Shown: positions 1-64,000 of the stretch, piece after piece
How the letters are laid out: each line of letters starts with the position of its first letter
How positions within the stretch are numbered: position 1 is the stretch's first letter
Assembly (NCBI GenBank): GCA_947570615.1
Contig: CANOVJ010000004.1
Location: 60,727 to 124,726 of the forward strand
Direction of reading: 5' to 3'
Source of the DNA: an uncultured Lachnospiraceae bacterium
GTDB lineage: Bacteria; Bacillota; Clostridia; Lachnospirales; Lachnospiraceae
Length of the DNA stretch: 64,000 bases
The notes under the pieces: model-generated
What the model was told of the DNA's origin: nothing
The model's database searches: none
Seen by the model: the letters and a program-made list of their open reading frames with translations, nothing else
Translations under genes and position numbers: made by a program

Positions 1-503
1 AAAAGAAAAAACCATGTTATACCGAAAAAAACCATGCTTCGTCGAAGGAGCAGAAGGCAGGACAGCGTGGTATTGACGACGGCCGCAGCCAGATGCGGGA
101 GATTTAAGGGGCCGTTCATCATGGTAAAGGCCGCCTGTACATCGCCGTTTACTCTGGTGAGCCAGTCCCCGCCGCACCGGCTCTCGGCCTGCTTAAGGGA
201 CAGCCCCGAAAGCCTCCTCAGCATGGCTTTCTGAAGCCGGACCTGCGCATGGGCGGAAAACGCGGCATATCTGCTCCATATGATTCCATTATAAAGAAAC
301 AGCACGGCGCAGAGCAAGCCGTATCCGGCACAAATTCCGGGCAGAGAAGCGGCGTTTTCCGATTCCAGGGAAAAAAACACCGCCCGCATCAGACAGGAGA
401 GCATAAGGGTTCTGAGAGCGTCAAAGGGGGCGCGCAGCAACAGCAGAAACAGATAGCTTCGCCGAATCCCCATTTTCTTTATCAGTCTGTTAAACTCACG
501 CAT
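1..503 (-). CDS. ABC exporter subunit, N-terminal membrane domain (partial)
   Basis: Only the first 167 or so codons are in the window; the rest lies beyond base 1. The reading starts MREFNRLIKKMG and holds two hydrophobic stretches (about residues 15-35 and 45-75) followed by an amphipathic 'AQVRLQKAMLRRLSGLS' segment and 'GDWLTRVNGDV', the coupling-helix pattern of type-1 ABC exporter permeases. The ATG lies 8 bases after an AAAGGAGG ribosome site, and it overlaps the stop of the upstream ATPase gene, so the two are translationally coupled. It is probably the second half of a heterodimeric exporter; whether it carries its own fused ATPase cannot be seen here. Substrate unknown. Confidence 0.75.
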   Translation of the reverse strand, partial: MREFNRLIKKMGIRRSYLFLLLLRAPFDALRTLMLSCLMRAVFFSLESENAASLPGICAGYGLLCAVLFLYNGIIWSRYAAFSAHAQVRLQKAMLRRLSGLSLKQAESRCGGDWLTRVNGDVQAAFTMMNGPLNLPHLAAAVVNTTLSCLLLLRRSMVFFGITWFFL

Positions 504-1143
504 CAATCAGGCCTCCTTTTTCCATCCGGTAAACCCGGTAGCTGTCATCCAGGGTCTCCCGGTGGTGGGTGACGTGAACTACGGTTCTGCCCTCTGTGAG
601 CCTGCGCAGGGCGTCCAGAACAAAGAGTCCGGTATCCTGGTCCAGAGCGGACACCGGCTCGTCCAGCAGGATGACCGGCGCATCCTTACAGAGCGCTCTG
701 GCGATCTGGATCCGCTGGGCCTGTCCGCCGGATACCTGATTTCCCCGCTCCCCCACAGGGGTGTCCAGCCCTGTGGGGAGCTGTCGGATCCAGTGGGCGA
801 GCCCGGCATTTTCGCAGGCGGCCCATATTTTTTCCTCCGGAAAGGCATGGCCGCAGGTGATATTATCCCGGATGGAGAGCGGGAAAAGGCTGCTGCGCTG
901 CATCACCAGAGCCGTCTGCGTCCTGATTTCTTCCGGGCTGCGCCGGCCTGCAAGAAGGAGGGAGCCCTGGTCGGGGGCGTAGAGCCCGGCCAGGATTTTG
1001 AGCAGAGTGCTTTTGCCGCATCCGCTGCCTCCCAGAATCCCGATGTGCCCGCCGGGCCTTACCCTGAGAGAGAGATTTTTGATCACCGGCTTATCTGCGT
1101 ATGAAAAGGAAATATTGTCTGAACAGATTGCGTATTCTTCCAT
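496..1143 (-). CDS. ABC exporter ATP-binding protein
   Basis: A stand-alone nucleotide-binding domain of 215 residues that would power export by the flanking membrane domains. Walker A GGSGCGKS is at residues 38-45, the Q-loop glutamine at about 82, the signature VSGGQ at 137-141, Walker B VILLDE at 157-162 and the H-loop VTHH at about 191-194, so all catalytic elements are present. The start ATG sits 53 bases inside the upstream membrane-domain gene in another frame, with a strong GGAAGGAGG site about 9 bases ahead. In most exporters of this class membrane and ATPase domains are one protein, so this looks like an ancestral fusion split by a frameshift and stabilised by its own ribosome site. 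A sequencing error is the alternative. Confidence 0.85.
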   Translation of the reverse strand: MEEYAICSDNISFSYADKPVIKNLSLRVRPGGHIGILGGSGCGKSTLLKILAGLYAPDQGSLLLAGRRSPEEIRTQTALVMQRSSLFPLSIRDNITCGHAFPEEKIWAACENAGLAHWIRQLPTGLDTPVGERGNQVSGGQAQRIQIARALCKDAPVILLDEPVSALDQDTGLFVLDALRRLTEGRTVVHVTHHRETLDDSYRVYRMEKGGLIDA

Positions 1144-2107
1144 CAGTCGGTTCCTCCTTCCAGATCAGTTTCTCCTCCAGCCTGCAGGCAGATGCACAGA
1201 ACCTGCGCAGGCCGACATAAATTCCCGGCATATTCTGTAAAAATCCGGATATGTTTCCGGACAGATTGATAAAAATATAAAACGTCCCGACGCTGACCTG
1301 GCCGTCTGCCACCATCAGGCCGCCCAGGCAGAGCATGATCAGAAGCGGCAGGAAGGAGAGCACCCCGGAGAGGGACATGAGACGGGCGCAGACCCGTTCG
1401 CTTTTTATGCTGACGGCTTCCCACTCCCGGAGCGTTTTCCGGGCGACGTCTCTGACCGGAGCGTGGGCGTTGCAGACCTGTATCACCGGAAATAATTCCA
1501 GGATCATGTCCGTAAGGCCGCTTAACTTTTTCCTGCTCTCCAGGCACTGCTGCGTGTAATCTTTGATAATCCGGCTGGAAAAGGAACAGTAGTAAATCAG
1601 AGGGATTACCGGAAGGATGGAGAGGACGGCCAGCCTGGAGCTGCGGCAGAACAAAAATATGGCCGTGGCGGCAAAGGCCGTAAACTGTTTCAGAAGGGGA
1701 AAGAGGTTCCCGCTCAGATAGTCGGAGACTTCCTTCAGCTCATTTGTCATGGCCGCCTGCTCCTCTCCCGGGTTGAGCGAAGAAAGTGCGCGGATATCCC
1801 TTTGCAGATAATATCCGGTATAGCCCATCCGCATTTCGTGAGCAAAGCTTTCACAGACAAAAGCCCCCAGATAAGCCGAGAGATATTCGCAGGCGGCAAG
1901 CAGGAAAACGATGACGACTGCGGACGCCAGCACAGAAAAAAGACGCTGCACTCCGGCTGTACGGGCAAAAGAAGGCGTAGCTGAGAACAGATCCGGGATC
2001 CGATCCGGAAGACCTGCCAGAAAATGGTTCCAGCAAAGATTCAGGACGACTGCCAGCAGTGTGAAGAAAACCGCCGCCAAAAAACGGAACCCGCAAAGCC
2101 TGATCAT
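1091..2107 (-). CDS. ABC exporter transmembrane domain protein
   Basis: About 338 residues with several hydrophobic helices (e.g. residues 8-30, 65-85, 140-180, 255-300), typical of the ABC type-1 exporter membrane domain, ending with no ATPase domain. I place the start at ATG 2107 because the product begins directly at the first helix; an in-frame TTG at 2167 would add 20 residues, and neither has a well-spaced ribosome site. It is the first gene of a three-gene minus-strand operon with the stand-alone ATPase and a second membrane subunit. The last 17 codons overlap the ATPase gene. Substrate unknown. Confidence 0.75.
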   Translation of the reverse strand: MIRLCGFRFLAAVFFTLLAVVLNLCWNHFLAGLPDRIPDLFSATPSFARTAGVQRLFSVLASAVVIVFLLAACEYLSAYLGAFVCESFAHEMRMGYTGYYLQRDIRALSSLNPGEEQAAMTNELKEVSDYLSGNLFPLLKQFTAFAATAIFLFCRSSRLAVLSILPVIPLIYYCSFSSRIIKDYTQQCLESRKKLSGLTDMILELFPVIQVCNAHAPVRDVARKTLREWEAVSIKSERVCARLMSLSGVLSFLPLLIMLCLGGLMVADGQVSVGTFYIFINLSGNISGFLQNMPGIYVGLRRFCASACRLEEKLIWKEEPTDGRIRNLFRQYFLFIRR

Positions 2108-2227
2108 ATGTTTTATTATTTTCAGATGAATCCCCCCTGTCCGCCGGAGATCTGACGCCCCGTTCAATTGATCTGTCTGCAGTATAAGCTATGTCCCAGG
2201 GGCAGGGTCAAGGGGATTCTGACCCTG

Positions 2228-3364
2228 TTACGATCTCTGGATCTGAAAGGTATCCTCAAGCAGCAGCCAGTTCGGACGGAAAAACCGCATGATCTGCCAG
2301 TATCCCATCCCCCGCAGGCCATAGGAGGGCAGGAGGGAAAACTTTTCCCGGTAGCTTCTCACGTCCTCAAACCATACCTCATGGAGCCTTCCGTCCTTTT
2401 CATACCGGAAATGGGGCGACATGGCCACCTCGTCAAACTCAATGGGAACGTCCGCCTCTATGGCAAGACGCACGGCCTCCAGGTTGCTGACGGTGGATGC
2501 CCGGGAGGAGCCCTGAACAAAGGGCAGCGTCCAGTCGTAGCCATAGTTCGGAATTCCCAGGTCGATTTTGGACGGCGGGATACGGGTGAGCGCGTATTCC
2601 ACCACCTGGCGGACCTTGTTGAGAGGGGCCACGGCCATGGGCGGGCCGTAGGTGTACCCCCACTCATAGGTCATAAGCAGAACGCTGTCGGCGGCCTCGC
2701 CCAGCAGACGATAGTCCATCCCCTCATAGAGCGTCCCTGTCTGGGTGTCGGAGGTTTTGGGGGCCAGGGCCACCGACACGTGATAACCGTAAGGGGAAAG
2801 GAAGTCTCTCACCTGCGCCACAAAATCCGCAAAAGGAATCCGGTCCTCAGGCCGGATGTACTCAAAATCGATATCCACTCCCCGGAAATCCTTCTCCTGA
2901 AGAGTGGCAAGAAGACTGGCAAGGAGGTTGTCTTTTGCCGCCTCGCTGTTCACCATGGCAGTGATCAGAAAGCTGTTGAAATTCCCGTCGGGGCCGAAGG
3001 GAGTCAGAGTGAGGACCGGGTGGACGCCCGCCTCCAGGGCGGCGCGGACCATAAAGGAATCGTCAGGCGTCGGGGCAAGCAGCTCCCCGTCCGTGGTAAA
3101 ACCGTAGGAAAAGACGGACAGAGAGGAAAGAAAGGGAAGGGTTTCGCCCAGCACGCTCCCCTGGATAAAGGGATAGGCGTAGCCGTTCACCCAGGCCGGA
3201 TAAGAGGGGGAGGGATCGCCGGCGGACAGAAGAAGCGCCTGCCCCAGGGCCAGGGGATAAGGGTAGACGAGCTGATTATCATAAATAAGGGAAGATACTG
3301 AAATCCCATGGCTTTCGGCGATGGAATCCACAGTATCTCCTGATTTTACTACATAAATTTCCAT
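2228..3364 (-). CDS. LysM-GH18 glycoside hydrolase (YaaH/SleL-like)
   Basis: Predicted peptidoglycan-binding hydrolase of 378 residues. Residues 1-46 form one LysM repeat (YVVKSGDTVDSIAESHGIS); residues 55-370 resemble the GH18 barrel of spore-cortex N-acetylglucosaminidases such as YaaH/SleL. The GH18 signature GVDIDFEYI is at 162-170, placing the catalytic glutamate at 168. Relatives usually carry two LysM repeats and about 430 residues; this one has one. There is no signal peptide, as in YaaH, which reaches the spore coat from the mother cell. A spore-coat or germination role is inferred from the family; spore genes are not otherwise conspicuous nearby. Confidence 0.85.
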   Translation of the reverse strand: MEIYVVKSGDTVDSIAESHGISVSSLIYDNQLVYPYPLALGQALLLSAGDPSPSYPAWVNGYAYPFIQGSVLGETLPFLSSLSVFSYGFTTDGELLAPTPDDSFMVRAALEAGVHPVLTLTPFGPDGNFNSFLITAMVNSEAAKDNLLASLLATLQEKDFRGVDIDFEYIRPEDRIPFADFVAQVRDFLSPYGYHVSVALAPKTSDTQTGTLYEGMDYRLLGEAADSVLLMTYEWGYTYGPPMAVAPLNKVRQVVEYALTRIPPSKIDLGIPNYGYDWTLPFVQGSSRASTVSNLEAVRLAIEADVPIEFDEVAMSPHFRYEKDGRLHEVWFEDVRSYREKFSLLPSYGLRGMGYWQIMRFFRPNWLLLEDTFQIQRS

Positions 3365-3426
3365 AGATTATTCCTGCATGGCTTTTTCCTTTTCAGTTTA
3401 TTCTATGCAGAAATCTTCACAGGGGA

Positions 3427-3570
3427 CTATTTGGTCACCGGAATGCCAAGATGGATCCTGCGATAGATTTTCCAGATGATGACAGCGGGAAGGGAAATGG
3501 TCAGATATACGGTGGAGAGCGCCCCGGCCACTCCGCCCACAACAGCGATCAGTAAAATACCGATATTCAT
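3427..3570 (-). CDS. small membrane protein, 47 residues
   Basis: A short gene reading MNIGILLIAVVGGVAGA and ending GIPVTK. One long hydrophobic stretch (residues 2-32, with a glycine-rich centre) is followed by a basic segment (WKIYRRIH), giving a single-pass protein with a cytoplasmic basic tail. A GGAGG site lies 10 bases before the ATG, which argues that it is translated. It precedes the LysM-GH18 gene on the same strand, 63 bases away, and may be co-transcribed with it. Function unknown; membership in a named family could not be established. Confidence 0.6.
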   Translation of the reverse strand: MNIGILLIAVVGGVAGALSTVYLTISLPAVIIWKIYRRIHLGIPVTK

Positions 3571-3805
3571 ACGACAGATACCTCCGTTTTATGTTATTGA
3601 GCCGGCGGCCGGAAAGGGTCGCCTGGCCTGTGTGAAACCGGAAACCGGCGAATCGGTCGAAGTCCCGGATATGTTCTGAGAGGATTTTATCACAGGAGCA
3701 GGCAATGGATGAATAAGCCGGACGTATCCTTAACGACAGTTTAACGTTATCCTAACATTTTTTTAACACAGCTTTTATTTACATGAACAATTTACAGCCT
3801 GTCGG

Positions 3806-3834
3806 TTGCATATTCTTCTGAATACTTTTATAAT
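3806..3834 (+). promoter_or_regulatory. sigma-A-type promoter for the diguanylate cyclase operon
   Basis: TTGCAT at 3806-3811 and TATAAT at 3829-3834 are separated by 17 bases, about 50 bases before the ATG at 3887. The interval 3571-3886 holds no gene on the plus strand; this promoter and an AT-rich leader are its only visible content. Confidence 0.7.
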
Positions 3835-3886
3835 AGAATCAGGGACTGTGGACAGGAAAGTATAGAGAATGTAAGGGGAGAGCACA

Positions 3887-4927
3887 ATGGAAAGAATGGA
3901 CTATGAAGAGCGGATCAGGGAACTGCAGGCGCAGCTCGAGCTCATGCAGGAGCGGTATCAGATACTGATGGAGACCACCTCCGCCCTGCTTTTTGAATAT
4001 ATCCCCCGGGAGGACAGGATGATCTTTATCTATAATTATCCTGACAACAAATCAAGAAAAGAAGAGGTCGCCCGTTACCACAAATATGTTGAGACGTCCG
4101 GGCTGGTGCATCCTGATCATATAAAAAAGCTTTTGTCGGCGCTGGACCAGGCGGCGGTCAGACCCATGCGGGATGAGCTTGAATATCTGAGCAGGAAGCC
4201 GGAGGGAGAATATCTCTGGCACAAGGTCTGCTACTCCAGCGTGGCGGACGGCTCCGGGCAGGTCTCCATGGTGGTGGGGCGGATTCACAATACGCATGGC
4301 TCCGTCACGGAGCGGCAGAAGATGATCCGCAAGATAGAGATGGATTTTCTCACCGGCCTTTACAACAAGGGGACGGCCACGGAGAAAATTACAGAATGGC
4401 TGCAGAAAAATCCTGACAGCGGCGCGCATATGATCATGCTGGATCTGGATGATTTTAAAGCCATCAACGACACCTACGGCCACGCCTTCGGGGACGTGGT
4501 CTTAAAGGAATCGGCCAGGCTGATGGAAAAGTGCTTTTCCAGGAGCAGCATTCTTTCCCGGTTTGGCGGGGATGAATTCATCGTGTTTGTGACGGACGAA
4601 CCCTTAAGCGAGGTGGAAGGGCGGATCAGCAGACTGATGGAAATGATGAAGGATGAAATCACAGGCATGGACTGGCCGCTTCACTGCAGTGTGGGGATCA
4701 CCGCCCGGCTTTCCCCGGAGGATGATTTCGAAGCGCTCTTTAACCGTGCGGACAATGTGATGTATGTGGCGAAGCAGACGGGGAGAAACCGTTATTTTGT
4801 GGACAGAAGGCAGATGCCCAGAGCGGTGCGCCAGGTGGACCGGCCGGATATGAAGGAGCTTCTGGAGGAGGTCCCCCAGGCAATACGCACAGACGTCAGA
4901 ATAAAGGATGGAGGGAAGGAAGAATGA
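3887..4927 (+). CDS. diguanylate cyclase (PAS-like sensor plus GGDEF domain)
   Basis: Predicted to make cyclic di-GMP from two GTP. Residues 1-20 are a short coiled coil, about 25-135 look like a PAS-type sensor fold, and about 150-310 are a GGDEF domain opening with DFLTGLYNKG. The catalytic loop FGGDEF is intact (GGDEF at 227-231), as is the metal/GTP segment DLDDFKAINDTYGHAFGD. The product-inhibition site upstream should read RxxD but reads RSSI, so feedback inhibition may be lost. No membrane segment is seen, so it is probably cytoplasmic and senses an internal signal. The stop overlaps the start of the pyrophosphorylase gene by 4 bases. Confidence 0.9.
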   Translation: MERMDYEERIRELQAQLELMQERYQILMETTSALLFEYIPREDRMIFIYNYPDNKSRKEEVARYHKYVETSGLVHPDHIKKLLSALDQAAVRPMRDELEYLSRKPEGEYLWHKVCYSSVADGSGQVSMVVGRIHNTHGSVTERQKMIRKIEMDFLTGLYNKGTATEKITEWLQKNPDSGAHMIMLDLDDFKAINDTYGHAFGDVVLKESARLMEKCFSRSSILSRFGGDEFIVFVTDEPLSEVEGRISRLMEMMKDEITGMDWPLHCSVGITARLSPEDDFEALFNRADNVMYVAKQTGRNRYFVDRRQMPRAVRQVDRPDMKELLEEVPQAIRTDVRIKDGGKEE

Positions 4928-6150
4928 ATTATGAACAGGCCGCCGCAAAGCTGCGGGAGGCAGGTCAGGAGCATGTGCTGAAATACTATGAGGAGCTGAC
5001 GCCCCGGCAGAAGGAGCAGCTTCTCGCACAGATCGAAACCACGGATTTTTCGTCTCTGGCCTCCTTAAAGGATGGAAAGCACGAAAACGGGCGGGGCGTT
5101 ATCACGCCGCTGGGAGTGATGCAGCTTCCCAGGATCCGGGAAAGACAGAAGGAGTTTCGAAAGATCGGGCTGGACGCCATCCGAAAAGGAAAGGTGGGCG
5201 CGGTTCTGCTGGCCGGAGGCATGGGAACCAGGCTGGGCTCCGACGATCCCAAGGGGATGTACAATATCGGACTGACCAGGGACGTCTACATTTTCCAGAG
5301 ACTGATCGAAAATCTCATGGATGTGGTGCGTCAGGCGGACGCTTACATTCCTCTTTATGTGATGACCAGCGACAAAAACCACGAGGCCACCATAGGCTTT
5401 CTGAAGGAGCATGATTATTTTGGTTACCCGGAGGAGTCGGTTACCTTCTTCATGCAGGAGATGGCGCCGGCCTGCGATTATCAGGGGAAGGTGTATCTGG
5501 AGGAAAAATGGAAAATATCCACCTCCCCCAACGGCAACGGCGGGTGGTATACCTCCATGCACAAGTGGGGCGTTGCGCAGAAGGCCATGGCGGACGGCGT
5601 GGAATGGCTGAATGTGTTTGCGGTGGACAATGTCCTGCAGAGGATTGCGGATCCCTGCTTTGTGGGGGCGGTGATCGACGGCGCCTGCGAGGTGGGAGCC
5701 AAGGTGGTGCGCAAGTGCGCGCCGGATGAAAAGATCGGGGTGGTGTGTCTGGAGGACGGCCGTCCTTCCATCGTCGAGTATTACGAGCTCACAGAGGAGC
5801 TGATGAACGCCAGGGACGAGAACGGGGATCCGGCCTATTACTTCGGCGTGATTTTAAACTATCTGTTCAGAATCGACGCCCTGGAGAAAATCAGGGAGAG
5901 GAATCTTCCCCTCCACATCGTGGAGAAGAAAATCCCCTGCCTGAACGAGGCGGGCGAAAAGGCGAGGCCGCAGGAGCCCAACGGATATAAGTTCGAGCAG
6001 CTTGTGCTGGACATGATCCACGAGATGGACAGCTGCCTGTCCTTTGAGGTGGAGCGGAACAGGGAATTCGCCCCCATCAAAAACAGGACGGGGATCGATT
6101 CCGTGGAGAGCGCCAGAGCGCTCTGCAAAGAGAACGGGATTGTCCTTTGA
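4924..6150 (+). CDS. UDP-sugar pyrophosphorylase, UDPGP (eukaryotic-type) family
   Basis: A 408-residue nucleotidyltransferase that joins UTP to a sugar-1-phosphate, releasing pyrophosphate. The nucleotide-binding loop LAGGMGTRLGSDDPKG lies at 96-111, in the form typical of the UDPGP family (eukaryotic UDP-glucose and UDP-GlcNAc pyrophosphorylases) rather than bacterial GalU. NGNGGWY and the C-terminal 'EFAPIKNRTGIDS' segment also fit that family, the latter resembling UDP-GlcNAc pyrophosphorylases. The substrate (Glc-1-P, Gal-1-P or GlcNAc-1-P) cannot be decided from sequence. The start ATG overlaps the previous stop (ATGA), and galE follows, so supply of UDP-hexose for surface glycans is a reasonable role. 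Confidence 0.85.
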   Translation: MNYEQAAAKLREAGQEHVLKYYEELTPRQKEQLLAQIETTDFSSLASLKDGKHENGRGVITPLGVMQLPRIRERQKEFRKIGLDAIRKGKVGAVLLAGGMGTRLGSDDPKGMYNIGLTRDVYIFQRLIENLMDVVRQADAYIPLYVMTSDKNHEATIGFLKEHDYFGYPEESVTFFMQEMAPACDYQGKVYLEEKWKISTSPNGNGGWYTSMHKWGVAQKAMADGVEWLNVFAVDNVLQRIADPCFVGAVIDGACEVGAKVVRKCAPDEKIGVVCLEDGRPSIVEYYELTEELMNARDENGDPAYYFGVILNYLFRIDALEKIRERNLPLHIVEKKIPCLNEAGEKARPQEPNGYKFEQLVLDMIHEMDSCLSFEVERNREFAPIKNRTGIDSVESARALCKENGIVL

Positions 6151-6203
6151 TTCACCGGGCCGGCGGCCGGGACGATTTTTCAGGGCGGATACGTATAACT
6201 GGC

Positions 6204-6232
6204 TTGTATTCTCCGGGCGAAACGGGTAAAAT
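6204..6232 (+). promoter_or_regulatory. promoter for galE
   Basis: TTGTAT (6204-6209) and TAAAAT (6227-6232) with 17-base spacing, about 60 bases before the galE ATG. This suggests galE can be transcribed independently of the pyrophosphorylase upstream. Confidence 0.5.
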
Positions 6233-6292
6233 ATGGGAGAAGCCAGAGAATGCGGCAGAGAGGTTAAAAGGAATTCAGGAGGAGGTAGCAAA

Positions 6293-7309
6293 ATGGCAAT
6301 ATTGGTTACGGGCGGAGCCGGGTATATCGGCAGCCATACGGTGGTGGAGCTGCAAAACGCAGGTTATGAGGTGGTGGTGGTTGATAACCTGAGCAATTCC
6401 AGCGAGAAGAGCTTAAAGAGGGTGGAGAAGATTACCGGTAAGCCGGTCACCTTCTATAAAGCGGACATTCTGGACAGGGAGGCGCTCAACACCATTTTTG
6501 AGAAGGAGCAAATCGATTCCTGTATTCATTTTGCAGGACTTAAGGCGGTGGGGGAATCCGTGCAGAAGCCCTGGGAGTATTATGAGAATAATATTTCGGG
6601 AACGCTGACGCTGGTGGATGTGATGAGGCAGCATGGCGTGAAGAATATCATCTTTTCCTCCTCGGCTACGGTTTATGGCGATCCCGCCATCATCCCCATC
6701 ACGGAGGAGTGCCCCAAGGGACAGTGTACCAACCCTTACGGCTGGACCAAGTCCATGCTGGAGCAGATCCTGACCGATATGCAGAAGGCGGATCCGGAAT
6801 GGAATGTGATTCTTCTGCGCTACTTTAACCCCATCGGCGCGCATAAGAGCGGCACCATCGGCGAGAATCCCAACGGGATTCCCAACAATCTGATGCCCTA
6901 TATCACCCAGGTGGCGGTTGGCAAGCTTAAGGAGCTGGGCGTGTTCGGAGACGACTACGATACGCCGGACGGAACGGGCGTGAGAGATTATATCCATGTG
7001 GTGGATCTGGCGGTTGGACATGTGAAGGCGCTTAAGAAGATCGAGGAGAAGGCCGGGCTGTGCGTTTACAACCTGGGAACGGGAACCGGCTACAGCGTAC
7101 TGGATATTGTGAAGAACTTCGAGGCGGCCACCGGCGTTAAGATCCCCTATGTGATCAAGCCGAGACGGGCGGGAGACATTGCCACCTGCTATTCCAATGC
7201 GGAGAAGGCCAGGCGGGAGCTGGGCTGGGAAGCACAGTACGGTATTAAGGAGATGTGCGCCGATTCCTGGAGATGGCAGAGCAGCAATCCCAACGGATAT
7301 GACGACTGA
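6293..7309 (+). CDS. galE: UDP-glucose 4-epimerase
   Basis: Interconverts UDP-glucose and UDP-galactose (Leloir pathway and glycan precursor supply) using tightly bound NAD. The product is 338 residues, the normal GalE length. The NAD-binding [10 protein letters not shown] motif is at the N-terminus, the catalytic serine/threonine region reads FSSSATVYG, and the YGWTK segment supplies the tyrosine-lysine pair. I start at 6293 because an AGGAGGAGG site lies just upstream; a longer in-frame reading from 6233 has no such support. It follows the UDP-sugar pyrophosphorylase, which could feed it substrate. Confidence 0.95.
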
Positions 7310-7324
7310 TTAAGAAAAATGACG

Positions 7325-7365
7325 ACAACGGACAGTTCGCGGAGCGAGCTGTCCGTTGTTTGTTA
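7325..7365. terminator. bidirectional intrinsic terminator
   Basis: An 11-base perfect stem (ACAACGGACAG / CTGTCCGTTGT) with a 13-base loop is followed by TTGTT on the plus side and ATTTTT on the minus side. It lies between galE and the convergent hemolysin-III gene. Confidence 0.8.
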
Positions 7366-8013
7366 TGCGACATAATTATACATAAAGATAAAGTGGCAGA
7401 TGCTTCCGCCCATGACGAACAGATGGAAAATTTCATGGGAGCCAAAGAATTCATGCTTCCCATTGAAAATGGGGAGCTTTAAGGCGTAGATGACGCCGCC
7501 GACGGTATAAATGATCCCTCCTGCCAGCAGCCAGCCGAAGGCGGCGTGGGGGAGCGTGTGCCACAGAGGGCCGAAAACGCCCACGCACACCCATCCCATG
7601 GCGATATAAATGATAGAGGAGAACCATTTGGGACAGGTGATCCAGCAGGCCTTCAGGGTCATGCCCAAAAGCGCAATCCCCCACACCAGGGCCAGAAGGG
7701 TATAGCCCACACGGCCGCCCAGAACGATCAGGCATACGGGCGTATAGGAGCCTGCGATGAGCACAAAGATCATCATGTGATCGAGTTTGCGGAAGATGCG
7801 CAGGGCCCTGCCCTGAATATTCAGAGAATGGTAGGCGGCGCTGGCCCCGTAGAGCAGGATCATGCTGACACAGAAAATGCTCAGGGCAATCAGGCTGTTT
7901 TCCCCGGAGGAGAGTCCGGCCTTTATCAGAAGGGGAGCGGCGGCGAATACCGCCATCATCATACCGATAAAATGAGTGATTGCGCTTCCTGGTTCACGTA
8001 TTGTAATCTGCAT
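7363..8013 (-). CDS. hemolysin III / PAQR-family membrane protein
   Basis: An integral membrane protein of 216 residues with about seven helices. It shows the family's conserved polar positions: EPGSAITH near the N-terminus, AAYHS in the second to third helix region, RKLDHMMIF, and GSHEIFHLFV near the C-terminus; the histidines and aspartate are the proposed metal site. The start at 8013 is chosen for an AAGGAGG site 7-8 bases upstream; an alternative start eight codons earlier lacks one. The family is named for a Bacillus cereus hemolysin, but most bacterial members are thought to act in membrane-lipid homeostasis, so a toxin role should not be assumed. Confidence 0.88.
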   Translation of the reverse strand: MQITIREPGSAITHFIGMMMAVFAAAPLLIKAGLSSGENSLIALSIFCVSMILLYGASAAYHSLNIQGRALRIFRKLDHMMIFVLIAGSYTPVCLIVLGGRVGYTLLALVWGIALLGMTLKACWITCPKWFSSIIYIAMGWVCVGVFGPLWHTLPHAAFGWLLAGGIIYTVGGVIYALKLPIFNGKHEFFGSHEIFHLFVMGGSICHFIFMYNYVA

Positions 8014-8134
8014 AAAAGATACCTCCTTAACACGCAATGATTCGACATGTAGTTTTTAAAACTATGTTCAATGTATCATCATACTACTACTTATTGTCTG
8101 CGATGTCAATCTTTTTTATGCAAAAGCCGTTGTC

Positions 8135-8401
8135 TCAATCCTCCTCGATCACGTGGATTTCCAGATAATCAAAATCGATGGTTTCAATAAAGTTGTCCTG
8201 GGTGAAACGGACTTTGTCGTGGCGTTTGAATTCGGCAATGGTGGAATCCAGCCAGATCGGCTTCTCGAGATCAAACTCGCCGCAGATCTGATCGAGGGCT
8301 GCGAAGATCTTGTGCGTGCGGGTGTCCTGCCCTCCGTCGCAGATTACGGTGTCCTTTATCATACGGTTACTTTCAAAAATTTTAGCCCACATTCTGAACA
8401 T
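8135..8401 (-). CDS. small conserved protein of unknown function
   Basis: An 88-residue acidic soluble protein starting MFRMWAKIFESNRMIKDTVI and ending in an acidic tail (IHVIEED). No catalytic motif or membrane segment is visible. It resembles short hypothetical proteins common in Lachnospiraceae, but I cannot name a family. The start is uncertain: ATG 8401 fits the conserved-looking N-terminus, an upstream in-frame ATG exists at 8437, and neither has a well-spaced ribosome site. It is divergent from the alarmone synthetase gene. Confidence 0.6.
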   Translation of the reverse strand: MFRMWAKIFESNRMIKDTVICDGGQDTRTHKIFAALDQICGEFDLEKPIWLDSTIAEFKRHDKVRFTQDNFIETIDFDYLEIHVIEED

Positions 8402-8499
8402 GGAGAATACCTGTATCCTTTCTGTAAGTATGCACATATCTTATCATAACTGCCTGAAAAATTCAGCACGGAAATTTTCTGCAAAGATTCTGAATAATA

Positions 8500-8528
8500 T
8501 ACATTATTATGTAAAACTATGGTATAAT
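8500..8528 (+). promoter_or_regulatory. extended -10 promoter for the alarmone synthetase
   Basis: TATAAT at 8523-8528 is preceded by TGG, an extended -10 element; the -35 (TACATT, 8500-8505) is weak. A small GGGGC-AAC-GCCCC hairpin follows in the leader (about 8544-8556). Confidence 0.55.
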
Positions 8529-8589
8529 AATTATATCTGCTTAAGGGGCAACGCCCCTGCTCGATCAAAAAGGTAAGGCGGGTGAGAAA

Positions 8590-9231
8590 ATGGAATTAAG
8601 GCAGGAGAGGGACAGCGAGGTGGAAAGCTGGGAGGAGGTCATTCTGATTTATCGTTCCGCGCTGAAGCAGATTTCGACCAAGCTGGAGATTTTGAATGAT
8701 GAATTTCAGCATGTACATAGATATAATCCCATTGAACACATCAAGTCCCGACTCAAGACCTCGGAGAGTATCGTCAAGAAGCTGAAGCGGCAGGGCCATG
8801 AATCCACCATCCACAATATGGTTCAGTATGTAAATGATATCGCGGGAATCCGTGTGATCTGCTCCTTTACATCAGATATTTACAGAATTGCGGAGATGAT
8901 TACCAATCAGGGGGATATCAAGGTGATCGCCGTGAAGGACTATCTGGTGAATCCCAAGCCCAGCGGCTACAAGAGCTATCACATGCTGGTTTCGGTGCCG
9001 GTTTATCTGTCCGACAGAATCGTGGATACCAAGGTGGAGATTCAGATCCGTACCGTGGCCATGGACTTCTGGGCAAGCCTGGAGCACAAGATTCACTATA
9101 AGTTCGAAGGAAAGGTTCCCCAGGCGATCGAAAATGAACTAATCGAATGCGCCAGAATGGTATCTGAGCTGGATTCCAAGATGCTTTCCTTAAACGACGA
9201 GGTGCTCAGTATCAGTAAAAGCAGCAACTGA
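8590..9231 (+). CDS. small alarmone synthetase, RelA/SpoT domain (RelQ/YjbM-like)
   Basis: Predicted to transfer pyrophosphate from ATP to GTP/GDP, making (p)ppGpp. The 213 residues contain only the synthetase domain: no HD hydrolase, TGS or ACT domain, as in the RelQ/RelP group. Signature segments are present: RLKTSESIVKKLKR (ATP contact), NDIAGIRVIC, KPSGYKSYHM (G-loop region) and EIQIRTVAMDFWASLEHK. RelQ members form tetramers and respond to cell-wall or alkaline stress in Bacillus; assignment to RelQ rather than RelP rests on overall similarity only. It is monocistronic, between an extended -10 promoter and a terminator. Confidence 0.88.
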   Translation: MELRQERDSEVESWEEVILIYRSALKQISTKLEILNDEFQHVHRYNPIEHIKSRLKTSESIVKKLKRQGHESTIHNMVQYVNDIAGIRVICSFTSDIYRIAEMITNQGDIKVIAVKDYLVNPKPSGYKSYHMLVSVPVYLSDRIVDTKVEIQIRTVAMDFWASLEHKIHYKFEGKVPQAIENELIECARMVSELDSKMLSLNDEVLSISKSSN

Positions 9232-9243
9232 AAAGCATTTCAC

Positions 9244-9292
9244 AGGGCTGTCTGTTACGGATCCCGGATCCGGCGGGCAGCCCTGATTTTTT
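9244..9292 (+). terminator. intrinsic terminator of the alarmone synthetase gene
   Basis: AGGGCTG (9244-9250) pairs with CAGCCCT (9278-9284), followed by GATTTTTT. The loop contains a further small GGATCC-type palindrome. Confidence 0.7.
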
Positions 9293-9681
9293 GTGGGATT
9301 TGTATGTAGACAGAGTACACGGGCTGAAATATATTTTGCCACTGTGAATCATGGATGGCCCGGACCCTCATAAATGAGGAGTGCCCGGACACATTTCTGC
9401 GCCCGGGCTATTATGAAAAAATTTATCTGTCTGTGTCTTAAAAACAATCTGTATTTCCTGTCTGATTTAAATATAATATACCACCCAGTTATGAATAAAC
9501 TATGAATACGGTATGAATTTACCGTTAATTATTACAATATAGAAAAACATGGAAACAAAAAAATATGCAGGATGCACAAAAACGGGGGATCAGAAAAAAC
9601 GTGCAAAATTGCCGGTTACATGATATACTTAGAGAGTATGCTGATGCGGCCCAAAGAAGAAGTGCATCCGGAGGAAGAACA
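9293..9681. other. gene-free interval with a small hairpin and a possible promoter
   Basis: No convincing gene is seen over these 389 bases. A perfect CCTCAT-AA-ATGAGG hairpin lies at 9366-9379 inside repeated CCCGG words, and an AT-rich tract follows. An extended -10 (TGA then TATACT, 9621-9629) about 50 bases before the next ATG may drive the coiled-coil gene. Confidence 0.4.
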
Positions 9682-10332
9682 ATGGATAATTTTATGGACA
9701 AAATTTCAGAAAAATTAAATTCACAGGAAATCATTCGTGCGAATGCGGCTGCCGACGCGGCCGCCCTTGAAAATCTGGAGAAGCAGCTTACCCTTTTTAA
9801 GGATCAGATGGGAAAGTATGACGACTGTCTCCAGGAAATGCGCAAACTGAATTTGAAGAATATCGAGAGCGCCCAGGGAGTGCAGGATCTGGCCGAGCGG
9901 GCCAGCACGACCTTCGGGCAGATGGCCGGGGAGGTGCAGAGCGTTTCCGTATCAAAGATTAAGGAGACCTCCGACCTTTCCATCGCCGGGATCAATAAGA
10001 CACTGAACGAATCCCTGGCCAGGATTGCCGAAATCAGAGAAAATCCTGAGAGCATCGAACAGCTCACCAGGGAGCTGGAGGACATTCAGACGAGACTGGA
10101 GGGACAGTTCAAAAATCTGGAGGATTACCTGCACACGGACAATGTGAAGGTTTACCGCAATGTACAGGCGGCCATGATCGAGGAGCTGGACAAGCAGACC
10201 GCCCAGCTCAGGGAAGAGCAGAGCAAAATTTCGAAGAACAGCGAGATGATGCTGTTTTTCGTGATCGTCACCATGGTCACATCCATCGCCAATATCGCGG
10301 TCACTTTTGCGAGGATTCTGGGGCTGTTTTAG
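9682..10332 (+). CDS. tail-anchored coiled-coil protein of unknown function
   Basis: A 216-residue protein. Residues 1-185 are almost entirely charged heptad-like helix, rich in Glu, Lys, Gln and Leu, and residues about 190-214 form one hydrophobic helix (MMLFFVIVTMVTSIANIAVTF). It is therefore a predicted coiled coil anchored by its C-terminus with the bulk in the cytoplasm, resembling the signalling stalk of chemoreceptors but with no methylation or kinase-docking hairpin that I can recognise. The start at ATG 9682 follows a GGAGGAAGAACA site. Its 3' end overlaps the 3' end of the DNA polymerase IV gene on the other strand by 32 bases. Function unknown. Confidence 0.7.
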   Translation: MDNFMDKISEKLNSQEIIRANAAADAAALENLEKQLTLFKDQMGKYDDCLQEMRKLNLKNIESAQGVQDLAERASTTFGQMAGEVQSVSVSKIKETSDLSIAGINKTLNESLARIAEIRENPESIEQLTRELEDIQTRLEGQFKNLEDYLHTDNVKVYRNVQAAMIEELDKQTAQLREEQSKISKNSEMMLFFVIVTMVTSIANIAVTFARILGLF

Positions 10333-11665
10333 GGGCGTCTCTTTTCAGGAAGCTGCCCCGCACGACGGCGGATTCCCCGTACTTTTCCCTGATAGAATCC
10401 AGAGACTTATCAAGGGCGGCCAGCTTTTCCCGGGAGGGAAAGGCGGGGCTGCCTTTTCTGACGGCGCGCCCGTGTGTGCCGCCGGCGCTGGCCGGTCCGT
10501 TTTTTTCGCAGGCGTCCGTGCCCGGGGAACGATCCGGCGTCAGGCTTCGGACGCCGACGCGGCCTGTGTCTGTGGCCGCCCAGTCAAAGAGGGAGAGCTG
10601 GACGGGCTCTGTGGCGTCGCAGAGGCGGGAGGAGCGCACCCCCAGAAGGCGTATGGGGGATCCGTTCCAGAGCTCCTCAAAGAGCTGGCAGACCACCTCA
10701 TAGAGAATTGCGGAGGTATTGGTGGGTACGGAGAGAGTCGTCTGGTGAGAGACGGTTTTAAAGCTGCTGTATTTGATCTCCACGCTGACCATACCCGCCA
10801 GCTGCCCGGCCTTTCGAAGGCGCATGGCAACGCTGTCGCACAGGGAGAGAAGACAGTGGAAGGCCTCCTGCCTGTGCAGAAGATCTCCCGGCAGAGTGGT
10901 GGAGTTGCCGATTCCTTTGGCCTGCTCCGGGGCGGAGACAACCACGGAGTCGTCGATACCGTTGGCGAATTCCCAGAGCATGAGACCATGGCTTTTCAGG
11001 TGTGAGGAAAGAACATCCCTGTCCGCTCTGGCCAGATCGCCGATGGAGCGGATCTCCAGCTTTCTGAGCGCCTGTGTGCTGGATTTGCCGCACATATACA
11101 GGGAAGAGACGGGAAGCGGCCACATTTTTTCCTCAATCTCGGAGGAATAGAGCGTGTGTACCAGATCCGGCTTTTTGAAATCGGAGGCCATCTTGGCCAG
11201 CACCTTTTTGTCGGAGATGCCGATGTTGACAGTGAAACCGAAGGTGTCCCGGATACGGTTTCTGATGGTTTCGGCAGCCTGCTCCGGGGAAGGAAAACGA
11301 TTTCTGATGGGGGTAAAATCCATAAAGCATTCATCCACGCTGAGCTGTTCGATCTCCGGGCAGATCCGGGACAGAAAGGCCATGAGAGCCCGGCTTTTTT
11401 CGTGGTAGAGCTTATGATCCGGCGGCTCGATTGTCAGAGAGGGGCACTTGCGCAGGGCGTTGACGATGGGCTCCCCGGTGAGGATGCCGTATCTGCGGGC
11501 GGGGACGGATTTGGCCAGCACAACCCCGTGGCGGAGCTCCTGATCGCCCCCCACGATGGAGGGGATCGTGCGAAGATCCACCGGGTCCCCCTTTTCAAGA
11601 CGTTTCTGTGCGCTCCAGCTCAGAAACGCGGAGTTGACGTCTATGTGAAAAATAATCTGCTTCAT
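10301..11665 (-). CDS. dinB: DNA polymerase IV (Y-family translesion polymerase)
   Basis: Error-prone polymerase used to copy past damaged bases. The 454 residues include the metal-binding HIDVNSAFLSW at the N-terminus and SVDECFMD at 109-116, whose Asp111 and Glu112 are catalytic. Fingers, thumb (helix-hairpin-helix around GKSSTQALRKLEIRSIGDL) and the little-finger domain follow. A sliding-clamp motif QLSLFD lies near residue 380. The roughly 75 residues after it are low-complexity and basic, longer than usual. The ATG has a GGAGGG site upstream. It converges on, and slightly overlaps, the coiled-coil gene. Confidence 0.92.
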   Translation of the reverse strand: MKQIIFHIDVNSAFLSWSAQKRLEKGDPVDLRTIPSIVGGDQELRHGVVLAKSVPARRYGILTGEPIVNALRKCPSLTIEPPDHKLYHEKSRALMAFLSRICPEIEQLSVDECFMDFTPIRNRFPSPEQAAETIRNRIRDTFGFTVNIGISDKKVLAKMASDFKKPDLVHTLYSSEIEEKMWPLPVSSLYMCGKSSTQALRKLEIRSIGDLARADRDVLSSHLKSHGLMLWEFANGIDDSVVVSAPEQAKGIGNSTTLPGDLLHRQEAFHCLLSLCDSVAMRLRKAGQLAGMVSVEIKYSSFKTVSHQTTLSVPTNTSAILYEVVCQLFEELWNGSPIRLLGVRSSRLCDATEPVQLSLFDWAATDTGRVGVRSLTPDRSPGTDACEKNGPASAGGTHGRAVRKGSPAFPSREKLAALDKSLDSIREKYGESAVVRGSFLKRDAPKTAPESSQK

Positions 11666-11706
11666 TTTACCCTCCGGACTTTGCCCCTGTTCTGATTATC
11701 TGAATT

Positions 11707-11736
11707 ATTTTACCAGAATCAACCGACACTTTACAA
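11707..11736 (-). promoter_or_regulatory. candidate dinB promoter
   Basis: On the minus strand TTGTAA (11736-11731) and TAAAAT (11712-11707) are separated by 18 bases, about 40 bases before the dinB ATG. No LexA-like box was recognised. Confidence 0.45.
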
Positions 11737-11841
11737 GTAAAATGATTATTGTTAAAATGAATGGAGCGTTTGAGAAAGCGCGGGCATATTCAAAAATTCT
11801 GACACTTTTCAATATAAGAAAATACGCATGGGAGTTGACAT

Positions 11842-13419
11842 ATGAGATTATTCACCGGATATTACAAAAGCCTCAGAATCAGGGCTCTTAAGATCAGGAT
11901 GTTGGCAGTAATTGCCAGTATATTTTTTCTGCCGTCATTTGTACCATTTGAAAAATTGGGTAATAATATGTTTGCGGTGATCTTAAATGGCCAGGAGGTG
12001 GGAGTGGTTTCCGATCCCGGGGAAGCGGACGAGCTTGTGCGGGAAGCCAGGCGTCAGGTGGCTTCGGGAAGTCAGGAGCTGATGCTCATGGAGAGCGACC
12101 TGGAGGTGGTTGGAAGCGAAGTCCTCTGGGGAAAGATCGACGAGCCCGGACAGATTATGGAGCGCATGACCCGGGTGCTCACATCCGCCGTGAAGGAGAC
12201 GCTGCACAGATCTTATGTGGTTAAGATCAATGAGTATATGGTGAACCTGGCAAGCAGGGAGGAGGTTGTCTCTCTTTTGCAGGCGGCACTGGATAAATAT
12301 GACAGCGCGGGAAGGTATCAGGTGGAACTGCATCTGGACAATACCAGGGAGCTTCCCGTCCTTACCACCCGGATTCAGACCCGGGAGGAGGCGGCGGAGC
12401 AGACGCAGGAAGCCATCATTATGGAGGCGGGAATCCAGGCGGAGCTGACTACGGTTTTTGAGGAGGCCGAGCCTGCCGGGGAGAAGGACTTTGAGGATTA
12501 TGACCTGGGGCTGATTTCCATGGAATACGGCGATACCATTGAGGTGGTGGAGGCTTATCTGAAGGAGGAGGAGCTCACCGGTCTGGATGCGGCGATCCGG
12601 GAGGTCACGCAGGATGAGGAAAAAAATGACCTGTACGAGGTAATCTCCGGCGACACTCTCTCCGAGATTGCCATCAAAACCAATATCCCCATGGAAAGGC
12701 TGATCGAGATGAACGATTCCCTGGAGGATGAAAATTCCATGATCCGGGTCGGGGAGGAGCTGATCATCACGGTGCCCGAGCCGAAGCTGGCGGTGGTGCG
12801 TCAGGAGGAGATGTATTACGAGGAGGACTACGAGGAAGAGGTCATTTACGTGGACAACGACGACTGGTACACGACACGGCGGGAGACGCTGCAGGAGCCC
12901 TCTGCGGGACACCGCAGGGTGATCGCGCTGGTGACCTTTGAAAATGATAAGGAGACGGACAGGGATATTATCAAGGAGGAGGTTACCTACAGGGCGGTTC
13001 CCAAGATTGTGGAGCGGGGAACCAAAATTCCTCCCACCTATATCAAGCCCATTGCAGGCGGGCGCAAATCCTCCGGCTTTGGCCGCAGAAGCAGGCCGAC
13101 CAGAGGGGCGAGCACCTACCACAAGGGAATCGACTGGGCGACCCCCACGGGAACCGCGGTTAACGCCTCCTGCGGCGGCACGGTGGCAAAGGCCGGCTGG
13201 GGAAGCGGCTACGGCTATGTGGTCTATATCAACCATCCGGACGGACGGCAGACCAGATACGGGCATCTGAGCAAGGTGCTGGTATCCGCCGGACAGACGG
13301 TCTCCCAGGGCCAGAAGATCGCGCTCAGCGGCAATACGGGAGTGAGCACAGGGCCTCATCTGCACTTTGAGATCCTGATCAACGGCTCCCAGGTGGATCC
13401 TCTGAAATATCTGAACTGA
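11842..13419 (+). CDS. cell-wall peptidase: LysM, G5-like and M23 domains
   Basis: A 525-residue exported wall hydrolase. A basic N-terminus and hydrophobic stretch (residues about 20-38, no clear cleavage site) act as signal or anchor. An acidic helical region follows, then a LysM repeat (about 264-310, YEVISGDTLSEIA), a G5-like segment (about 350-395) and a C-terminal M23/LytM endopeptidase domain (about 405-525). Zinc ligands are visible: H427 and D431 in HKGID, and H508 in GPHLHFE, with catalytic H506. It should cleave peptide cross-links in peptidoglycan. Its position before murA links it to wall metabolism. Confidence 0.9.
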   Translation: MRLFTGYYKSLRIRALKIRMLAVIASIFFLPSFVPFEKLGNNMFAVILNGQEVGVVSDPGEADELVREARRQVASGSQELMLMESDLEVVGSEVLWGKIDEPGQIMERMTRVLTSAVKETLHRSYVVKINEYMVNLASREEVVSLLQAALDKYDSAGRYQVELHLDNTRELPVLTTRIQTREEAAEQTQEAIIMEAGIQAELTTVFEEAEPAGEKDFEDYDLGLISMEYGDTIEVVEAYLKEEELTGLDAAIREVTQDEEKNDLYEVISGDTLSEIAIKTNIPMERLIEMNDSLEDENSMIRVGEELIITVPEPKLAVVRQEEMYYEEDYEEEVIYVDNDDWYTTRRETLQEPSAGHRRVIALVTFENDKETDRDIIKEEVTYRAVPKIVERGTKIPPTYIKPIAGGRKSSGFGRRSRPTRGASTYHKGIDWATPTGTAVNASCGGTVAKAGWGSGYGYVVYINHPDGRQTRYGHLSKVLVSAGQTVSQGQKIALSGNTGVSTGPHLHFEILINGSQVDPLKYLN

Positions 13420-13428
13420 TGTTTGATA

Positions 13429-13458
13429 TTTACAAACAGATACAATGTGGGATATAAT
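13429..13458 (+). promoter_or_regulatory. promoter upstream of murA
   Basis: TTTACA (13429-13434), 18-base spacer, TATAAT (13453-13458), giving a leader of about 170 bases before the murA ATG. The rest of the interval 13420-13636 shows no gene. Confidence 0.55.
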
Positions 13459-13636
13459 GTACAGGATGCAATGAACTGTTGCAGAGAAGACGACGGGTGG
13501 AGCAGGGAGATCCCGTCCCTGCCCGATCAGTATTGTGGGGACAGCCGCCGGGTAATTGAGGCGGTTCGGGGGATAACACGCAGGCAGTGCGTGTGTGATC
13601 AGAGGAATTTGGCTTTCGTATAGATAGAGGAATACT

Positions 13637-14932
13637 ATGGAACAATATGCAGTGAAAGGCGGTAATCCACTGGTGGGTGAGGTGGAGATTGGCGGAGCCA
13701 AAAATGCGGCTCTTGCTATTCTCGCGGCATCGATCATGACGGATGAAACCGTATTGATAGAGAATGTGCCGGATGTCCGGGACACCAATGTGATGCTTCA
13801 GGCGATTGAGAACATTGGAGGCCGTGTGGAGCGGATCGACAGACACACGGTCAGCATTTGTGCCAGGACCATCAGAGATATGGTCATTGACGACGATTTT
13901 ATCAAAAAGATCCGTGCTTCCTATTATTTTCTGGGAGCGCTGCTGGGAAAGTATAAAAGAGCGCAGGTAACCCTGCCGGGAGGCTGCAACATCGGCCTTC
14001 GCCCCATCGACCAGCATATAAAGGGATTCCGCGCCCTGGGGGCAGATGTGAGGATCGAGCACGGTCTGGTGATCGCGGAGACCGGACGGCTCAGGGGCGG
14101 CCATATCTATATGGACGTGGTTTCCGTGGGAGCCACCATCGACGTGATGATCGCGGCGGTGATGGCGGAAGGGCAGACCATCATTGAGAATGCGGCCAAG
14201 GAGCCCCATGTGGTGGATGTTGCCAACTTCTTAAACAGCATGGGCGCCGTGATCAAGGGAGCCGGTACGGATGTAATCCGGATCAGGGGCGTTGCCAGGC
14301 TCCACGGCACGGAGTATGCCATCATCCCGGATCAGATCGAGGCGGGAACCTTCATGTTCGCCGCGGCGGTGACCAGAGGGGACGTGACGGTAAAGAACGT
14401 GATCCCCAAGCATTTGGAGTCCATCAGCGCCAAGCTCACAGAGATCGGCTGTGAGGTGGAGGAGTCCGACGATGCGGTGAGAGTGGTTGCGGCCAAGCCT
14501 CTTACCCATACCCATGTAAAGACCCTTCCCTATCCCGGATTTCCCACGGATATGCAGCCACAGATCACAGTGGCGCTCGGCCTTTCCAGGGGAACCAGCA
14601 TTGTGACGGAGAGTATTTTCGAGAACCGCTTCAAATATGTGGATGAGCTCACACGGATGGGGGCGAGCATCAAGGTGGAGGGCGGCAATACGGCCATCAT
14701 CGACGGTGTGAGCCGTTACACCGGCGCGAGCATCAGCGCACCGGATCTGCGGGCGGGAGCGGCGCTTGTGATCGCGGCCCTGGCGGCGGAGGGAGATACG
14801 GTGATCGACGATATCCGTTTCATTGAGAGGGGCTATGAGGATTTCGATCTGAAGCTGCGCAGTCTCGGCGCCCAGATCGAGAAGGTCAGCTCAGAGAGGG
14901 AGCTGAAAAAGTTCCGTCTGAAAACAGGCTGA
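13637..14932 (+). CDS. murA: UDP-N-acetylglucosamine 1-carboxyvinyltransferase
   Basis: First committed step of peptidoglycan synthesis: transfers enolpyruvate from PEP to UDP-GlcNAc in the cytoplasm. The 431 residues match the family length of about 420-435. Conserved elements are GGAKNAAL (Lys22-Asn23), and LPGGCNIGLRP with the catalytic cysteine at 117, so the enzyme is predicted to be of the fosfomycin-sensitive type. Many Firmicutes have two MurA copies; which one this is cannot be told. The start is fixed by a weak AGAGGA site. The next promoter begins 8 bases after its stop. Confidence 0.95.
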   Translation: MEQYAVKGGNPLVGEVEIGGAKNAALAILAASIMTDETVLIENVPDVRDTNVMLQAIENIGGRVERIDRHTVSICARTIRDMVIDDDFIKKIRASYYFLGALLGKYKRAQVTLPGGCNIGLRPIDQHIKGFRALGADVRIEHGLVIAETGRLRGGHIYMDVVSVGATIDVMIAAVMAEGQTIIENAAKEPHVVDVANFLNSMGAVIKGAGTDVIRIRGVARLHGTEYAIIPDQIEAGTFMFAAAVTRGDVTVKNVIPKHLESISAKLTEIGCEVEESDDAVRVVAAKPLTHTHVKTLPYPGFPTDMQPQITVALGLSRGTSIVTESIFENRFKYVDELTRMGASIKVEGGNTAIIDGVSRYTGASISAPDLRAGAALVIAALAAEGDTVIDDIRFIERGYEDFDLKLRSLGAQIEKVSSERELKKFRLKTG

Positions 14933-14940
14933 AAAACACG

Positions 14941-14969
14941 TTGACAAAAGCCCGCATATGGTGTAGGCT
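14941..14969 (+). promoter_or_regulatory. promoter for the metK riboswitch transcript
   Basis: TTGACA (14941-14946), 17-base spacer, TAGGCT (14964-14969). It starts just after the murA stop and would begin transcription about 30 bases before the riboswitch. Confidence 0.7.
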
Positions 14970-15004
14970 ATATCCAGATATGAAAATTCAATATTGTGAA
15001 GAAT

Positions 15005-15117
15005 CTCTTATTCAGAGTGGTGGAGGTACAGAGGACCTGCGAAGCCACGGCAACCCCGAGATGGAAGGTGCCAACCTGAGCGAATAAGCAGCCGTAAGGC
15101 GAGTCGAACAATAAGAG
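15005..15117 (+). promoter_or_regulatory. SAM-I riboswitch (S-box)
   Basis: The S-box core is present in order: P1 arm CTCTTATT (15005-15012) and its partner AATAAGAG (15110-15117), AGAGTGGTGGAGG, GAAGCCACGGCAACC, AAGGTGCCAACCTGAGCGA. This RNA binds S-adenosylmethionine; in the S-box class, ligand binding exposes a terminator and stops transcription. A terminator follows at 15140-15165 and metK further down, so SAM would repress its own synthesis. Confidence 0.95.
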
Positions 15118-15139
15118 GATTTGAGTATCGTTTGTCAGG

Positions 15140-15165
15140 TCCGCTTCTTGTAAGCGGATTTTTTT
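15140..15165 (+). terminator. attenuator terminator of the SAM riboswitch
   Basis: A seven-base stem TCCGCTT / AAGCGGA with a 5-base loop is followed directly by seven T. It is the expression platform controlled by the upstream S-box. Confidence 0.85.
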
Positions 15166-15167
15166 AT

Positions 15168-15328
15168 GCGCAGGCCCACACAGAGGAATATGCCGCTAAA
15201 GCGACGTGTGGGCCGCGCGCGAGTAGGGGAAAAATCCTCCCCTACTCGATTGCGCAGCCCCATGCAGAGGAAGTATGCCGCTAAAGCGGCGCATGGGGCG
15301 CGCGGCGGGCAGGGAGAAATCCCTCTGC
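15168..15328 (+). repeat. two tandem covarying hairpin repeats in the metK leader
   Basis: Two copies of an approximately 80-base unit lie between the attenuator and metK. Copy 1 (15168-15247): GCGC-A-GGCCCACAC pairs with GTGTGGGCC-GCGC, then a second hairpin GAGTAGGGG/CCCCTACTC. Copy 2 (15252-15328): GCGC-A-GCCCCATGC pairs with GCATGGGGC-GCGC, then a weaker hairpin around GCAGGGA/TCCCTCTGC. Between the main arms both copies share AGAGGAA(G)TATGCCGCTAAAGCG. The main arms differ at three positions and each change is matched in the opposite arm, so the structure has been kept while sequence drifted. Probably copies of an interspersed palindromic element, but no other copy was noticed in this window. 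Confidence 0.8.
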
Positions 15329-15362
15329 TTAATTTTCTGTAATTAACAAAAGGAGGAACGAA

Positions 15363-16565
15363 ATGGAAAAACATTTATTTACTTCGGAGTCAGTGACCGA
15401 AGGGCATCCCGACAAGGTGTGCGACGCAATTTCTGACGCGATTCTGGACGCATGTATGGAGAAGGATCCCATGAGCCGTGTGGCCTGTGAGACTGCGACC
15501 TGCACGGGCTTTGTGCTGGTGACGGGAGAGATCACCACTACCGCTTACGTGGATATCCAGAAGATCGTGCGCGATACCGTCAGGGAGATCGGCTACACCA
15601 GATCCGAGTATGGCTTTGACGGCAATACCTGCGCTGTGCTCGTTGCCATCGACGAGCAGTCCGCGGATATCGCCATGGGCGTTGACAGGGCGCTTGAGGC
15701 AAAACAGCAGGAGGCTGCGGAGAATAAAATGACCGACGCCCAGATTGAGGCCATCGGCGCAGGCGATCAGGGTATGATGTTTGGCTATGCCACCAATGAG
15801 ACGCCGGAGTATATGCCCTACTCCATCTCCCTGGCCCACAAGCTGGCCCGCCAGCTTACCAAAGTGCGTAAGGACGGAACCCTTCGTTATTTAAGGCCCG
15901 ACGGCAAGAGTCAGGTTTCCGTGGAATATGACGAAGCCGGAAAGCCCATCCGCCTGGAGGCGGTGGTTCTTTCCACCCAGCATGACGAGGATGTGACACA
16001 GGAGCAGATCCACGAGGACATTAAGAAATATGTTTTCGATCCGATTCTCCCCAAAGAGCTTCTGGATGAGAATACCAAATATTTCATCAACCCTACGGGG
16101 CGTTTTGTGATCGGCGGACCTCACGGCGATGCCGGCCTTACGGGACGTAAGATTATCGTGGATACCTACGGCGGATACGCCCGTCACGGCGGCGGCGCTT
16201 TCTCCGGAAAGGACTGCACCAAGGTGGACAGAAGCGCGGCGTACGCGGCCCGTTATGTTGCCAAGAATATTGTGGGCGCAGGGCTGGCCGACAAGTGCGA
16301 GATCCAGCTCTCCTACGCCATCGGTGTGGCCCAGCCCACCTCCGTCATGGTGGACACCTTCGGAACCGGAAAGCTCTCCGAGGAGAAGCTGGTGGAGATC
16401 ATCCGGGAGAACTTCGATCTGCGCCCGGCAGGCATCATTAAGATGCTGGATCTGCGTCGTCCCATCTACAAACAGACAGCAGCCTACGGACATTTCGGCC
16501 GCAACGACCTGGATCTGCCCTGGGAGAAGCTGGATAAGACAGAAGCGCTCAAAAAATACTTATAA
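15363..16565 (+). CDS. metK: S-adenosylmethionine synthetase
   Basis: Makes SAM from methionine and ATP. The product is 400 residues, a normal length. Conserved motifs are [12 protein letters not shown] (substrate/metal site near the N-terminus), [12 protein letters not shown], and the phosphate-binding loop GGGAFSGKD. An AAAGGAGG site precedes the ATG. Expression is under the SAM-I riboswitch and attenuator upstream, with the covarying hairpin repeats lying in the leader between attenuator and gene. A strong terminator closes the unit. Confidence 0.97.
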
Positions 16566-16591
16566 GGGACAGCGCCTGACGGAAAAATACA

Positions 16592-16626
16592 CCCCCTTCC
16601 GGAGAGATTCGGAAGGGGGATTTTTT
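16592..16626 (+). terminator. intrinsic terminator of metK
   Basis: Ten-base perfect stem CCCCCTTCCG / CGGAAGGGGG with an 8-base loop, then A and six T. Confidence 0.9.
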
Positions 16627-16731
16627 AACATCATGATAATCATAAAAAATGTAATATAAACCCTGAAATTGTCGGATAAATTGTAATATAAACAAAAAAG
16701 ACCGTCATGAAAAATGTGGTTACGCCACGCA

Positions 16732-16865
16732 ATGGATGATCTGATTGCCTGGAAGGAAAGGCCTGACAGGAAGCCACTGGTATCGTTCCTGTGGAGGTGA
16801 AAGCCGAAGAAAATCTGCGGGCCAAAAGCCTGAAAGTCTGCTGTGAAAAATATAAGCCGGAAGCT
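16732..16865 (+). pseudogene. relic of a DUF4143-type AAA ATPase
   Basis: Two fragments in different frames. From 16732 the reading is MDDLIAWKERPDRKPLV, the usual opening of DUF4143-family ATPases just before their P-loop. From 16779 it is GIVPVEVKAEENLRAKSLKV followed by CCEKYKPE, close to the C-terminal end of the same family. Everything between, normally about 350 residues, is missing. The gap 16627-16904 between metK and the GNAT gene otherwise holds nothing recognisable. Identification rests on remembered family motifs; the close spacing of both ends of one family makes chance unlikely. Confidence 0.6.
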
Positions 16866-16904
16866 GATCAAACTGGATCAGGCAAAAAAAGAGCCTGCGA
16901 AGCA

Positions 16905-17429
16905 TCAGATATAATTCCGGGAGTACATCAGCTCCCTGGCAGTCTCGCCCGTTTTGGGGCAGGCTCTCGTCCCGGTATCGTCCTCCAGGGTAAGGCCGAG
17001 CCTTTCCATCAGCCGGTAGGAGGGGGTTCTAAAGTCGCAGTGGGCGATCAGCTTCCTGACCCGCAGCTGGCGGACGGCAAATTCCTCCACGGCCAGGGCG
17101 GCCTCGGCGGCATAGCCTTTCCCGTGGTAATCCCGATTCAGGATCCAGCCCAGCTCTCCCTTCGTTCTGTCCTCATTTAAATATATGGAAACGGCCCCGA
17201 TCTGCACACCCTCAAGGACGATGGCAAATTCAAAAAAGGCGGGGGCCTGCTTCTGCCACTCCTCTGCCGCCTGCGATAAAAATGCCAGGGTTTCCTCCCG
17301 GGTCTCGTTCGGCAGGTACAGCATATAGCGGGTCAGCTCCGGGTCGGAGGCATAAACATGAACAGTGTCCGCATCGCTGAGGGCAAGGGGACGCAGGGTC
17401 AGTCTTTCGGTTTGCAGGACAGTTTGCAT
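16905..17429 (-). CDS. GNAT acetyltransferase, RimJ/RimL-like
   Basis: Predicted to transfer an acetyl group from acetyl-CoA to an amine of a protein or small molecule; substrate unknown. The 174 residues begin TERLTLRPLALSDADTV, typical of the RimL-type branch, and contain the CoA-binding region LGWILNRDYHGKGYAAEA and the C-terminal SYRLMERLGL. I start at ATG 17429 because an AGGAGG site sits 7 bases upstream; another ATG at 17435 overlaps the previous stop as ATGA. Last gene of a three-gene minus-strand operon. Confidence 0.85.
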   Translation of the reverse strand: MQTVLQTERLTLRPLALSDADTVHVYASDPELTRYMLYLPNETREETLAFLSQAAEEWQKQAPAFFEFAIVLEGVQIGAVSIYLNEDRTKGELGWILNRDYHGKGYAAEAALAVEEFAVRQLRVRKLIAHCDFRTPSYRLMERLGLTLEDDTGTRACPKTGETARELMYSRNYI

Positions 17430-17431
17430 GA

Positions 17432-17959
17432 TCATTCCTCCTGATACAGATCGATATCGGTTTTGTACTCATCATCGATCAGGATACAGTTTCCATTATG
17501 CCTGTGGATCAGCTCTGCAACCTGTGCATTGTCTCTCAGGACGCTTTCCAGAGTGCAGTCCTCATCCTCCGGACGATTCTCAATGACACTTGCATATCGT
17601 TTTATGTCGTCAAAATGATTCCGGATATATTTTTCGCTCATGACCAGACAACAGTATCTGATGTGTTCCAGATATTCCCTGGTAAAGTCCTTTTCCCAGT
17701 CAAAGGGGATGTAGCACCCCTCGACGATGAGGTGCTGTCCGTTCTCGACGGCCGTCTTAATCATTTCACGGACAACGGGCCATAAGTATTGCGTCAGATC
17801 CTCCTCCCTGCTTACAGGGGTGAGATCCGTCTTTCCGCTGCGGATCAGGCCCATTTTCAGATGGTCTATGGATAAATACGGATAGCTGTACTTTTCCAGC
17901 AGTCGCTGGGCAAGAGCAGTCTTGCCGGTGTGCGATGCGCCTGCGATCAGGATAATCAT
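17432..17959 (-). CDS. small P-loop kinase-like protein
   Basis: A 175-residue ATP-binding protein with Walker A GASHTGKT near residues 7-14, a SIDHLKMGL segment that resembles the acceptor region of nucleoside or small-molecule kinases, and LIVEGCYIPF as a probable second strand. It resembles the zeta-toxin/adenylate-kinase-like fold used by various phosphotransferases, but the substrate is not evident. It overlaps both neighbours by about 4 bases, so its work may be linked to the two acetyltransferases, perhaps in small-molecule modification or resistance. That is inference only. Confidence 0.75.
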   Translation of the reverse strand: MIILIAGASHTGKTALAQRLLEKYSYPYLSIDHLKMGLIRSGKTDLTPVSREEDLTQYLWPVVREMIKTAVENGQHLIVEGCYIPFDWEKDFTREYLEHIRYCCLVMSEKYIRNHFDDIKRYASVIENRPEDEDCTLESVLRDNAQVAELIHRHNGNCILIDDEYKTDIDLYQEE

Positions 17960-18450
17960 CTTTTCGCTCCTCTTCGGATTTCGTAGTGAATTCTCTCCCC
18001 GGCGTAGGGGGAGATGGGTTCCTCGCTTCTTTCCACAAACTGAAAGCCCGCGCTCTCATAGGTGTGCCGGGCGGGAACGCAGATCTCATTTGTCCAGACG
18101 GTGATCCGCTCCGGTTCCCGGGCCTTTATGCGCCTGACAGCCTCCTGCATCTGGCGTCTGCCATATCCCTTCCCCTTGTGCCTGGTGGAGATGCAGTTGT
18201 GCCCCACCTCGATTGATTCAGGCATGTTTGTAGGATTCCAGGTCACAAAGCCCACAGGCTCTCCCTCCAGGACGGTCATAAATCCGCAGGACTCGGCGAT
18301 CCGGGGATTATCATAAAAGAAGTCGTCAAACTCCTGCCATTGTCTGTTCCAGCCGCGTTCGAACTGCGGCTCGAAGGAATAGCCGTCCCTCAAAAGCGCA
18401 GCGAGGGTCCCGCGGGGGAACTCCGTTATTTTTCTGAATTCGATATCCAT
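17956..18450 (-). CDS. GNAT acetyltransferase
   Basis: A 164-residue acetyltransferase with the CoA pyrophosphate-binding loop RHKGKGYGRRQM and the usual C-terminal 'RHTYESAGF' segment. Target unknown. It is the first gene of the GNAT/kinase/GNAT operon; its stop overlaps the kinase start as ATGA. The region ahead of the ATG shows no good ribosome site. Its divergent neighbour is the AraC-type regulator, 209 bases away, which could regulate the operon. Confidence 0.82.
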   Translation of the reverse strand: MDIEFRKITEFPRGTLAALLRDGYSFEPQFERGWNRQWQEFDDFFYDNPRIAESCGFMTVLEGEPVGFVTWNPTNMPESIEVGHNCISTRHKGKGYGRRQMQEAVRRIKAREPERITVWTNEICVPARHTYESAGFQFVERSEEPISPYAGERIHYEIRRGAKR

Positions 18451-18659
18451 TTTTATTACAATAAGCTGGCTCGCGAAGCGTGACAGCGTTTGTTGTCGTG
18501 CTCCTTTTCAGGCTTAACCTCCTTTTCTGCTTCTGATTATACCCGAGGCCGCGGGAAATGGCAAACATTGATTTCAGGGACAGAAGCGGATATACTTATA
18601 GATAAGTTACTGATCGAAAGACAGGCCCCTGGCGGGAACAGAGGAGGAAAAGATATCCG

Positions 18660-19529
18660 GTGGCAAACGAAACATTCTTTACAAATGAATCTTCCGTCAG
18701 ATCTGAGAGGATCCTCTACACGCCCTCGGACTTTGCGCGCACGTCCCTTCTGCATTTGCAGGAGGCGGGGAGCCTTGCGGCGACCAGGCCCCACACCAGC
18801 GCCCGGGAGAATCTGAACTCCTTTCTGTGCTTTGTGGTGGTGGACGGCTCAGGGGAGCTTATTTATAATAAGAAGCGATACGGGCTCGCCGCCGGGGATG
18901 TGGTTTTTATCGACTGTCACAGGCCCTATGCCCACCGGACGGAAAAAGATCTCTGGACCCTTAAGTGGTGCCATTTTTATGGGCCGGAGCTGCCCGCCGT
19001 TTATCATAAATATCAGGAGCGGGGCGGGGCGCCGGTATTCCATCCGGAGAGTGTCTCTGAAATTGTGCAGGCGCTCACAAAGCTGCAGCGGATTGCGGGC
19101 GCGCCGGATTATATCCGGGATATGCGGATCAATCAGGAGCTGAGCCGTCTTCTCACCCTGCTGATGTCCTACTCCTGGCACCCTGAGAACAGGACGGTCT
19201 CCAAAAAGCGGATGGAGCTGACGGCGGTCAGGGAATATCTGGATCAGCACTTTCGGGAGAAGATCTCGCTGCCGGAGCTGTCCCGTATGTTTTTCATCGA
19301 CAGATATTATCTCACAAAAATATTTAAGGAAGCCTACGGCATGACCATCATGTCCTATGTGTTTTCCGCGCGTATCACCAGGGCCAAAAATCTTCTGCGG
19401 TTTACGGATCTGTCCATAGAGCAGGTGGGGCTTGAATCGGGCATGCCGGATTCCAATTATTTTGCCCGCTGTTTTAAAAAGGCCGAGGGAATCACGCCCG
19501 GGGAGTACAGAAGGCTCTGGAAAAACTGA
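18660..19529 (+). CDS. AraC-family transcription regulator
   Basis: A 289-residue regulator. Residues about 20-170 look like a cupin-type ligand-binding domain (SFLCFVVVDGSGEL, AAGDVVFIDCHRPYAH); residues about 185-288 are the double helix-turn-helix of AraC proteins (LDQHFREKISLPELSRMFF, and GMPDSNYFARCFKKAEGITPGEYR). The cupin plus C-terminal helix-turn-helix layout usually means a sugar-responsive activator. The start is GTG at 18660, preceded by GGAGGAAAA. GDP-fucose synthase follows 118 bases downstream and the GNAT operon is divergent, so either may be its target. Confidence 0.88.
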   Translation: MANETFFTNESSVRSERILYTPSDFARTSLLHLQEAGSLAATRPHTSARENLNSFLCFVVVDGSGELIYNKKRYGLAAGDVVFIDCHRPYAHRTEKDLWTLKWCHFYGPELPAVYHKYQERGGAPVFHPESVSEIVQALTKLQRIAGAPDYIRDMRINQELSRLLTLLMSYSWHPENRTVSKKRMELTAVREYLDQHFREKISLPELSRMFFIDRYYLTKIFKEAYGMTIMSYVFSARITRAKNLLRFTDLSIEQVGLESGMPDSNYFARCFKKAEGITPGEYRRLWKN

Positions 19530-19647
19530 ATCAAAAAACCAATATTGTGCTAACAGGAGCGGGAATCTGACATTAAAAACGCCGGGAAATTTCTGTAAAA
19601 TCCTGTATGAAACAGAAAAAATATTACGCAGACATGGAGGTTTGGCT

Positions 19648-20592
19648 ATGATGGAAAAAAATGCGAAAATATATGTGGCTGGTCACCGGGGGATGGTGGG
19701 TTCCGCTATCATCCGCGAGCTGGAACGGCAGGGTTATACCAATATGATTACCCGCACCCACGCGGATCTGAATCTCTGCCGCCAGGAGGAGGTGGAGTCT
19801 TTCTTCGCGCAGGAAAAACCCGAGTACGTGTTCCTGGCGGCGGCGAAGGTGGGGGGCATCAATGCCAACCAGAGCGCGCTGGCCGATTTCATGTACGACA
19901 ATATGATCCTGGAGATGAATGTGATTCACGCCGCCTGGCAGAACGGCTGTAAAAAGCTGGAATTTCTGGGCTCCTCCTGCATTTACCCGCGCATGGCGCC
20001 CCAGCCCATGAAGGAGAGCGTCCTTCTGACCTCCGAGCTGGAGAAGACCAACGAGGCCTATGCCCTGGCCAAGATTTCCGGGCTGAAATACTGCGAGTTT
20101 TTAAACCGCCAGTACGGGACGGATTACATTTCCGTGATGCCTACCAATCTTTATGGGCCCAACGACAACTATCATCCCGACCACAGTCATGTGCTTCCCG
20201 CCCTGATCCGGCGTTTCCACGAGGCGAAGATGGAAGGGCAAAAGGAGGTGGTCTGCTGGGGGGACGGCTCGCCCCTGCGGGAGTTTCTGTATGTGGACGA
20301 CCTGGCGCAGCTGTGCGTGTTCCTTATGAACAACTACAGCGGCAATGAGACGGTCAATGCGGGCACCGGAAAGGAGCTGACCATCAGAGAGCTGGCGGAG
20401 CTGGTGGCCAGAGTGGTGGGCTTTGAGGGAGAGATCCGCTGGGATACGAGTAAGCCCAACGGGACGCCCAGAAAGCTTCTGGACGTGTCCAAAGCGGCAG
20501 GGCTCGGCTGGACGTATAAGACGGAGCTGGAGGACGGAATCCGTCTTTCCTATGAGGATTTTCTGAACAATCCCATGCGGGTGGAGAGATAA
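19648..20592 (+). CDS. fcl: GDP-L-fucose synthase
   Basis: Converts GDP-4-keto-6-deoxy-mannose to GDP-L-fucose by epimerisation and NADPH reduction, for surface glycans. The 314 residues match the family. The NADP-binding GHRGMVG is at 12-18; the catalytic tyrosine-lysine pair is Y138 and K142 in YALAK, after LGSSCIYPR. I start at ATG 19648, 8 bases after a GGAGG site; a longer in-frame reading back into the regulator gene is not convincing. The partner enzyme GDP-mannose 4,6-dehydratase is not in the window. Confidence 0.93.
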   Translation: MMEKNAKIYVAGHRGMVGSAIIRELERQGYTNMITRTHADLNLCRQEEVESFFAQEKPEYVFLAAAKVGGINANQSALADFMYDNMILEMNVIHAAWQNGCKKLEFLGSSCIYPRMAPQPMKESVLLTSELEKTNEAYALAKISGLKYCEFLNRQYGTDYISVMPTNLYGPNDNYHPDHSHVLPALIRRFHEAKMEGQKEVVCWGDGSPLREFLYVDDLAQLCVFLMNNYSGNETVNAGTGKELTIRELAELVARVVGFEGEIRWDTSKPNGTPRKLLDVSKAAGLGWTYKTELEDGIRLSYEDFLNNPMRVER

Positions 20593-20610
20593 AAGAAGAA
20601 GGTTTAAGGA

Positions 20611-20644
20611 CAGGGGCAGTTCGCACGGCGCGGACTGCCTGTTT
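20611..20644 (+). terminator. weak terminator after GDP-fucose synthase
   Basis: GGCAGT (20615-20620) pairs with ACTGCC (20634-20639), followed by TGTTT; the T tract is short. Confidence 0.45.
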
Positions 20645-20695
20645 AATATAAAGAACAATTCGCGGAAAATTTCGTCTGAAAGTCCCCCGCGCAGC

Positions 20696-20738
20696 TTGAC
20701 ATTTTCTGTCTATAGTTGTAGACTAAAAATGTCTACAA
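20696..20738 (+). promoter_or_regulatory. promoter with overlapping BlaI-type operator
   Basis: TTGACA (20696-20701), 17 bases, TAGACT (20719-20724). An 8-base-arm palindrome TTGTAGAC-N7-GTCTACAA (20716-20738) covers the -10, and an extra half-site AAGTAGAC follows at 20739-20746. The place and symmetry fit autorepression by the BlaI-type protein encoded next. Confidence 0.75.
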
Positions 20739-20761
20739 AAGTAGACCGGAAAGGAGTGCCA

Positions 20762-21133
20762 ATGGAGAAGAAAATAACAGTCTCCGACGCGGAGCTCGAA
20801 ATACTGGAGGTTCTCTGGGCCGCACAGGAGGCTTTGAGCGCCGCTGAGATCCGCAGCCGCCTGAGCGCAAACAAAAGCTGGGAGCGCACCACGGTTCTCA
20901 CGCTGATTCAGCGGCTTGTGAAAAAGGGCGTGGTATGTCAGGAAAAGCGGGAGGTCTATTATTACCGGCCCCGTATCAGGCGGGAGGAGTACGTGCAGGA
21001 GGAAACCAGAAACTTTGTGGATAAATTTTTCAGGGGAAGCTCACGGAATCTGGCGGCGGCGCTGGTGAGCAGCGAGGCGTTGACGCGGCAGGAGATCGAA
21101 GAGCTCCGGGATTTTTTCAATCAGAACTGTTGA
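20762..21133 (+). CDS. BlaI/MecI-family transcriptional repressor
   Basis: A 123-residue winged-helix repressor: ITVSDAELEILEVLW and ERTTVLTLIQRLVKKG carry the DNA-binding fold, and the C-terminal helices (NFVDKFFRGSSRNLAAALV) form the dimer region. In BlaI/MecI systems the repressor is removed when a membrane M56 peptidase senses a cue; such a peptidase is encoded 16 bases downstream. The start ATG at 20762 has an AAAGGAG site; upstream in-frame starts lie in the promoter. The palindrome over its own promoter suggests autoregulation. No beta-lactamase gene is adjacent. Confidence 0.9.
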   Translation: MEKKITVSDAELEILEVLWAAQEALSAAEIRSRLSANKSWERTTVLTLIQRLVKKGVVCQEKREVYYYRPRIRREEYVQEETRNFVDKFFRGSSRNLAAALVSSEALTRQEIEELRDFFNQNC

Positions 21134-21149
21134 AGGGAGCGGAGGAAAC

Positions 21150-23267
21150 ATGAGACAATTATTTTTGTGCGTCCTGTCATTGTCCCTGTCGGGCGCTCTG
21201 ACGGGGCTGGTAATTCTGCTTCTGCGTCCGCTTACGGGAAAATGCTTTTCCAGAAGGTGGAGCTACTATATCTGGCTTGTGCTGATCGTCAGGCTCATCC
21301 TGCCGGTCCATTTTGAGACAGGAGTGGGAGAATGGCTTTCTGTTGGGGTGACAGAGCAGGAGCGGATTTCGGATTCCCTTTTGCAGGCAGAGGAGGTGTC
21401 TTCCATGTCTGCAGCAGCCGCAGACGTGGAAGATGCCTCCGCAGGCCAGGCCGCAAATCCGGCGGAACAGACCGCATTACCACACCGGCCGCGGGTGAAG
21501 GCGGAAGGAGCCGTTGTCCATCCTTTGTATGCAGGAGACGCTGCTCTGTCGGCGGTCTGTGTGATCTGGCTGGTTGGAGCCGCTCTCTCCCTGACCGTAA
21601 AGATGATGAATTACCGGAATTTTAACCGGCGGATCCGGAAGGACAGTCAGGAGGTGACGGATGCGGGAATACACCTTCAGATGCAGGAGCTGTGCCGCAG
21701 ACTCTCCCTGAAAAGAACGCCTGCCCTGTGTGAGAGCGCCTCTGTATCCAGCCCCCTGACGGTCGGGCCTGTAAGGCCCGTCATTGTCCTTCCCCTTCGG
21801 GAGGAGGATCCGAAACGCCGGATCCTGATTCTCCACCACGAGCTGATCCATGTAAAGCGCAGGGATCTCTGGTACAAATGGCTGTATCAGCTTCTGCTCT
21901 GTATTCACTGGTTTAATCCGGTTGTTTATCTGGCGGGGAGGGCGTTTAACAGAGACTGCGAGCTTTCCTGTGACGAGGCGGTGCTGGGGCTTCTCACCCG
22001 GGAGGGTAAGCGGGCGTACGGTAATCTTCTGATCAATACGGCGGAGAGGGATATGGGGATGGATAAAAATATGTTTTCGACCACCCTTCTGGAGAGGAAG
22101 GGGGATCTGAAGGAGCGGCTTAAGGGGATCCTTCGGTACAAAAAACAGGGCAGAAGCAGAGCGGCGGTCTCCCTCTGCGCCGCTCTGGCGGTGGCGCTTT
22201 TTTCCGCCTGCGGCAGCGTGCAGGCAGGGCCGCAGGCCATGCCCCTTCAGATCGCGGAAAAGAGCACGCCGGAGAAGGCCGGAACGGATGCCTGTGCTTC
22301 TGCGGACGAGGTCTCCTCGTTCGGGGAGGATTCCGCATGGACTTCCTTCTGGGGGAAGCTCCTTGACCGGGTTTTCGACTATGATGTGGACGATTTCCTG
22401 AAAACGCGCATGGCAGTCAGTCACGGGGGAAAGGCCTGGAAGGCTTATGATGACGATACGCTCCTGGCGGGGAAGGATATAAGCGGCCAGCGCAGCGCCT
22501 TCATCTATTCGGGAGGCAGCCGGGGAGTGACCTGCTCCGGCCTGCTTCTGAACGGTTCGGAGACCATCCTGATCGAGAAGGTTCAGGAGGAGTCGGAATT
22601 GCAGATCGACATCGCCTTTGAGCTTCTGGAGGGACGGTTTAAGATCATATATGTGAGTCCGGACGGGGAGGTAGAGACCCTCAACGAGACGGGGGAGAGC
22701 ACATCCCGGACCATCGGCCTGAAGGAAGGCAGGAATGTGATCAAGATGGTGGGACAGGGCGGTAAGCTCAAAGCCCTGGAGATCCGCTTTGACAGAACGC
22801 AGGCGGGCAGCGCGGGAGCCGTTTACTATTCCGAGGCGGAGGAGTACGGGGATCTGGTTCTGGAGGAGATCGCAAAGGAGGGACAGGCGGATAAGAAAGC
22901 GCTCCTGGCGGCGCTCCCTTATATGGAGGCGGAAAAGGTCAGCCAGGTTCTGGGCGCGCTGCTGGAGAACGGGATTGCTCTGGACGGGCAGGAGCTCAGC
23001 GACTTTCTGATCTACTCCGACGCCCGCACGTCCGGTCAGTACCTGGCAGAGGCTGTGAGGGACGGAAAATACACATTTACGGATGAAGATGCTCTCGAGG
23101 ATGTGATCATCTACCTGGACGAGGAGAAAGCCTGCGAGCTTCTCCTTGCCCTGACAGATACAGGAACCACCCTCACCTGGTCTCAGTTCTCGAGGATCGC
23201 CCCTTACCTGAGCGAGGAGACCATCCGGAAAATCGACGAAAGACTCTGGCAGAATCAGAATAAATGA
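21150..23267 (+). CDS. M56-family membrane metallopeptidase (BlaR1-like) with an unfamiliar C-terminal region
   Basis: A 705-residue partner of the BlaI-type repressor. The N-terminal half has membrane helices (about residues 5-25, 35-50, 130-150) and a cytoplasmic zinc-peptidase site HELIH at 230-234 with the later SCDEAVLG segment, as in BlaR1/MecR1. A further hydrophobic segment at about 330-350 ends in a cysteine. The extracellular part is not a penicillin-binding domain: no SxxK/SxN/KTG set is visible. Instead there is a probable beta-sandwich (about 420-550) and a helical region (about 560-700). It therefore probably senses something other than beta-lactams. The signal is unknown. Confidence 0.85.
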   Translation: MRQLFLCVLSLSLSGALTGLVILLLRPLTGKCFSRRWSYYIWLVLIVRLILPVHFETGVGEWLSVGVTEQERISDSLLQAEEVSSMSAAAADVEDASAGQAANPAEQTALPHRPRVKAEGAVVHPLYAGDAALSAVCVIWLVGAALSLTVKMMNYRNFNRRIRKDSQEVTDAGIHLQMQELCRRLSLKRTPALCESASVSSPLTVGPVRPVIVLPLREEDPKRRILILHHELIHVKRRDLWYKWLYQLLLCIHWFNPVVYLAGRAFNRDCELSCDEAVLGLLTREGKRAYGNLLINTAERDMGMDKNMFSTTLLERKGDLKERLKGILRYKKQGRSRAAVSLCAALAVALFSACGSVQAGPQAMPLQIAEKSTPEKAGTDACASADEVSSFGEDSAWTSFWGKLLDRVFDYDVDDFLKTRMAVSHGGKAWKAYDDDTLLAGKDISGQRSAFIYSGGSRGVTCSGLLLNGSETILIEKVQEESELQIDIAFELLEGRFKIIYVSPDGEVETLNETGESTSRTIGLKEGRNVIKMVGQGGKLKALEIRFDRTQAGSAGAVYYSEAEEYGDLVLEEIAKEGQADKKALLAALPYMEAEKVSQVLGALLENGIALDGQELSDFLIYSDARTSGQYLAEAVRDGKYTFTDEDALEDVIIYLDEEKACELLLALTDTGTTLTWSQFSRIAPYLSEETIRKIDERLWQNQNK

Positions 23268-23275
23268 CAAAACAC

Positions 23276-23322
23276 AGCCCGGAGAGCGGCGGCAAAGAAT
23301 TGCCCGCTCTCCGGGCTTTTTG
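23276..23322 (+). terminator. strong intrinsic terminator
   Basis: Stem AGCCCGGAGAGCGG / CCGCTCTCCGGGCT (14 pairs) followed by TTTT. It closes the repressor-peptidase operon. Confidence 0.9.
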
Positions 23323-23471
23323 TCTGCGTTTTTCCAAAGCGGCAATTTCCCGCTGGCAAACCCCCTTCTTTTTTGTTATGATAAGACCAGACACTGCAAA
23401 AGACATCCGGAGACAGCCGCAGCGGTTCCCGCCCGGGCCGGCTGCGGATGCCTGAGAAGGAGGCAAACCAC

Positions 23472-26400
23472 ATGGCATTTACCCATCTGCACGTCCACAC
23501 GGAATACAGTCTGCTGGACGGTTCCAATAAAATCACAGAGTATGTCAGACGAGTAAAGGAGCTGGGAATGGACAGCGCCGCCATCACGGATCACGGCGTG
23601 ATGTACGGCGTGATCGATTTTTATAAGGAATGTAAGGCCCAGGGGATCCGGCCCGTCCTGGGGTGCGAGGTCTATGTGGCCCCCAACTCCCGCTTTGACA
23701 AGGAGCTCACCGGCGGGGAGGACCGGTATTACCATCTGGTGCTGCTGGCGGAAAACAATACAGGATATGACAATCTGATGCGTATCGTCAGCCGGGGCTT
23801 TACGGAAGGATATTATTACAGGCCCAGGGTGGACATGGAGATCCTGAACGAATTCCACGAGGGAATCATCGCCCTCTCCGCCTGTCTGGCCGGGGAGGTG
23901 CAACGCTACATCCAGAAGGGCCTTGTGGAGGAGGCGAAGAAGTCCGCCCTGAAATACGCAGACTGCTTCGGGGAGGGAAACTTTTTCCTGGAGATGCAGG
24001 ATCACGGTCTGCCGGAGCAGAGGATGGTGAACACCACGCTGATGCAGATGAGTAAGGAGCTGGACATTCCTCTGGTGGTGACCAACGACGTACACTATAC
24101 CACTGCGGATGATGTGAAGCCCCACGATATCCTGCTCTGCATCCAGACCGGAAAGAAGCTTGCGGACGAGGACAGGATGCGCTATGAGGGCGGACAGTAT
24201 TATGTCAAGAGCGAGGAGGAGATGAAGGGACTCTTTCCCTATGCCTGGGAGGCGGTGGAGAACACACAGCGGATCGCGGACAGGTGTAACGTGGAGATCG
24301 AGTTCGGGGTGACCAAGCTCCCGCACTTCGAGGTACCCAGGGGGTACGACTCCTGGAGCTACTTAAATAAACTCTGTGACGACGGGCTTAAGGAACGGTA
24401 CGGGAAAAAAGTGCAGGGCCCGGACGGCGGGGAGGAGTTCGTGCTGGAGGAGGACACCCCCGCCGAAGATACAGGGCAGACCCTGCGACAGCGTCTTGCC
24501 TATGAGCTGGGGGTAATCCGCGACATGGGGTACGTGGATTACTTTCTGATCGTCTGGGATTTCATCAATTATGCCAAATCCAACGGAATCATGGTGGGGC
24601 CGGGGCGGGGCTCGGCGGCCGGGAGCATCGTATCCTATACCCTGAAGATCACCAATATCGATCCCATCCGATATAATCTGGTGTTTGAGCGTTTCCTGAA
24701 TCCGGAGCGGATTTCCATGCCGGATATCGATATTGACTTCTGCTACGAAAGGCGGCAGGAGGTGATCGACTATGTGAGCCGGAAATATGGTTCCGATAAG
24801 GTGGTACAGATCGTCACCTTCGGTACGCTGGCTGCCAGGGGCGTGATCCGGGACGTGGGAAGGGTGATGGATCTGCCCTATGCCTTTGTGGACTCTCTGG
24901 CCAAGATGATCCCCAGGATTCCCAACGTGCTGAACATCACCATCGACCAGGCGCTGAAGGCCAATCCCGAGTTGCGCAAAATGTATGAGACGGATCCCCA
25001 GGTGAAGGAGCTGATCGATATGAGCAAGCGGCTGGAGGGGCTGCCCAGGCATACCTCCATGCACGCGGCGGGGGTTGTGATCTGCCCCAGGGCGGCGGAG
25101 ACGCTGGTTCCGCTCTCAAGGGGAGCGGACGGCTCCATCACTACACAGTTTATCATGACGACCATTGAGGAACTGGGGCTGCTCAAGATGGACTTTCTGG
25201 GGCTTCGGACGCTGACCGTGCTGCGGGATACGGTGGAGCTGGTGGAGAAGGATAAGGGCGTGCATCTCGATCTCGACCATCTGGATTTCAACGATAAAAA
25301 GGTGCTTTCATCCATTGGCTCCGGCAGGACGGACGGTGTGTTCCAGCTTGAAAGCGGAGGGATGAAAAGCTTTATGAAGGAACTAAAGCCCCAGACCCTG
25401 GAGGATGTCATTGCAGGGATCGCCCTCTACCGTCCCGGACCCATGGACTTTATTCCCAAGTATGTGAATGGTAAAAACAATATGGGAGACACCACCTATG
25501 TCTGCCCCCAGCTGGAGCCCATCCTGTCCAACACCTACGGCTGTATCGTCTATCAGGAGCAGGTGATGCAGATCGTGCGGGATCTGGGCGGCTACAGCCT
25601 TGGCCGGAGCGATCTGGTGCGCCGCGCCATGAGTAAGAAAAAACAGGCGGTGATGGCGAAAGAGCGGGCGAATTTTATCTATGGAAATCAGGAGGAGGGG
25701 GTGCCGGGGTGTATCGCGAACGGTATTTCCGAGCAGGCGGCCTCCCGGATCTTTGACGATATGATGGACTTTGCCAAGTACGCTTTCCCCAAGGCCCACT
25801 CCGTCTGCTATGCGGTGGTGGCCTACCAGACCGCTTATCTGAAATACTATTATCCGGTGGAGTTCATGGCCGCCCTCATGACCTCCGTGATCGACAATCC
25901 CAGAAAGGTGGCGGAGTATATTATGGTCTGCCGGGGCATGGGAATCACCATCCTGCCCCCGGATATCAACGAGGGGGAGAGGGGCTTTTCCGTGCGGGGG
26001 GATTCCATCCGCTATGCCCTCACCGCCATCAAGAGCATCGGTCGTCCTGTGATCGACGCCGTGGTGGAGGAGAGGCAGGCCAGAGGGCCCTACACGAACC
26101 TGAAGGACTTTATCACGAGACTGGCGGAGAAGGAGATCAACAAAAAGACCATCGAGAACTTTATCAAGGCAGGGGCCTTCGACAGCCTTCCCGGAACCCG
26201 CAAGCAGTTCATGAGCGCCTATGTGCAGATCATGGAGGGGATTGTCCACGACAAAAAGAACAACATGGCTGGACAGATGAGCCTGTTCGATATCGTGGAC
26301 GAGGAGCAGAAGCAGGAATTCGACGTAAGGCTTCCCGATGTGGGAGAGTATTCCAAAGAGATGATGCTGGCCTTTGAGAAGGAGGTGCTGGGCATCTATG

Positions 26401-27011
26401 TCAGCGGCCATCCCCTGGAGGAGTGGGAGACGCTCTGGAAAAAGGGGATCACCAACACCACCGCGGATTTTATGCTGGAGGAGGGTAACGACGAGCCTCT
26501 GGTGCGGGACGGAGCCATGGCGGTGATCGGCGGTATGATCGCCGACAAGAGGATCAAGTACACCAAAAACGACAAGGTCATGGCCTTTTTGCAGGTGGAG
26601 GATCTGCTGGGCACGGTGGAGGTGGTGGTTTTTCCCAGGGACTATGAGAAAAACAGCGCGAGGCTGACAGAGGAGAACAAGGTTTTTGTGAGAGGACGGG
26701 TCTCACTGGAGGAGGACAAGGACGGAAAGCTGATCTGCGAGCGGATCACCCCCTTTGACGAGGTCCCCAGAAAGCTGTGGATCAAATTTCCGGATAAGGA
26801 GAGCTATGAGGCGGGCGAGCAGGAGCTGCTTGCCCTGCTGGCGGATTCCGACGGAAACGACAGCGTCGTCATTTATATCGAATCCATCAGGGCCATGAAA
26901 AAGCTCCCGCCCAACAGGAATGTGTGCGCGGACCAGGAGCTGGCGCAAAGGCTGAGCGGGAGATATGGGCAGGACAGTATTAAAATTGTGTGGGATGTGA
27001 AAAAAGATTGA
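23472..27011 (+). CDS. dnaE: DNA polymerase III alpha subunit
   Basis: Replicative polymerase catalytic subunit of 1179 residues. It opens with a PHP domain (FTHLHVHTEYSLLDG), followed by the palm with its catalytic aspartates in PDIDIDF, fingers, a helix-hairpin-helix region and an OB-fold near 970-1060 (AVIGGMIADKRIKYTKNDK). The length and the N-terminal PHP with no 3'-5' exonuclease insertion mark it as DnaE rather than PolC. The start at 23472 follows AGAAGGAGGCAAACCAC; an ATG eight codons upstream lacks such a site. It is followed by its own downstream promoter for pfkA. Confidence 0.96.
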   Translation: MAFTHLHVHTEYSLLDGSNKITEYVRRVKELGMDSAAITDHGVMYGVIDFYKECKAQGIRPVLGCEVYVAPNSRFDKELTGGEDRYYHLVLLAENNTGYDNLMRIVSRGFTEGYYYRPRVDMEILNEFHEGIIALSACLAGEVQRYIQKGLVEEAKKSALKYADCFGEGNFFLEMQDHGLPEQRMVNTTLMQMSKELDIPLVVTNDVHYTTADDVKPHDILLCIQTGKKLADEDRMRYEGGQYYVKSEEEMKGLFPYAWEAVENTQRIADRCNVEIEFGVTKLPHFEVPRGYDSWSYLNKLCDDGLKERYGKKVQGPDGGEEFVLEEDTPAEDTGQTLRQRLAYELGVIRDMGYVDYFLIVWDFINYAKSNGIMVGPGRGSAAGSIVSYTLKITNIDPIRYNLVFERFLNPERISMPDIDIDFCYERRQEVIDYVSRKYGSDKVVQIVTFGTLAARGVIRDVGRVMDLPYAFVDSLAKMIPRIPNVLNITIDQALKANPELRKMYETDPQVKELIDMSKRLEGLPRHTSMHAAGVVICPRAAETLVPLSRGADGSITTQFIMTTIEELGLLKMDFLGLRTLTVLRDTVELVEKDKGVHLDLDHLDFNDKKVLSSIGSGRTDGVFQLESGGMKSFMKELKPQTLEDVIAGIALYRPGPMDFIPKYVNGKNNMGDTTYVCPQLEPILSNTYGCIVYQEQVMQIVRDLGGYSLGRSDLVRRAMSKKKQAVMAKERANFIYGNQEEGVPGCIANGISEQAASRIFDDMMDFAKYAFPKAHSVCYAVVAYQTAYLKYYYPVEFMAALMTSVIDNPRKVAEYIMVCRGMGITILPPDINEGERGFSVRGDSIRYALTAIKSIGRPVIDAVVEERQARGPYTNLKDFITRLAEKEINKKTIENFIKAGAFDSLPGTRKQFMSAYVQIMEGIVHDKKNNMAGQMSLFDIVDEEQKQEFDVRLPDVGEYSKEMMLAFEKEVLGIYVSGHPLEEWETLWKKGITNTTADFMLEEGNDEPLVRDGAMAVIGGMIADKRIKYTKNDKVMAFLQVEDLLGTVEVVVFPRDYEKNSARLTEENKVFVRGRVSLEEDKDGKLICERITPFDEVPRKLWIKFPDKESYEAGEQELLALLADSDGNDSVVIYIESIRAMKKLPPNRNVCADQELAQRLSGRYGQDSIKIVWDVKKD

Positions 27012-27036
27012 AAACTCTACCGGACAGAGTTAAAAT
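27008..27036 (+). promoter_or_regulatory. promoter for pfkA
   Basis: TTGAAA (27008-27013), 17-base spacer, TAAAAT (27031-27036), overlapping the end of dnaE and about 30 bases before the pfkA ATG. Confidence 0.55.
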
Positions 27037-27065
27037 AGAGGACAGGGAAAGGACGGTATCTACTT

Positions 27066-28040
27066 ATGGCGAAAGAGATTAAAACCATTGGCGTATTGAC
27101 CAGCGGCGGCGATGCCCCGGGCATGAATGCCGCAATCCGTGCCATTGTGCGCAAGGCGATCGGAAACGGAGTGAATGTTAAGGGAATCAAAAAGGGTTAT
27201 CAGGGTCTTTTGAACGAAGAAATCGTAGATATGGAAAAGAAGGACGTGTCCGATATTATCCAGAGAGGCGGTACGATCCTGGGCACGGCCAGATGTCTGG
27301 AATTCAAGGAGGAGAACGTGCAGGAGCGGGCGGCCGAAATCTGCCGGGAGCATGGGATCGACGGTATTATCGTGATCGGCGGGGACGGCTCCTACCGGGG
27401 AGCGCAGGCGCTGGCAAGACACGGCATCAACACCATCGGTATTCCGGGAACCATTGACCTGGACATTGCCTGTACGGAATACACCATCGGATTTGACACA
27501 GCCATTAACACGGCCATGCAGGCCATCGACAAGGTAAGGGATACCTCATCCTCCCATGAGCGCTGCAACATCATCGAGGTTATGGGGAGGAACGCAGGCT
27601 ACATCGCGCTGTGGTGCGGCGTGGCCAACGGCGCGGAGGACATTCTTCTCCCGGAGAAGTACGACTTCAATGAGCAGAATATCATCAACAATATTATAAC
27701 GAACCGTAAGAGGGGAAAGACCCATCATATCATTGTGAACGCGGAGGGCATCGGCCATTCCACCTCCATGGCCAGGAGGATCGAGGCGGCCACCGGAATC
27801 GAGACCAGGGCCACCATTCTGGGATACATGCAGCGGGGCGGCAGTCCCACCTGTAAGGATCGGTTCTATGCATCCATCATGGGTTCTTACGCGGCGGATA
27901 TTCTCTGCGAGGGTAAGAGCAACCGGGTGATCGGCTACAGGAACGGCGAATTCTTGGACTTCGATATCGAGGAGGCCCTGAATATGCGCAAGGAGATACC
28001 GGAGTATCAGTTCAGGGTAAGCAAGGTGTTGTCCCAGTAG
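27066..28040 (+). CDS. pfkA: 6-phosphofructokinase
   Basis: Phosphorylates fructose-6-phosphate to the 1,6-bisphosphate, the committed step of glycolysis. The 324 residues show GVLTSGGDAPGMNAAIRAI at the N-terminus, GGDGSYRGA (the glycine after GGD favours ATP over pyrophosphate), and MGRNAGYIAL. The catalytic segment reads PGTIDLDI, where most family members have TIDNDI; the catalytic aspartate is kept but the next residue is leucine. It has its own promoter and a hairpin after the stop. Confidence 0.94.
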   Translation: MAKEIKTIGVLTSGGDAPGMNAAIRAIVRKAIGNGVNVKGIKKGYQGLLNEEIVDMEKKDVSDIIQRGGTILGTARCLEFKEENVQERAAEICREHGIDGIIVIGGDGSYRGAQALARHGINTIGIPGTIDLDIACTEYTIGFDTAINTAMQAIDKVRDTSSSHERCNIIEVMGRNAGYIALWCGVANGAEDILLPEKYDFNEQNIINNIITNRKRGKTHHIIVNAEGIGHSTSMARRIEAATGIETRATILGYMQRGGSPTCKDRFYASIMGSYAADILCEGKSNRVIGYRNGEFLDFDIEEALNMRKEIPEYQFRVSKVLSQ

Positions 28041-28080
28041 CACTCAGGGATATCTAAAAGAGACAATTATGTTAAAAGGG

Positions 28081-28108
28081 GTCTGCCTGAGAGGGCAGAC
28101 TCTCTTCG
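28081..28108 (+). terminator. weak hairpin after pfkA
   Basis: GTCTGCC (28081-28087) pairs with GGCAGAC (28094-28100); the following TCTCTTCG is only partly T-rich. Confidence 0.45.
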
Positions 28109-28160
28109 CCTTACGAAAAACTGTCGCCAGTTTCGATCCTGAAGGGAGCAGAGTCAGAAA

Positions 28161-29015
28161 ATGATTACCAGTCTGTCAAACCAGAAGATAAAGCAGATTA
28201 TCGCATTAAGGGACAAACCCCGGATCAGAAACGACAGCGGCCTTTTCATCGCGGAGGGAGTCCGCATGTTTGAGGAGGCGCCGCCGGAACAGATCAGGGA
28301 AATCTGTGTGAGCCAGCCCACCTGGGAGCAGATGGAGAGCGGGGATAAGTACCCTTTAATATGGAAGAAACTCCTCCTCTGCCGGGAAAGGGATATCGCC
28401 CTGGAGCAGGTATCGGAGGAGGTTTTCCGAAAGGCCTCCGACACGCAGACGCCCCAGGGGATACTCTTTGTGATGGAGCAGGCCGCGTATTCCCTGCCGG
28501 AGGCGGTGGCCCGGGCCGGTCGCAGACAGAGACAGGGCGGGCGGCCGGCCCTGTTCCTTGTGCTGGAGGATATCCAGGATCCCGGAAATCTGGGAACCAT
28601 ACTGCGAACGGGAGAGGGCGCGGGGGTGGACGGGGTAATCATGAACAGGGGGACGGTGGATATCTATAATCCCAAAACCATCCGTTCCACCATGGGCTCT
28701 CTGTTCCGGGTTCCCTTTTTCCGGGTGGAGCGTCCTGAGGAGGCGATCGCGCTTCTGCGGCGGGAGAGGATCCGGATCTGTGCGGCCCATCTTGAGGCGG
28801 AGCGGTACTATGATGAGATCTCCTACGGGGAGGGAAGCGCCTTTTTAATAGGGAACGAGGGAAACGGACTGCGCCGGGAGACGGCCATGGAGGCGGATCT
28901 TCTGCTTAAGATCCCCATGGAGGGGAGACTGGAGTCCCTCAATGCGGCGGTGGCCGCCGCGCTTCTGATGTATCAGGCGGCGGGAGCGTACCGGCGCAGC
29001 GGAGAATTTTGCTGA
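28161..29015 (+). CDS. SpoU/TrmH-family RNA 2'-O-methyltransferase
   Basis: A 284-residue SAM-dependent enzyme that methylates the 2'-hydroxyl of a nucleotide in rRNA or tRNA. The N-terminal part (residues 1-100) resembles the substrate-binding domain of RlmB/TsnR-like proteins. The catalytic SPOUT knot carries its three motifs: VLEDIQDPGNLGTILRT with the active arginine, FLIGNEGNGL, and IPMEGRLESLNAAVAAAL. The exact target cannot be assigned. The ATG is at 28161 after GAAGGGAG. proC follows 37 bases downstream. Confidence 0.9.
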   Translation: MITSLSNQKIKQIIALRDKPRIRNDSGLFIAEGVRMFEEAPPEQIREICVSQPTWEQMESGDKYPLIWKKLLLCRERDIALEQVSEEVFRKASDTQTPQGILFVMEQAAYSLPEAVARAGRRQRQGGRPALFLVLEDIQDPGNLGTILRTGEGAGVDGVIMNRGTVDIYNPKTIRSTMGSLFRVPFFRVERPEEAIALLRRERIRICAAHLEAERYYDEISYGEGSAFLIGNEGNGLRRETAMEADLLLKIPMEGRLESLNAAVAAALLMYQAAGAYRRSGEFC

Positions 29016-29052
29016 TTAAAGAGCCGTCTGCAGACGGGAGAAGGAGGCAGAG

Positions 29053-29847
29053 ATGACGACAGGATTTATCGGGCTTGGAAATATGGCCAGGGCCATGATT
29101 GGCGGGATGCTGGAGAAAAGGGTTGCGGGTGCGCAGGAGATTCTGGGCTCGGCCAGAACGCAGGCCACCAGGGCGGCCGTGAGAGAGGAATACGGAATCA
29201 CGGCGCTTGCGGACAACCGGGATGTGGCGTCCCGGTCAGATCTTCTGATCCTGGCGGTAAAGCCTCAGATGCTTTCGGAGGTGATTGCGCAGATCAGGGA
29301 CTGTGTGAGGGAGGAGACCATCATTTTCAGCATCGCCGCAGGCAAAACCATCGCCTGGATTGAGGAGGCCTTTGGCAGGAGCCTTAAGGTGGTGCGCTGT
29401 ATGCCCAACACGCCCGCCATGGTGGGGGAGGGGTGCAGCGGCCTGTGCAGGAACGGGCGGGTGACTGATGAGGACATGGACCGGTGTATGGCGCTGGCGG
29501 AGAGCTTTGGCCTGGCCCAGGAGATTCCGGAGGGGCTCATCGACGCGGTGGGGGCCGTCAGCGGCAGCTCCCCGGCCTTTGTGTTCATGTTCACGGAGGC
29601 CCTGGCCGACGCAGGCGTAAAGGCGGGAATGACGAGAAGCATGGCCGGCCGTTTTGCGGCGCAGGCGATTTTGGGGAGCGCGAAGCTGATGCTTCAGACG
29701 GGAAAGCATCCGGGAGAGCTTAAGGATATGGTCTGCTCCCCCGGCGGGACCACCATCGAGGGCGTGCAGGCCCTGGAGGAGCTGGGGCTTCGGGCGGCGG
29801 TGATGAAAGCCGTGGAGGTTTGTGTCGGGAAATCCCGGAAGTTGTAA
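29053..29847 (+). CDS. proC: pyrroline-5-carboxylate reductase
   Basis: Last step of proline synthesis, reducing pyrroline-5-carboxylate with NAD(P)H. The 264 residues begin TTGFIGLGNMARAMIGG (dinucleotide-binding) and contain LAVKPQML, RCMPNTPAMVGEG and the C-terminal family signature around MVCSPGGTTIEGVQALEE, including the substrate-binding serine/threonine. A GGAGGCAG site precedes the ATG. It probably shares a transcript with the methyltransferase upstream. Confidence 0.95.
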   Translation: MTTGFIGLGNMARAMIGGMLEKRVAGAQEILGSARTQATRAAVREEYGITALADNRDVASRSDLLILAVKPQMLSEVIAQIRDCVREETIIFSIAAGKTIAWIEEAFGRSLKVVRCMPNTPAMVGEGCSGLCRNGRVTDEDMDRCMALAESFGLAQEIPEGLIDAVGAVSGSSPAFVFMFTEALADAGVKAGMTRSMAGRFAAQAILGSAKLMLQTGKHPGELKDMVCSPGGTTIEGVQALEELGLRAAVMKAVEVCVGKSRKL

Positions 29848-29914
29848 AAGAAACGTAACATATTTGGAAAAAAAACGAATAAAGTCAAATCCGCACGGTT
29901 CGATTTGTAAATTC

Positions 29915-29943
29915 TTGACAAACATAAGATGATTTGTTAATAT
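29915..29943 (+). promoter_or_regulatory. consensus promoter for the SleB-like/NfeD/SPFH genes
   Basis: TTGACA (29915-29920), 17-base spacer, TAATAT (29938-29943). The leader to the ATG at 30105 is about 155 bases long and holds hairpin-forming words, including GAAGCA-GTTT-TGCTTC at about 30045-30060. Confidence 0.75.
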
Positions 29944-30104
29944 GTACTCACACTCGATGTAATAATTTTGTAATATATAGAGTATATATACTCCTGTAAA
30001 CGGAAAATGATACTCTGATACCGCGCGCCGCAGGGCGCACGCCGGAAGCAGTTTTGCTTCATAAGGGCGCTGTTTATGGGAAACATATTATGGGAGGTAA
30101 GGAA

Positions 30105-31214
30105 ATGAACCGGAGAAGAAAACTGTCATTTCCGGCAGTGGGATTTGTGCTCATTCTCTTTTTGTGTCTGAGCGATCAGATCACTGTCAGGGCCAGCGAG
30201 GGAAAGGGCGGCCATGATTTTTTAAGCGTAGGCGTGGCGGAGATACTCACGCCGGGCGGCGAGGGCGAGGCTCAGAGCGAGCCGGAGGAGGAGACGCCCC
30301 CGGGAATCGATGAAAAATTTGAGGCGGAGAAGGAGAGAATGGAGCAGGAGCTGACCATGGCCAACGTGGACAACGCCCTGAACATCCGGGCCGAGGCCGA
30401 CGAGGACTCCGAGAAGGTGGGCGTTCTCTACAAGGATTGCGGCGGCACCATCCTGGAGCGCAGCGATGGCTGGACAAAGCTCAAGTCCGGGAATGTCACC
30501 GGATGGGCCAGGGATGAGTACCTTCTGTTCGGAGAGGAGGCCAAGAACATGGCGGAGGACGTGGGAAACTGGATCGTCACCCTGGACGCGGAGGCCGTCA
30601 GGGTCAGGACGGACCCCAGCGAGGAGGCCGAGACCTGCGGGCTGATCGCCTATGAGGATTCCCTGGAGTTTATCGACACCGTCAAGGACGGCTGGATCAG
30701 CGTCGCATTTAACAATGAGATTGGATATGTGAATTCCGAGTATGTCAATGTGAAATTCCACATCGACGAGGCGGAGAGTATGGAGGTTATCAAAGCCAGA
30801 GAGCGCCAGGAGCAGGAGCGCAGGCAGAAGGCGGAGGAAGAAAGGCGCAGGGCAAACCGCGGAGCTGTGGCGGCGGACGCCGACGAGCTTCGGCTTCTGG
30901 GCGCGCTGATCTACTGTGAGGCCGGAAACCAGTCCTATGAGGGAATGGTAGGCGTGGGCGCGGTGGTGATGAACCGTGTTAAGAGCGGCGCATACCCCAA
31001 CACCATTCACTCTGTCATCTATGCCTCCGGCCAGTTCACCCCGGCCATGACCGGAAAGGTGGCGAGAGTATACGAGGCCAACAGCGCCCCTGCCGCCTGT
31101 ATGCAGGCGGCCCAGGCGGCGATCAACGGGGAGACCACCGTGGGAGGCGCGACCCACTTCAGACGGGCCGGCAAGAGAGAAGGGTATGTGCTGGGCGACC
31201 ACGTATTCTGGTAA
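30105..31214 (+). CDS. secreted cell-wall hydrolase: two SH3 domains plus SleB-like domain
   Basis: A 369-residue exported protein: signal peptide at residues about 1-30 (basic start, LILFLCL core, VRAS near the cut), a Glu-rich linker, two bacterial SH3 domains (about 80-145, ALNIRAEADEDSEKVG; about 160-225, VRVRTDPSEEAETCG), a charged helix and a C-terminal hydrolase_2/SleB domain (about 260-369). The likely catalytic glutamate is in LIYCEAGNQSYEGM, and GATHFRRAG plus HVFW end the fold as in spore-cortex lytic enzymes. Predicted to cleave peptidoglycan glycan strands. The start follows GGGAGGTAAGGAA. It heads a unit with nfeD-like and SPFH genes. Confidence 0.87.
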   Translation: MNRRRKLSFPAVGFVLILFLCLSDQITVRASEGKGGHDFLSVGVAEILTPGGEGEAQSEPEEETPPGIDEKFEAEKERMEQELTMANVDNALNIRAEADEDSEKVGVLYKDCGGTILERSDGWTKLKSGNVTGWARDEYLLFGEEAKNMAEDVGNWIVTLDAEAVRVRTDPSEEAETCGLIAYEDSLEFIDTVKDGWISVAFNNEIGYVNSEYVNVKFHIDEAESMEVIKARERQEQERRQKAEEERRRANRGAVAADADELRLLGALIYCEAGNQSYEGMVGVGAVVMNRVKSGAYPNTIHSVIYASGQFTPAMTGKVARVYEANSAPAACMQAAQAAINGETTVGGATHFRRAGKREGYVLGDHVFW

Positions 31215-31256
31215 AGGGCCGTACCGTCATGAGACGGTGCGCAGATGGGAGCAAAT

Positions 31257-31694
31257 ATGAATCTTACAACAATCTGGCTGATTATTTTCGTGGCCTGTAT
31301 CGTAATTGAAATCGTAACACTGGGACTTACCACCATCTGGTTTGCGGGAGGAGCGCTCATCGCTGCGGTGAGCGCGGCGCTTGGCGCGCCGCTGTGGCTG
31401 CAGGCCGTGCTCTTTGGCGCGGTGTCGCTGGCGCTTCTCTACTTTACCCGTCCCATCGCGGTGAAATATTTTAATAAGGATCGGGTAAAGACCAACGCGG
31501 AAAGCCTTGTGGGAAAACAGGCTGTGGTGATCAGCGAGATCGATAACCTGCAGGGCGTGGGACAGGTGACTGTGAACGGGCAGGAGTGGAGCGCCCGTTC
31601 GGTCAGGGAGGGCGCCGCCCTTCCTGTGGGAACCGTAGTGGTGATCCGCGCCATCAGCGGGGTAAAGCTGATGGTTGAGGAGAAGGAACAATAG
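31257..31694 (+). CDS. NfeD-like membrane protein
   Basis: A 145-residue protein with two or three membrane helices in the first 75 residues and a C-terminal soluble beta-barrel (OB-like; ESLVGKQAVVISEIDNLQ, GQVTVNGQEWSA). This is the short NfeD form. NfeD proteins are typically encoded next to SPFH/stomatin genes, as here, and are thought to work with them in membrane microdomains. The start is probably ATG 31257 with GGGAG just upstream; another ATG at 31245 is in frame. Confidence 0.88.
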   Translation: MNLTTIWLIIFVACIVIEIVTLGLTTIWFAGGALIAAVSAALGAPLWLQAVLFGAVSLALLYFTRPIAVKYFNKDRVKTNAESLVGKQAVVISEIDNLQGVGQVTVNGQEWSARSVREGAALPVGTVVVIRAISGVKLMVEEKEQ

Positions 31695-31710
31695 GAAAGA
31701 GGAGGTAAAA

Positions 31711-32649
31711 ATGGAAATCTTAATTCTTGTCATATTTATCGTGCTGCTTGCCTTGCTGGCATCCTGCATAAAGATCGTGCCGCAGGCCAACGCCTATGTG
31801 GTGGAGCGGCTGGGGGCCTACCAGGGGACCTGGTCGGTGGGACTGCATATCAAGACGCCCATCATCGACAGGGTAGCCCGCAAGATCAACTTAAAGGAGC
31901 AGGTGGTGGATTTTGCGCCTCAGCCTGTGATCACCAAGGACAATGTAACCATGCGGATCGATACGGTGGTATTTTTCCAGATCACCGATCCCAAGATGTT
32001 TGCCTACGGGGTGGAGAATCCCATCATGGCCATCGAGAACCTGACGGCCACCACCCTTCGCAATATCATCGGCGAACTGGAGCTGGATCAGACCCTGACC
32101 TCCAGAGAGACCATCAATACCAAGATGCGCGCTTCCCTGGACGAGGCCACCGATCCCTGGGGGATCAAGGTCAACCGGGTGGAGCTTAAGAACATCATCC
32201 CTCCCGCCGAGATCCAGAACGCCATGGAGAAACAGATGAAGGCGGAGCGTGAGAGAAGAGAGGCGGTTACCCGGGCCGAGGGCGAAAAGAAAGCCAGCGT
32301 GACCGTGGCGGAGGGCAAGAAGGCCGCCGCCATCCTGGAGGCGGAGGCGGAGAAGCAGTCGGCCATCCTGCGGGCGGAGGCACAGAAAGAGAAGATGATC
32401 CGCGAGGCGGAAGGTGAGGCGGAGGCTATCCTGAAGGTACAGCAGGCCACCGCGGACGGCATCAGAATGATCCGGGAAGCCGGCGCGGACGAGGCGGTTC
32501 TGCGCATCAAGAGTCTTGAGGCCTTCGAGAAAGCGGCGGACGGCAGGGCAACCAAGCTGATCATCCCCTCCGAGATTCAGGGGATGGCGGGGCTTGCGGC
32601 CTCCCTTAAGGAGATTGTGACCGAGGACAAAGGGGACAAAACGAAATAA
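31711..32649 (+). CDS. SPFH/band-7 membrane protein (paraslipin/QmcA type)
   Basis: A 312-residue protein with an N-terminal membrane anchor (about 1-20), a band-7 domain (about 20-180, e.g. VPQANAYVVERLGAY and DTVVFFQITDP) and a long alanine/glutamate-rich coiled coil (about 185-270), ending in a short hydrophobic tail. Such proteins oligomerise into membrane scaffolds. The start is set by AGAGGAGGTAAAA before ATG 31711; the upstream in-frame reading overlaps nfeD. The NfeD partner lies 16 bases before it. Confidence 0.92.
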   Translation: MEILILVIFIVLLALLASCIKIVPQANAYVVERLGAYQGTWSVGLHIKTPIIDRVARKINLKEQVVDFAPQPVITKDNVTMRIDTVVFFQITDPKMFAYGVENPIMAIENLTATTLRNIIGELELDQTLTSRETINTKMRASLDEATDPWGIKVNRVELKNIIPPAEIQNAMEKQMKAERERREAVTRAEGEKKASVTVAEGKKAAAILEAEAEKQSAILRAEAQKEKMIREAEGEAEAILKVQQATADGIRMIREAGADEAVLRIKSLEAFEKAADGRATKLIIPSEIQGMAGLAASLKEIVTEDKGDKTK

Positions 32650-32671
32650 ACGCAACCGACAGAAAGACGGC

Positions 32672-32709
32672 CAGCGCCTGTCATCCGTTTTTTCGGCTGG
32701 CAGGCGCTG
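32672..32709 (+). repeat. inverted repeat in the argF leader
   Basis: CAGCGCCTG (32672-32680) and CAGGCGCTG (32701-32709) are perfect 9-base arms, with a loop holding CCGTTTTTTCGG. No T tract follows on the plus strand, so it is a structured leader or operator rather than a standard terminator. Confidence 0.5.
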
Positions 32710-32730
32710 CCTCGTGAGGAGATATGAGAA

Positions 32731-33717
32731 ATGAATTTAAAGGGAAGAAGCTTTTTGAAGCTCCTTGATTTTACGCCGGAGGAGATCCTTTGTCTGGTTG
32801 ATCTGGCGGCGGAGCTGAAGGAAAAGAAAAAAAAGGGTATTTCAACAAAGGACATGCACTCCGGGAAGAACGTGGCGCTGATCTTTGAAAAGACAAGCAC
32901 CAGAACCCGGTGCGCCTTCGAGGTAGCAGCCCACGATCTGGGGATGGGAACCACTTATCTGGACCCTTCGGGCTCCCAGATCGGCAAAAAGGAGAGCATT
33001 GCGGACACGGCCAGAGTGCTGGGGAGCATGTATGAGGGCATTGAGTACCGGGGCTTTGAGCAGGAGATCGTGGAGGAGCTGGCCAGGTATGCCCATGTTC
33101 CGGTGTGGAACGGCCTGACCAATGAGTTCCACCCCACCCAGATGCTGGCGGACGTGCTCACCATCCGGGAAAAGCTGGGGCGGATCAGGGGCGTGAGGCT
33201 CACCTACATGGGGGACGCCCGGTATAACATGGGAAACTCCCTGATGGTGGTCTGTGCGAAGCTGGGGATGCACTTTACCGCCTGCACAGACAAAAAATAT
33301 TTCCCGGACGCTGATCTGGTAGAAAAATGCCGGGCCATCGCGCAGGAAAGCGGCGCCACAATCACCCTCACGGAGAGCGTGGATGAGGGGACGAAGGGTG
33401 CGGATGTGATCTACACGGACGTGTGGGTTTCCATGGGAGAGCCGCAGGAGGTATGGGAGGAGAGGATCCGGGAGCTTTCCCCCTACCAGGTAAACGCCCG
33501 CGTGATGAAGAATGCGGGAGAGCAGGCGATCTTCATGCACTGCCTGCCTGCCTTCCACGACCTTAAGACGAAGATCGGGCAGGAGATGGGCGAGCGCTTT
33601 GGCATCGCGCAGATGGAGGTGACGGACGAGGTCTTTGAGTCCGCCGCGTCGGTGGTATTTGAGGAAGCGGAAAACCGGATGCACACCATCAAGGCGGTGA
33701 TGGCGGCGACGCTGTAA
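32731..33717 (+). CDS. argF: ornithine carbamoyltransferase
   Basis: Joins carbamoyl phosphate to ornithine, giving citrulline (arginine synthesis, or the reverse in arginine fermentation). The 328 residues carry the carbamoyl-phosphate site STRTR, the FHPTQ motif, and the ornithine-site [24 protein letters not shown] site precedes the ATG. No arginine deiminase or carbamate kinase gene is nearby, so the biosynthetic role is the simpler reading; the sequence alone does not separate argF from arcB. Confidence 0.93.
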
Positions 33718-33718
33718 G

Positions 33719-33746
33719 GGTACCGCCCCTTTGGTACCGCCCCTTT
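33719..33746 (+). repeat. 14-base tandem duplication
   Basis: GGTACCGCCCCTTT occurs twice head to tail (33719-33732 and 33733-33746) just after the argF stop. No function is suggested. Confidence 0.8.
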
Positions 33747-33801
33747 GCCGGCAGGCGGGATACATTGTATGACACAGGGAAGCTGAGAGGAGGCTGGCGG
33801 G

Positions 33802-34173
33802 ATGGAATCCGGGCAGGAGGAGAGGATTGTGCTCTGCGGGGCCAATGCCTATGAAAAGAAATATTACTTTAACCGGCAGTTTGCGCAGCTTCCGGAATCC
33901 ATCCGGGACGAGCTGCACATTATCTGTGTCCTCTTTACCGAGGAGGTGGGGGGAATCTTCACCATCGAGTTCGAAGGGGATGGAAATGTCTTCCTGCGCA
34001 CCGAATTTTCTCAGGAGGACTACCTCTATGACGAGGTGGGGAGCGGGCTTCTGGTGGGGGAGGTGCGCCGCAGAAGACAGGAGCTGTTCGAGTCCCTGCG
34101 TCTGTACTACCGGGTGTTTGTGCTCCATGAGGACGCGGGGATTTTGCTGGAGGAGGGAAGCGGGAAAGAATGA
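33802..34173 (+). CDS. conserved hypothetical protein (possibly DUF6145)
   Basis: A 123-residue soluble acidic protein starting MESGQEERIVLCGANAYEKK. It has no membrane segment or recognisable active site; the middle (HIICVLFTEEVGGIFTIEF) looks like a buried beta strand region. It resembles a small family I associate with Lachnospiraceae, perhaps DUF6145, but cannot confirm this. A GAGGAGG site lies 8 bases before the ATG, and its stop overlaps the dihydrouridine synthase start as ATGA, so the two are co-translated. Confidence 0.75.
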   Translation: MESGQEERIVLCGANAYEKKYYFNRQFAQLPESIRDELHIICVLFTEEVGGIFTIEFEGDGNVFLRTEFSQEDYLYDEVGSGLLVGEVRRRRQELFESLRLYYRVFVLHEDAGILLEEGSGKE

Positions 34174-35141
34174 GGAAGCTGCAGATCGGAAATGTGATCC
34201 TGGACAATCCACTGATACTGGCTCCCATGGCAGGTGTGACAGACCTGCCATTTCGTTTGCTGTGCAGGGAGCAGGGGGCGGGGCTGGCGTGTATGGAGAT
34301 GATCAGCGCCAAAGCCATCTATTATAACAACAGAAACACCCATGAGCTGATGGAGATTCATCCCGGGGAGAAGCCGGTATCGCTGCAGCTTTTCGGCTCA
34401 GATCCGCAGATCATCAGCGAGATGGCCAGGAGGATTGAGGAGAGGCCCTTTGCCATTCTGGACCTGAACATGGGCTGTCCGGTTCCCAAGGTGGTGAACA
34501 ACGGGGAAGGCTGTGCCCTTATGAAGAACCCCAGGCTGGCCGGGGAGATCATCTCAAAGACCGTGAGGGCCATCCATAAGCCTGTCACGGTGAAAATCCG
34601 CAAGGGCTTTGACGAGAGCACGGTCAACGCGGTGGAGATGGCTCATGTGGCCCAGGAGAGCGGCGCGGCGGCGGTGGCCGTCCACGGCAGAACCCGGGAG
34701 CAGTATTATTCGGGAAAGGCGGACTGGGAGATCATCGCCCGGGTGAAGGACGCCCTGTCCATTCCCGTCATCGGCAACGGAGACGTGACGGACGGCGCCT
34801 GCGCCCGCTCCCTGATGGAGTACACCGGGTGCGACGGCGTCATGGTGGGAAGGGCCGCAAGGGGGAATCCCTGGATTTTCCGGGAGATTCTGGCTTATCT
34901 TGAGGACGGCCGGACACTTCTAAGGCCCGGCGGCGGGGAAATGCGGGAGACCATTCTGCGCCATGCCCGGATGCTCCTTGAGCTCAAGGGCGAGTACACG
35001 GCGGTGAGGGAGATGCGAAAACACATCGCCTGGTATACCACGGGCTGGAAGGGAGCGGCTTCCTTCCGCAGAAGGATCAACGAGATGGATTCCTTTAAGG
35101 CGCTTTCCGATGCGGTGGAGGAGATCTTCGGGCAGCGATGA
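34170..35141 (+). CDS. dusB: tRNA-dihydrouridine synthase
   Basis: An FMN enzyme that reduces specific uridines in tRNA to dihydrouridine. The 323 residues start with the TIM barrel (LILAPMAGVTDLPFRLLC), carry the catalytic cysteine in LNMGCPVPKVVNNGEGCAL, and FMN-phosphate contacts in IGNGDVTD and GCDGVMVGRAARGNPW. The C-terminal helical domain fits the DusB subgroup. The gene overlaps its upstream neighbour by 4 bases. Confidence 0.92.
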   Translation: MRKLQIGNVILDNPLILAPMAGVTDLPFRLLCREQGAGLACMEMISAKAIYYNNRNTHELMEIHPGEKPVSLQLFGSDPQIISEMARRIEERPFAILDLNMGCPVPKVVNNGEGCALMKNPRLAGEIISKTVRAIHKPVTVKIRKGFDESTVNAVEMAHVAQESGAAAVAVHGRTREQYYSGKADWEIIARVKDALSIPVIGNGDVTDGACARSLMEYTGCDGVMVGRAARGNPWIFREILAYLEDGRTLLRPGGGEMRETILRHARMLLELKGEYTAVREMRKHIAWYTTGWKGAASFRRRINEMDSFKALSDAVEEIFGQR

Positions 35142-35246
35142 AAGCAGCAGGAGCTGTGAAGAATTTCCTTTTCCTGACGGGGAGGGGAAATGCCATATTG
35201 TCCCTTTTCGGGGAATAGGAACGCAGGCGGCTACATATGCTTTTCC

Positions 35247-36011
35247 ATGGAGACAAATTACAGCAGAATTTTCTTTGGCGGAATTGCATATGGAGCGTAC
35301 CCGGAGCCGGGAAGCAGACTGGTTAAGACAGGGCTTCCCCTGAAAAGGCTGGGGAGGGACTTCCCTTACCTTCTGGGACAGGGACGCACAGGGGCGGGAA
35401 GGCTGCAGATTTACCACGCGCTGCTGCCCCAGTACAGCGGGAAAACCTTTTTCAGGGGAAGGCCCAGGGAGTGGAAAGGGCAGACGGCTCTGCGTCTGCT
35501 CTCACAGGCCGCCGAACGGGCCGGGCGGGACTGGGACTGCCGGGAGCAGATTTTTTTCCAGGAGGAAACCGGCTGCGGGCCGGGCTCCTGCGAGACTCCT
35601 CTTTTTGAGAGCGGGGGCGTGCAGGGAGAGCTTCCGGCGCAGCTCTGGGCCGCCTGTCTGTACCGGTGTCGGCCCTTTGACAGGCTCTGCGTTTCTCTGG
35701 ATGAGGAAAGAGGAGAGCAAAGCCTTTCAATGGCGCTGGAGCTTTTGCTCCCCTATCTGCCCAGGCTGCGCCAGGCGATGTATTTCGGAGAGGAGAGCGA
35801 GGCCTTTCTGGAGCTGGAGGACTACCTTTATGCGGAGTTCGGGATCGTCATGACGAGGCTCTGCCGAGTACCGCGAGAGATACCCTGGCTGGATTTAAGG
35901 CAGGAAACGACAGGCGAAAATCCCGGCCCGATTCGCCCTCTGAGCCGCCCCGGAATACTAAAATTCCTTGACACTGCGGTGAAAAATGGGTATAATACGG
36001 AAGTTAATTAA
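35247..36011 (+). CDS. hypothetical protein of unknown function
   Basis: A 254-residue protein starting METNYSRIFFGGIAYG. I see no signal peptide, membrane helix or known motif. It is rich in Arg, Glu, Leu and aromatic residues, with several Cys (e.g. CGPGSCETP and CLYRCRPFDRLC), and acidic helices in the second half. The start is uncertain: ATG 35247 lacks a good ribosome site and the frame is open upstream to 35190. The greA promoter sits inside its last codons. Codon use matches the GC-rich neighbours, so it is probably a lineage-specific resident gene. Confidence 0.6.
   Translation: METNYSRIFFGGIAYGAYPEPGSRLVKTGLPLKRLGRDFPYLLGQGRTGAGRLQIYHALLPQYSGKTFFRGRPREWKGQTALRLLSQAAERAGRDWDCREQIFFQEETGCGPGSCETPLFESGGVQGELPAQLWAACLYRCRPFDRLCVSLDEERGEQSLSMALELLLPYLPRLRQAMYFGEESEAFLELEDYLYAEFGIVMTRLCRVPREIPWLDLRQETTGENPGPIRPLSRPGILKFLDTAVKNGYNTEVN
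35968..35996 (+). promoter_or_regulatory. perfect consensus promoter for greA-lysS
   Basis: TTGACA (35968-35973), exactly 17 bases, TATAAT (35991-35996): a full sigma-A consensus inside the 3' end of the preceding gene, about 60 bases before the greA start. Confidence 0.88.
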
Positions 36012-36058
36012 GAGCTGTTTAAAAATCCATAGAATAAAAAATGGAAGGGCGATCAGTT

Positions 36059-36541
36059 ATGGAAGAAAAAAAGAATATACTTACCTATGAGGGGCTGAGG
36101 AAATACGAGGAGGAGCTTCACGAACTCAAGGTGGTAAAAAGACAGGAAGTAGCACAGAAAATCAAAGAAGCGAGAGAGCAGGGCGACTTGTCGGAGAACG
36201 CGGAATACGACGCGGCAAAGGACGAGCAGCGCGACATCGAAGCGAGAATTGAGGAGCTGGAAAAGATATTAAAGAACGTGGAGGTTGTGGTGGAGGACGA
36301 GGTGGATCTGGACAAGATCAACATCGGCTGCTGCGTGAAGATCCGCGACATTGAGTATAATGAAGATCTGGAGTACAAGATCGTGGGTTCCACCGAGGCC
36401 AACAGCCTCAAGGGCAAAATCTCCAACGAGTCCCCCGTGGGCAAGGCGCTGATCGGCCGTAAGCTGGGCGATATCGTGGAGGTGGAGACCCATGCAGGAA
36501 CCCTGAAATATCAGGTTCTGGAGATTCAGAGATCAAATTGA
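36059..36541 (+). CDS. greA: transcription elongation factor GreA
   Basis: Rescues backtracked RNA polymerase by stimulating transcript cleavage. The 160 residues form the N-terminal coiled coil (about 1-80) with acidic tip GDLSENAEYDAAKDEQ, and the C-terminal globular domain ending GTLKYQVLEI. The start at 36059 (MEEKKNIL) has GAAGGG 9 bases upstream; an ATG six codons earlier does not. It is driven by a full consensus promoter and followed by lysS 55 bases downstream, a common Firmicute pairing. Confidence 0.95.
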   Translation: MEEKKNILTYEGLRKYEEELHELKVVKRQEVAQKIKEAREQGDLSENAEYDAAKDEQRDIEARIEELEKILKNVEVVVEDEVDLDKINIGCCVKIRDIEYNEDLEYKIVGSTEANSLKGKISNESPVGKALIGRKLGDIVEVETHAGTLKYQVLEIQRSN

Positions 36542-36596
36542 CAAAGGCTCAGAGAGATTCTGAGATGAAGGATTCAGGAAAGAGGAGAGACAGAAA

Positions 36597-38117
36597 GTGG
36601 CAGACGGACAGAACAATCAACCACAGGGAAACGACGGCAGGGAACAGGACCTGGGGCAGCTTTTGAAGGTCAGGAGGGAAAAGCTTTCCGCCCTTCAGCA
36701 GGCGGGGAAGGATCCCTTTCAGATCACAAAATACGACGTGACGGCCCACAGCAGAGAGATTAAGGAACATTTTGAACAGATGGAGGGCCGGACAGTGTCG
36801 GTTGCGGGACGCATCATGCAAAAACGCGTGATGGGAAAGGCCTCCTTCTGCAATATCCAGGATCTCCAGGGGAATATCCAGTCCTATGTGGCCAGGGACA
36901 GCATTGGGGAGGAGCCTTACGCTGACTTTAAGAAATATGATGTGGGCGATATCGTGGGAGTCACCGGCGAGGTGTTTAAGACCAAAACCGGCGAGATCTC
37001 CATCCATGCCGGGGAGATCATGCTTCTGTCCAAGAGCCTTCAGATTCTGCCCGAAAAGTATCACGGCCTCACCAACACGGATCTGCGCTACCGGCAGAGA
37101 TATACGGATCTGATCATGAATGAAAAGGTGAAGGAAACCTTTGTAAAGAGATCGAAGATCATCTCCGCTATCAGAAGATATCTGGACGGAGAGGGCTTTA
37201 TGGAGGTGGAGACCCCCATGCTGGTTTCCAACGCGGGGGGCGCCGCCGCCAGACCCTTTGAGACCCATTTTAACGCGCTGGACGAGGATGTGAAGCTTCG
37301 TATTTCGCTGGAGCTCTACCTGAAAAGGCTGATTGTGGGAGGACTTGAGCGGGTCTACGAGATCGGGCGGGTGTTCCGAAACGAGGGGCTGGACACCAGC
37401 CACAACCCGGAATTTACCCTGATGGAGCTGTATCAGGCTTATACGGATTACAACGGGATGATGGATCTGACCGAGAACATGTTCCGCACCGTGACTAAGG
37501 AGGTCTGCGGCACGACTACCATCCCTTATGGGGAGGATATGATTGATCTGGGAAGTCCCTTTGCCCGGATCACCATGATTGACGCCGTGAAGAAATACAC
37601 GGGGATCGACTTCGATCAGGTTCCTGATACCGCTGCCGCCAGGAAGCTGGCGGATGAGAGGGACGTCCACTACGAGGCGCGCCACACCAAAGGCGATATC
37701 CTGAATCTGTTCTTCGAGGAATTTGTGGAGGAGCATCTGGTGCAGCCCACCTTCGTGATGGATCACCCGGTGGAGATTTCTCCCCTTACCAAGCGCAAAC
37801 CGGACAGGCCTGACTATGTGGAGCGGTTCGAGCTCTTTATCACAGGGCATGAGATGTGCAACGCCTATTCGGAGCTCAACGACCCCATCGACCAGAGGGA
37901 GCGCTTCCGGGCGCAGGAGGAGCTTCTCGCCCAGGGCGACGAGGAGGCAAACCACACCGACGAGGATTTCCTGAACGCGCTGGAGATCGGGATGCCGCCT
38001 ACCGGGGGAATCGGGTACGGGATCGACCGGCTGGTGATGCTTCTGACGGATTCGGCGGCGATACGGGATGTGCTGTTGTTCCCGACAATGAAAACTCTGC
38101 CGAATGAAAAAGGTTAA
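36597..38117 (+). CDS. lysS: lysyl-tRNA synthetase (class II)
   Basis: Charges tRNA-Lys. The 506 residues contain the N-terminal anticodon-binding OB fold (about 60-160, [11 protein letters not shown]) and the class II core, with motif 2 [20 protein letters not shown] and motif 3 [17 protein letters not shown]. The start is GTG at 36597 after AGAGGAGAGACAGAAA. It shares the greA transcript. A long palindrome beginning 15 bases after the stop may act as its terminator. Confidence 0.95.
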
Positions 38118-38132
38118 AAAGTCTGTATTTAT

Positions 38133-38227
38133 GGGCTGTCGCAAAACAGCAGATTCCTGCAATATATCGTGCCGATATTTTCAGATATCGGATCCGTATT
38201 GTAGAATTGCTGATTTTGCGACAGCCC
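38133..38227. repeat. 95-base near-palindrome (terminator or small mobile repeat)
   Basis: GGGCTGTCGCAAAA (38133-38146) and TTTTGCGACAGCCC (38214-38227) are perfect 14-base ends; inner parts also pair (CAGCAGATTC / GAATTGCTG, TGCAATA / TATTGTA). TTTTTAT follows on the plus side. It stands at the border between housekeeping genes and the accessory region. Terminal inverted repeats of this form occur in miniature transposable elements, but no clear target duplication is seen. Confidence 0.75.
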
Positions 38228-38262
38228 TGGTTTTTATATGTAAGGGGCGCAGGGAGGGGACA

Positions 38263-38771
38263 ATGCCAGGAATGATAAATACTTTGCCTGGACAGTATGT
38301 AGAAGAAGTGAAGAAAATTTATGGAGACAGGTTAAAGTCTGTTATCCTGTACGGCTCTTATGCCAGAGGCGATTTTGGACCGGATTCCGATATTGATATT
38401 ATGATTCTGGTAGATCTGGCAGATGCAGAGATCGAAAAATACAGTAAGCAGCTGTCATGGCTGACCTATGATTTCAACGAGGAACATGGCACGGACATTA
38501 AGCCCATGGAAAAGAGCGATTTGCAGTCAGCCGGGATTCTGCTGAGAGAAGGGGAATACAGAGGGGCCAATTTTAACAGGGATTATGTAAGGACGGAAAT
38601 TTTCCCCAAAACATTCGGGAGACGGATTGCGCGGGCGGAAGAAATCCGCCACGCCAGTGATTACGATGATTTTATATTGCTACAAAAGAAAAGGCGCAGG
38701 AACAGATTCTGACTGCGCAGGAGCTGATTGAGCAGACAGAGCTTTATTGTTTAAACAGACTGAAAGAGTAG
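38263..38771 (+). pseudogene. decayed MNT-HEPN toxin-antitoxin gene, fused and frameshifted
   Basis: The reading from ATG 38263 opens as an MNT nucleotidyltransferase (antitoxin): LYGSYARGDFGPDSDIDIMI has the GSx10DxD catalytic pattern. After KPMEKSDLQ it passes into HEPN-type sequence (AGILLREGEYRGAN, then FNRDYVRTEIFPKTFGRRIA and EIRHASDYDDF), which is normally the separate toxin gene. Pieces expected at the MNT end and in the HEPN middle are missing. At about 38676-38682 the frame breaks: shifting by one base restores ATKEKAQEQILTAQEL and a normal end at 38771, as if one T were lost from a T run; the unshifted frame stops at 38712. The toxin is probably dead. Confidence 0.75.
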
Positions 38772-38862
38772 AGCGTACTGCAACAGCTCTTATATCATTG
38801 GCTGATGGACATTTTTCGGGAAGGAGATTTCCGGCAGGTGTCCTTTTTTGACGGACGATCTG

Positions 38863-38891
38863 TTGCTTTTGAAAAAAGGGAAGGGTATACT
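38863..38891 (+). promoter_or_regulatory. promoter for the AAA-ATPase/nuclease-like gene
   Basis: TTGCTT (38863-38868), 17 bases, TATACT (38886-38891), about 60 bases before the ATG at 38952. Confidence 0.55.
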
Positions 38892-38951
38892 GTAAGAGGG
38901 TGTAAACAGGTGCAGGATAAGTTGGGGGAACGGTAGAAGGAGAGAGCGAAC

Positions 38952-40667
38952 ATGACCAGGACAACAGGGATCGGGCATCAGGATTTTCAAAAGATCAGGG
39001 AAAACAATATTTTCTACGTGGACAAAACAGATTTCATCAGAAGATGGTGGGAGTCAGGTGATGAAGTGACCCTGATCACCCGTCCGAGACGGTTCGGCAA
39101 GACCCTCAATATGAGTATGCTGGAAAAATTTTTCTCTGTCAGATATGCGGACAGAGGGGATTTATTTGAAGGGCTCAGGATATGGAAATGGGCATACAGG
39201 CGGATGCAGGGAACGTATCCGGTTCTTTTTCTGAGCTTTGCCGGAATTAAGGAGACTTCATATGAGGGAGCCAGGGAGAGTATCTGCCGGACGATAGAAG
39301 AGCAATATAACAGACATGATTATCTGCTTCACGGAGATTTACTGAATGAGAAGGAGAAGGCATTTTATCAGGAGGTTTCCGTGCATATGACGGACAGCGC
39401 AGCGGCGGTATCCCTGCGGTTTCTGGCGGATTTCCTGAACCGGTATTATGGAAAAAGGGTGATCATCCTTCTGGATGAGTACGATACGCCCATGCAGGAG
39501 GCCTACGTGAACGGATACTGGAAGGAGCTGACGGCCTTCACCAGAGGACTGTTTAACTCCACCTTCAAGACGAACCCCTGGCTGGAGCGCGCCATTATGA
39601 CAGGGATTACGAGGGTGAGCAGGGAATCGGTCTTTTCCGATCTGAACAACCTGGAAGTGGTGACGACAACTACGGATAAATACGAGGACTGCTTTGGCTT
39701 TACGCAGGAGGAGGTATCCACCGCATTAGAGGAATATGGCCTGTCCGAGCAGAAACAGCTGGTAAAGGACTGGTATGACGGCTTTTCTTTTGGAGAAAGG
39801 AGGGATATCTACAATCCCTGGTCGATCATCAATTTTCTGGAGAAAAGGAAGGCGGGGGCATACTGGGCCAATACCAGCTCCAACAGCCTTGTGGGGAAGC
39901 TGATCCGGGAGGGAAGCCCGGAAATTAAGAAATCTTTTGAATCCCTGATGCAGGGGGAGAGTATTCCAATGGAAATAGACGAGCAGATCGTCTACGACCA
40001 GCTTGCAGACGATGAGAGGGCAGTGTGGAGTCTTCTGCTTGCCAGCGGATATTTGAAGGTGAAAAGCTTTCAGGCATATATGACCGACTTTGGAGAGTGG
40101 AGACAGGAGTACGAACTGGAGCTGACTAATTTTGAGGTTCGTGTGATGTTTCGGGATATGGTGCGCAAATGGTTTGCCGGGGCGGCTTCCACCGGCTACA
40201 GCGACTTTATAAAGGCTCTGCTTCTGGGAGACTTAAAGGCAATGAATACGTATATGAATAAACTGACGTCGGAAATGTTCAGTTGCTTTGACACGGGAAG
40301 GAAGCCTTCGGAGCAGGAGCCGGAGCGGTTTTACCATGGGTTTGTGCTGGGACTGATGGTGGAGCTGGCGGATCGGTATGTGGTTACATCCAACCGGGAG
40401 AGCGGGTTTGGAAGATACGATGTGATGTTGGAACCGAGAAACATTCCTGCGGCAGCGCTGGCAGATGCTGTCATCATAGAGTTTAAGGTGCAGGATACCG
40501 GAGAAAAGGAGCTGACCGAAACGGTGCAGGAAGCTCTGCGTCAGATTGATGAGAAAAATTACAAAGCGGCGTTGGTGGCAAAGGGGATTCCGCAGGAGAG
40601 GATTCGCAGGTATGGATTTGCTTTTTGTGGGAAAAAGGTGCTGATCGGCGGGGGAGTGGAGGAGTAG
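38952..40667 (+). CDS. AAA-ATPase-like / PD-(D/E)XK nuclease-like protein
   Basis: A 571-residue protein of the family with an N-terminal AAA-ATPase-like domain and a C-terminal PD-(D/E)XK-like domain. Residues about 5-280 include DFQKIRENNIFYVDKT, the P-loop variant TRPRRFGKTLNMSML and Walker B VIILLDEYDTP. The C-terminal region (about 440-560) shows GFGRYDVMLEP and AVIIEFKV, fitting the nuclease D...ExK pattern. Many paralogues occur in gut Firmicutes and Bacteroidetes; their job is unsettled. Base composition is intermediate between the GC-rich genes and the AT-rich operon that follows, so it may be part of the same accessory region. The ATG is preceded by GAAGGAGAG. Confidence 0.88.
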   Translation: MTRTTGIGHQDFQKIRENNIFYVDKTDFIRRWWESGDEVTLITRPRRFGKTLNMSMLEKFFSVRYADRGDLFEGLRIWKWAYRRMQGTYPVLFLSFAGIKETSYEGARESICRTIEEQYNRHDYLLHGDLLNEKEKAFYQEVSVHMTDSAAAVSLRFLADFLNRYYGKRVIILLDEYDTPMQEAYVNGYWKELTAFTRGLFNSTFKTNPWLERAIMTGITRVSRESVFSDLNNLEVVTTTTDKYEDCFGFTQEEVSTALEEYGLSEQKQLVKDWYDGFSFGERRDIYNPWSIINFLEKRKAGAYWANTSSNSLVGKLIREGSPEIKKSFESLMQGESIPMEIDEQIVYDQLADDERAVWSLLLASGYLKVKSFQAYMTDFGEWRQEYELELTNFEVRVMFRDMVRKWFAGAASTGYSDFIKALLLGDLKAMNTYMNKLTSEMFSCFDTGRKPSEQEPERFYHGFVLGLMVELADRYVVTSNRESGFGRYDVMLEPRNIPAAALADAVIIEFKVQDTGEKELTETVQEALRQIDEKNYKAALVAKGIPQERIRRYGFAFCGKKVLIGGGVEE

Positions 40668-40788
40668 ATTAAACTGAATTTGTGGGAGAATAACGATTAA
40701 TAAGCGAAAAATAATGATAAATCACAATAGAATTTTTGAATATTATGGTAGAGATCTGAAGCAGGGATTGGACTGATTTAATCAGAAA

Positions 40789-40817
40789 TTGATTTTCGAA
40801 TATGATCATGATATACT
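40789..40817 (+). promoter_or_regulatory. probable promoter of the BREX operon
   Basis: TTGATT (40789-40794), 17-base spacer, TATACT (40812-40817). A leader of about 120 AT-rich bases follows. The rest of the interval 40668-40944 shows no gene. Confidence 0.6.
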
Positions 40818-40944
40818 TTTTGATAAATTTATGTCAATAAATATCAGAAATCAAATGACGTTAAGCGTAAAGGAAAATAATATATTAGGAAAGTATGGAG
40901 TAACATCTGTACGAAAAAAGAGTTAATGAAAAAGGGCTGTGATT

Positions 40945-43404
40945 ATGGCGATAAGGATACCATGGGATAAATATGAAGCTGTGATTTTGCTGGATGCCTG
41001 CCAGGCAGTTATCGATAAAAAAATTTCGCAGACAGAGGCAGTTACAATGGTTTCAAGGAGCCTGAGAGATAGAGCGGTTAAAAATGGTAATGCAATTGAT
41101 TCCATGTATCGTAATGAGAACGGAATTTCTATGCAAATGAAAATAATGACATCACTTATTCAGGAGACACATTCAGGATTACATGGAGCTTCAAAACTAT
41201 TTGTTGAGATTGCAAAATTGTACAAAACAGATCAGCCACAATTTCACAAAATACTGGAAGAAGCAAAGAAAGATCAAGATATGACACTTTCGAATAAAGA
41301 AAAGTTTTACAAATGGCTTGACGGTTTTGCTCGTCCTTCTGATGTTTCGTATATCAGGAAATTTTGCGATTTAGTGGATACGTATAGTAAGAACAATAAA
41401 AAACTTGGTTTCTCAATATTTGAAGCAGATCAACCGTCGGATATTCACCGAGTGATAAAAGCAATTGAAAAGGATGTATTTTTCAGGGCCCAAAACGGAA
41501 GACAAATATATAAAATTGAAAAAGCCATAAATGAATACTATTTTTTCATGAGTAAAAACTATTCTCAAGCCGAGGATATTGAAAAAATTGAATCGAATGA
41601 AATCAGTGGTTGTCCTCTTTGTGATACGGAAGCGACTGTTTCCAAAAGCGAATTGCATCTTTCTGGAAAAGACGGTTTTTATAATTATTTGATAAATGAT
41701 GTAGGTGTTGCTTTAAGTACGGGCAGAAATTACGCATCACAGATAAACACTTGTGAAGCATATGCAACGAAACATTTTATTGGTACTGGAAAACTTTATC
41801 GCGCTCTTGATGACATTGAAGCTTGCGAAAATGCCCAATTACTTATGAAAGACTCTGGGTTTTTGCGATTCAGCCAACAGGCTCATAATGCACCCATGGC
41901 AGCACTTCGTAAATACAGTGAATATCTTAGTGGAACAGCCACGAAACGGGAGGACATATCTTATGAAATCCAGAAGAATTTTACAAAGGACGAAATTAAA
42001 CATTATAAGGAAATATTATTGAAAGAATATAGAAAAGGATTCCGACTGAATGACAGATTAAGCATTAAGAGATTACGTATGCAGTGGCAAATTTACTTTG
42101 GTGAGGAGCTTTTATATGATGATGATGAAATAGGCAGGCATATAGCAGATCTTACGATCCGTCATGGTGATATGGCATATCTTCCGGAAGTCATGCTCGA
42201 TGAGAATATAAAATATAAATTGTTACGATTTATTAAACGGTTATTTACAGAAGGAAAGACCGTAATATATTACCAGGCTCTGTATAAAGAATTCTATGAA
42301 GATTTTAAGTCTGGCAGAATCAACAACGTTGAAATGCTTAAAACTTATCTTGCATATATCAATGACGGACAAATTCACCTTGGCAGAAATTATATAGCGG
42401 CTAACAGCAATGTTCAAGTTGATAATGCAGAGGAAGTTCGTAACTTCCTGATCTCGCAGGGAACTGCGGTACGGACTGATGAGATTGTCTCATCACTTTC
42501 CCATATTGCCAGAGATAAAATTATAGGGACGATCACCGGTTCCAACAGTAATGAATTTATCAGAAACCAAAAAGGCGAATATTTTCATGCAGATATTATT
42601 GATTTCAGCCAGCATGAAATAGAGTTGATAACGGAATGGATTAGCCTTGCAATCGCTGAAAAGGAATATATGGGCGGTAAAGAGTTGACTGATGCCATCC
42701 AAAAGAAGTTGCCGTCTATTATGGAAAGATATCCCTTTCTGACATGGTTAGGGTTGCGCGATGTTCTTGCTTATAAGTTGTGCGATGTGTTTTCGTTTAA
42801 AGGAAAGATTATCAGTGCCCGCGGGCGAGATCTCTCTATGGCCGATATTTTTTCAAACTTTGCGAAAACGCATGACTATTTTACTCTGGCACAATTGAAT
42901 ATTTTAAAAAATGACTTAGATACTCCAATTTATTTTAATGAGGTTTATGCCAATTCATTACGTATTAACAAAGATGAATTCGTCGCGTCAGAACTTGCAC
43001 AGTTTGACGTGTCTGCCACCGATACTGCAATTGATCAGTTTTGCCACGGTGATTTCGTGAGTATAAGGGATGTGTCTCTCTTTGGGGGATTCCCAAATGC
43101 TCTTTATCCGTGGAACCATTTTTTACTACAGCATTATGTTTCCCATTATAGTAAGAAATATCAGTTGCTTCACGCAGGATTTAATGCTGATATTCCTGTC
43201 GGGGCAATTGTTAAAAGAAGCTCTCAGATGAATACGTTTGACGATATTATTGTAAGAGCTCTGGCGGATAGTGGTATTCGTCTGAATGATGATGAAGCCT
43301 TACAGTATTTGCAAAATGCTGGATATTTGGCTCGACGAAGATATGGTAATCTTGAAGATCTTCTTGCTAAAGCAAATCAGTATAGGAAAAATAAAGGAGA
43401 ATAA
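40945..43404 (+). CDS. large protein of unknown function heading the BREX operon
   Basis: An 819-residue soluble protein that I do not recognise as a named family. The N-terminal segment (about 1-65, IPWDKYEAVILLDACQAV and ENGISMQMK) resembles a domain I have seen in other Clostridial accessory proteins. A Cys pair lies at 223/226 (GCPLC). Residues about 240-330 (LSTGRNYASQINTCEAYA, HNAPMAALRKYSEYLSG) loosely recall the SAM-like DNA-binding arm of tyrosine recombinases. The C-terminus (IIVRALADSGIRLNDDEALQ, YLARRRYG) may be a helix-turn-helix. Inference: a DNA-binding or target-recognition factor. The start at 40945 follows AAAAAGGG; the stop is 6 bases before brxP. Confidence 0.8.
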   Translation: MAIRIPWDKYEAVILLDACQAVIDKKISQTEAVTMVSRSLRDRAVKNGNAIDSMYRNENGISMQMKIMTSLIQETHSGLHGASKLFVEIAKLYKTDQPQFHKILEEAKKDQDMTLSNKEKFYKWLDGFARPSDVSYIRKFCDLVDTYSKNNKKLGFSIFEADQPSDIHRVIKAIEKDVFFRAQNGRQIYKIEKAINEYYFFMSKNYSQAEDIEKIESNEISGCPLCDTEATVSKSELHLSGKDGFYNYLINDVGVALSTGRNYASQINTCEAYATKHFIGTGKLYRALDDIEACENAQLLMKDSGFLRFSQQAHNAPMAALRKYSEYLSGTATKREDISYEIQKNFTKDEIKHYKEILLKEYRKGFRLNDRLSIKRLRMQWQIYFGEELLYDDDEIGRHIADLTIRHGDMAYLPEVMLDENIKYKLLRFIKRLFTEGKTVIYYQALYKEFYEDFKSGRINNVEMLKTYLAYINDGQIHLGRNYIAANSNVQVDNAEEVRNFLISQGTAVRTDEIVSSLSHIARDKIIGTITGSNSNEFIRNQKGEYFHADIIDFSQHEIELITEWISLAIAEKEYMGGKELTDAIQKKLPSIMERYPFLTWLGLRDVLAYKLCDVFSFKGKIISARGRDLSMADIFSNFAKTHDYFTLAQLNILKNDLDTPIYFNEVYANSLRINKDEFVASELAQFDVSATDTAIDQFCHGDFVSIRDVSLFGGFPNALYPWNHFLLQHYVSHYSKKYQLLHAGFNADIPVGAIVKRSSQMNTFDDIIVRALADSGIRLNDDEALQYLQNAGYLARRRYGNLEDLLAKANQYRKNKGE

Positions 43405-43410
43405 GGTATT

Positions 43411-45741
43411 ATGTACTCATACGATTATGATGCTGAGACAGGAGGTATAATACTAAATTCATCTTCCCTGCCATTTAGTATGGAGCCGAGGCCAGTGTAT
43501 TTTAAAGAATTAGATATACTTGGTTTTGATCGTTATTGGAATTATGAGAAAAGTGATATTTATCCATATATGTGGGCAGAGGCTAATAACTATTATTATC
43601 GTGGGAGAAAGGTGGCTCAGACGAAAGGAGGCTCATGTTATACTGCTCCGGAAATAATAATATTGGACGAACCAGAGCCAAATGGCCATCCACTACGCTT
43701 TGTTGATATTGCGGGTATGGTTGAAAAGAGCAGGGAATTACTGGAAGCCTTGGTTCAGGATACTATTAAGTGTACTTATAATACGTATATTAAATATAAA
43801 GACAGGGTTGATATTTTTCATGTTTCTTATAGTGGAGGAAAAGATAGCGAAGTTACTTTTGATATTGTTCAAAGAGCTTTACCACATAATGAATTTGTGG
43901 TTGTTTTTGGGGATACGGGAATGGAGTTCCCGGATACCTATATAGCGATAGAAGAAACAAAAAAATTTTGTTTAAAAAATAAGATAGAATTTTATACAGC
44001 ACGTTCAAAGTTTAACCCGTTAGACTCCTGGCAAATATTTGGACCTCCCTCCTCTGCAATGCGATGGTGTTGTGGTGTTCATAAAACAGCCCCGCAACTC
44101 TTGAAAATTCGAGAGATTGCGGGTAAAAATGATGTTCGGGAAATGGCATTTGTTGGAATACGAAGTGCTGAAAGTCTAAGACGAAATGGATATGATTATG
44201 TGTCTTTAGGGACGAAACATAGTGGTCAGCGTAGCTATAATCCTATCTTGGATTGGAATTCTGCTGAGGTCTATATATATATATTTATGCGAGGGTTAAC
44301 TATTAATGAAGCATATAAAAAAGGAAGTAGCCGGGCGGGCTGTCTTTTTTGTCCAATGGCTGCACTCCGCAGTGACTTCTTTAACTATGCTCTCTATCCC
44401 TCTCAGGTTCAACCATATATGAGCATAATTAAGAATCTGTACACAGAAGGCCATTCGAATCCTCAGTTGGCAAGCTCATATGTAGAAAACAAAGGCTGGA
44501 AGGCAAGAAAAAACGGCAGAGATTTTTCTATAGGAATTGGTGATTTCGAAGAAGAAACCAGAGATTCAAAGAGAGTTGTGAGCTTTAAGCCAAAAAACGA
44601 TTCATGGAAGGAGTGGTTAAAAACTGTCGGTTGTTTAGAGTATACTGAAACGGATGGTTCTATTACGATAGAAGACAATCTAATTATTCGTTTCCATATA
44701 AGGAAGTTAACTGATGGATATATAAGATTTATTTTTGATGAGAATGATGCAAAAAAAAATCCCACTATTTTTAAAAATATTAAGAATGCAATGAAAAAAA
44801 GCCATAGTTGTGTAGGGTGCCGATATTGCGAGGCTAATTGCCCAAATGGAAATATCAACTTTGTAAATAATACGGTGAAGATTGCAGATTCATGTATAAA
44901 ATGTGGTTTATGTAATAATATTGACAACGGTTGTCTGGTGTATAATTCATTAATTTTACCGAAAGGAACAGGAACAATGAGAACAGGAAGCATTGATGAG
45001 TACGGGACACATCCTCCCAAAATGGAATGGATGAAGGATTTTGTTGAACTTAAGGAGGACTTTGAGTTAAAGTGTAAGTATAACAAACCTATGGTGTCTA
45101 TGTTTAAACGATTTTTAAGGGATGCGGGGATTACCTGTGCAAATAATTCATTTGCTCCCCTGGCAAGTATACTCTTTTCTCATGGAGTAGAGAATGATGT
45201 AGTCTGGGCGCTTATGTTTGATAATTTAGCTTATGCGCCGCAAGTAGGATGGCTGATAGATAACCTTCAGTTTAATACTTGTTATACGCAAACTGAAATA
45301 AAGGATACTTTGAGCTCTTATATTACTTCGAAAACGGGTCCGTCTAATATCACCAACAGCTATAAAAAGATGTCTGAACTGCCACTGGCGAATGTGGGTT
45401 TTGGACGTGTTATTTCTAATAGCAAAGATGGTTTTGGATTTATACGCTCTCCCTGGCAGAATCCTGATCCCCGCGTAATTCTTTACTCTCTTTTTAAATT
45501 TGCAGAGGCTTGTGGAGGGTATTATCAGTTTACTTTAGGCAGACTGCTAAATCATGATATTGACAGTGATGGTGTCAGTCCCACGCAGATTTTTGGACTT
45601 GACAGGGAACAGATGGAAAAGATTTTGACGGGTCTTTCAATTAATTATCCGGAATTCATTAATGCGTCTTTTACACATGACCTTGATAATATTACGCTAC
45701 GTAGTGATAAAACTGTTCAGGATGTCCTGAGCTTATTTTAG
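43411..45741 (+). CDS. brxP: BrxP-like PAPS-reductase/sulfurtransferase with Fe-S clusters
   Basis: A 776-residue enzyme. Residues about 130-330 are an ATP-pyrophosphatase/PAPS-reductase fold, the one used by DndC, with the P-loop SGGKDS at 141-146, FGDTGMEFPDTY, RWCCGVHK and a CxxC at 311/314. Residues about 465-510 hold two ferredoxin-like cluster sites: CVGCRYCEANCP (467, 470, 473, 477) and CIKCGLC...C (495, 498, 501, 508). The C-terminal 230 residues resemble a DUF4007-type helical domain (weak call). brxP is the marker gene of type 4 BREX. It plausibly activates or transfers sulfur, perhaps onto DNA; this is inferred from DndC likeness and the desulfurase in the operon. Confidence 0.88.
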   Translation: MYSYDYDAETGGIILNSSSLPFSMEPRPVYFKELDILGFDRYWNYEKSDIYPYMWAEANNYYYRGRKVAQTKGGSCYTAPEIIILDEPEPNGHPLRFVDIAGMVEKSRELLEALVQDTIKCTYNTYIKYKDRVDIFHVSYSGGKDSEVTFDIVQRALPHNEFVVVFGDTGMEFPDTYIAIEETKKFCLKNKIEFYTARSKFNPLDSWQIFGPPSSAMRWCCGVHKTAPQLLKIREIAGKNDVREMAFVGIRSAESLRRNGYDYVSLGTKHSGQRSYNPILDWNSAEVYIYIFMRGLTINEAYKKGSSRAGCLFCPMAALRSDFFNYALYPSQVQPYMSIIKNLYTEGHSNPQLASSYVENKGWKARKNGRDFSIGIGDFEEETRDSKRVVSFKPKNDSWKEWLKTVGCLEYTETDGSITIEDNLIIRFHIRKLTDGYIRFIFDENDAKKNPTIFKNIKNAMKKSHSCVGCRYCEANCPNGNINFVNNTVKIADSCIKCGLCNNIDNGCLVYNSLILPKGTGTMRTGSIDEYGTHPPKMEWMKDFVELKEDFELKCKYNKPMVSMFKRFLRDAGITCANNSFAPLASILFSHGVENDVVWALMFDNLAYAPQVGWLIDNLQFNTCYTQTEIKDTLSSYITSKTGPSNITNSYKKMSELPLANVGFGRVISNSKDGFGFIRSPWQNPDPRVILYSLFKFAEACGGYYQFTLGRLLNHDIDSDGVSPTQIFGLDREQMEKILTGLSINYPEFINASFTHDLDNITLRSDKTVQDVLSLF

Positions 45742-45752
45742 GAGGGGTTACA

Positions 45753-48700
45753 ATGTTTGAAAAATACCGTGACTATTTTGATATTGATCCAGAGTATTTC
45801 CCACAGGTTAATGAAGATATTATAAATAATAAACCAGATCATTGGAAGAAATTTTATCCACATGCGACTTTTGTACATCTTCTTAAGGACACGATTAATA
45901 TTCTTTCACGTAAGCAGAAGGTGTCTCTGTGGGTGGAAGGTGCCTATGGAACGGGTAAGTCTCATGCAGTATTGACGCTTAAAAAACTCCTCGAGGCTTC
46001 GGAAGAAGATACCAGGCAGTATTTTGACAGGTTCAGTGATCAACTGAGCAACGATCTATTTAACAGCATCCAACAGCTAAAAAACAGCGAACAGAAGATT
46101 TTAACTGTACATCGTTATGGTTCATCCAATATTCATGGTGATGGAGATCTTGTCTTTGCAATTCAGGAAAGTATTTCTAATGAGCTGGTTTTTGCAGGTC
46201 TTCAGGGTGGAAATAATGCCTTAAAGGATTCTGCTATTAAGTGGCTTTCCCAGGACTGGGCAAAGCATATGTTTAATGAGCTTATTAAATCGGAATATGC
46301 AGGCATCTTTGGTGGAGATGATGTGGATAGTATCATTTCTCATCTGAACACTTATTCAGGGGAGGCACTAAAGGAACTGATGAGCAATATTATGCGTGTC
46401 GGTAAAGAGAAGCAGTTTTTAGCGCTTACAATGGATGATAATGGGCTCGTCGAATGGATTAAGGAAGTCATCAGAGAAAATAATCTAAAGGCAATCGTAT
46501 TCATCTGGGATGAGTTTACGGAATATTTCCGCAATAATATGAAGAATTTGACAGGCTTCCAGAAAATTGTTGATGTAAGTGGAAATGATCCATTTTATAT
46601 GGTTGTAGTTACACATAATGTTACCCATATCTTCTCAGAGAATGATAAGGACTGGAAAAAAATTATGGGCAGGTTTATGCAGCCGATCTGTAATATTGAG
46701 CTTCCTGAAAACATGGCATTCCGTCTTATGGGAGAGGCTATGGAAGAAAGCAAGGACACGGCGGTTCAGAATGATTGGAGAGAGACCCGCGGGATTCTCT
46801 ACGAGAGGACGAATGATTCGAGGCAGCTTGTAAAAAATAAAGCTGGGATCAGTGATGATGAGCTAAAGAAAATACTTCCTATTCATCCTTATGCTGCTCT
46901 TTTGCTAAAACATATTTCGTCTGCGTTTGATTCCAATCAGAGAAGTATGTTTGACTTTATTAAGAATGACAGGGGGGATGAAATTAAAGGATTTCAGTGG
47001 TTTATTGACAACTGTGGCCCGCTTGACGAAAATCCTCTGCTAACGATTGATATGCTGTGGGACTTTTTCTATGAAAAAGGAAAAGAATTTCTTTCTCGTG
47101 ATATCAGAGCTATTTTGGACTGCTACTCGTTTGCTGCAAGTAAGCATCTTAACAAAGAAGAACAACGCGTATTAAAAACTGTTCTTCTGCTACAGGCAAT
47201 CTCGCAGAAGACAGGAGACTCTGTTGAGCTGTTTGTTCCTAATGAACATAATCTGAACAACGCATTCGAGGGTTCTGATTTAGAGAATGATGAGGCATCA
47301 CGTATTGCGAACAGGCTAATTTCGGAGATGATCCTCTTTAAAAAACCTGTGTCGGGCGGAAAAACGCAGTATTCTGCATTAATTAATTCGGCCAATACCG
47401 CGGAACTGGAAAAAGAAAAAGACAGGCAGCGCCAAAAGGCAACTTCGCAACTTTTGCAGGAAACAGATATTGAGTCGGCATTTGCTCTCAGTGGCGCGTT
47501 GCGTTTACGTTATGAGTTGCGTTTTGTATCCAGATCGGACTTCAAAACAATAATTAATACGCTTAGAGCACAGGAGGAGTCTTTTGGAAATAAGATTATT
47601 GCTGTTGTAACTTTCGCGAAAGATGATGCTGAAAGTGTTGAATTAGGAAGAATGATAAATGATGCACTCGCTGATGGAAGTTATCATATGATTTTTATTG
47701 ATGCTTCTACCAGTCCGCTCGGTAAGGATTTACTGGAGCAATATGTTGAGGCTATGGCCAATTCTGTTGTTAATCTTAAACAGGACAGGGGACTTGCAGC
47801 CCAATATGATTCCAATGCAAAGGAGGTTTTGAAGAAATGGCGCGGAAGGATTACGGATGGTGAGTTTCTTGTTTATAATTCTGAAAAGAAGGATGGAGAA
47901 CGTGCAAATAACATTGACCAGCTTTATACTTATTTAGAGCGTTTTAACAGAGCAAAATATCCGGAAGGCTTGGAAACAGGGAAGTCTGTAAATGCGACTA
48001 TGTGGCAGGCCACATCTCTTCCAGCAGGCGTTGAATGTGGTGCAAGGCAGAGCGTTTCCGGTCAGTTTCGTTCTGCCAATCCACAGACGAAACTTGAGAA
48101 CTTTATTGGTAATAATGCATGGATGGAAGACAGATACTGGATAAAGGAACCTTACCTTCCGATTTCAAAGATAAAAATAGAACTTAATAAGTTGATAGAT
48201 GCCGCATTTAACGCGCAGGGGCAGATTTCGATAAAAAAAATTTACAATTTTTTCAAGGACAAGGACGGCAGATATGGTTTCATGCCGTGCAATTTGACGG
48301 CCTTTGTAATGGGGTTTTTACTCAAGGAATACACAGATGGTACATATAACTGGACAGACGGTATCCATAACGAACCATTAACCATTGATAAATTGAAAGA
48401 GATGGTTGCCGAGATTATTAAAAATGAGAACACCCCAGTACCTCGCTACAGGGATAAGTTCATTAGTACGATGAAGCCGGAAGAAAAAGCGTTCAATGAG
48501 GCAGCTTCCAGAATATTTAAGATACCGCTCAATCTGTGTGTCTCTGCTGAAAATACGCGGGACAGAATTCGTCAGAAAATGAAAGACTGGTCTTTTCCGA
48601 TTTGGGTATTGAAATATAACCTGTCTGAAGCAAAATTCCGGACATCTTCTGAGAAGGTATCAGATCTTATTGACAGTTTTAGTGGTATTGCAAACAACAG

Positions 48701-49955
48701 TAATTTTGGGACAGTAAGGACGGACAAAGAAATTGCCATTGCTATAGGTAGGTTATGCATCGATAATCCCGGAGTTGTCGATGATGTGGAATCTCTTGCC
48801 AATGCAGAAAAGGTATCCGAGGGTATGGATTGCTATTTGCATTTGTATGCTGATGGTGAGTTAATATCTCTTGCGGAGAAAGTAGGTGATAATGGCCAGT
48901 ATATCAACCGCTTAAGGGACAAGTTTAAGGTGGATGCCGCAAACTGGGTATGGAATGTGGATACAGCGAATCAGAAAATCAATGAGGTTATTATTGAATA
49001 TAAGATAATTATAGAGAGTAATAAGATTCTCCCGAAAAATACTGCTTTTGATCCTACGATTCGTGAGTGGTGTGACCGTTGTGGACTTATTCGTATTTCG
49101 TATCTTTATGCATGCAATTATTGGGATGATTTGTCAGACTTTATGGAATTGCTTTATAACATAAAGAAGTCGGGAAACTTGTCTGATTCTAAACGAGAAA
49201 CCTTCTTAGAGCAATTAGTAGTTAATGGAAGAACATTTAATAATTTTTATAATAATCAGACAGAACTGTTCAGGAAATGCTGCTCTTTTGTATTGGAGAG
49301 ATTCAGTGGTGAGGAAGTGAAAGAAATATTCAGATTGCTTTCAGGCGATTTATTTACAGCCGAAAAATCAGGCTATCAGGCTGCAGTCGAAAATGCTGTT
49401 AATAAATATGTAAGCGAGCAGGGGGCCGAGAAGCTTAAAAGGTTTTGGAAAGAAAAAACAGGATCGGAATCTCCTCGATCCTGGTCAAAAGCGCACCGTA
49501 CACCTGTTTTGTGCTTGGTTGATGATAAAGATGTTCAAACCGCAAAAGTTGCGTTTGGTGTGTTAAATAAAAAACAGCCTGATGCTGCATCTGTTGATAA
49601 GGCAAGGGATTTTCTTGAAAATGCCACTTTCTTTAGTGGGCTATCTGATAGCGAAGCTGTTGATGCCGCATTTCGCACATCTATTGTCAAATCATATAGT
49701 GTGATGCTTGATGACTTAGATGAAGTACGCTCCCGGTTGGAGAACGTGATGGCCGTAGATGTTTATGATTGGTTTGGATTGCCCGAGGTTGATAAGAAAC
49801 TTCATGAGATGGCGGAATATAAATATAACCAGTTCGGGTGTGACAGAGCTCTCGAAAAGATTGACGATATGGATGTTGCAGATGTTAAACAATATCTGAA
49901 AAAACTTATTCGTGACAATATGATTGTCGGAATGGAGATTATAAAAGGAAAGTAA
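45753..49955 (+). CDS. brxC: BrxC/PglY-type large P-loop ATPase
   Basis: A 1400-residue ATPase. Walker A GAYGTGKS is at 63-70 and the Walker B strand IVFIWDEF has Asp253-Glu254. The remainder is mostly helical with no further motif that I can name. Size, P-loop position and its place next to pglZ fit the BrxC/PglY (DUF499-related) component found in BREX systems. In those systems it is required for defence and is thought to assemble with PglZ; its reaction is not settled. A TAGGAGGGG ribosome site precedes the ATG, 11 bases after brxP. Confidence 0.88.
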   Translation: MFEKYRDYFDIDPEYFPQVNEDIINNKPDHWKKFYPHATFVHLLKDTINILSRKQKVSLWVEGAYGTGKSHAVLTLKKLLEASEEDTRQYFDRFSDQLSNDLFNSIQQLKNSEQKILTVHRYGSSNIHGDGDLVFAIQESISNELVFAGLQGGNNALKDSAIKWLSQDWAKHMFNELIKSEYAGIFGGDDVDSIISHLNTYSGEALKELMSNIMRVGKEKQFLALTMDDNGLVEWIKEVIRENNLKAIVFIWDEFTEYFRNNMKNLTGFQKIVDVSGNDPFYMVVVTHNVTHIFSENDKDWKKIMGRFMQPICNIELPENMAFRLMGEAMEESKDTAVQNDWRETRGILYERTNDSRQLVKNKAGISDDELKKILPIHPYAALLLKHISSAFDSNQRSMFDFIKNDRGDEIKGFQWFIDNCGPLDENPLLTIDMLWDFFYEKGKEFLSRDIRAILDCYSFAASKHLNKEEQRVLKTVLLLQAISQKTGDSVELFVPNEHNLNNAFEGSDLENDEASRIANRLISEMILFKKPVSGGKTQYSALINSANTAELEKEKDRQRQKATSQLLQETDIESAFALSGALRLRYELRFVSRSDFKTIINTLRAQEESFGNKIIAVVTFAKDDAESVELGRMINDALADGSYHMIFIDASTSPLGKDLLEQYVEAMANSVVNLKQDRGLAAQYDSNAKEVLKKWRGRITDGEFLVYNSEKKDGERANNIDQLYTYLERFNRAKYPEGLETGKSVNATMWQATSLPAGVECGARQSVSGQFRSANPQTKLENFIGNNAWMEDRYWIKEPYLPISKIKIELNKLIDAAFNAQGQISIKKIYNFFKDKDGRYGFMPCNLTAFVMGFLLKEYTDGTYNWTDGIHNEPLTIDKLKEMVAEIIKNENTPVPRYRDKFISTMKPEEKAFNEAASRIFKIPLNLCVSAENTRDRIRQKMKDWSFPIWVLKYNLSEAKFRTSSEKVSDLIDSFSGIANNSNFGTVRTDKEIAIAIGRLCIDNPGVVDDVESLANAEKVSEGMDCYLHLYADGELISLAEKVGDNGQYINRLRDKFKVDAANWVWNVDTANQKINEVIIEYKIIIESNKILPKNTAFDPTIREWCDRCGLIRISYLYACNYWDDLSDFMELLYNIKKSGNLSDSKRETFLEQLVVNGRTFNNFYNNQTELFRKCCSFVLERFSGEEVKEIFRLLSGDLFTAEKSGYQAAVENAVNKYVSEQGAEKLKRFWKEKTGSESPRSWSKAHRTPVLCLVDDKDVQTAKVAFGVLNKKQPDAASVDKARDFLENATFFSGLSDSEAVDAAFRTSIVKSYSVMLDDLDEVRSRLENVMAVDVYDWFGLPEVDKKLHEMAEYKYNQFGCDRALEKIDDMDVADVKQYLKKLIRDNMIVGMEIIKGK

Positions 49956-49967
49956 GGAGTCAAAGAT

Positions 49968-52256
49968 ATGAAACTTGAAGACTGCATAAAACGAATAGAT
50001 AAATATATGCACTCCAGTGATTTTCATCCCCGGCTTGTTAATGTACAAAACAGCGAAGACATGAATTCAATATGTTCTCATTTTAAAGTAGGAACAACGG
50101 TATTTAAAGATGTAGCAGACTATGCTAACTTTGACGAGAATCCATCAGAGTCCGCTCTCTTTAATGACTTGAGAAATCTGTCCGGTAACATATTTATAAC
50201 GGGATTTTCAACTTTCTATAAAATTCTGGGAGAACAGAAATTAAGAGAGTTATTGAAGAAACTTGTTTCATTTACGGGTTCAAATCTTCATGTTATTTTT
50301 ATGTGCTATCAGTGCGTTAAACAGTTAAGTTTCGATGATATCCGCTATAAAAACTGGGTATATTTTGTGGACGGAATTACAGGAATTAAAACAGGACTTG
50401 TTTTTTCGCCTCCGGCGATTCCAATGTTAGACGGTTTCATTTTTACTGATGGAATACAACGTTTTGCCTCGGTGGTTGAACAGTCAGCGCCATCAACTCT
50501 ACATGTTAAAACAGGAAAAAGAAAAAGAGATTATATGTATTCTATCGTGGATATTTCAGAGCAGCGTGATGCTTATACCCTGCTCTGCTCCATTGATTCA
50601 ATGACAGATCTATTATCTGAATCCTATGGTGATGCGTCCCAATGGGAGTATGCTTTGAATGCAATTAAGGGTGATACTTCCTGGGTTGCTTATGCGACAA
50701 AAATGTTCGGAGGGATTTATACCTTGGATTTGTCTCTTTCGAAGTGGAGAGCATTTGATGAAAATAGAAGGTGGATATATTTCCTTTTACTTAAAATGTT
50801 TGGGGCACCGAACAGTTGGTGTTTGAATACTGCTGCTGAGAATGCCTCCTGTCCAGATGATATTATCACAGAGATTTATCAGGGAATCCTTCAGGTGTCT
50901 CATTTGGAGGATAAATTCTGGGAACGATATAATGAACGGAAATATACAATATCTATTATTGGAAAACAATATTTGGAAATGTCAGATTATTGTGACTGGG
51001 CGTTGTCAAAAGGCAGGGATGCAATTTATTATCTGACGGATATGTCGGTAAGAGAGATTAATCTGATTTTTAAGTTGCTGAATAACTATCGGGAAGAATA
51101 TGCAAAAGATGAGGTAATGATGATACTCAGCCATATATACCCCGCTCTGTATCAATATCTTCAGCCCTATGATTATAAGAATGAATTGCTAAATAAATAC
51201 TTCGATGCTTATAAATATCAAAAGGTTATCAACTTTATATTTCCCGATTTTTTTACACTTGTTGAAGAGCAGGCAGTTAAAAGAGATTATAATTTTCTTT
51301 TGCCGTCCCGAAGTGAAAAGACAGAATGTATTGATGTGAACAAAACAATTGTATATTATATTGACGCTTTAGGGGTTGAGTATTTGTCATTTATCATGGC
51401 TCAATGTAGAAAATATAACCTGATAGCGTACACAACGTTATGCCATTGTGAAATTCCTTCCATAACCTGTAAAAACAAAGATTTTATCGAGGTCTTTGAA
51501 AAAAAGGGGGCAGTTTTTGCAAAAGACAGAAATGGGATAAAGGCTCTCGATGATATTAAGCATCATGGAGAGGAGGACTTTGACTTTACAAAGAATGAGT
51601 TGCCTACTCATCTGGCAAGGGAATTGCAGATAATTTCTGAGATTATTGAGCATGCTGTGTCTCAACTACAGAAATTTGACAGAGTAGTCCTGATTTCTGA
51701 TCATGGATCAAGCAGGTTGTGCGTGATCAGAAAAAAGGAAAATAAGCATGAAATGGCCACGAAGGGCATTCATTCTGGAAGATGTTGCCCAAAATCCGAA
51801 AGCGATGTACAACCAGAATGTGCTATTGATGGCGATGATTTTTGGGTACTTGCAAACTACGATCGCTTTAAAGGGGGAAGGCTTGCTAATGTTGAAGTTC
51901 ATGGCGGGGCAACGTTGGAAGAAGTTGTCATTCCCATTATTGAAATTACCAGAGCGACTTCTGATTACGAATTTAAGATGCTTACTGACAAAATAACTTT
52001 CAGCAGGAGAAAAAAGGACGCAGAAATCCAGATATATTCAAAACTGAAAATAGATGGCATAACAGTACGTATTTCTCGCATTGATCGTGTTCTTTCTGCA
52101 ACTTCCAGTGATGGACATACCTTTATTATTACCATTCCGGAGATGAAAGCCTCCGGTACATATTCGGTAGATGTATATCTGATGGAGAATCTGATTAAGA
52201 GTGGACTAACGTTCCGTGCTGATAACAGTGATTTTAAGGAAAAGAAGTTATTGTAA
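49968..52256 (+). CDS. pglZ: PglZ, alkaline-phosphatase-superfamily BREX protein
   Basis: A 762-residue protein, the common component of all BREX types. The N-terminal 440 residues are mixed helix and strand. The C-terminal part has the metal-site pattern of the alkaline phosphatase superfamily: Asp466 in YYIDALG, Asp578-His579 in ISDHGSS, and His645 in VHGGATLEEVV. PglZ relatives have been reported to be metal-dependent nucleases or phosphodiesterases, though their role in BREX is unclear. The ATG follows AAGGAGTCAAAGAT, 12 bases after brxC. Confidence 0.9.
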   Translation: MKLEDCIKRIDKYMHSSDFHPRLVNVQNSEDMNSICSHFKVGTTVFKDVADYANFDENPSESALFNDLRNLSGNIFITGFSTFYKILGEQKLRELLKKLVSFTGSNLHVIFMCYQCVKQLSFDDIRYKNWVYFVDGITGIKTGLVFSPPAIPMLDGFIFTDGIQRFASVVEQSAPSTLHVKTGKRKRDYMYSIVDISEQRDAYTLLCSIDSMTDLLSESYGDASQWEYALNAIKGDTSWVAYATKMFGGIYTLDLSLSKWRAFDENRRWIYFLLLKMFGAPNSWCLNTAAENASCPDDIITEIYQGILQVSHLEDKFWERYNERKYTISIIGKQYLEMSDYCDWALSKGRDAIYYLTDMSVREINLIFKLLNNYREEYAKDEVMMILSHIYPALYQYLQPYDYKNELLNKYFDAYKYQKVINFIFPDFFTLVEEQAVKRDYNFLLPSRSEKTECIDVNKTIVYYIDALGVEYLSFIMAQCRKYNLIAYTTLCHCEIPSITCKNKDFIEVFEKKGAVFAKDRNGIKALDDIKHHGEEDFDFTKNELPTHLARELQIISEIIEHAVSQLQKFDRVVLISDHGSSRLCVIRKKENKHEMATKGIHSGRCCPKSESDVQPECAIDGDDFWVLANYDRFKGGRLANVEVHGGATLEEVVIPIIEITRATSDYEFKMLTDKITFSRRKKDAEIQIYSKLKIDGITVRISRIDRVLSATSSDGHTFIITIPEMKASGTYSVDVYLMENLIKSGLTFRADNSDFKEKKLL

Positions 52257-52269
52257 GGGAGGCATTCAG

Positions 52270-53727
52270 TTGACCAGTAAATTGAGAGAACACTTTGAAG
52301 AGATGGTTGTTTATAAAGATCTTAAAGAGATGAGTTTCTTAAAAACTTTAAAGCTCCCATCCTTTTTGCGTGATTGGGTATTAAAAAAATTTGAGGACGA
52401 GGCAGGGAGTTTTGATACAGAAGAACTTCTTGATTTTGTTAATACATATATGCCGCGTAAAGAAGATTGGATAAGTATAAAGGAACGTATTATCACAAGA
52501 TTTGAGCGAGTTAAGTTGCTGACAAAGATCACAATAGATATTAGCATCAGAACCGGAGAGGTGTCATTCTCACTTCCTGAATTTGGTTTAGAAAGCAAGG
52601 AAACTATTATTGAATCGCATATTTGGGATAATGTTAAAGATGAATTAGTCAAAGGTACCGATATCTGGGGAGTTGTTGAATTAGGCTATCGTCCGCCTGA
52701 TGATACTGCAAAGCCAAAGATTCCTGGAAAAATCAGGTTAATGGATTTTTCAAGTTTTTGTCCATATGATACCGAGCTGGAATTTTATAAAGATGTTCGA
52801 TCAGAGTTTTCGATTTCAGAATGGATTGATATTCTGCTCGGAGCAATAGATTACAATGCGGCAGGATACAACGGTGATGAACATGGCAAACTTGCAATGC
52901 TTAAACGATTGCTTCCTTTTGTGGAAAAAAATCTGAATATCATTGAGTTAGCGCCTAAAGGGACGGGGAAATCTTATGTATTTGGAAATGTAAGCAAATA
53001 TGGCCTGTTGACTGATGGGGGTAAAGTGACCCGAGCCAAAATGTTTTATGATACTGCAAGGAAAATGTCGGGATTCATTATAGGGCATGATTACGTGGCA
53101 ATTGATGAGGTTAAGCTGGTTCAATTTGGTGATATTAATGAAATGCGTTCTGTTATGCAGGGTTACATGGAAAGAGGACGATGTGAAGTTAACGGGCATG
53201 AAGTAGTTTCGGATGCGGGAGTTGTATTTCTTGGTAATATTGAATCTGATAATATGGATGAGTACAAGAATATGTTTACTGAATTACCAGCGCTGTTTAA
53301 AGAAAGTGCTCTTGTAGACCGAATGCATGGATTTATAAAAGGGTGGGAAATACCGCCTATGAGGCCAGGACTAAAAATATCGGGATGGGCATTAAATACA
53401 GAATATTTCTGTACAGTTCTCCATCTTCTTCGCGATGATATGAGTTATCGGGCAATTGTTGATCAGATTGTTGAAGTATCTGACGGCGCATATGAACGAC
53501 ATGTAGAAGCTGTAAAGCGACTAACCACAGCTTATTTAAAATTGTTTTTTCCGGATGTACGTTCCGGAGAAGATATAAATAAGCAATTATTTTTGAATTA
53601 CTGTCTGCGTCCCGCAGTAAAAATGCGTTCAATTGTACAGCGTCAATTAGAAATACTCGACCCCAAAGAATACAGGAAGGAAGATAAGCAAATGCCAACT
53701 TTCAGTCTCAGGAAGGAATATCAATGA
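52270..53727 (+). CDS. brxL: BrxL-type AAA+ ATPase without the Lon protease domain
   Basis: A 485-residue AAA+ protein. Walker A APKGTGKS is at 228-235, Walker B AIDE ends at 279-280, followed by FLGNIESDN (sensor region) and RMHGFIKGWEIPPM. These match BrxL. Type 1 BrxL is about 690 residues and ends in a Lon-like domain; this one stops at about the point where that domain would begin. BrxL proteins bind DNA as barrel-shaped oligomers. The start is TTG at 52270, 7 bases after AAGGGAGG; a longer frame from 52216 lies inside pglZ. Confidence 0.88.
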   Translation: MTSKLREHFEEMVVYKDLKEMSFLKTLKLPSFLRDWVLKKFEDEAGSFDTEELLDFVNTYMPRKEDWISIKERIITRFERVKLLTKITIDISIRTGEVSFSLPEFGLESKETIIESHIWDNVKDELVKGTDIWGVVELGYRPPDDTAKPKIPGKIRLMDFSSFCPYDTELEFYKDVRSEFSISEWIDILLGAIDYNAAGYNGDEHGKLAMLKRLLPFVEKNLNIIELAPKGTGKSYVFGNVSKYGLLTDGGKVTRAKMFYDTARKMSGFIIGHDYVAIDEVKLVQFGDINEMRSVMQGYMERGRCEVNGHEVVSDAGVVFLGNIESDNMDEYKNMFTELPALFKESALVDRMHGFIKGWEIPPMRPGLKISGWALNTEYFCTVLHLLRDDMSYRAIVDQIVEVSDGAYERHVEAVKRLTTAYLKLFFPDVRSGEDINKQLFLNYCLRPAVKMRSIVQRQLEILDPKEYRKEDKQMPTFSLRKEYQ

Positions 53728-53921
53728 AAAGGATTTGTATAAGTTGTGGTTCGAGTAATCTCGATAAGGATGCTATAGGAATAAACAAAAAGTTGTTGGG
53801 TGAAGGAATAGAAAAAATTTATTGTATAGATTGTCTGGCAAGTTATTTAGATACCACAGTTGATGAATTAAATGATAAAATCGAGGAGTTTAAGGAAGAT
53901 GGATGTAGGTTATTTGAATAA
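53724..53921 (+). CDS. 65-residue CxxC protein (zinc-ribbon or rubredoxin-like)
   Basis: A tiny acidic protein starting MKRICISCGS. Cysteines at 5 and 8 (CISC), and 34 and 37 (CIDC), are spaced to bind one metal ion; a fifth is at 61. Between and after them are short helices (DTTVDELNDKIEEF). It overlaps the brxL stop as ATGA and precedes the desulfurase by 14 bases, so it is translated with them. Possible roles are electron or sulfur delivery to BrxP, a scaffold for Fe-S cluster assembly, or a zinc ribbon. No family could be named. Confidence 0.75.
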   Translation: MKRICISCGSSNLDKDAIGINKKLLGEGIEKIYCIDCLASYLDTTVDELNDKIEEFKEDGCRLFE

Positions 53922-53935
53922 GGTTGGGATATAAA

Positions 53936-55051
53936 ATGATTTATGCAGACAATGCCGCAACAACAAAACTTGATAGCGATGCTTTTGAAGCAATGTATTC
54001 ATATTTGATGGATCAATATGCAAATGCTTCGCAGCTATATTCTTTTTCCAGGGGGGCTAAATCAGCATTAAAGGAAGCTCGACAAACAATTGCCAGGTGT
54101 ATTGATGCCGAACCAGAAGAAATTTATTTTACATCTGGCGGTACTGAAAGTAATAACTGGGCAATTAAGGGCAGTGTAGATCCAGATAATCTCCAGACCA
54201 TTATAACATCTGAATTTGAGCATCATGCAGTTCTTTATGCATGTAAACGTATAGAGTCCTGGGGGTATCCGGTAAAATATCTCCATCCGTCAAAAGATGG
54301 TTTTGTTACCCCTGAAATACTTGACAGCATCATTACTGATAGCACGAAACTTGTTTCTGTAATGATGGTAAATAATGAGATTGGTACGATTCAACCGATT
54401 AAAGAATTGTGCGAAGTTGCCCATCAGCATAAGGCATTTTTTCATACAGACGCTGTGCAGGCGCTGGGGCACATTGATATAAATGTAAGAGATTTAAATG
54501 TAGACATGTTATCCTGTTCAGCTCATAAGTTTAATGGACCTAAAGGCATTGGATTTCTTTATATAAAAGGAAAGACTCCATTGTTGCCTTATGTAGATGG
54601 TGGCGCACAGGAATTCGGTATGCGTGCAGGTACAGAAAATATAGCGTCTATTATCGGAATGGCTGTTGCGTTATCCAAGAGTGTGGCTACGATAAATAAT
54701 ACTTGTGTTCATTTACGTAAGTTGGAGCAAATTATATTGCAAAGGCTATTTTCTGCAGGAGTTGATTTCATCAGGAATGGTGCAGAGCCATATAATCCGG
54801 GAAATCTCAGTCTTTCTTTTAAGGGAGTCGAAGGGGAAATGTTGCTACATCGATTGGATTTGATGGGGATTATGGTGTCTACAGGGTCAGCATGCGATAG
54901 TAAAAAGACACAAATTTCTCATGTGCTAAGAGCGATTAAAGCTGATGAAAAATATGCTCGGGGGACGATCCGTATTTCCCTTGGACGGGATAACACCTCT
55001 GATGAAGCAGTAAAAATTGCAGAGGCGCTAATCAAACTTTTGATAGGATAA
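53936..55051 (+). CDS. cysteine desulfurase, IscS/DndA-like
   Basis: A 371-residue PLP enzyme that takes sulfur from cysteine as a bound persulfide. Visible residues: His97 (EFEHHAV), Asp172 (HTDAVQ), the PLP lysine K198 in SAHKFNGPKGIG, and the persulfide cysteine C320 in STGSACDS. The loop around the cysteine fits the NifS/IscS/DndA group. As last gene of the BREX operon it could supply sulfur to BrxP for the Fe-S clusters, for DNA phosphorothioation as DndA does, or both. The start is ATG 53936; an in-frame TTG at 53924 is possible. Confidence 0.9.
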   Translation: MIYADNAATTKLDSDAFEAMYSYLMDQYANASQLYSFSRGAKSALKEARQTIARCIDAEPEEIYFTSGGTESNNWAIKGSVDPDNLQTIITSEFEHHAVLYACKRIESWGYPVKYLHPSKDGFVTPEILDSIITDSTKLVSVMMVNNEIGTIQPIKELCEVAHQHKAFFHTDAVQALGHIDINVRDLNVDMLSCSAHKFNGPKGIGFLYIKGKTPLLPYVDGGAQEFGMRAGTENIASIIGMAVALSKSVATINNTCVHLRKLEQIILQRLFSAGVDFIRNGAEPYNPGNLSLSFKGVEGEMLLHRLDLMGIMVSTGSACDSKKTQISHVLRAIKADEKYARGTIRISLGRDNTSDEAVKIAEALIKLLIG

Positions 55052-55235
55052 ACGTAGATTCACGGAAACCAAATGAAACAAGACCTGTTGAAAGAATTAC
55101 CTTATCCAAGCCGAACTCAAGAAAGAGGAGAAGAGCGATGCCGGGCCTACGGTGACAGGGTTCCACGAAACAGATGGGTAAAATGCTCTGATTATTCAGT
55201 AAAGACGGCCATTCATAATGTATAAGGCGAAATAA

Positions 55236-55322
55236 CCATCGATAAGGCGCGGAGATTTCTACCTTGGGGAATTTATGAAACCACTGAGTATCTGGAGATG
55301 GCTTAGAAAAAAAGCTCAATGA
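55236..55322 (+). pseudogene. possible relic of a HigA-type antitoxin
   Basis: A short open stretch (PSIRRGDFYLGEFMKPLSIW then RWLRKK) aligns by eye with the N-terminus of HigA/VapI antitoxins, typically HPGEILLEEFLKPLGIS followed by QYRLAK. It has no start codon of its own and stops early. The rest of the gene-free interval 55052-55399 shows nothing I recognise. Confidence 0.3.
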
Positions 55323-55399
55323 ATTACACACAGATCAGTATATGTAAGCGGAATTTTCAGGACTGGTCCGGAAAATATCCTCAAAGAAAGGACACCGCC

Positions 55400-56182
55400 A
55401 TGAACCCAACCCTCCAATCCCTCCACACCCGCAAATCCACCCGCGCATTCACCGACGCGCCCATCGCCGGAGAAACCAGGCAGGCCATTCTCACCGCCGC
55501 CCTCCAGGCTCCATCTGCGGGATGCCAGCTTCTCTACACCATCCTGGATATCACCGACCAGGCGAAAAAGGAAAGGCTTGCGGTGCTCTGCGATCACCAG
55601 CCGTTCATCGCAGGAGCGAAGATGGTGTTGATTTTCTGTGCGGACTGTCAGAAATGGCTGACCTTCTATAAGGAAGCGAATCTCTCGCCCAGAGAGCCCG
55701 GAGCAGGGGATCTGCTGCTGGCTGTGGAGGATGCGCTGATTGCGGCGCAGAATGCGGTGGTGGCGGCGGAAAGTATGGGAGTGGGCTCCTGCTATATCGG
55801 CGACGTGATGGAGAACGTGGAGGAGATGAAGGTCCTTCTGCAATTGCCGGAGTATGTCTACCCCGCCTGCATGCTGGTGTTTGGCTATCCCACCGAACAG
55901 CAGAAGCGCAGGCCGAAGCCGGAGCGGTTTGCCCTTTCCGATATTGTCTGTGAAAATACATACCGGAGCAAGGATGGTCAGAAGATACGTGCCATGTTTG
56001 AGGGCAGGACGGGCGGTCAGGGATATGATCAGTGGATGGAGGCCTTCTGGAAGCGGAAATATGAGTCGGACTTTTCCAATGAGATGAACCGTTCCATGGA
56101 GGCGTATCTGAAGGCTTTTCTACAGGAAACCAAAAGCCGGGGATCACGGAATGAAAACAAATCGGAGAAAACAAACCAATGA
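55400..56182 (+). CDS. nitroreductase-family flavoprotein
   Basis: A 260-residue FMN-dependent oxidoreductase, substrate unknown. It starts SLHTRKSTRAFTDAPI, the usual FMN-binding opening; APSAGCQLLYT contacts the flavin, and AAESMGVGSCYIGDV is the conserved helix-turn of the family. About 60 extra C-terminal residues are charged and helical. The start at 55400 has an AAAGG site 8 bases upstream. GC-rich codon use shows that the resident genome resumes here. Its stop overlaps the next gene as ATGA. Confidence 0.88.
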   Translation: MNPTLQSLHTRKSTRAFTDAPIAGETRQAILTAALQAPSAGCQLLYTILDITDQAKKERLAVLCDHQPFIAGAKMVLIFCADCQKWLTFYKEANLSPREPGAGDLLLAVEDALIAAQNAVVAAESMGVGSCYIGDVMENVEEMKVLLQLPEYVYPACMLVFGYPTEQQKRRPKPERFALSDIVCENTYRSKDGQKIRAMFEGRTGGQGYDQWMEAFWKRKYESDFSNEMNRSMEAYLKAFLQETKSRGSRNENKSEKTNQ

Positions 56183-56982
56183 AAAAAGAAGAACCATCCC
56201 GGGATGACAACAGAGTTCTGGAGGTCGCCATGATGGCCGGGCATATCCTTTTGGAGAACGGGGCGGAGATATCCAGGGTGGAGGAGACTATGGAGCGGAT
56301 GTGCGGACACTTCGGAGTGGAGTCCGAAAATTTTTTCGTCCTGAGCAACGGCATTTTTACCACAGGAAGCCGGGAGCAGGGCGGGCCGGGAGGGCAGTTC
56401 GCCAAGGTTCAGCACATTCCGGTGAAGGGCGCGCAGCTCGATAAGGTGGTGGCGGTGAATCAGCTCTCCCGGGAGGTGGTGGAGGGGCGCTACAGCATAG
56501 AGCAGGCGCAGGAAAGGCTGGAGCAGATACGGCGAATGCCGGGAAAGAGCTTCCGCACGCAGATCCTGGCCTCGGGCGTGGCCTGCGCCTGCTTCTGTTA
56601 TCTTTTCGGAGGGAGTCTGAGGGACAGCGGGGTGGCCTTTGCGTCCGGGTTCCTGCTGTATGTTTTTTTGCTGCGCCTGGGAACCCGGCATATGTCCAGG
56701 ATCACCAAAAACATCTGCGGAGGCGCGCTGGTGACGCTGATCTGTATCCTCTGTCACCGGCTGGGGCTGGGAGAAAACTTAAGCCGCATGATCATAGGCT
56801 CGATCATGCCCCTGGTGCCGGGGGTGGCCTTCACCAACGGAATCCGCGACATGGCGGACGGGGATTACATATCCGGCGCGGTGCGGCTTCTGGATGCCAT
56901 CCTGGTCTTTCTGTGCATCGCCATCGGCGTGGGCGTGATGTTTATCATTTATCACCGCGTTTTCGGGGGGATCCTTCTGTAA
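56179..56982 (+). CDS. threonine/serine exporter, larger subunit (ThrE N-terminal type)
   Basis: A 267-residue protein of the split ThrE family, exporting threonine or serine. The N-terminal about 115 residues are soluble (GHILLENGAEISRVEETMER, VLSNGIFTT) and the rest holds five or so membrane helices with the conserved GSIMPLVPGVAFTNGIRDMADGDYISG. The small second subunit follows at 57124, as is usual for this two-gene form. The actual substrate is inferred from the family. Confidence 0.88.
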   Translation: MKKEEPSRDDNRVLEVAMMAGHILLENGAEISRVEETMERMCGHFGVESENFFVLSNGIFTTGSREQGGPGGQFAKVQHIPVKGAQLDKVVAVNQLSREVVEGRYSIEQAQERLEQIRRMPGKSFRTQILASGVACACFCYLFGGSLRDSGVAFASGFLLYVFLLRLGTRHMSRITKNICGGALVTLICILCHRLGLGENLSRMIIGSIMPLVPGVAFTNGIRDMADGDYISGAVRLLDAILVFLCIAIGVGVMFIIYHRVFGGILL

Positions 56983-57123
56983 AAAACGAACGGAGCCTGC
57001 GGTCTGAGCAGGAACAGCAGGGGGCGTGAGGCGCATGGCACGATTCACGGACACGGCGCGGCCGGAAACCGCGCTGCAAAGGAATGTGCCGCGGCCCCCT
57101 GCGGAGCTGGAATGGAGGTTATT

Positions 57124-57558
57124 ATGGCAGGTCAGGTGATTGCCGCCTTTCTGGGAACGGTGGCGTTTTCGGTTCTCTTTGGTGTGCCCCGGCAGTATTA
57201 CGCCTACTGCGGCCTGGTGGGAGGCGCGGGCTGGTGGCTCTATCTGGCGCTCACGGGACATACCCCGTGTACGGCCACGGAGGCCACCTTTTTTGCGGCG
57301 GTTCTGGTGGTGCTGCTCTCGCGTTTTCTGGCGGTTTGGGAGAGGTGTCCCGTGACGGTGTTTCTCACCGCGGGTATTTTCCCTCTGGTACCCGGGGCGG
57401 GGATTTACTGGACGGCCTATTATCTTGTGACGGACCGTCCGGCGCAGGCGGCGGACAACGGGCTTGTGGCGGTGAAGGCCGCCGTGGCCATTGTGCTGGG
57501 GATTGTGCTGGTATTCGAAATCCCGGACCGGGTTTTCCGGGTCAGGAAAACCCGCTGA
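57124..57558 (+). CDS. threonine/serine exporter, smaller subunit (ThrE_2 type)
   Basis: A 144-residue membrane protein with about four helices. The segment AGIFPLVPGAGIYWTAYYLV is the counterpart of the LVPG motif in the larger subunit, and FGVPRQYYAYCGLVGGAGW is typical of the small partner. The start at 57124 follows a GGAGG site; an ATG four codons earlier is possible. It pairs with the upstream gene, 141 bases away. Confidence 0.85.
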   Translation: MAGQVIAAFLGTVAFSVLFGVPRQYYAYCGLVGGAGWWLYLALTGHTPCTATEATFFAAVLVVLLSRFLAVWERCPVTVFLTAGIFPLVPGAGIYWTAYYLVTDRPAQAADNGLVAVKAAVAIVLGIVLVFEIPDRVFRVRKTR

Positions 57559-57689
57559 TCGCGGCTTCTCCGGCCGGGAGAGGCGTTTCTGCGTCGGCAG
57601 AGCGGGGGCGGCTGTTCCGGTGCCGGGGATGTTCGCACAGAGCTCTCACAGGCGGCCCCGCAGCGCATTTTTACCCACAGCTCTCCCAG

Positions 57690-57730
57690 GGACATTTTTC
57701 CGAAAACGGATCGGAAAAATGTCCTTTTTT
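57690..57730 (+). terminator. strong intrinsic terminator
   Basis: Stem GGACATTTTTCCG / CGGAAAAATGTCC (13 pairs), 9-base loop, six T. It closes the exporter unit. The rest of the interval 57559-57852 shows no gene. Confidence 0.92.
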
Positions 57731-57852
57731 CATAAAACAATTTTCCGCCTCCCTGAATCGAGTCTTTAAAATGAAAAACAAAGTCGAATGGACGTTAAAA
57801 CGAAAAAGTTATAGAATAGAAGCAAAGAAAGCGGAAAGGAAGATCAGACGAA

Positions 57853-58641
57853 ATGGAAGTCACCTTAGAGAGAGTCAACTACCACTGTCACTGTGAGCGC
57901 TGCCGCCACGCCAGGGGGCCGGCCCGGGCCTATGTGGAGGAGGCGGTGAGAAAGAATCTGGTGCGGCTGGGGTTTTCCGACCACATGCCCTGGCCGGATG
58001 ATCGGTTCGGGCTTCGGATGCCCTGTGCGGAAATACAGGATTATATGGAAGAGATCCGCCGGCTTAAGGAGGAGTTTGCGGACAGGCTTCACATTCTCTG
58101 CGGCTTCGAGGGAGAGTATGTGCGGGAGGAGCGGGATTATTACGAAAAGCTTCTGGCAGAGCCCGGATGCGATTATCTTCTGCTGGGGCAGCATTTCTGT
58201 GAGACCCGGCAGGGGGAGCTGATCAACGTGTACAGCCTGACGGACACGGCCCAATATGAGACGTACGCGGAGAATCTGGTGGAGGCCATGAAGACCGGAT
58301 ACTTTCGCTGTATCGCCCACCCGGATCTTATTTTTCTGAATGATCTGGCCCTGGATATCCACTGCGAGAGGGCCTGTGATATCATACTGGAGGGCGCGGC
58401 CCGCTATGGGGCGGCGCTGGAGTACAATGCCAACGGCTTCCGCAGAGGACTGCACAGATTTGTGGACGGGGAGCGATATCAGTATCCTCTCGAGCGGTTC
58501 TGGGATCAGGTAAGAGGTGCGCATATTGACGTCTATGTGGGATCGGACTGCCACGATCCCGGTCAGGTTTATGATGAGTTCGTAGAGCTTGCCATCGACA
58601 GATTAAGGGAAAAGGGGATCGCGGCAAGGACGGACTGGTAA
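57853..58641 (+). CDS. PHP-family histidinol-phosphatase-like phosphoesterase
   Basis: A 262-residue metal-dependent phosphatase of the PHP family (HisK/YtvP-like), predicted to remove phosphate from histidinol phosphate in histidine synthesis. Metal ligands are visible: H11 and H13 in NYHCHCERC, FSDHMPWP, GFEGEY, GQHF, CIAHPDL and GSDCHDPG. The first motif has cysteines at the usual threonine positions (HCHC instead of HTHT) but keeps both histidines. No other his genes are nearby, so the substrate is uncertain. Confidence 0.85.
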   Translation: MEVTLERVNYHCHCERCRHARGPARAYVEEAVRKNLVRLGFSDHMPWPDDRFGLRMPCAEIQDYMEEIRRLKEEFADRLHILCGFEGEYVREERDYYEKLLAEPGCDYLLLGQHFCETRQGELINVYSLTDTAQYETYAENLVEAMKTGYFRCIAHPDLIFLNDLALDIHCERACDIILEGAARYGAALEYNANGFRRGLHRFVDGERYQYPLERFWDQVRGAHIDVYVGSDCHDPGQVYDEFVELAIDRLREKGIAARTDW

Positions 58642-58716
58642 AAAGCGCGGCCCTGGCGCGGGCCGGGAGACGGGGCGGAGAGAGCGGGGATCTGCGGCGA
58701 AGGCTTTGGAAGGAGC

Positions 58717-60462
58717 ATGGTAACAGGTATGGGGAGACGGATTACGAAATCTTTTCACGGAAGAATTTTGCTGATCAGCCTGATGGGCACGGTGCTGTGC
58801 GTGCTCTCCTGCGGTCTGGTATCCCACATCACCATCCGCGCGGTGGGGCAGAACCAGCTCGAGGAGGCCATACTGGCCAATCTGGAGAAGGAGATGGATC
58901 ACCTGGAGTTCTGCTATTTCACCATGGCCAGGATGATGCATCAGATGGGGGAGAACGGGAGCATCGGCGGCATGGTCCGGGATTATCTGGAGGCGGATAA
59001 CAATTTTGACAGGTATCTGCGCAAGGTGGAGCTGGAGAGCGAGATCGTCTCCGCCACCTTCATTAACCAGTATGTAAATTTCGCCTCCTATGTGGAGAGC
59101 GAGACCAGGCAGGAGCTGTTCGACAACGGCCTTTTAAACAGTCAGGCCTTTGGCGGTTTCCGGACGGTGAAGCAGATCGGCAGGAACCGGTTCCAGGTGA
59201 TTCACCGCTCCGCAAGCTGGTACAACCAGAACATCGTGGTGTCCACCCTGCAGGAAAACCAGGACTTTGGCGGTCAGCGGATGGATATTTACATCGAGAT
59301 GAAAACCAATATCATGGATTATCCCCGTCAGGGCGGGGGGAGTCCCTTTCTCTCCATGCAGCTGGACGAACAGGGGCGGGTTCTGTTCTGCAACGGGCCG
59401 CAGTTTGAACCGGGAGACCTGGTCGGGATCCCCATGGAGGAGGGCAAGCGCTTTGCCGGAAAGTTCGGGGATTATTACCTGGTGGCGCGCAGATCCGATA
59501 TGGGCTATATCTATGTAAACGGGGTGCCCGACTCGGAATATCACAGGGAGATAACAGAGTGGTATGTAAGGCTGCTGTCCCTGTGCGTTCTCTCCGTCAT
59601 CCCCGCCCTCCTGATCATGCTGACCATCAGGCGGATGCTGGGGGATCCCATCAGACGGCTGGAAAATGAGATCATCGAGGTGGGAAGGGGAAAGCTGGAG
59701 CTGGTCAATGAAAATATGGAGATCGTGGAGTTTGGGACGCTGATGCACGAGATCAACGAGATGAAGACCCGCATCAGAGAGCTGATCACAAGGGTGCAGG
59801 AGGAGGAGAAACAGCGCCAGAAGACGGAGCGGGAAAAGCTCATGTACCAGATCAATCCCCACTTTCTGCTGAACACCCTGAACTCCGTCCAGTGGATGGC
59901 CCGGCTCGACGGGCAGAAGGATATCAGCCGTTTTGTGACGGACTTCAAGGCCATTCTGGCCTACAACCTGGGCAAGGAGGAAAAGAGCAGCACCCTTCGC
60001 ACCGAGGCGGCCATCGCCGAAAAATACATCAGCCTGCAAAAGCAGCGGTATGATTTCGACGCCTCCCTGGAGGTGGAGGAGGGGGACTACCTGGATGTGG
60101 AAACCATCCGCATGCTTTTGCAGCCCATGATCGAGAACGCCCTGCGCTATGGGCTGGGAGAACCGGGAAGGGTGGATATCCGTATTTTTCACGATGTTCT
60201 GCGGGGCTATGCGGTGATCACCATTCAGGACTACGGAAACGGTCTTTGCAGGGAAAAGCTGGAGGAACTGAACCGCCCCTTCCGGTATGAGGGAAACGGA
60301 AAGGAAGAAAACGCCGGGATCGGGCTTCGGTATGTGAGGCACTGTCTGGAGGGCTTCTACGGCGGGCGGGCCAGTCTTACCATCAACAGCGAGCTGGGGA
60401 AGGGGACGAAGGTCACGATCCTGATTCCCATGAGAAGGGAGGAGGCGGAACAGGGTGATTAA
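58717..60462 (+). CDS. sensor histidine kinase, YesM/LytS-like
   Basis: A 581-residue membrane kinase. Two helices (about 18-40 and 285-307) enclose an extracytoplasmic sensor domain of about 240 residues, followed by HAMP (about 310-365) and a His_kinase domain with the phospho-histidine in YQINPHFLLNTLNSVQWM. The ATP-binding part has MLLQPMIENALRYG, DYGNGL and GIGLRYVRHCL. The gene partly overlaps its response regulator, and sugar transporter genes follow, so it probably senses an extracellular carbohydrate. An AAGGAG site precedes the ATG. Confidence 0.93.
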   Translation: MVTGMGRRITKSFHGRILLISLMGTVLCVLSCGLVSHITIRAVGQNQLEEAILANLEKEMDHLEFCYFTMARMMHQMGENGSIGGMVRDYLEADNNFDRYLRKVELESEIVSATFINQYVNFASYVESETRQELFDNGLLNSQAFGGFRTVKQIGRNRFQVIHRSASWYNQNIVVSTLQENQDFGGQRMDIYIEMKTNIMDYPRQGGGSPFLSMQLDEQGRVLFCNGPQFEPGDLVGIPMEEGKRFAGKFGDYYLVARRSDMGYIYVNGVPDSEYHREITEWYVRLLSLCVLSVIPALLIMLTIRRMLGDPIRRLENEIIEVGRGKLELVNENMEIVEFGTLMHEINEMKTRIRELITRVQEEEKQRQKTEREKLMYQINPHFLLNTLNSVQWMARLDGQKDISRFVTDFKAILAYNLGKEEKSSTLRTEAAIAEKYISLQKQRYDFDASLEVEEGDYLDVETIRMLLQPMIENALRYGLGEPGRVDIRIFHDVLRGYAVITIQDYGNGLCREKLEELNRPFRYEGNGKEENAGIGLRYVRHCLEGFYGGRASLTINSELGKGTKVTILIPMRREEAEQGD

Positions 60463-61525
60463 GGTATTGATTATCGATGACGACAAGCTGGCGAGAAAAG
60501 GGCTGGTGTCCCTGATGGACTGGGGGCGTTTTGGCATGACCATCGTGGGGGATGTGCAGAACGGGAAGGCCGGGCTTTTCTTTGTCCGGCAGAACCCGGT
60601 GGATCTGGTGTTTGTGGATATCGATATGCCGGAGATGAACGGCATCGAGTTCATGGAGGAGTGCCGCAGGGAAAACCCCCATATGCAGTTTGTGGTGCTC
60701 TCCTTCTTCGAGGATTTCTCCTACGTACAGGCCACCCTGCGGCTGGGCGGGCTGGATTATATCTCCAAGACCTCCATGGAGCTGGACAACTGCGACAGTA
60801 TCCTGGGCCGGATCGCGCAGAAGTATCAGGAGGAGGTCCGTAAAAGGGAGGAAGAAAAGCCGCAGGAGAGACAGGACCAGGGGCAGGAGGGAGACGCGGA
60901 GCTGGAAAGCATACGCAGGAGCCTGCGGTCCCAGTTCTGGATGTTCAACGACGTCGCCTTTGAGGAGCTCAGAGGCAGGATGCGCCGGCTGGAGAGACAC
61001 CCCTCCAATGTGCGCCGGCTGGAGATGTATCTGGCCCGCTACATCGGAGAGCTGGAGAAGATGCTGGAGGCCCCGGAGACCATGGTGCCCCTTTTTTCCA
61101 GCGGGGAGGAGATGGCGGAGTGGCTTTCCGACTACCGCCGCAGGGTCTATGAGAATGTGGAGTCCTGGATGTCGGGAAGCGACGCGGAGCGGATCCTGAA
61201 GGCCATCGTCTTTATGAAGAGGAACCTGGCGGAGGACATCTCCACCAACCTGGTGGCGGAGCACATCGGGTGCAGCAGGAGTTATTTCTGTATTATTTTC
61301 AAACGGCTCTCGGGGGTCTCCTTCGGATACTTCCTGCAGCAGATCAGGATGGGCCATGCCAGGGAGCTTATGCTGCACACCACGGGGACGGTGACGGAGA
61401 TCTCCTTCCGGTCGGGCTACAACGATATCTATTATTTTAACCGGGTCTTCCGCAAGGTTACGGGATGCAGCCCCATGGAGTACCGCAGGCGCTGCGGCGG
61501 GGATTCGCAGAGGGGATTAAAATAA
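60455..61525 (+). CDS. response regulator with AraC-type DNA-binding domain (YesN-like)
   Basis: A 356-residue regulator. The receiver domain (1-125) has the acidic pocket IIDDD, the phospho-acceptor aspartate in VFVDIDMPEMNG and the lysine in YISKTS. A charged linker follows, and two helix-turn-helix units fill about 255-350 (LVAEHIGCSRSYFCIIFKRL, SGYNDIYYFNRVFRKVTG). The start is GTG, overlapping the kinase gene by 8 bases. It should activate the transporter genes that follow. Confidence 0.93.
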   Translation: MIKVLIIDDDKLARKGLVSLMDWGRFGMTIVGDVQNGKAGLFFVRQNPVDLVFVDIDMPEMNGIEFMEECRRENPHMQFVVLSFFEDFSYVQATLRLGGLDYISKTSMELDNCDSILGRIAQKYQEEVRKREEEKPQERQDQGQEGDAELESIRRSLRSQFWMFNDVAFEELRGRMRRLERHPSNVRRLEMYLARYIGELEKMLEAPETMVPLFSSGEEMAEWLSDYRRRVYENVESWMSGSDAERILKAIVFMKRNLAEDISTNLVAEHIGCSRSYFCIIFKRLSGVSFGYFLQQIRMGHARELMLHTTGTVTEISFRSGYNDIYYFNRVFRKVTGCSPMEYRRRCGGDSQRGLK

Positions 61526-61556
61526 TCCGGACAAAACAGAACAATTTTGCAATTTT

Positions 61557-61608
61557 GTGATTTCTTTCCGGCGGGGGCGCCCAAAATGGAAAGAAATCAC
61601 TTTTTTTT
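61557..61608 (+). terminator. strong intrinsic terminator
   Basis: Stem GTGATTTCTTTCC / GGAAAGAAATCAC (13 pairs) followed by eight T. It separates the two-component pair from the transporter operon. Confidence 0.92.
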
Positions 61609-61689
61609 CAGGACAGATTCCCATAGATAAGCTGATGGAAAAATGATAGCATAAATCAAAATTATTAAAAGAGACAGAAGGAGCGGAGT

Positions 61690-62580
61690 ATGTTTAACAA
61701 AAAGTTTTTGAAGCATTATTACATTATGCTGATCCCGGCCTTTGTCTGGCTGATCTTCTTTAACATTGTGCCGATGTTCGGAATCGTCATGGCGTTTGAG
61801 GATTTCAACCCGGGGCTTGGGATGTGGAAGTCTCCCCTGGTGGGGCTTAAGAATTTTCAGTACATGTTCGAGATGAGCGATATCAGGCAGGTGCTCGTCA
61901 ACACGGTGGTGATTGCCGTGGGAAAAATTGTGGGTAATCTGATCGTGCCCATGGTCTTTGCGATCCTGCTCAACGAGCTGTGTATCAAGAAGCTCTACCG
62001 GCCCATTCAGACCATCGTGTATCTTCCCTATTTCCTGTCCTGGGTTATCCTTGCAAAGATCGTGCTGAATATTTTCGGGTTTGTGGGGCCCATCAACTCC
62101 ATCATCGCATTTTTTGGCGGGGAGAACGTGAATTTTTTCGGAAGCGCGGATATGTTCCGGCCGCTGGTGATCGGCACGGATATCTGGAAAAATTTCGGCT
62201 ACAACGCCATCATTTATCTGGCGGCCATGCTGGGAATCGATCAGTCCCTGTATGAGGCGGCGGCGGTGGACGGGGCCGGCCGGTTCCAGAGGATCTGGCA
62301 CATCACCCTGCCGGGCATCAAGATGACGGCGGCCCTGCTGGCCATCCTTTCCCTGGGAAATGTGCTGAACGCGGGCTTTGATCAGATCTTTAACCTTTAC
62401 AATCCGCTGGTATACTCCACGGGCGATATCCTGGACACCTGGGTGTACCGGGCAGGTCTTGTGAACCTCCAGTTTTCCCTGGCCACGGCGGTGGGACTTC
62501 TCAAATCCGTGGTGAGTCTTGTGCTGATCACCCTTGGCTACTGGCTGGCAGATAAGTTCGCAGGCTACAGGCTGTTCTGA
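61690..62580 (+). CDS. sugar ABC transporter permease (LplB-like)
   Basis: A 296-residue membrane protein with six helices and the permease coupling motif EAAAVDGAGRFQRIWHITLPGI, the form typical of carbohydrate importers of the CUT1 class (LplB/YteP branch). An AGAAGGAGCGGAGT site precedes the ATG. It is the first gene of a permease-permease-binding protein operon. The ATPase is not in the visible part and may be a shared one, as is common in Firmicutes. Confidence 0.93.
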   Translation: MFNKKFLKHYYIMLIPAFVWLIFFNIVPMFGIVMAFEDFNPGLGMWKSPLVGLKNFQYMFEMSDIRQVLVNTVVIAVGKIVGNLIVPMVFAILLNELCIKKLYRPIQTIVYLPYFLSWVILAKIVLNIFGFVGPINSIIAFFGGENVNFFGSADMFRPLVIGTDIWKNFGYNAIIYLAAMLGIDQSLYEAAAVDGAGRFQRIWHITLPGIKMTAALLAILSLGNVLNAGFDQIFNLYNPLVYSTGDILDTWVYRAGLVNLQFSLATAVGLLKSVVSLVLITLGYWLADKFAGYRLF

Positions 62581-62636
62581 TGTACAGGCGGCATTGCTCA
62601 AACAGTTTCGGATTCTGAAAGGAGTTTACATAAATT

Positions 62637-63518
62637 ATGAAAGAACGGTCCATATCGTCAGATATATTTGATATTGTCAATACGGTCATACTGGTGCTGA
62701 TCGGGCTTCTCTGCCTGCTTCCTCTGTGGTACGTATTCTGCGTGTCCTTAAGCTCAAAGGAGGCGGTGAACGCCGGCCTGGTTTCCTTCTGGCCGGTGGG
62801 ATTTAACCTGAATTCCTATCACAAGATCATCAGCGAGGGCGCTTTCTTCCGCTCCTTCCTGGTATCCGTCCAGAGGGTGGTGCTGGGGACGGCCACCAGC
62901 CTGATCTGTATCCTGATGGCGGCCTATCCCCTCTCCCGCACGGCCCACCAGTTTCCCAAAAGGAATATTTTCATGTGGATTCTGTTGTTCTGTATGCTCT
63001 TTAACGGCGGAACCGTGCCCTGGTATCTGACCATGAGAAACTATAAGCTCATCGACAATATCTGGGGCCTGGTGCTGGGAGGCGGGCTTCCGGTCTACAA
63101 CGTAATCCTGGCCATGAACTTTTTCAAAAACCTCCCCGCGGAGCTGGAGGAGGCGGCGCTGGTGGACGGGGCAGGCCCCTGGAAGATCTGGTTTTCCATC
63201 TTCATTCCGCTGGCAAAGCCCAGCATCGCCACCATCACCCTTTTCACCATCGTGGGATACTGGAACGAGTTTTTCCAGGGGCTGGTGCTGAGCACCAGGG
63301 AGGCCAACTATCCCCTGCAGACCTATATTCAGCAGATGGTCGTGACGCTGGACTACTCTACCATGAACGCGGAGCAGATCGCCGCGGCGGCCAAACTGAA
63401 CAACCAGTCCCTGGACGCGGCCAAGATCTTTGTGGCCATGGTTCCGGTGCTGATTATCTATCCGTTTTTACAGAAATACTTTGTCAAAGGTATTACTTTG
63501 GGCTCCGTGAAAGGATAA
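62637..63518 (+). CDS. sugar ABC transporter permease (YtcP-like)
   Basis: A 293-residue second permease with six helices and the coupling motif EEAALVDGAGPWKIWFSIFIPLAKP. The C-terminus ends with KGITLGSVKG, as in the YtcP/LplC branch. It pairs with the LplB-like permease upstream and is followed by the binding protein. A GGAG site lies before the ATG. Confidence 0.93.
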   Translation: MKERSISSDIFDIVNTVILVLIGLLCLLPLWYVFCVSLSSKEAVNAGLVSFWPVGFNLNSYHKIISEGAFFRSFLVSVQRVVLGTATSLICILMAAYPLSRTAHQFPKRNIFMWILLFCMLFNGGTVPWYLTMRNYKLIDNIWGLVLGGGLPVYNVILAMNFFKNLPAELEEAALVDGAGPWKIWFSIFIPLAKPSIATITLFTIVGYWNEFFQGLVLSTREANYPLQTYIQQMVVTLDYSTMNAEQIAAAAKLNNQSLDAAKIFVAMVPVLIIYPFLQKYFVKGITLGSVKG

Positions 63519-63575
63519 AAGGGCCTGACGCAAATACATGTTTTTCAATCAGAACTTAAAAAAGGAGGCAAAATT

Positions 63576-64000
63576 ATGAAAATGAAAAAAGTGGTATCAC
63601 TTCTGGCCGCCATGGCCATGACGATCTCGCTTGCGGCCTGCGGTTCGGGGAATGACGCGGAAACGCCCGACGCTTCGGCGGGGGATGGCGCGGCCGGGCA
63701 GGAGACGGCCGGGGACGCCCCGTCGCAGGATGCGGCCGGGGAAACGGACACGGCCGCAGGAGCGGAGGATGCGTCGCAGGATACGTCTGCGGGAGAATCA
63801 AAGGCATTACTGCCCTTTGACGAGCCTGTTGTCATCAAGATGGGCCACGGGCTTAATCCCAATGTGGTTCTGGATGAGGGAGAGACGGTGGAGAACAGCC
63901 GTTTTGTACAGTGGCTGAAAAACGATATGAACATTGAGGTGCAGTACGACTGGATCTGTGCCAGCACGGACTTTGGTCAGAAGATCAACCTCTGCATCGC
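63576..64000 (+). CDS. sugar ABC transporter binding lipoprotein (partial)
   Basis: The first 141 codons only; the gene runs off the window. It begins MKMKKVVSLLAAMAMTISL and has the lipobox LAAC, so the mature protein is anchored by a lipid on Cys22. A Ser/Gly/Ala/Asp-rich linker (about 23-75) precedes the start of the binding domain (PVVIKMGHGLNPNV). An AAAGGAGG site precedes the ATG. Together with the two permeases it makes a LipO-type importer; the sugar is unknown. Confidence 0.9.
   Translation, partial: MKMKKVVSLLAAMAMTISLAACGSGNDAETPDASAGDGAAGQETAGDAPSQDAAGETDTAAGAEDASQDTSAGESKALLPFDEPVVIKMGHGLNPNVVLDEGETVENSRFVQWLKNDMNIEVQYDWICASTDFGQKINLCI

Follow-up and report, generated by a model that had tools for sequence, protein, structure and literature searches.

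An AT-rich operon in a 64,000-nucleotide stretch of DNA from an uncultured Lachnospiraceae bacterium (the window) raises the question of whether host DNA is marked with sulfur by its products and, if so, which of them reads the site of the mark. Seven ORFs, all on the plus strand, collinear and open, lie at 40939/40945-55051 of the window (Table 1), with gaps of 6, 11 and 12 bases, then two overlaps, then a 14-base gap. Between 41 and 55 kb the GC content, taken in 2-kb steps, ranges from 0.36 to 0.41, versus 0.51-0.60 across most of the remaining window. An earlier note on this DNA, made from the letters alone, had described an AT-rich brxP-brxC-pglZ-brxL operon without a methyltransferase, and each of these points held: the island has 36-41% GC, and the gene order was confirmed by the PADLOC and NCBIfam matches of the collinear ORFs.

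Table 1. Genes of the operon, with positions counted from the first letter of the window
Gene or product	Position	Strand	Basis
HEAD (first operon gene)	40945..43404 from ATG; GTG 40939 alternative	+	without family match
brxP	43411..45741	+	PADLOC BrxP and conserved motifs
brxC, large P-loop ATPase	45753..49955	+	PADLOC BrxC; Walker A GAYGTGKSH
pglZ, type 4	49968..52256	+	PADLOC PglZ, NCBIfam BREX_PglZ_4
brxL	52216..53727	+	BrxL_N and ATPase domain
65-aa zinc-ribbon-like protein	53724..53921	+	CxxC...CxxC
cysteine desulfurase, NifS/DndA/SspA-like	53936..55051; TTG ORF from 53924	+	PADLOC DndA / SspA

The PADLOC search that the earlier note had suggested matched all four core proteins: BrxP (1.9e-236, spanning residues 1-775 of 776), BrxC (5.8e-276), PglZ (1.1e-79) and BrxL (5.6e-196). 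PglZ also scored 358 bits against NCBIfam BREX_PglZ_4 (cut-off 140) and its conserved phosphatase-like motifs are intact. The brxL ORF begins at a GTG, although translation probably starts a little further downstream. No methyltransferase, PglX included, was found in the six larger ORFs using Pfam, NCBIfam and PADLOC, nor was a methyltransferase found in the 65-aa ORF using Pfam and PADLOC. BrxP, BrxC, type-4 PglZ and BrxL are therefore present and PglX is absent, as in type 4 BREX; the identities of these four proteins and of the DndA/SspA-like desulfurase are unambiguous. The locus is a phage-defence operon of type 4 BREX, probably gained by horizontal transfer. Comparison with same-genus relatives did not reveal a clean insertion site; in the four relatives having the nitroreductase gene, this gene and lysS are on separate contigs. 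Decayed copies occur elsewhere (L049; G678 in L183), and the operon might likewise be silent or decayed in this strain and leave no mark, which is very improbable given that all seven frames are open and the conserved residues intact.

We compared the operon with known systems. It shares with type 4 BREX (brxPCZL), as presented in the passages of PMC12839542 on that system, BrxP with DUF4007, BrxC, type-4 PglZ, BrxL, a desulfurase and a small zinc protein; it differs from that account in carrying HEAD, a gene not named there, and in that the presence of the zinc protein goes with the system and not with the desulfurase. With SspABCD it shares an SspA-like desulfurase, an SspC-like ATPase (the brxC product resembles SspC as well, best 1.3e-23), an SspD-like PAPS reductase and an SspB-like DUF4007; unlike SspABCD, it carries PglZ and BrxL, and the BrxC and BrxP models far outscore SspC and SspD. 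PglZ, BrxL and HEAD were not found in 15 stretches surrounding PAPS reductases whose match to BrxP leaves out its C-terminal part; one of these stretches was shown with SspC and two with SspA, and 13 desulfurases from them form a group separate from the BREX-4 desulfurases in a quick tree. DndABCDE is similar in its DndA-like desulfurase and in the weak DndC similarity of BrxP, and dissimilar in that DndB, and likewise the diagnostic pair DndD and DndE, had no match among the seven ORFs.

BrxP contains a PP-loop (SGGKDS, residues 141-146) and two ferredoxin sites (C467/470/473/477 and C495/498/501/508), whose eight cysteines are invariant in 53 of 53 sequences from the window and the named (related) loci, so that the two Fe-S cluster sites noticed earlier are borne out. 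BrxP also has C220 C221 ... C311 xx C314, an arrangement of the APS-reductase type (CC...CxxC), which is probably a third Fe-S site and was missed in the earlier note; in all, twelve invariant cysteines stand at probable Fe-S sites. DUF4007, often fused to BrxP in type 4 BREX, was found here at the BrxP C-terminus: the window protein matched at E 0.002, which falls short of Pfam's cut-off, and 6 of 15 members, window included, matched at up to 0.1 (best 7.3e-6).

A sulfur-marking role for type 4 BREX, as the earlier note proposed, finds support in print. Section 34 of PMC12839542 (NAR 2026) presents Type-4 BREX as DNA-phosphorothioation-based, with a desulfurase in 255 of 457 taxa and a small zinc-finger gene often present, and a passage of PMC11931770 counts brxPCZL as one of three phosphorothioate-making gene families. 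The sulfur-marking reading of the operon is probably right, and it is already published: the chemistry of type 4 BREX and its association with a desulfurase are known, and what is added here is the probable third Fe-S site of BrxP, the linkage of the zinc protein, and the conservation and domain make-up of HEAD.

The desulfurase at the end of the operon matched DndA (9.7e-126) and SspA (2.4e-125) in PADLOC, and its persulfide cysteine C320 (GSAC), reported as intact in the earlier note, and K198 (the lysine of the SAHK motif) are kept in all 40 of the desulfurases aligned. Of 44 evaluable named loci, 39 have the desulfurase no more than 400 bp past the end of brxL and five lack it; the named loci were retrieved with the window's own BrxP and overstate the window's branch. 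In a quick tree, which carries a long-branch warning for outlying rows, the 46 BREX-4 desulfurases all fall into a single group (support 84). The genome itself, of 4.05 Mb, has only three or four desulfurase genes (five matches, two being adjoining pieces), which fits a part of the operon copy in marking. Phylum-wide, the gene was present in 2 of 12 evaluable loci, and in one more on a split contig. The link between desulfurase and brxP, which the earlier note had set as a test of its reading, therefore stands within the window's branch and is weak across the phylum. Since the desulfurase is missing from 5/44 named and 10/12 phylum-wide evaluable loci, it is not required in general, and it is a frequent accessory rather than a defining part of type 4 BREX. 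Its absence from most phylum-wide loci, the twelve invariant cysteines of BrxP and the other desulfurases of the same genome would all suit a different role, in which the operon enzyme matures the BrxP Fe-S clusters or serves generally, while housekeeping desulfurases supply the marking sulfur. We consider this somewhat unlikely, as the tight operon linkage and the single phylogenetic group argue against it in the branch that keeps the gene. Fe-S maturation and sulfur donation to DNA are not mutually exclusive roles for the desulfurase.

The small zinc protein carries CxxC...CxxC and an invariant C-terminal G-C-x-[L/F/Y]-F. The CxxC gene, whose co-occurrence with brxP the earlier note suggested surveying, is present in 44 of 45 named loci, four of which have no desulfurase; among 13 phylum loci there were 5 in which it was not found. 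The association of the zinc protein with type 4 BREX is closer than that of the desulfurase. Retained in loci without that enzyme, the zinc protein is a further component whose presence the desulfurase does not explain by itself. A search against PHROGs gave nothing significant (0.011). The fifth cysteine, C61, is invariant in 57 of 57 distinct sequences and might act as a sulfur relay, taking a persulfide from any cysteine desulfurase and passing it to BrxP; such a role would account for the retention of the zinc protein in loci that lost the desulfurase. We marked this idea down, and now regard it as improbable, because the tail is ordered in the predicted model rather than a flexible arm, and because three paralogues that share this tail and two with a closely similar one (G-N-C-x-L-F) adjoin GWNSWNTF-type genes in the same genome and four others; the absence from some phylum loci also counts against it. 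The GWNSWNTF-type genes are presumably glycoside hydrolase genes, and we know of no sulfur chemistry there.

The 821-aa first gene product (819 aa if translated from the ATG) was not identified in the earlier note, although it lay inside the span described. HEAD had no match in Pfam, NCBIfam or PADLOC at E up to 0.001; the window protein passed no Pfam cut-off and reached 0.071 against Phage_int_SAM_1. It consists of an N-terminal domain (4-108), two SAM-like domains (118-203 and 242-329) and a core (354-817) of about six helix-wing (winged-helix-like) units, which is near-constant across members, with integrase-type SAM-like domains numbering 0-4 per member. The AlphaFold model has a pLDDT of 90.1, about 95 in the core with its repeated helix-wing units, and a pTM of 0.55. 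Phage_int_SAM_1 matched 3 of 50 members (best 6.7e-7) and HARE-HTH one of 50, whereas solved structures, searched by sequence and by profile (best E 0.36), and PHROGs (0.13) gave nothing significant. From this predicted fold and the weak domain matches, HEAD, a large and conserved protein, is probably DNA-binding. A relationship between the core and DUF4007 was rejected (hhalign 0.6%). Rapid evolution, as of a specificity gene, was not decisive, since PglZ is almost as divergent: the median best-segment identities to the window proteins are 32.6% for HEAD, 37.1% for PglZ and 49.1% for BrxP. The 39 linkers of 100 aa or more fell into 9 clusters, one holding 27, so that unrelated swapped domains were rejected as well.

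In all 59 evaluable named loci, and in 6 of 12 evaluable phylum-wide loci, HEAD lies before brxP. The core was not found in 6/12 phylum loci, 4/12 family loci or the Methanosphaera plasmid BREX-4, therefore HEAD is not universal. Among 398 phylum genomes there were 8 strong core matches, each of which belongs to a BREX-4 locus: PglZ_4 genomes account for seven, and the eighth is on a contig ending inside brxP. The core was not found in plasmids; distant BrxP records came from plasmids (2) and phages (4). Neither section 34 of PMC12839542 nor the other literature passages covered by the analysis name HEAD. Outside BREX-4, weak relatives of the core occur in three Pbe-like loci, in which the large protein adjoining PbeA/PbeC-type genes aligned with the core over 357 columns (hhalign 87%, E 3.7e-6). 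The plain core profile found one of the three at E 0.001, and all three with filters off (54.5, 36.5 and 24.2 bits); these large proteins had no match to any PADLOC Pbe model, and MzaA matched weakly. This likeness apart, PbeABCD, described in passages of PMC6459918 as phosphorothioation-dependent, differs from the window operon, whose marking genes are others and whose seven ORFs include no match to the PbeA helicase or the PbeC ATPase.

Our best guess from the predicted modules is that HEAD is a DNA-recognition subunit. More specifically, and tentatively, it may be an undescribed core subunit of a large type 4 BREX branch, a modular DNA reader that sets or reads the phosphorothioate site. 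It is also possible that HEAD is a phage sensor or operon regulator instead, as its module number and length vary as in sensor proteins, it is the first gene of the operon, and the Pbe genes beside its relatives serve, in the passages of PMC6459918, the exclusion of unmarked virus and not marking. Speaking against a sensor are its several predicted DNA-binding modules and the lack, besides DUF4007, of an obvious target-recognition gene in type 4 BREX.

As a whole, the locus is quite likely a phosphorothioate-marking type 4 BREX of the desulfurase-bearing branch with HEAD as its probable reader, an explanation built on the genes observed, their intact motifs, their linkage and their domains. 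The route of sulfur in this strain and the reaction steps we infer as follows. The desulfurase would draw sulfur from cysteine and carry it as a C320 persulfide. BrxP, which combines a PP-loop with three probable [4Fe-4S] sites and has an SspB-like DUF4007 at its C-terminus, would then activate a DNA backbone phosphate and put in sulfur, giving the phosphorothioate whose formation by brxPCZL is taken from the printed passages. BrxC would be the DNA-loading ATPase in marking, and PglZ and BrxL would act on unmarked DNA. As for the inferred roles of the other two products, HEAD would most likely read the DNA sequence, the mark or both via its SAM-like and winged-helix-like modules, and the zinc protein would probably be a structural partner of the complex.

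To our knowledge, type 4 BREX lacks a methyltransferase that would bring in a target-recognition domain. As the product of the first operon gene, and a conserved, modular and probably DNA-binding one, HEAD is a direct candidate for choosing the site of the sulfur mark. If so, swapping its N-terminal modules would retarget the mark, and its core would be a recognition part common to two phosphorothioate-linked defences, BREX-4 and the Pbe-like systems.

Five ORFs of the type 4 BREX operon were named by PADLOC, Pfam and NCBIfam as BrxP, BrxC, a type-4 PglZ, BrxL and a DndA/SspA-like cysteine desulfurase, as the earlier note had read them. The AT-richness described there was also recovered, with a GC content of 36-41% in the operon block vs 51-60% over most of the window, and it is therefore likely that the operon was gained by horizontal transfer. 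The accompanying idea that sulfur marks host DNA in type 4 BREX is not new. Passages of PMC12839542 describe Type-4 BREX as phosphorothioation-based and equate DUF4007, which the C-terminal domain of BrxP matches, with SspB; a passage of PMC11931770, citing Yuan et al., places brxPCZL among phosphorothioate-making families. The operon was observed soundly, the system to which it belongs is known, and so is the association of the desulfurase. Separately, a relative of the AAA-ATPase_like gene ahead of the operon stands before the first operon ORF in one (L056) of 60 loci found with the window's BrxP (named loci), operon genes are broken in L049 and L183 (genome G678), and L144, L146 and L151 have brxP-brxC intervals of ~700 bases with a further small ORF, perhaps a separate DUF4007 gene.

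Coordinates of the operon, neighbouring and related genes, and protein sites (window, unless another source is named)
Feature	Position	Observation
Type 4 BREX operon	40945-55051	ORF calls: seven ORFs on one strand, spaced by at most 14 bases or with short overlaps
AAA-ATPase_like + PDDEXK_9 gene	38952-40667	Immediately ahead of operon
Small nucleotidyltransferase-domain protein	38104-38712	Beside lysS; weakly resembles MntA antitoxin and HalB
Zinc protein (65 aa)	ORF at 53724	CxxC...CxxC pattern
Second zinc-ribbon copy, own genome (G000), contig C5	40190-40378 (L176:5191-5379)	Same C-terminal GCxLF tail
BrxP relative, viral collection	MT835511.1 16015-18288	42% identical
BrxP ferredoxin site 1	Cys 467, 470, 473, 477	Invariant in 53-sequence alignment
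BrxP ferredoxin site 2	Cys 495, 498, 501, 508	Invariant in 53-sequence alignment
BrxP further cysteines	187, 220, 221, 311, 314	Invariant in 53-sequence alignment
HEAD repeated domain	residues 118-203, 242-329	One domain family (iterated profiles)
HEAD helix-wing units	residues 348-757	About six, read by eye from secondary structure of predicted model

Because the window's BrxP served as the query for the named loci, this sample is biased to the window's branch. A desulfurase lay within 400 bp after brxL in 39/44 evaluable named loci and was missing there from L020, L030, L032, L043 and L049, the last with broken genes. PglZ_4 was present in 14 of 398 genomes of a phylum sample, our own included, and two of the 12 evaluable loci found through it, own locus not counted, had a desulfurase; another was present in G446 on a split contig. 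A quick tree had 88 rows, of which 46 were from BREX-4, 13 from the vicinity of Ssp-like genes and 29 from elsewhere. In it, all 46 BREX-4 desulfurases, which came from Bacillota, Bacteroidota, Spirochaetota and Mycoplasmatota, formed one group (SH-aLRT 84; sub-groups 100 and 99), and the 13 near Ssp-like genes stood apart from it. Therefore, the desulfurase seems to be a dedicated component that travels with one BREX-4 branch and is absent from much of the rest; the link to brxP that the earlier note proposed to survey holds in the window's branch and is weak phylum-wide.

BrxP was aligned in 53 sequences of at least 700 aa each (the window plus named loci). The PP-loop SGGKDS and thirteen cysteines were invariant, and a cysteine at position 701 was shared by 52 of the 53. 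Cysteines 220/221 and 311/314 line up with the CC and CxxC motifs in the solved structure of an APS reductase (2goy), which we take to be its [4Fe-4S] ligands, and BrxP therefore probably holds three clusters; the invariant C187 belongs to none of the three. Both ferredoxin sites previously noted are invariant, but a total of two is probably too low.

The interest of the operon rests on its two remaining parts, of which the earlier note recorded the zinc protein, after brxL, only as a CxxC gene and passed over HEAD, the 821-aa first ORF directly before brxP. The proposed survey of the CxxC gene with brxP found the zinc protein in 44/45 named loci (missing from L049 only), always within 150 bp of the brxL end, and four named loci without the desulfurase still carry it. 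It was present in 7/7 evaluable loci from the host family and in 8/13 phylum loci (no match in L143, L144, L146, L148 and L153); the four family loci that lack the HEAD core carry it at another place in the operon, in either the brxP-brxC or the pglZ-brxL interval. Strong matches in the 398-genome sample (E below 1e-26) numbered 11, and every one came from a BREX-4 genome: ten of these genomes have PglZ_4, and the eleventh is G678 with its broken operon. This amounts to 10/14 PglZ_4 genomes (no strong match in G555, G645, G693 and G701) vs 1/384 others (Fisher p 4e-16). Therefore, the zinc protein tracks BREX-4 itself more than it tracks the desulfurase.

Eight weaker zinc-protein matches in this sample lie outside BREX-4 loci. 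Among the seven whose neighbourhoods were checked (all except G513), five adjoin a GWNSWNTF-type gene, presumably a glycoside hydrolase (own genome, G458, G531, G462 and G614), and no such neighbour was found in G774 and G476. The copy on contig C5 stands directly after this gene, among sugar-metabolism-like genes, and similar pairing occurs in four other genomes. The C-terminus reads G-C-x-[L/F/Y]-F in each of the 57 distinct BREX-locus sequences. A sulfur-relay role was considered but given less weight, since among the five GWNSWNTF-side paralogues three share this tail and two have G-N-C-x-L-F, and since the tail is ordered in the predicted model (pLDDT 91).

At an E-value limit of 0.001, HEAD had no match in Pfam, NCBIfam or PADLOC; looser limits gave Phage_int_SAM_1 (E 0.071). 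A homologue precedes brxP in 59/59 evaluable named loci (gap -53 to 168 bases, median 6), in 8/12 family loci, of which three are probably duplicates of named loci, and in 6/12 phylum loci, one with an extra ORF between. Eight strong HEAD-core matches among the 398 genomes comprised seven PglZ_4 genomes and one contig ending inside brxP (Fisher p 9e-11). No HEAD turned up in 20 control stretches surrounding other PAPS-reductase-like genes, 15 of which match BrxP minus its C-terminal part; two of these, scanned by PADLOC, had BrxP as the top-scoring model (278 and 258 bits), then SspD, with SspC in one (4.1e-112) and an SspA-like desulfurase in both. The core-less family loci L095 and L099 have a different protein in HEAD's place, weakly related by hhalign (48%, E 1.9e-4), and L092 and L094 have none of its size there. 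HEAD, zinc protein and desulfurase were all not found in a Methanosphaera plasmid BREX-4. Four IMG/VR contigs (L226-L229) carry BREX-4 genes and the HEAD core, three in HEAD-brxP order and one ending in HEAD. HEAD goes unmentioned in section 34 of PMC12839542, the main text of which lacks the words 'integrase' and 'recombinase', and a literature search found no other paper on HEAD; an earlier mention may exist in Yuan et al., in Goldfarb et al. (2015) or in figures and supplements, all of which lay outside its reach.

The predicted HEAD model has a mean pLDDT of 90.1 and a pTM of 0.55. Its repeated domain family matches phage-integrase SAM-like domains in 3/50 members (best 6.7e-7). Across 56 proteins, window included and four fragments dropped, SAM-like copies numbered 0 in 13, 1 in 18, 2 in 22, 3 in 2 and 4 in 1, some low counts possibly reflecting contig-end cuts or missed starts. 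Length ranged from 485 to 1418 aa (median 823.5), with a matched core mostly of 454-469 aa. The BrxPs of L013 and L015 are 95% identical, yet a block of ~230 residues differs mid-HEAD.

Outside BREX-4, five weak HEAD-core matches (E 4e-9 to 1e-4) occurred in four genomes. Three of these places were taken as loci L231, L232 and L233. With filters off, the HEAD-core profile found all of them (54.5, 36.5 and 24.2 bits), and with default filters at E 0.001 L232 alone. The PADLOC scan, covering L231 and L232, identified PbeC in both (3.9e-278 and 5.6e-226) and PbeA in L232 (3.4e-243); L233 has a similar layout. In all three, large proteins stand ahead of the Pbe-like genes, with a Sigma70_r4 match in the two scanned, and hhalign related the HEAD core to the large L232 protein (87%, E 3.7e-6 over 357 columns). 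These proteins are not among the four described genes of PbeABCD; they are not the pbeB or pbeD product because those genes encode 66 and 152 aa according to the text of PMC6459918, in which pbeAC often occur without dnd genes and PbeABCD depends on phosphorothioation. Given the HEAD core at Pbe-like loci and this dependence, the most economical guess would be that HEAD may serve to read DNA or the mark on it.
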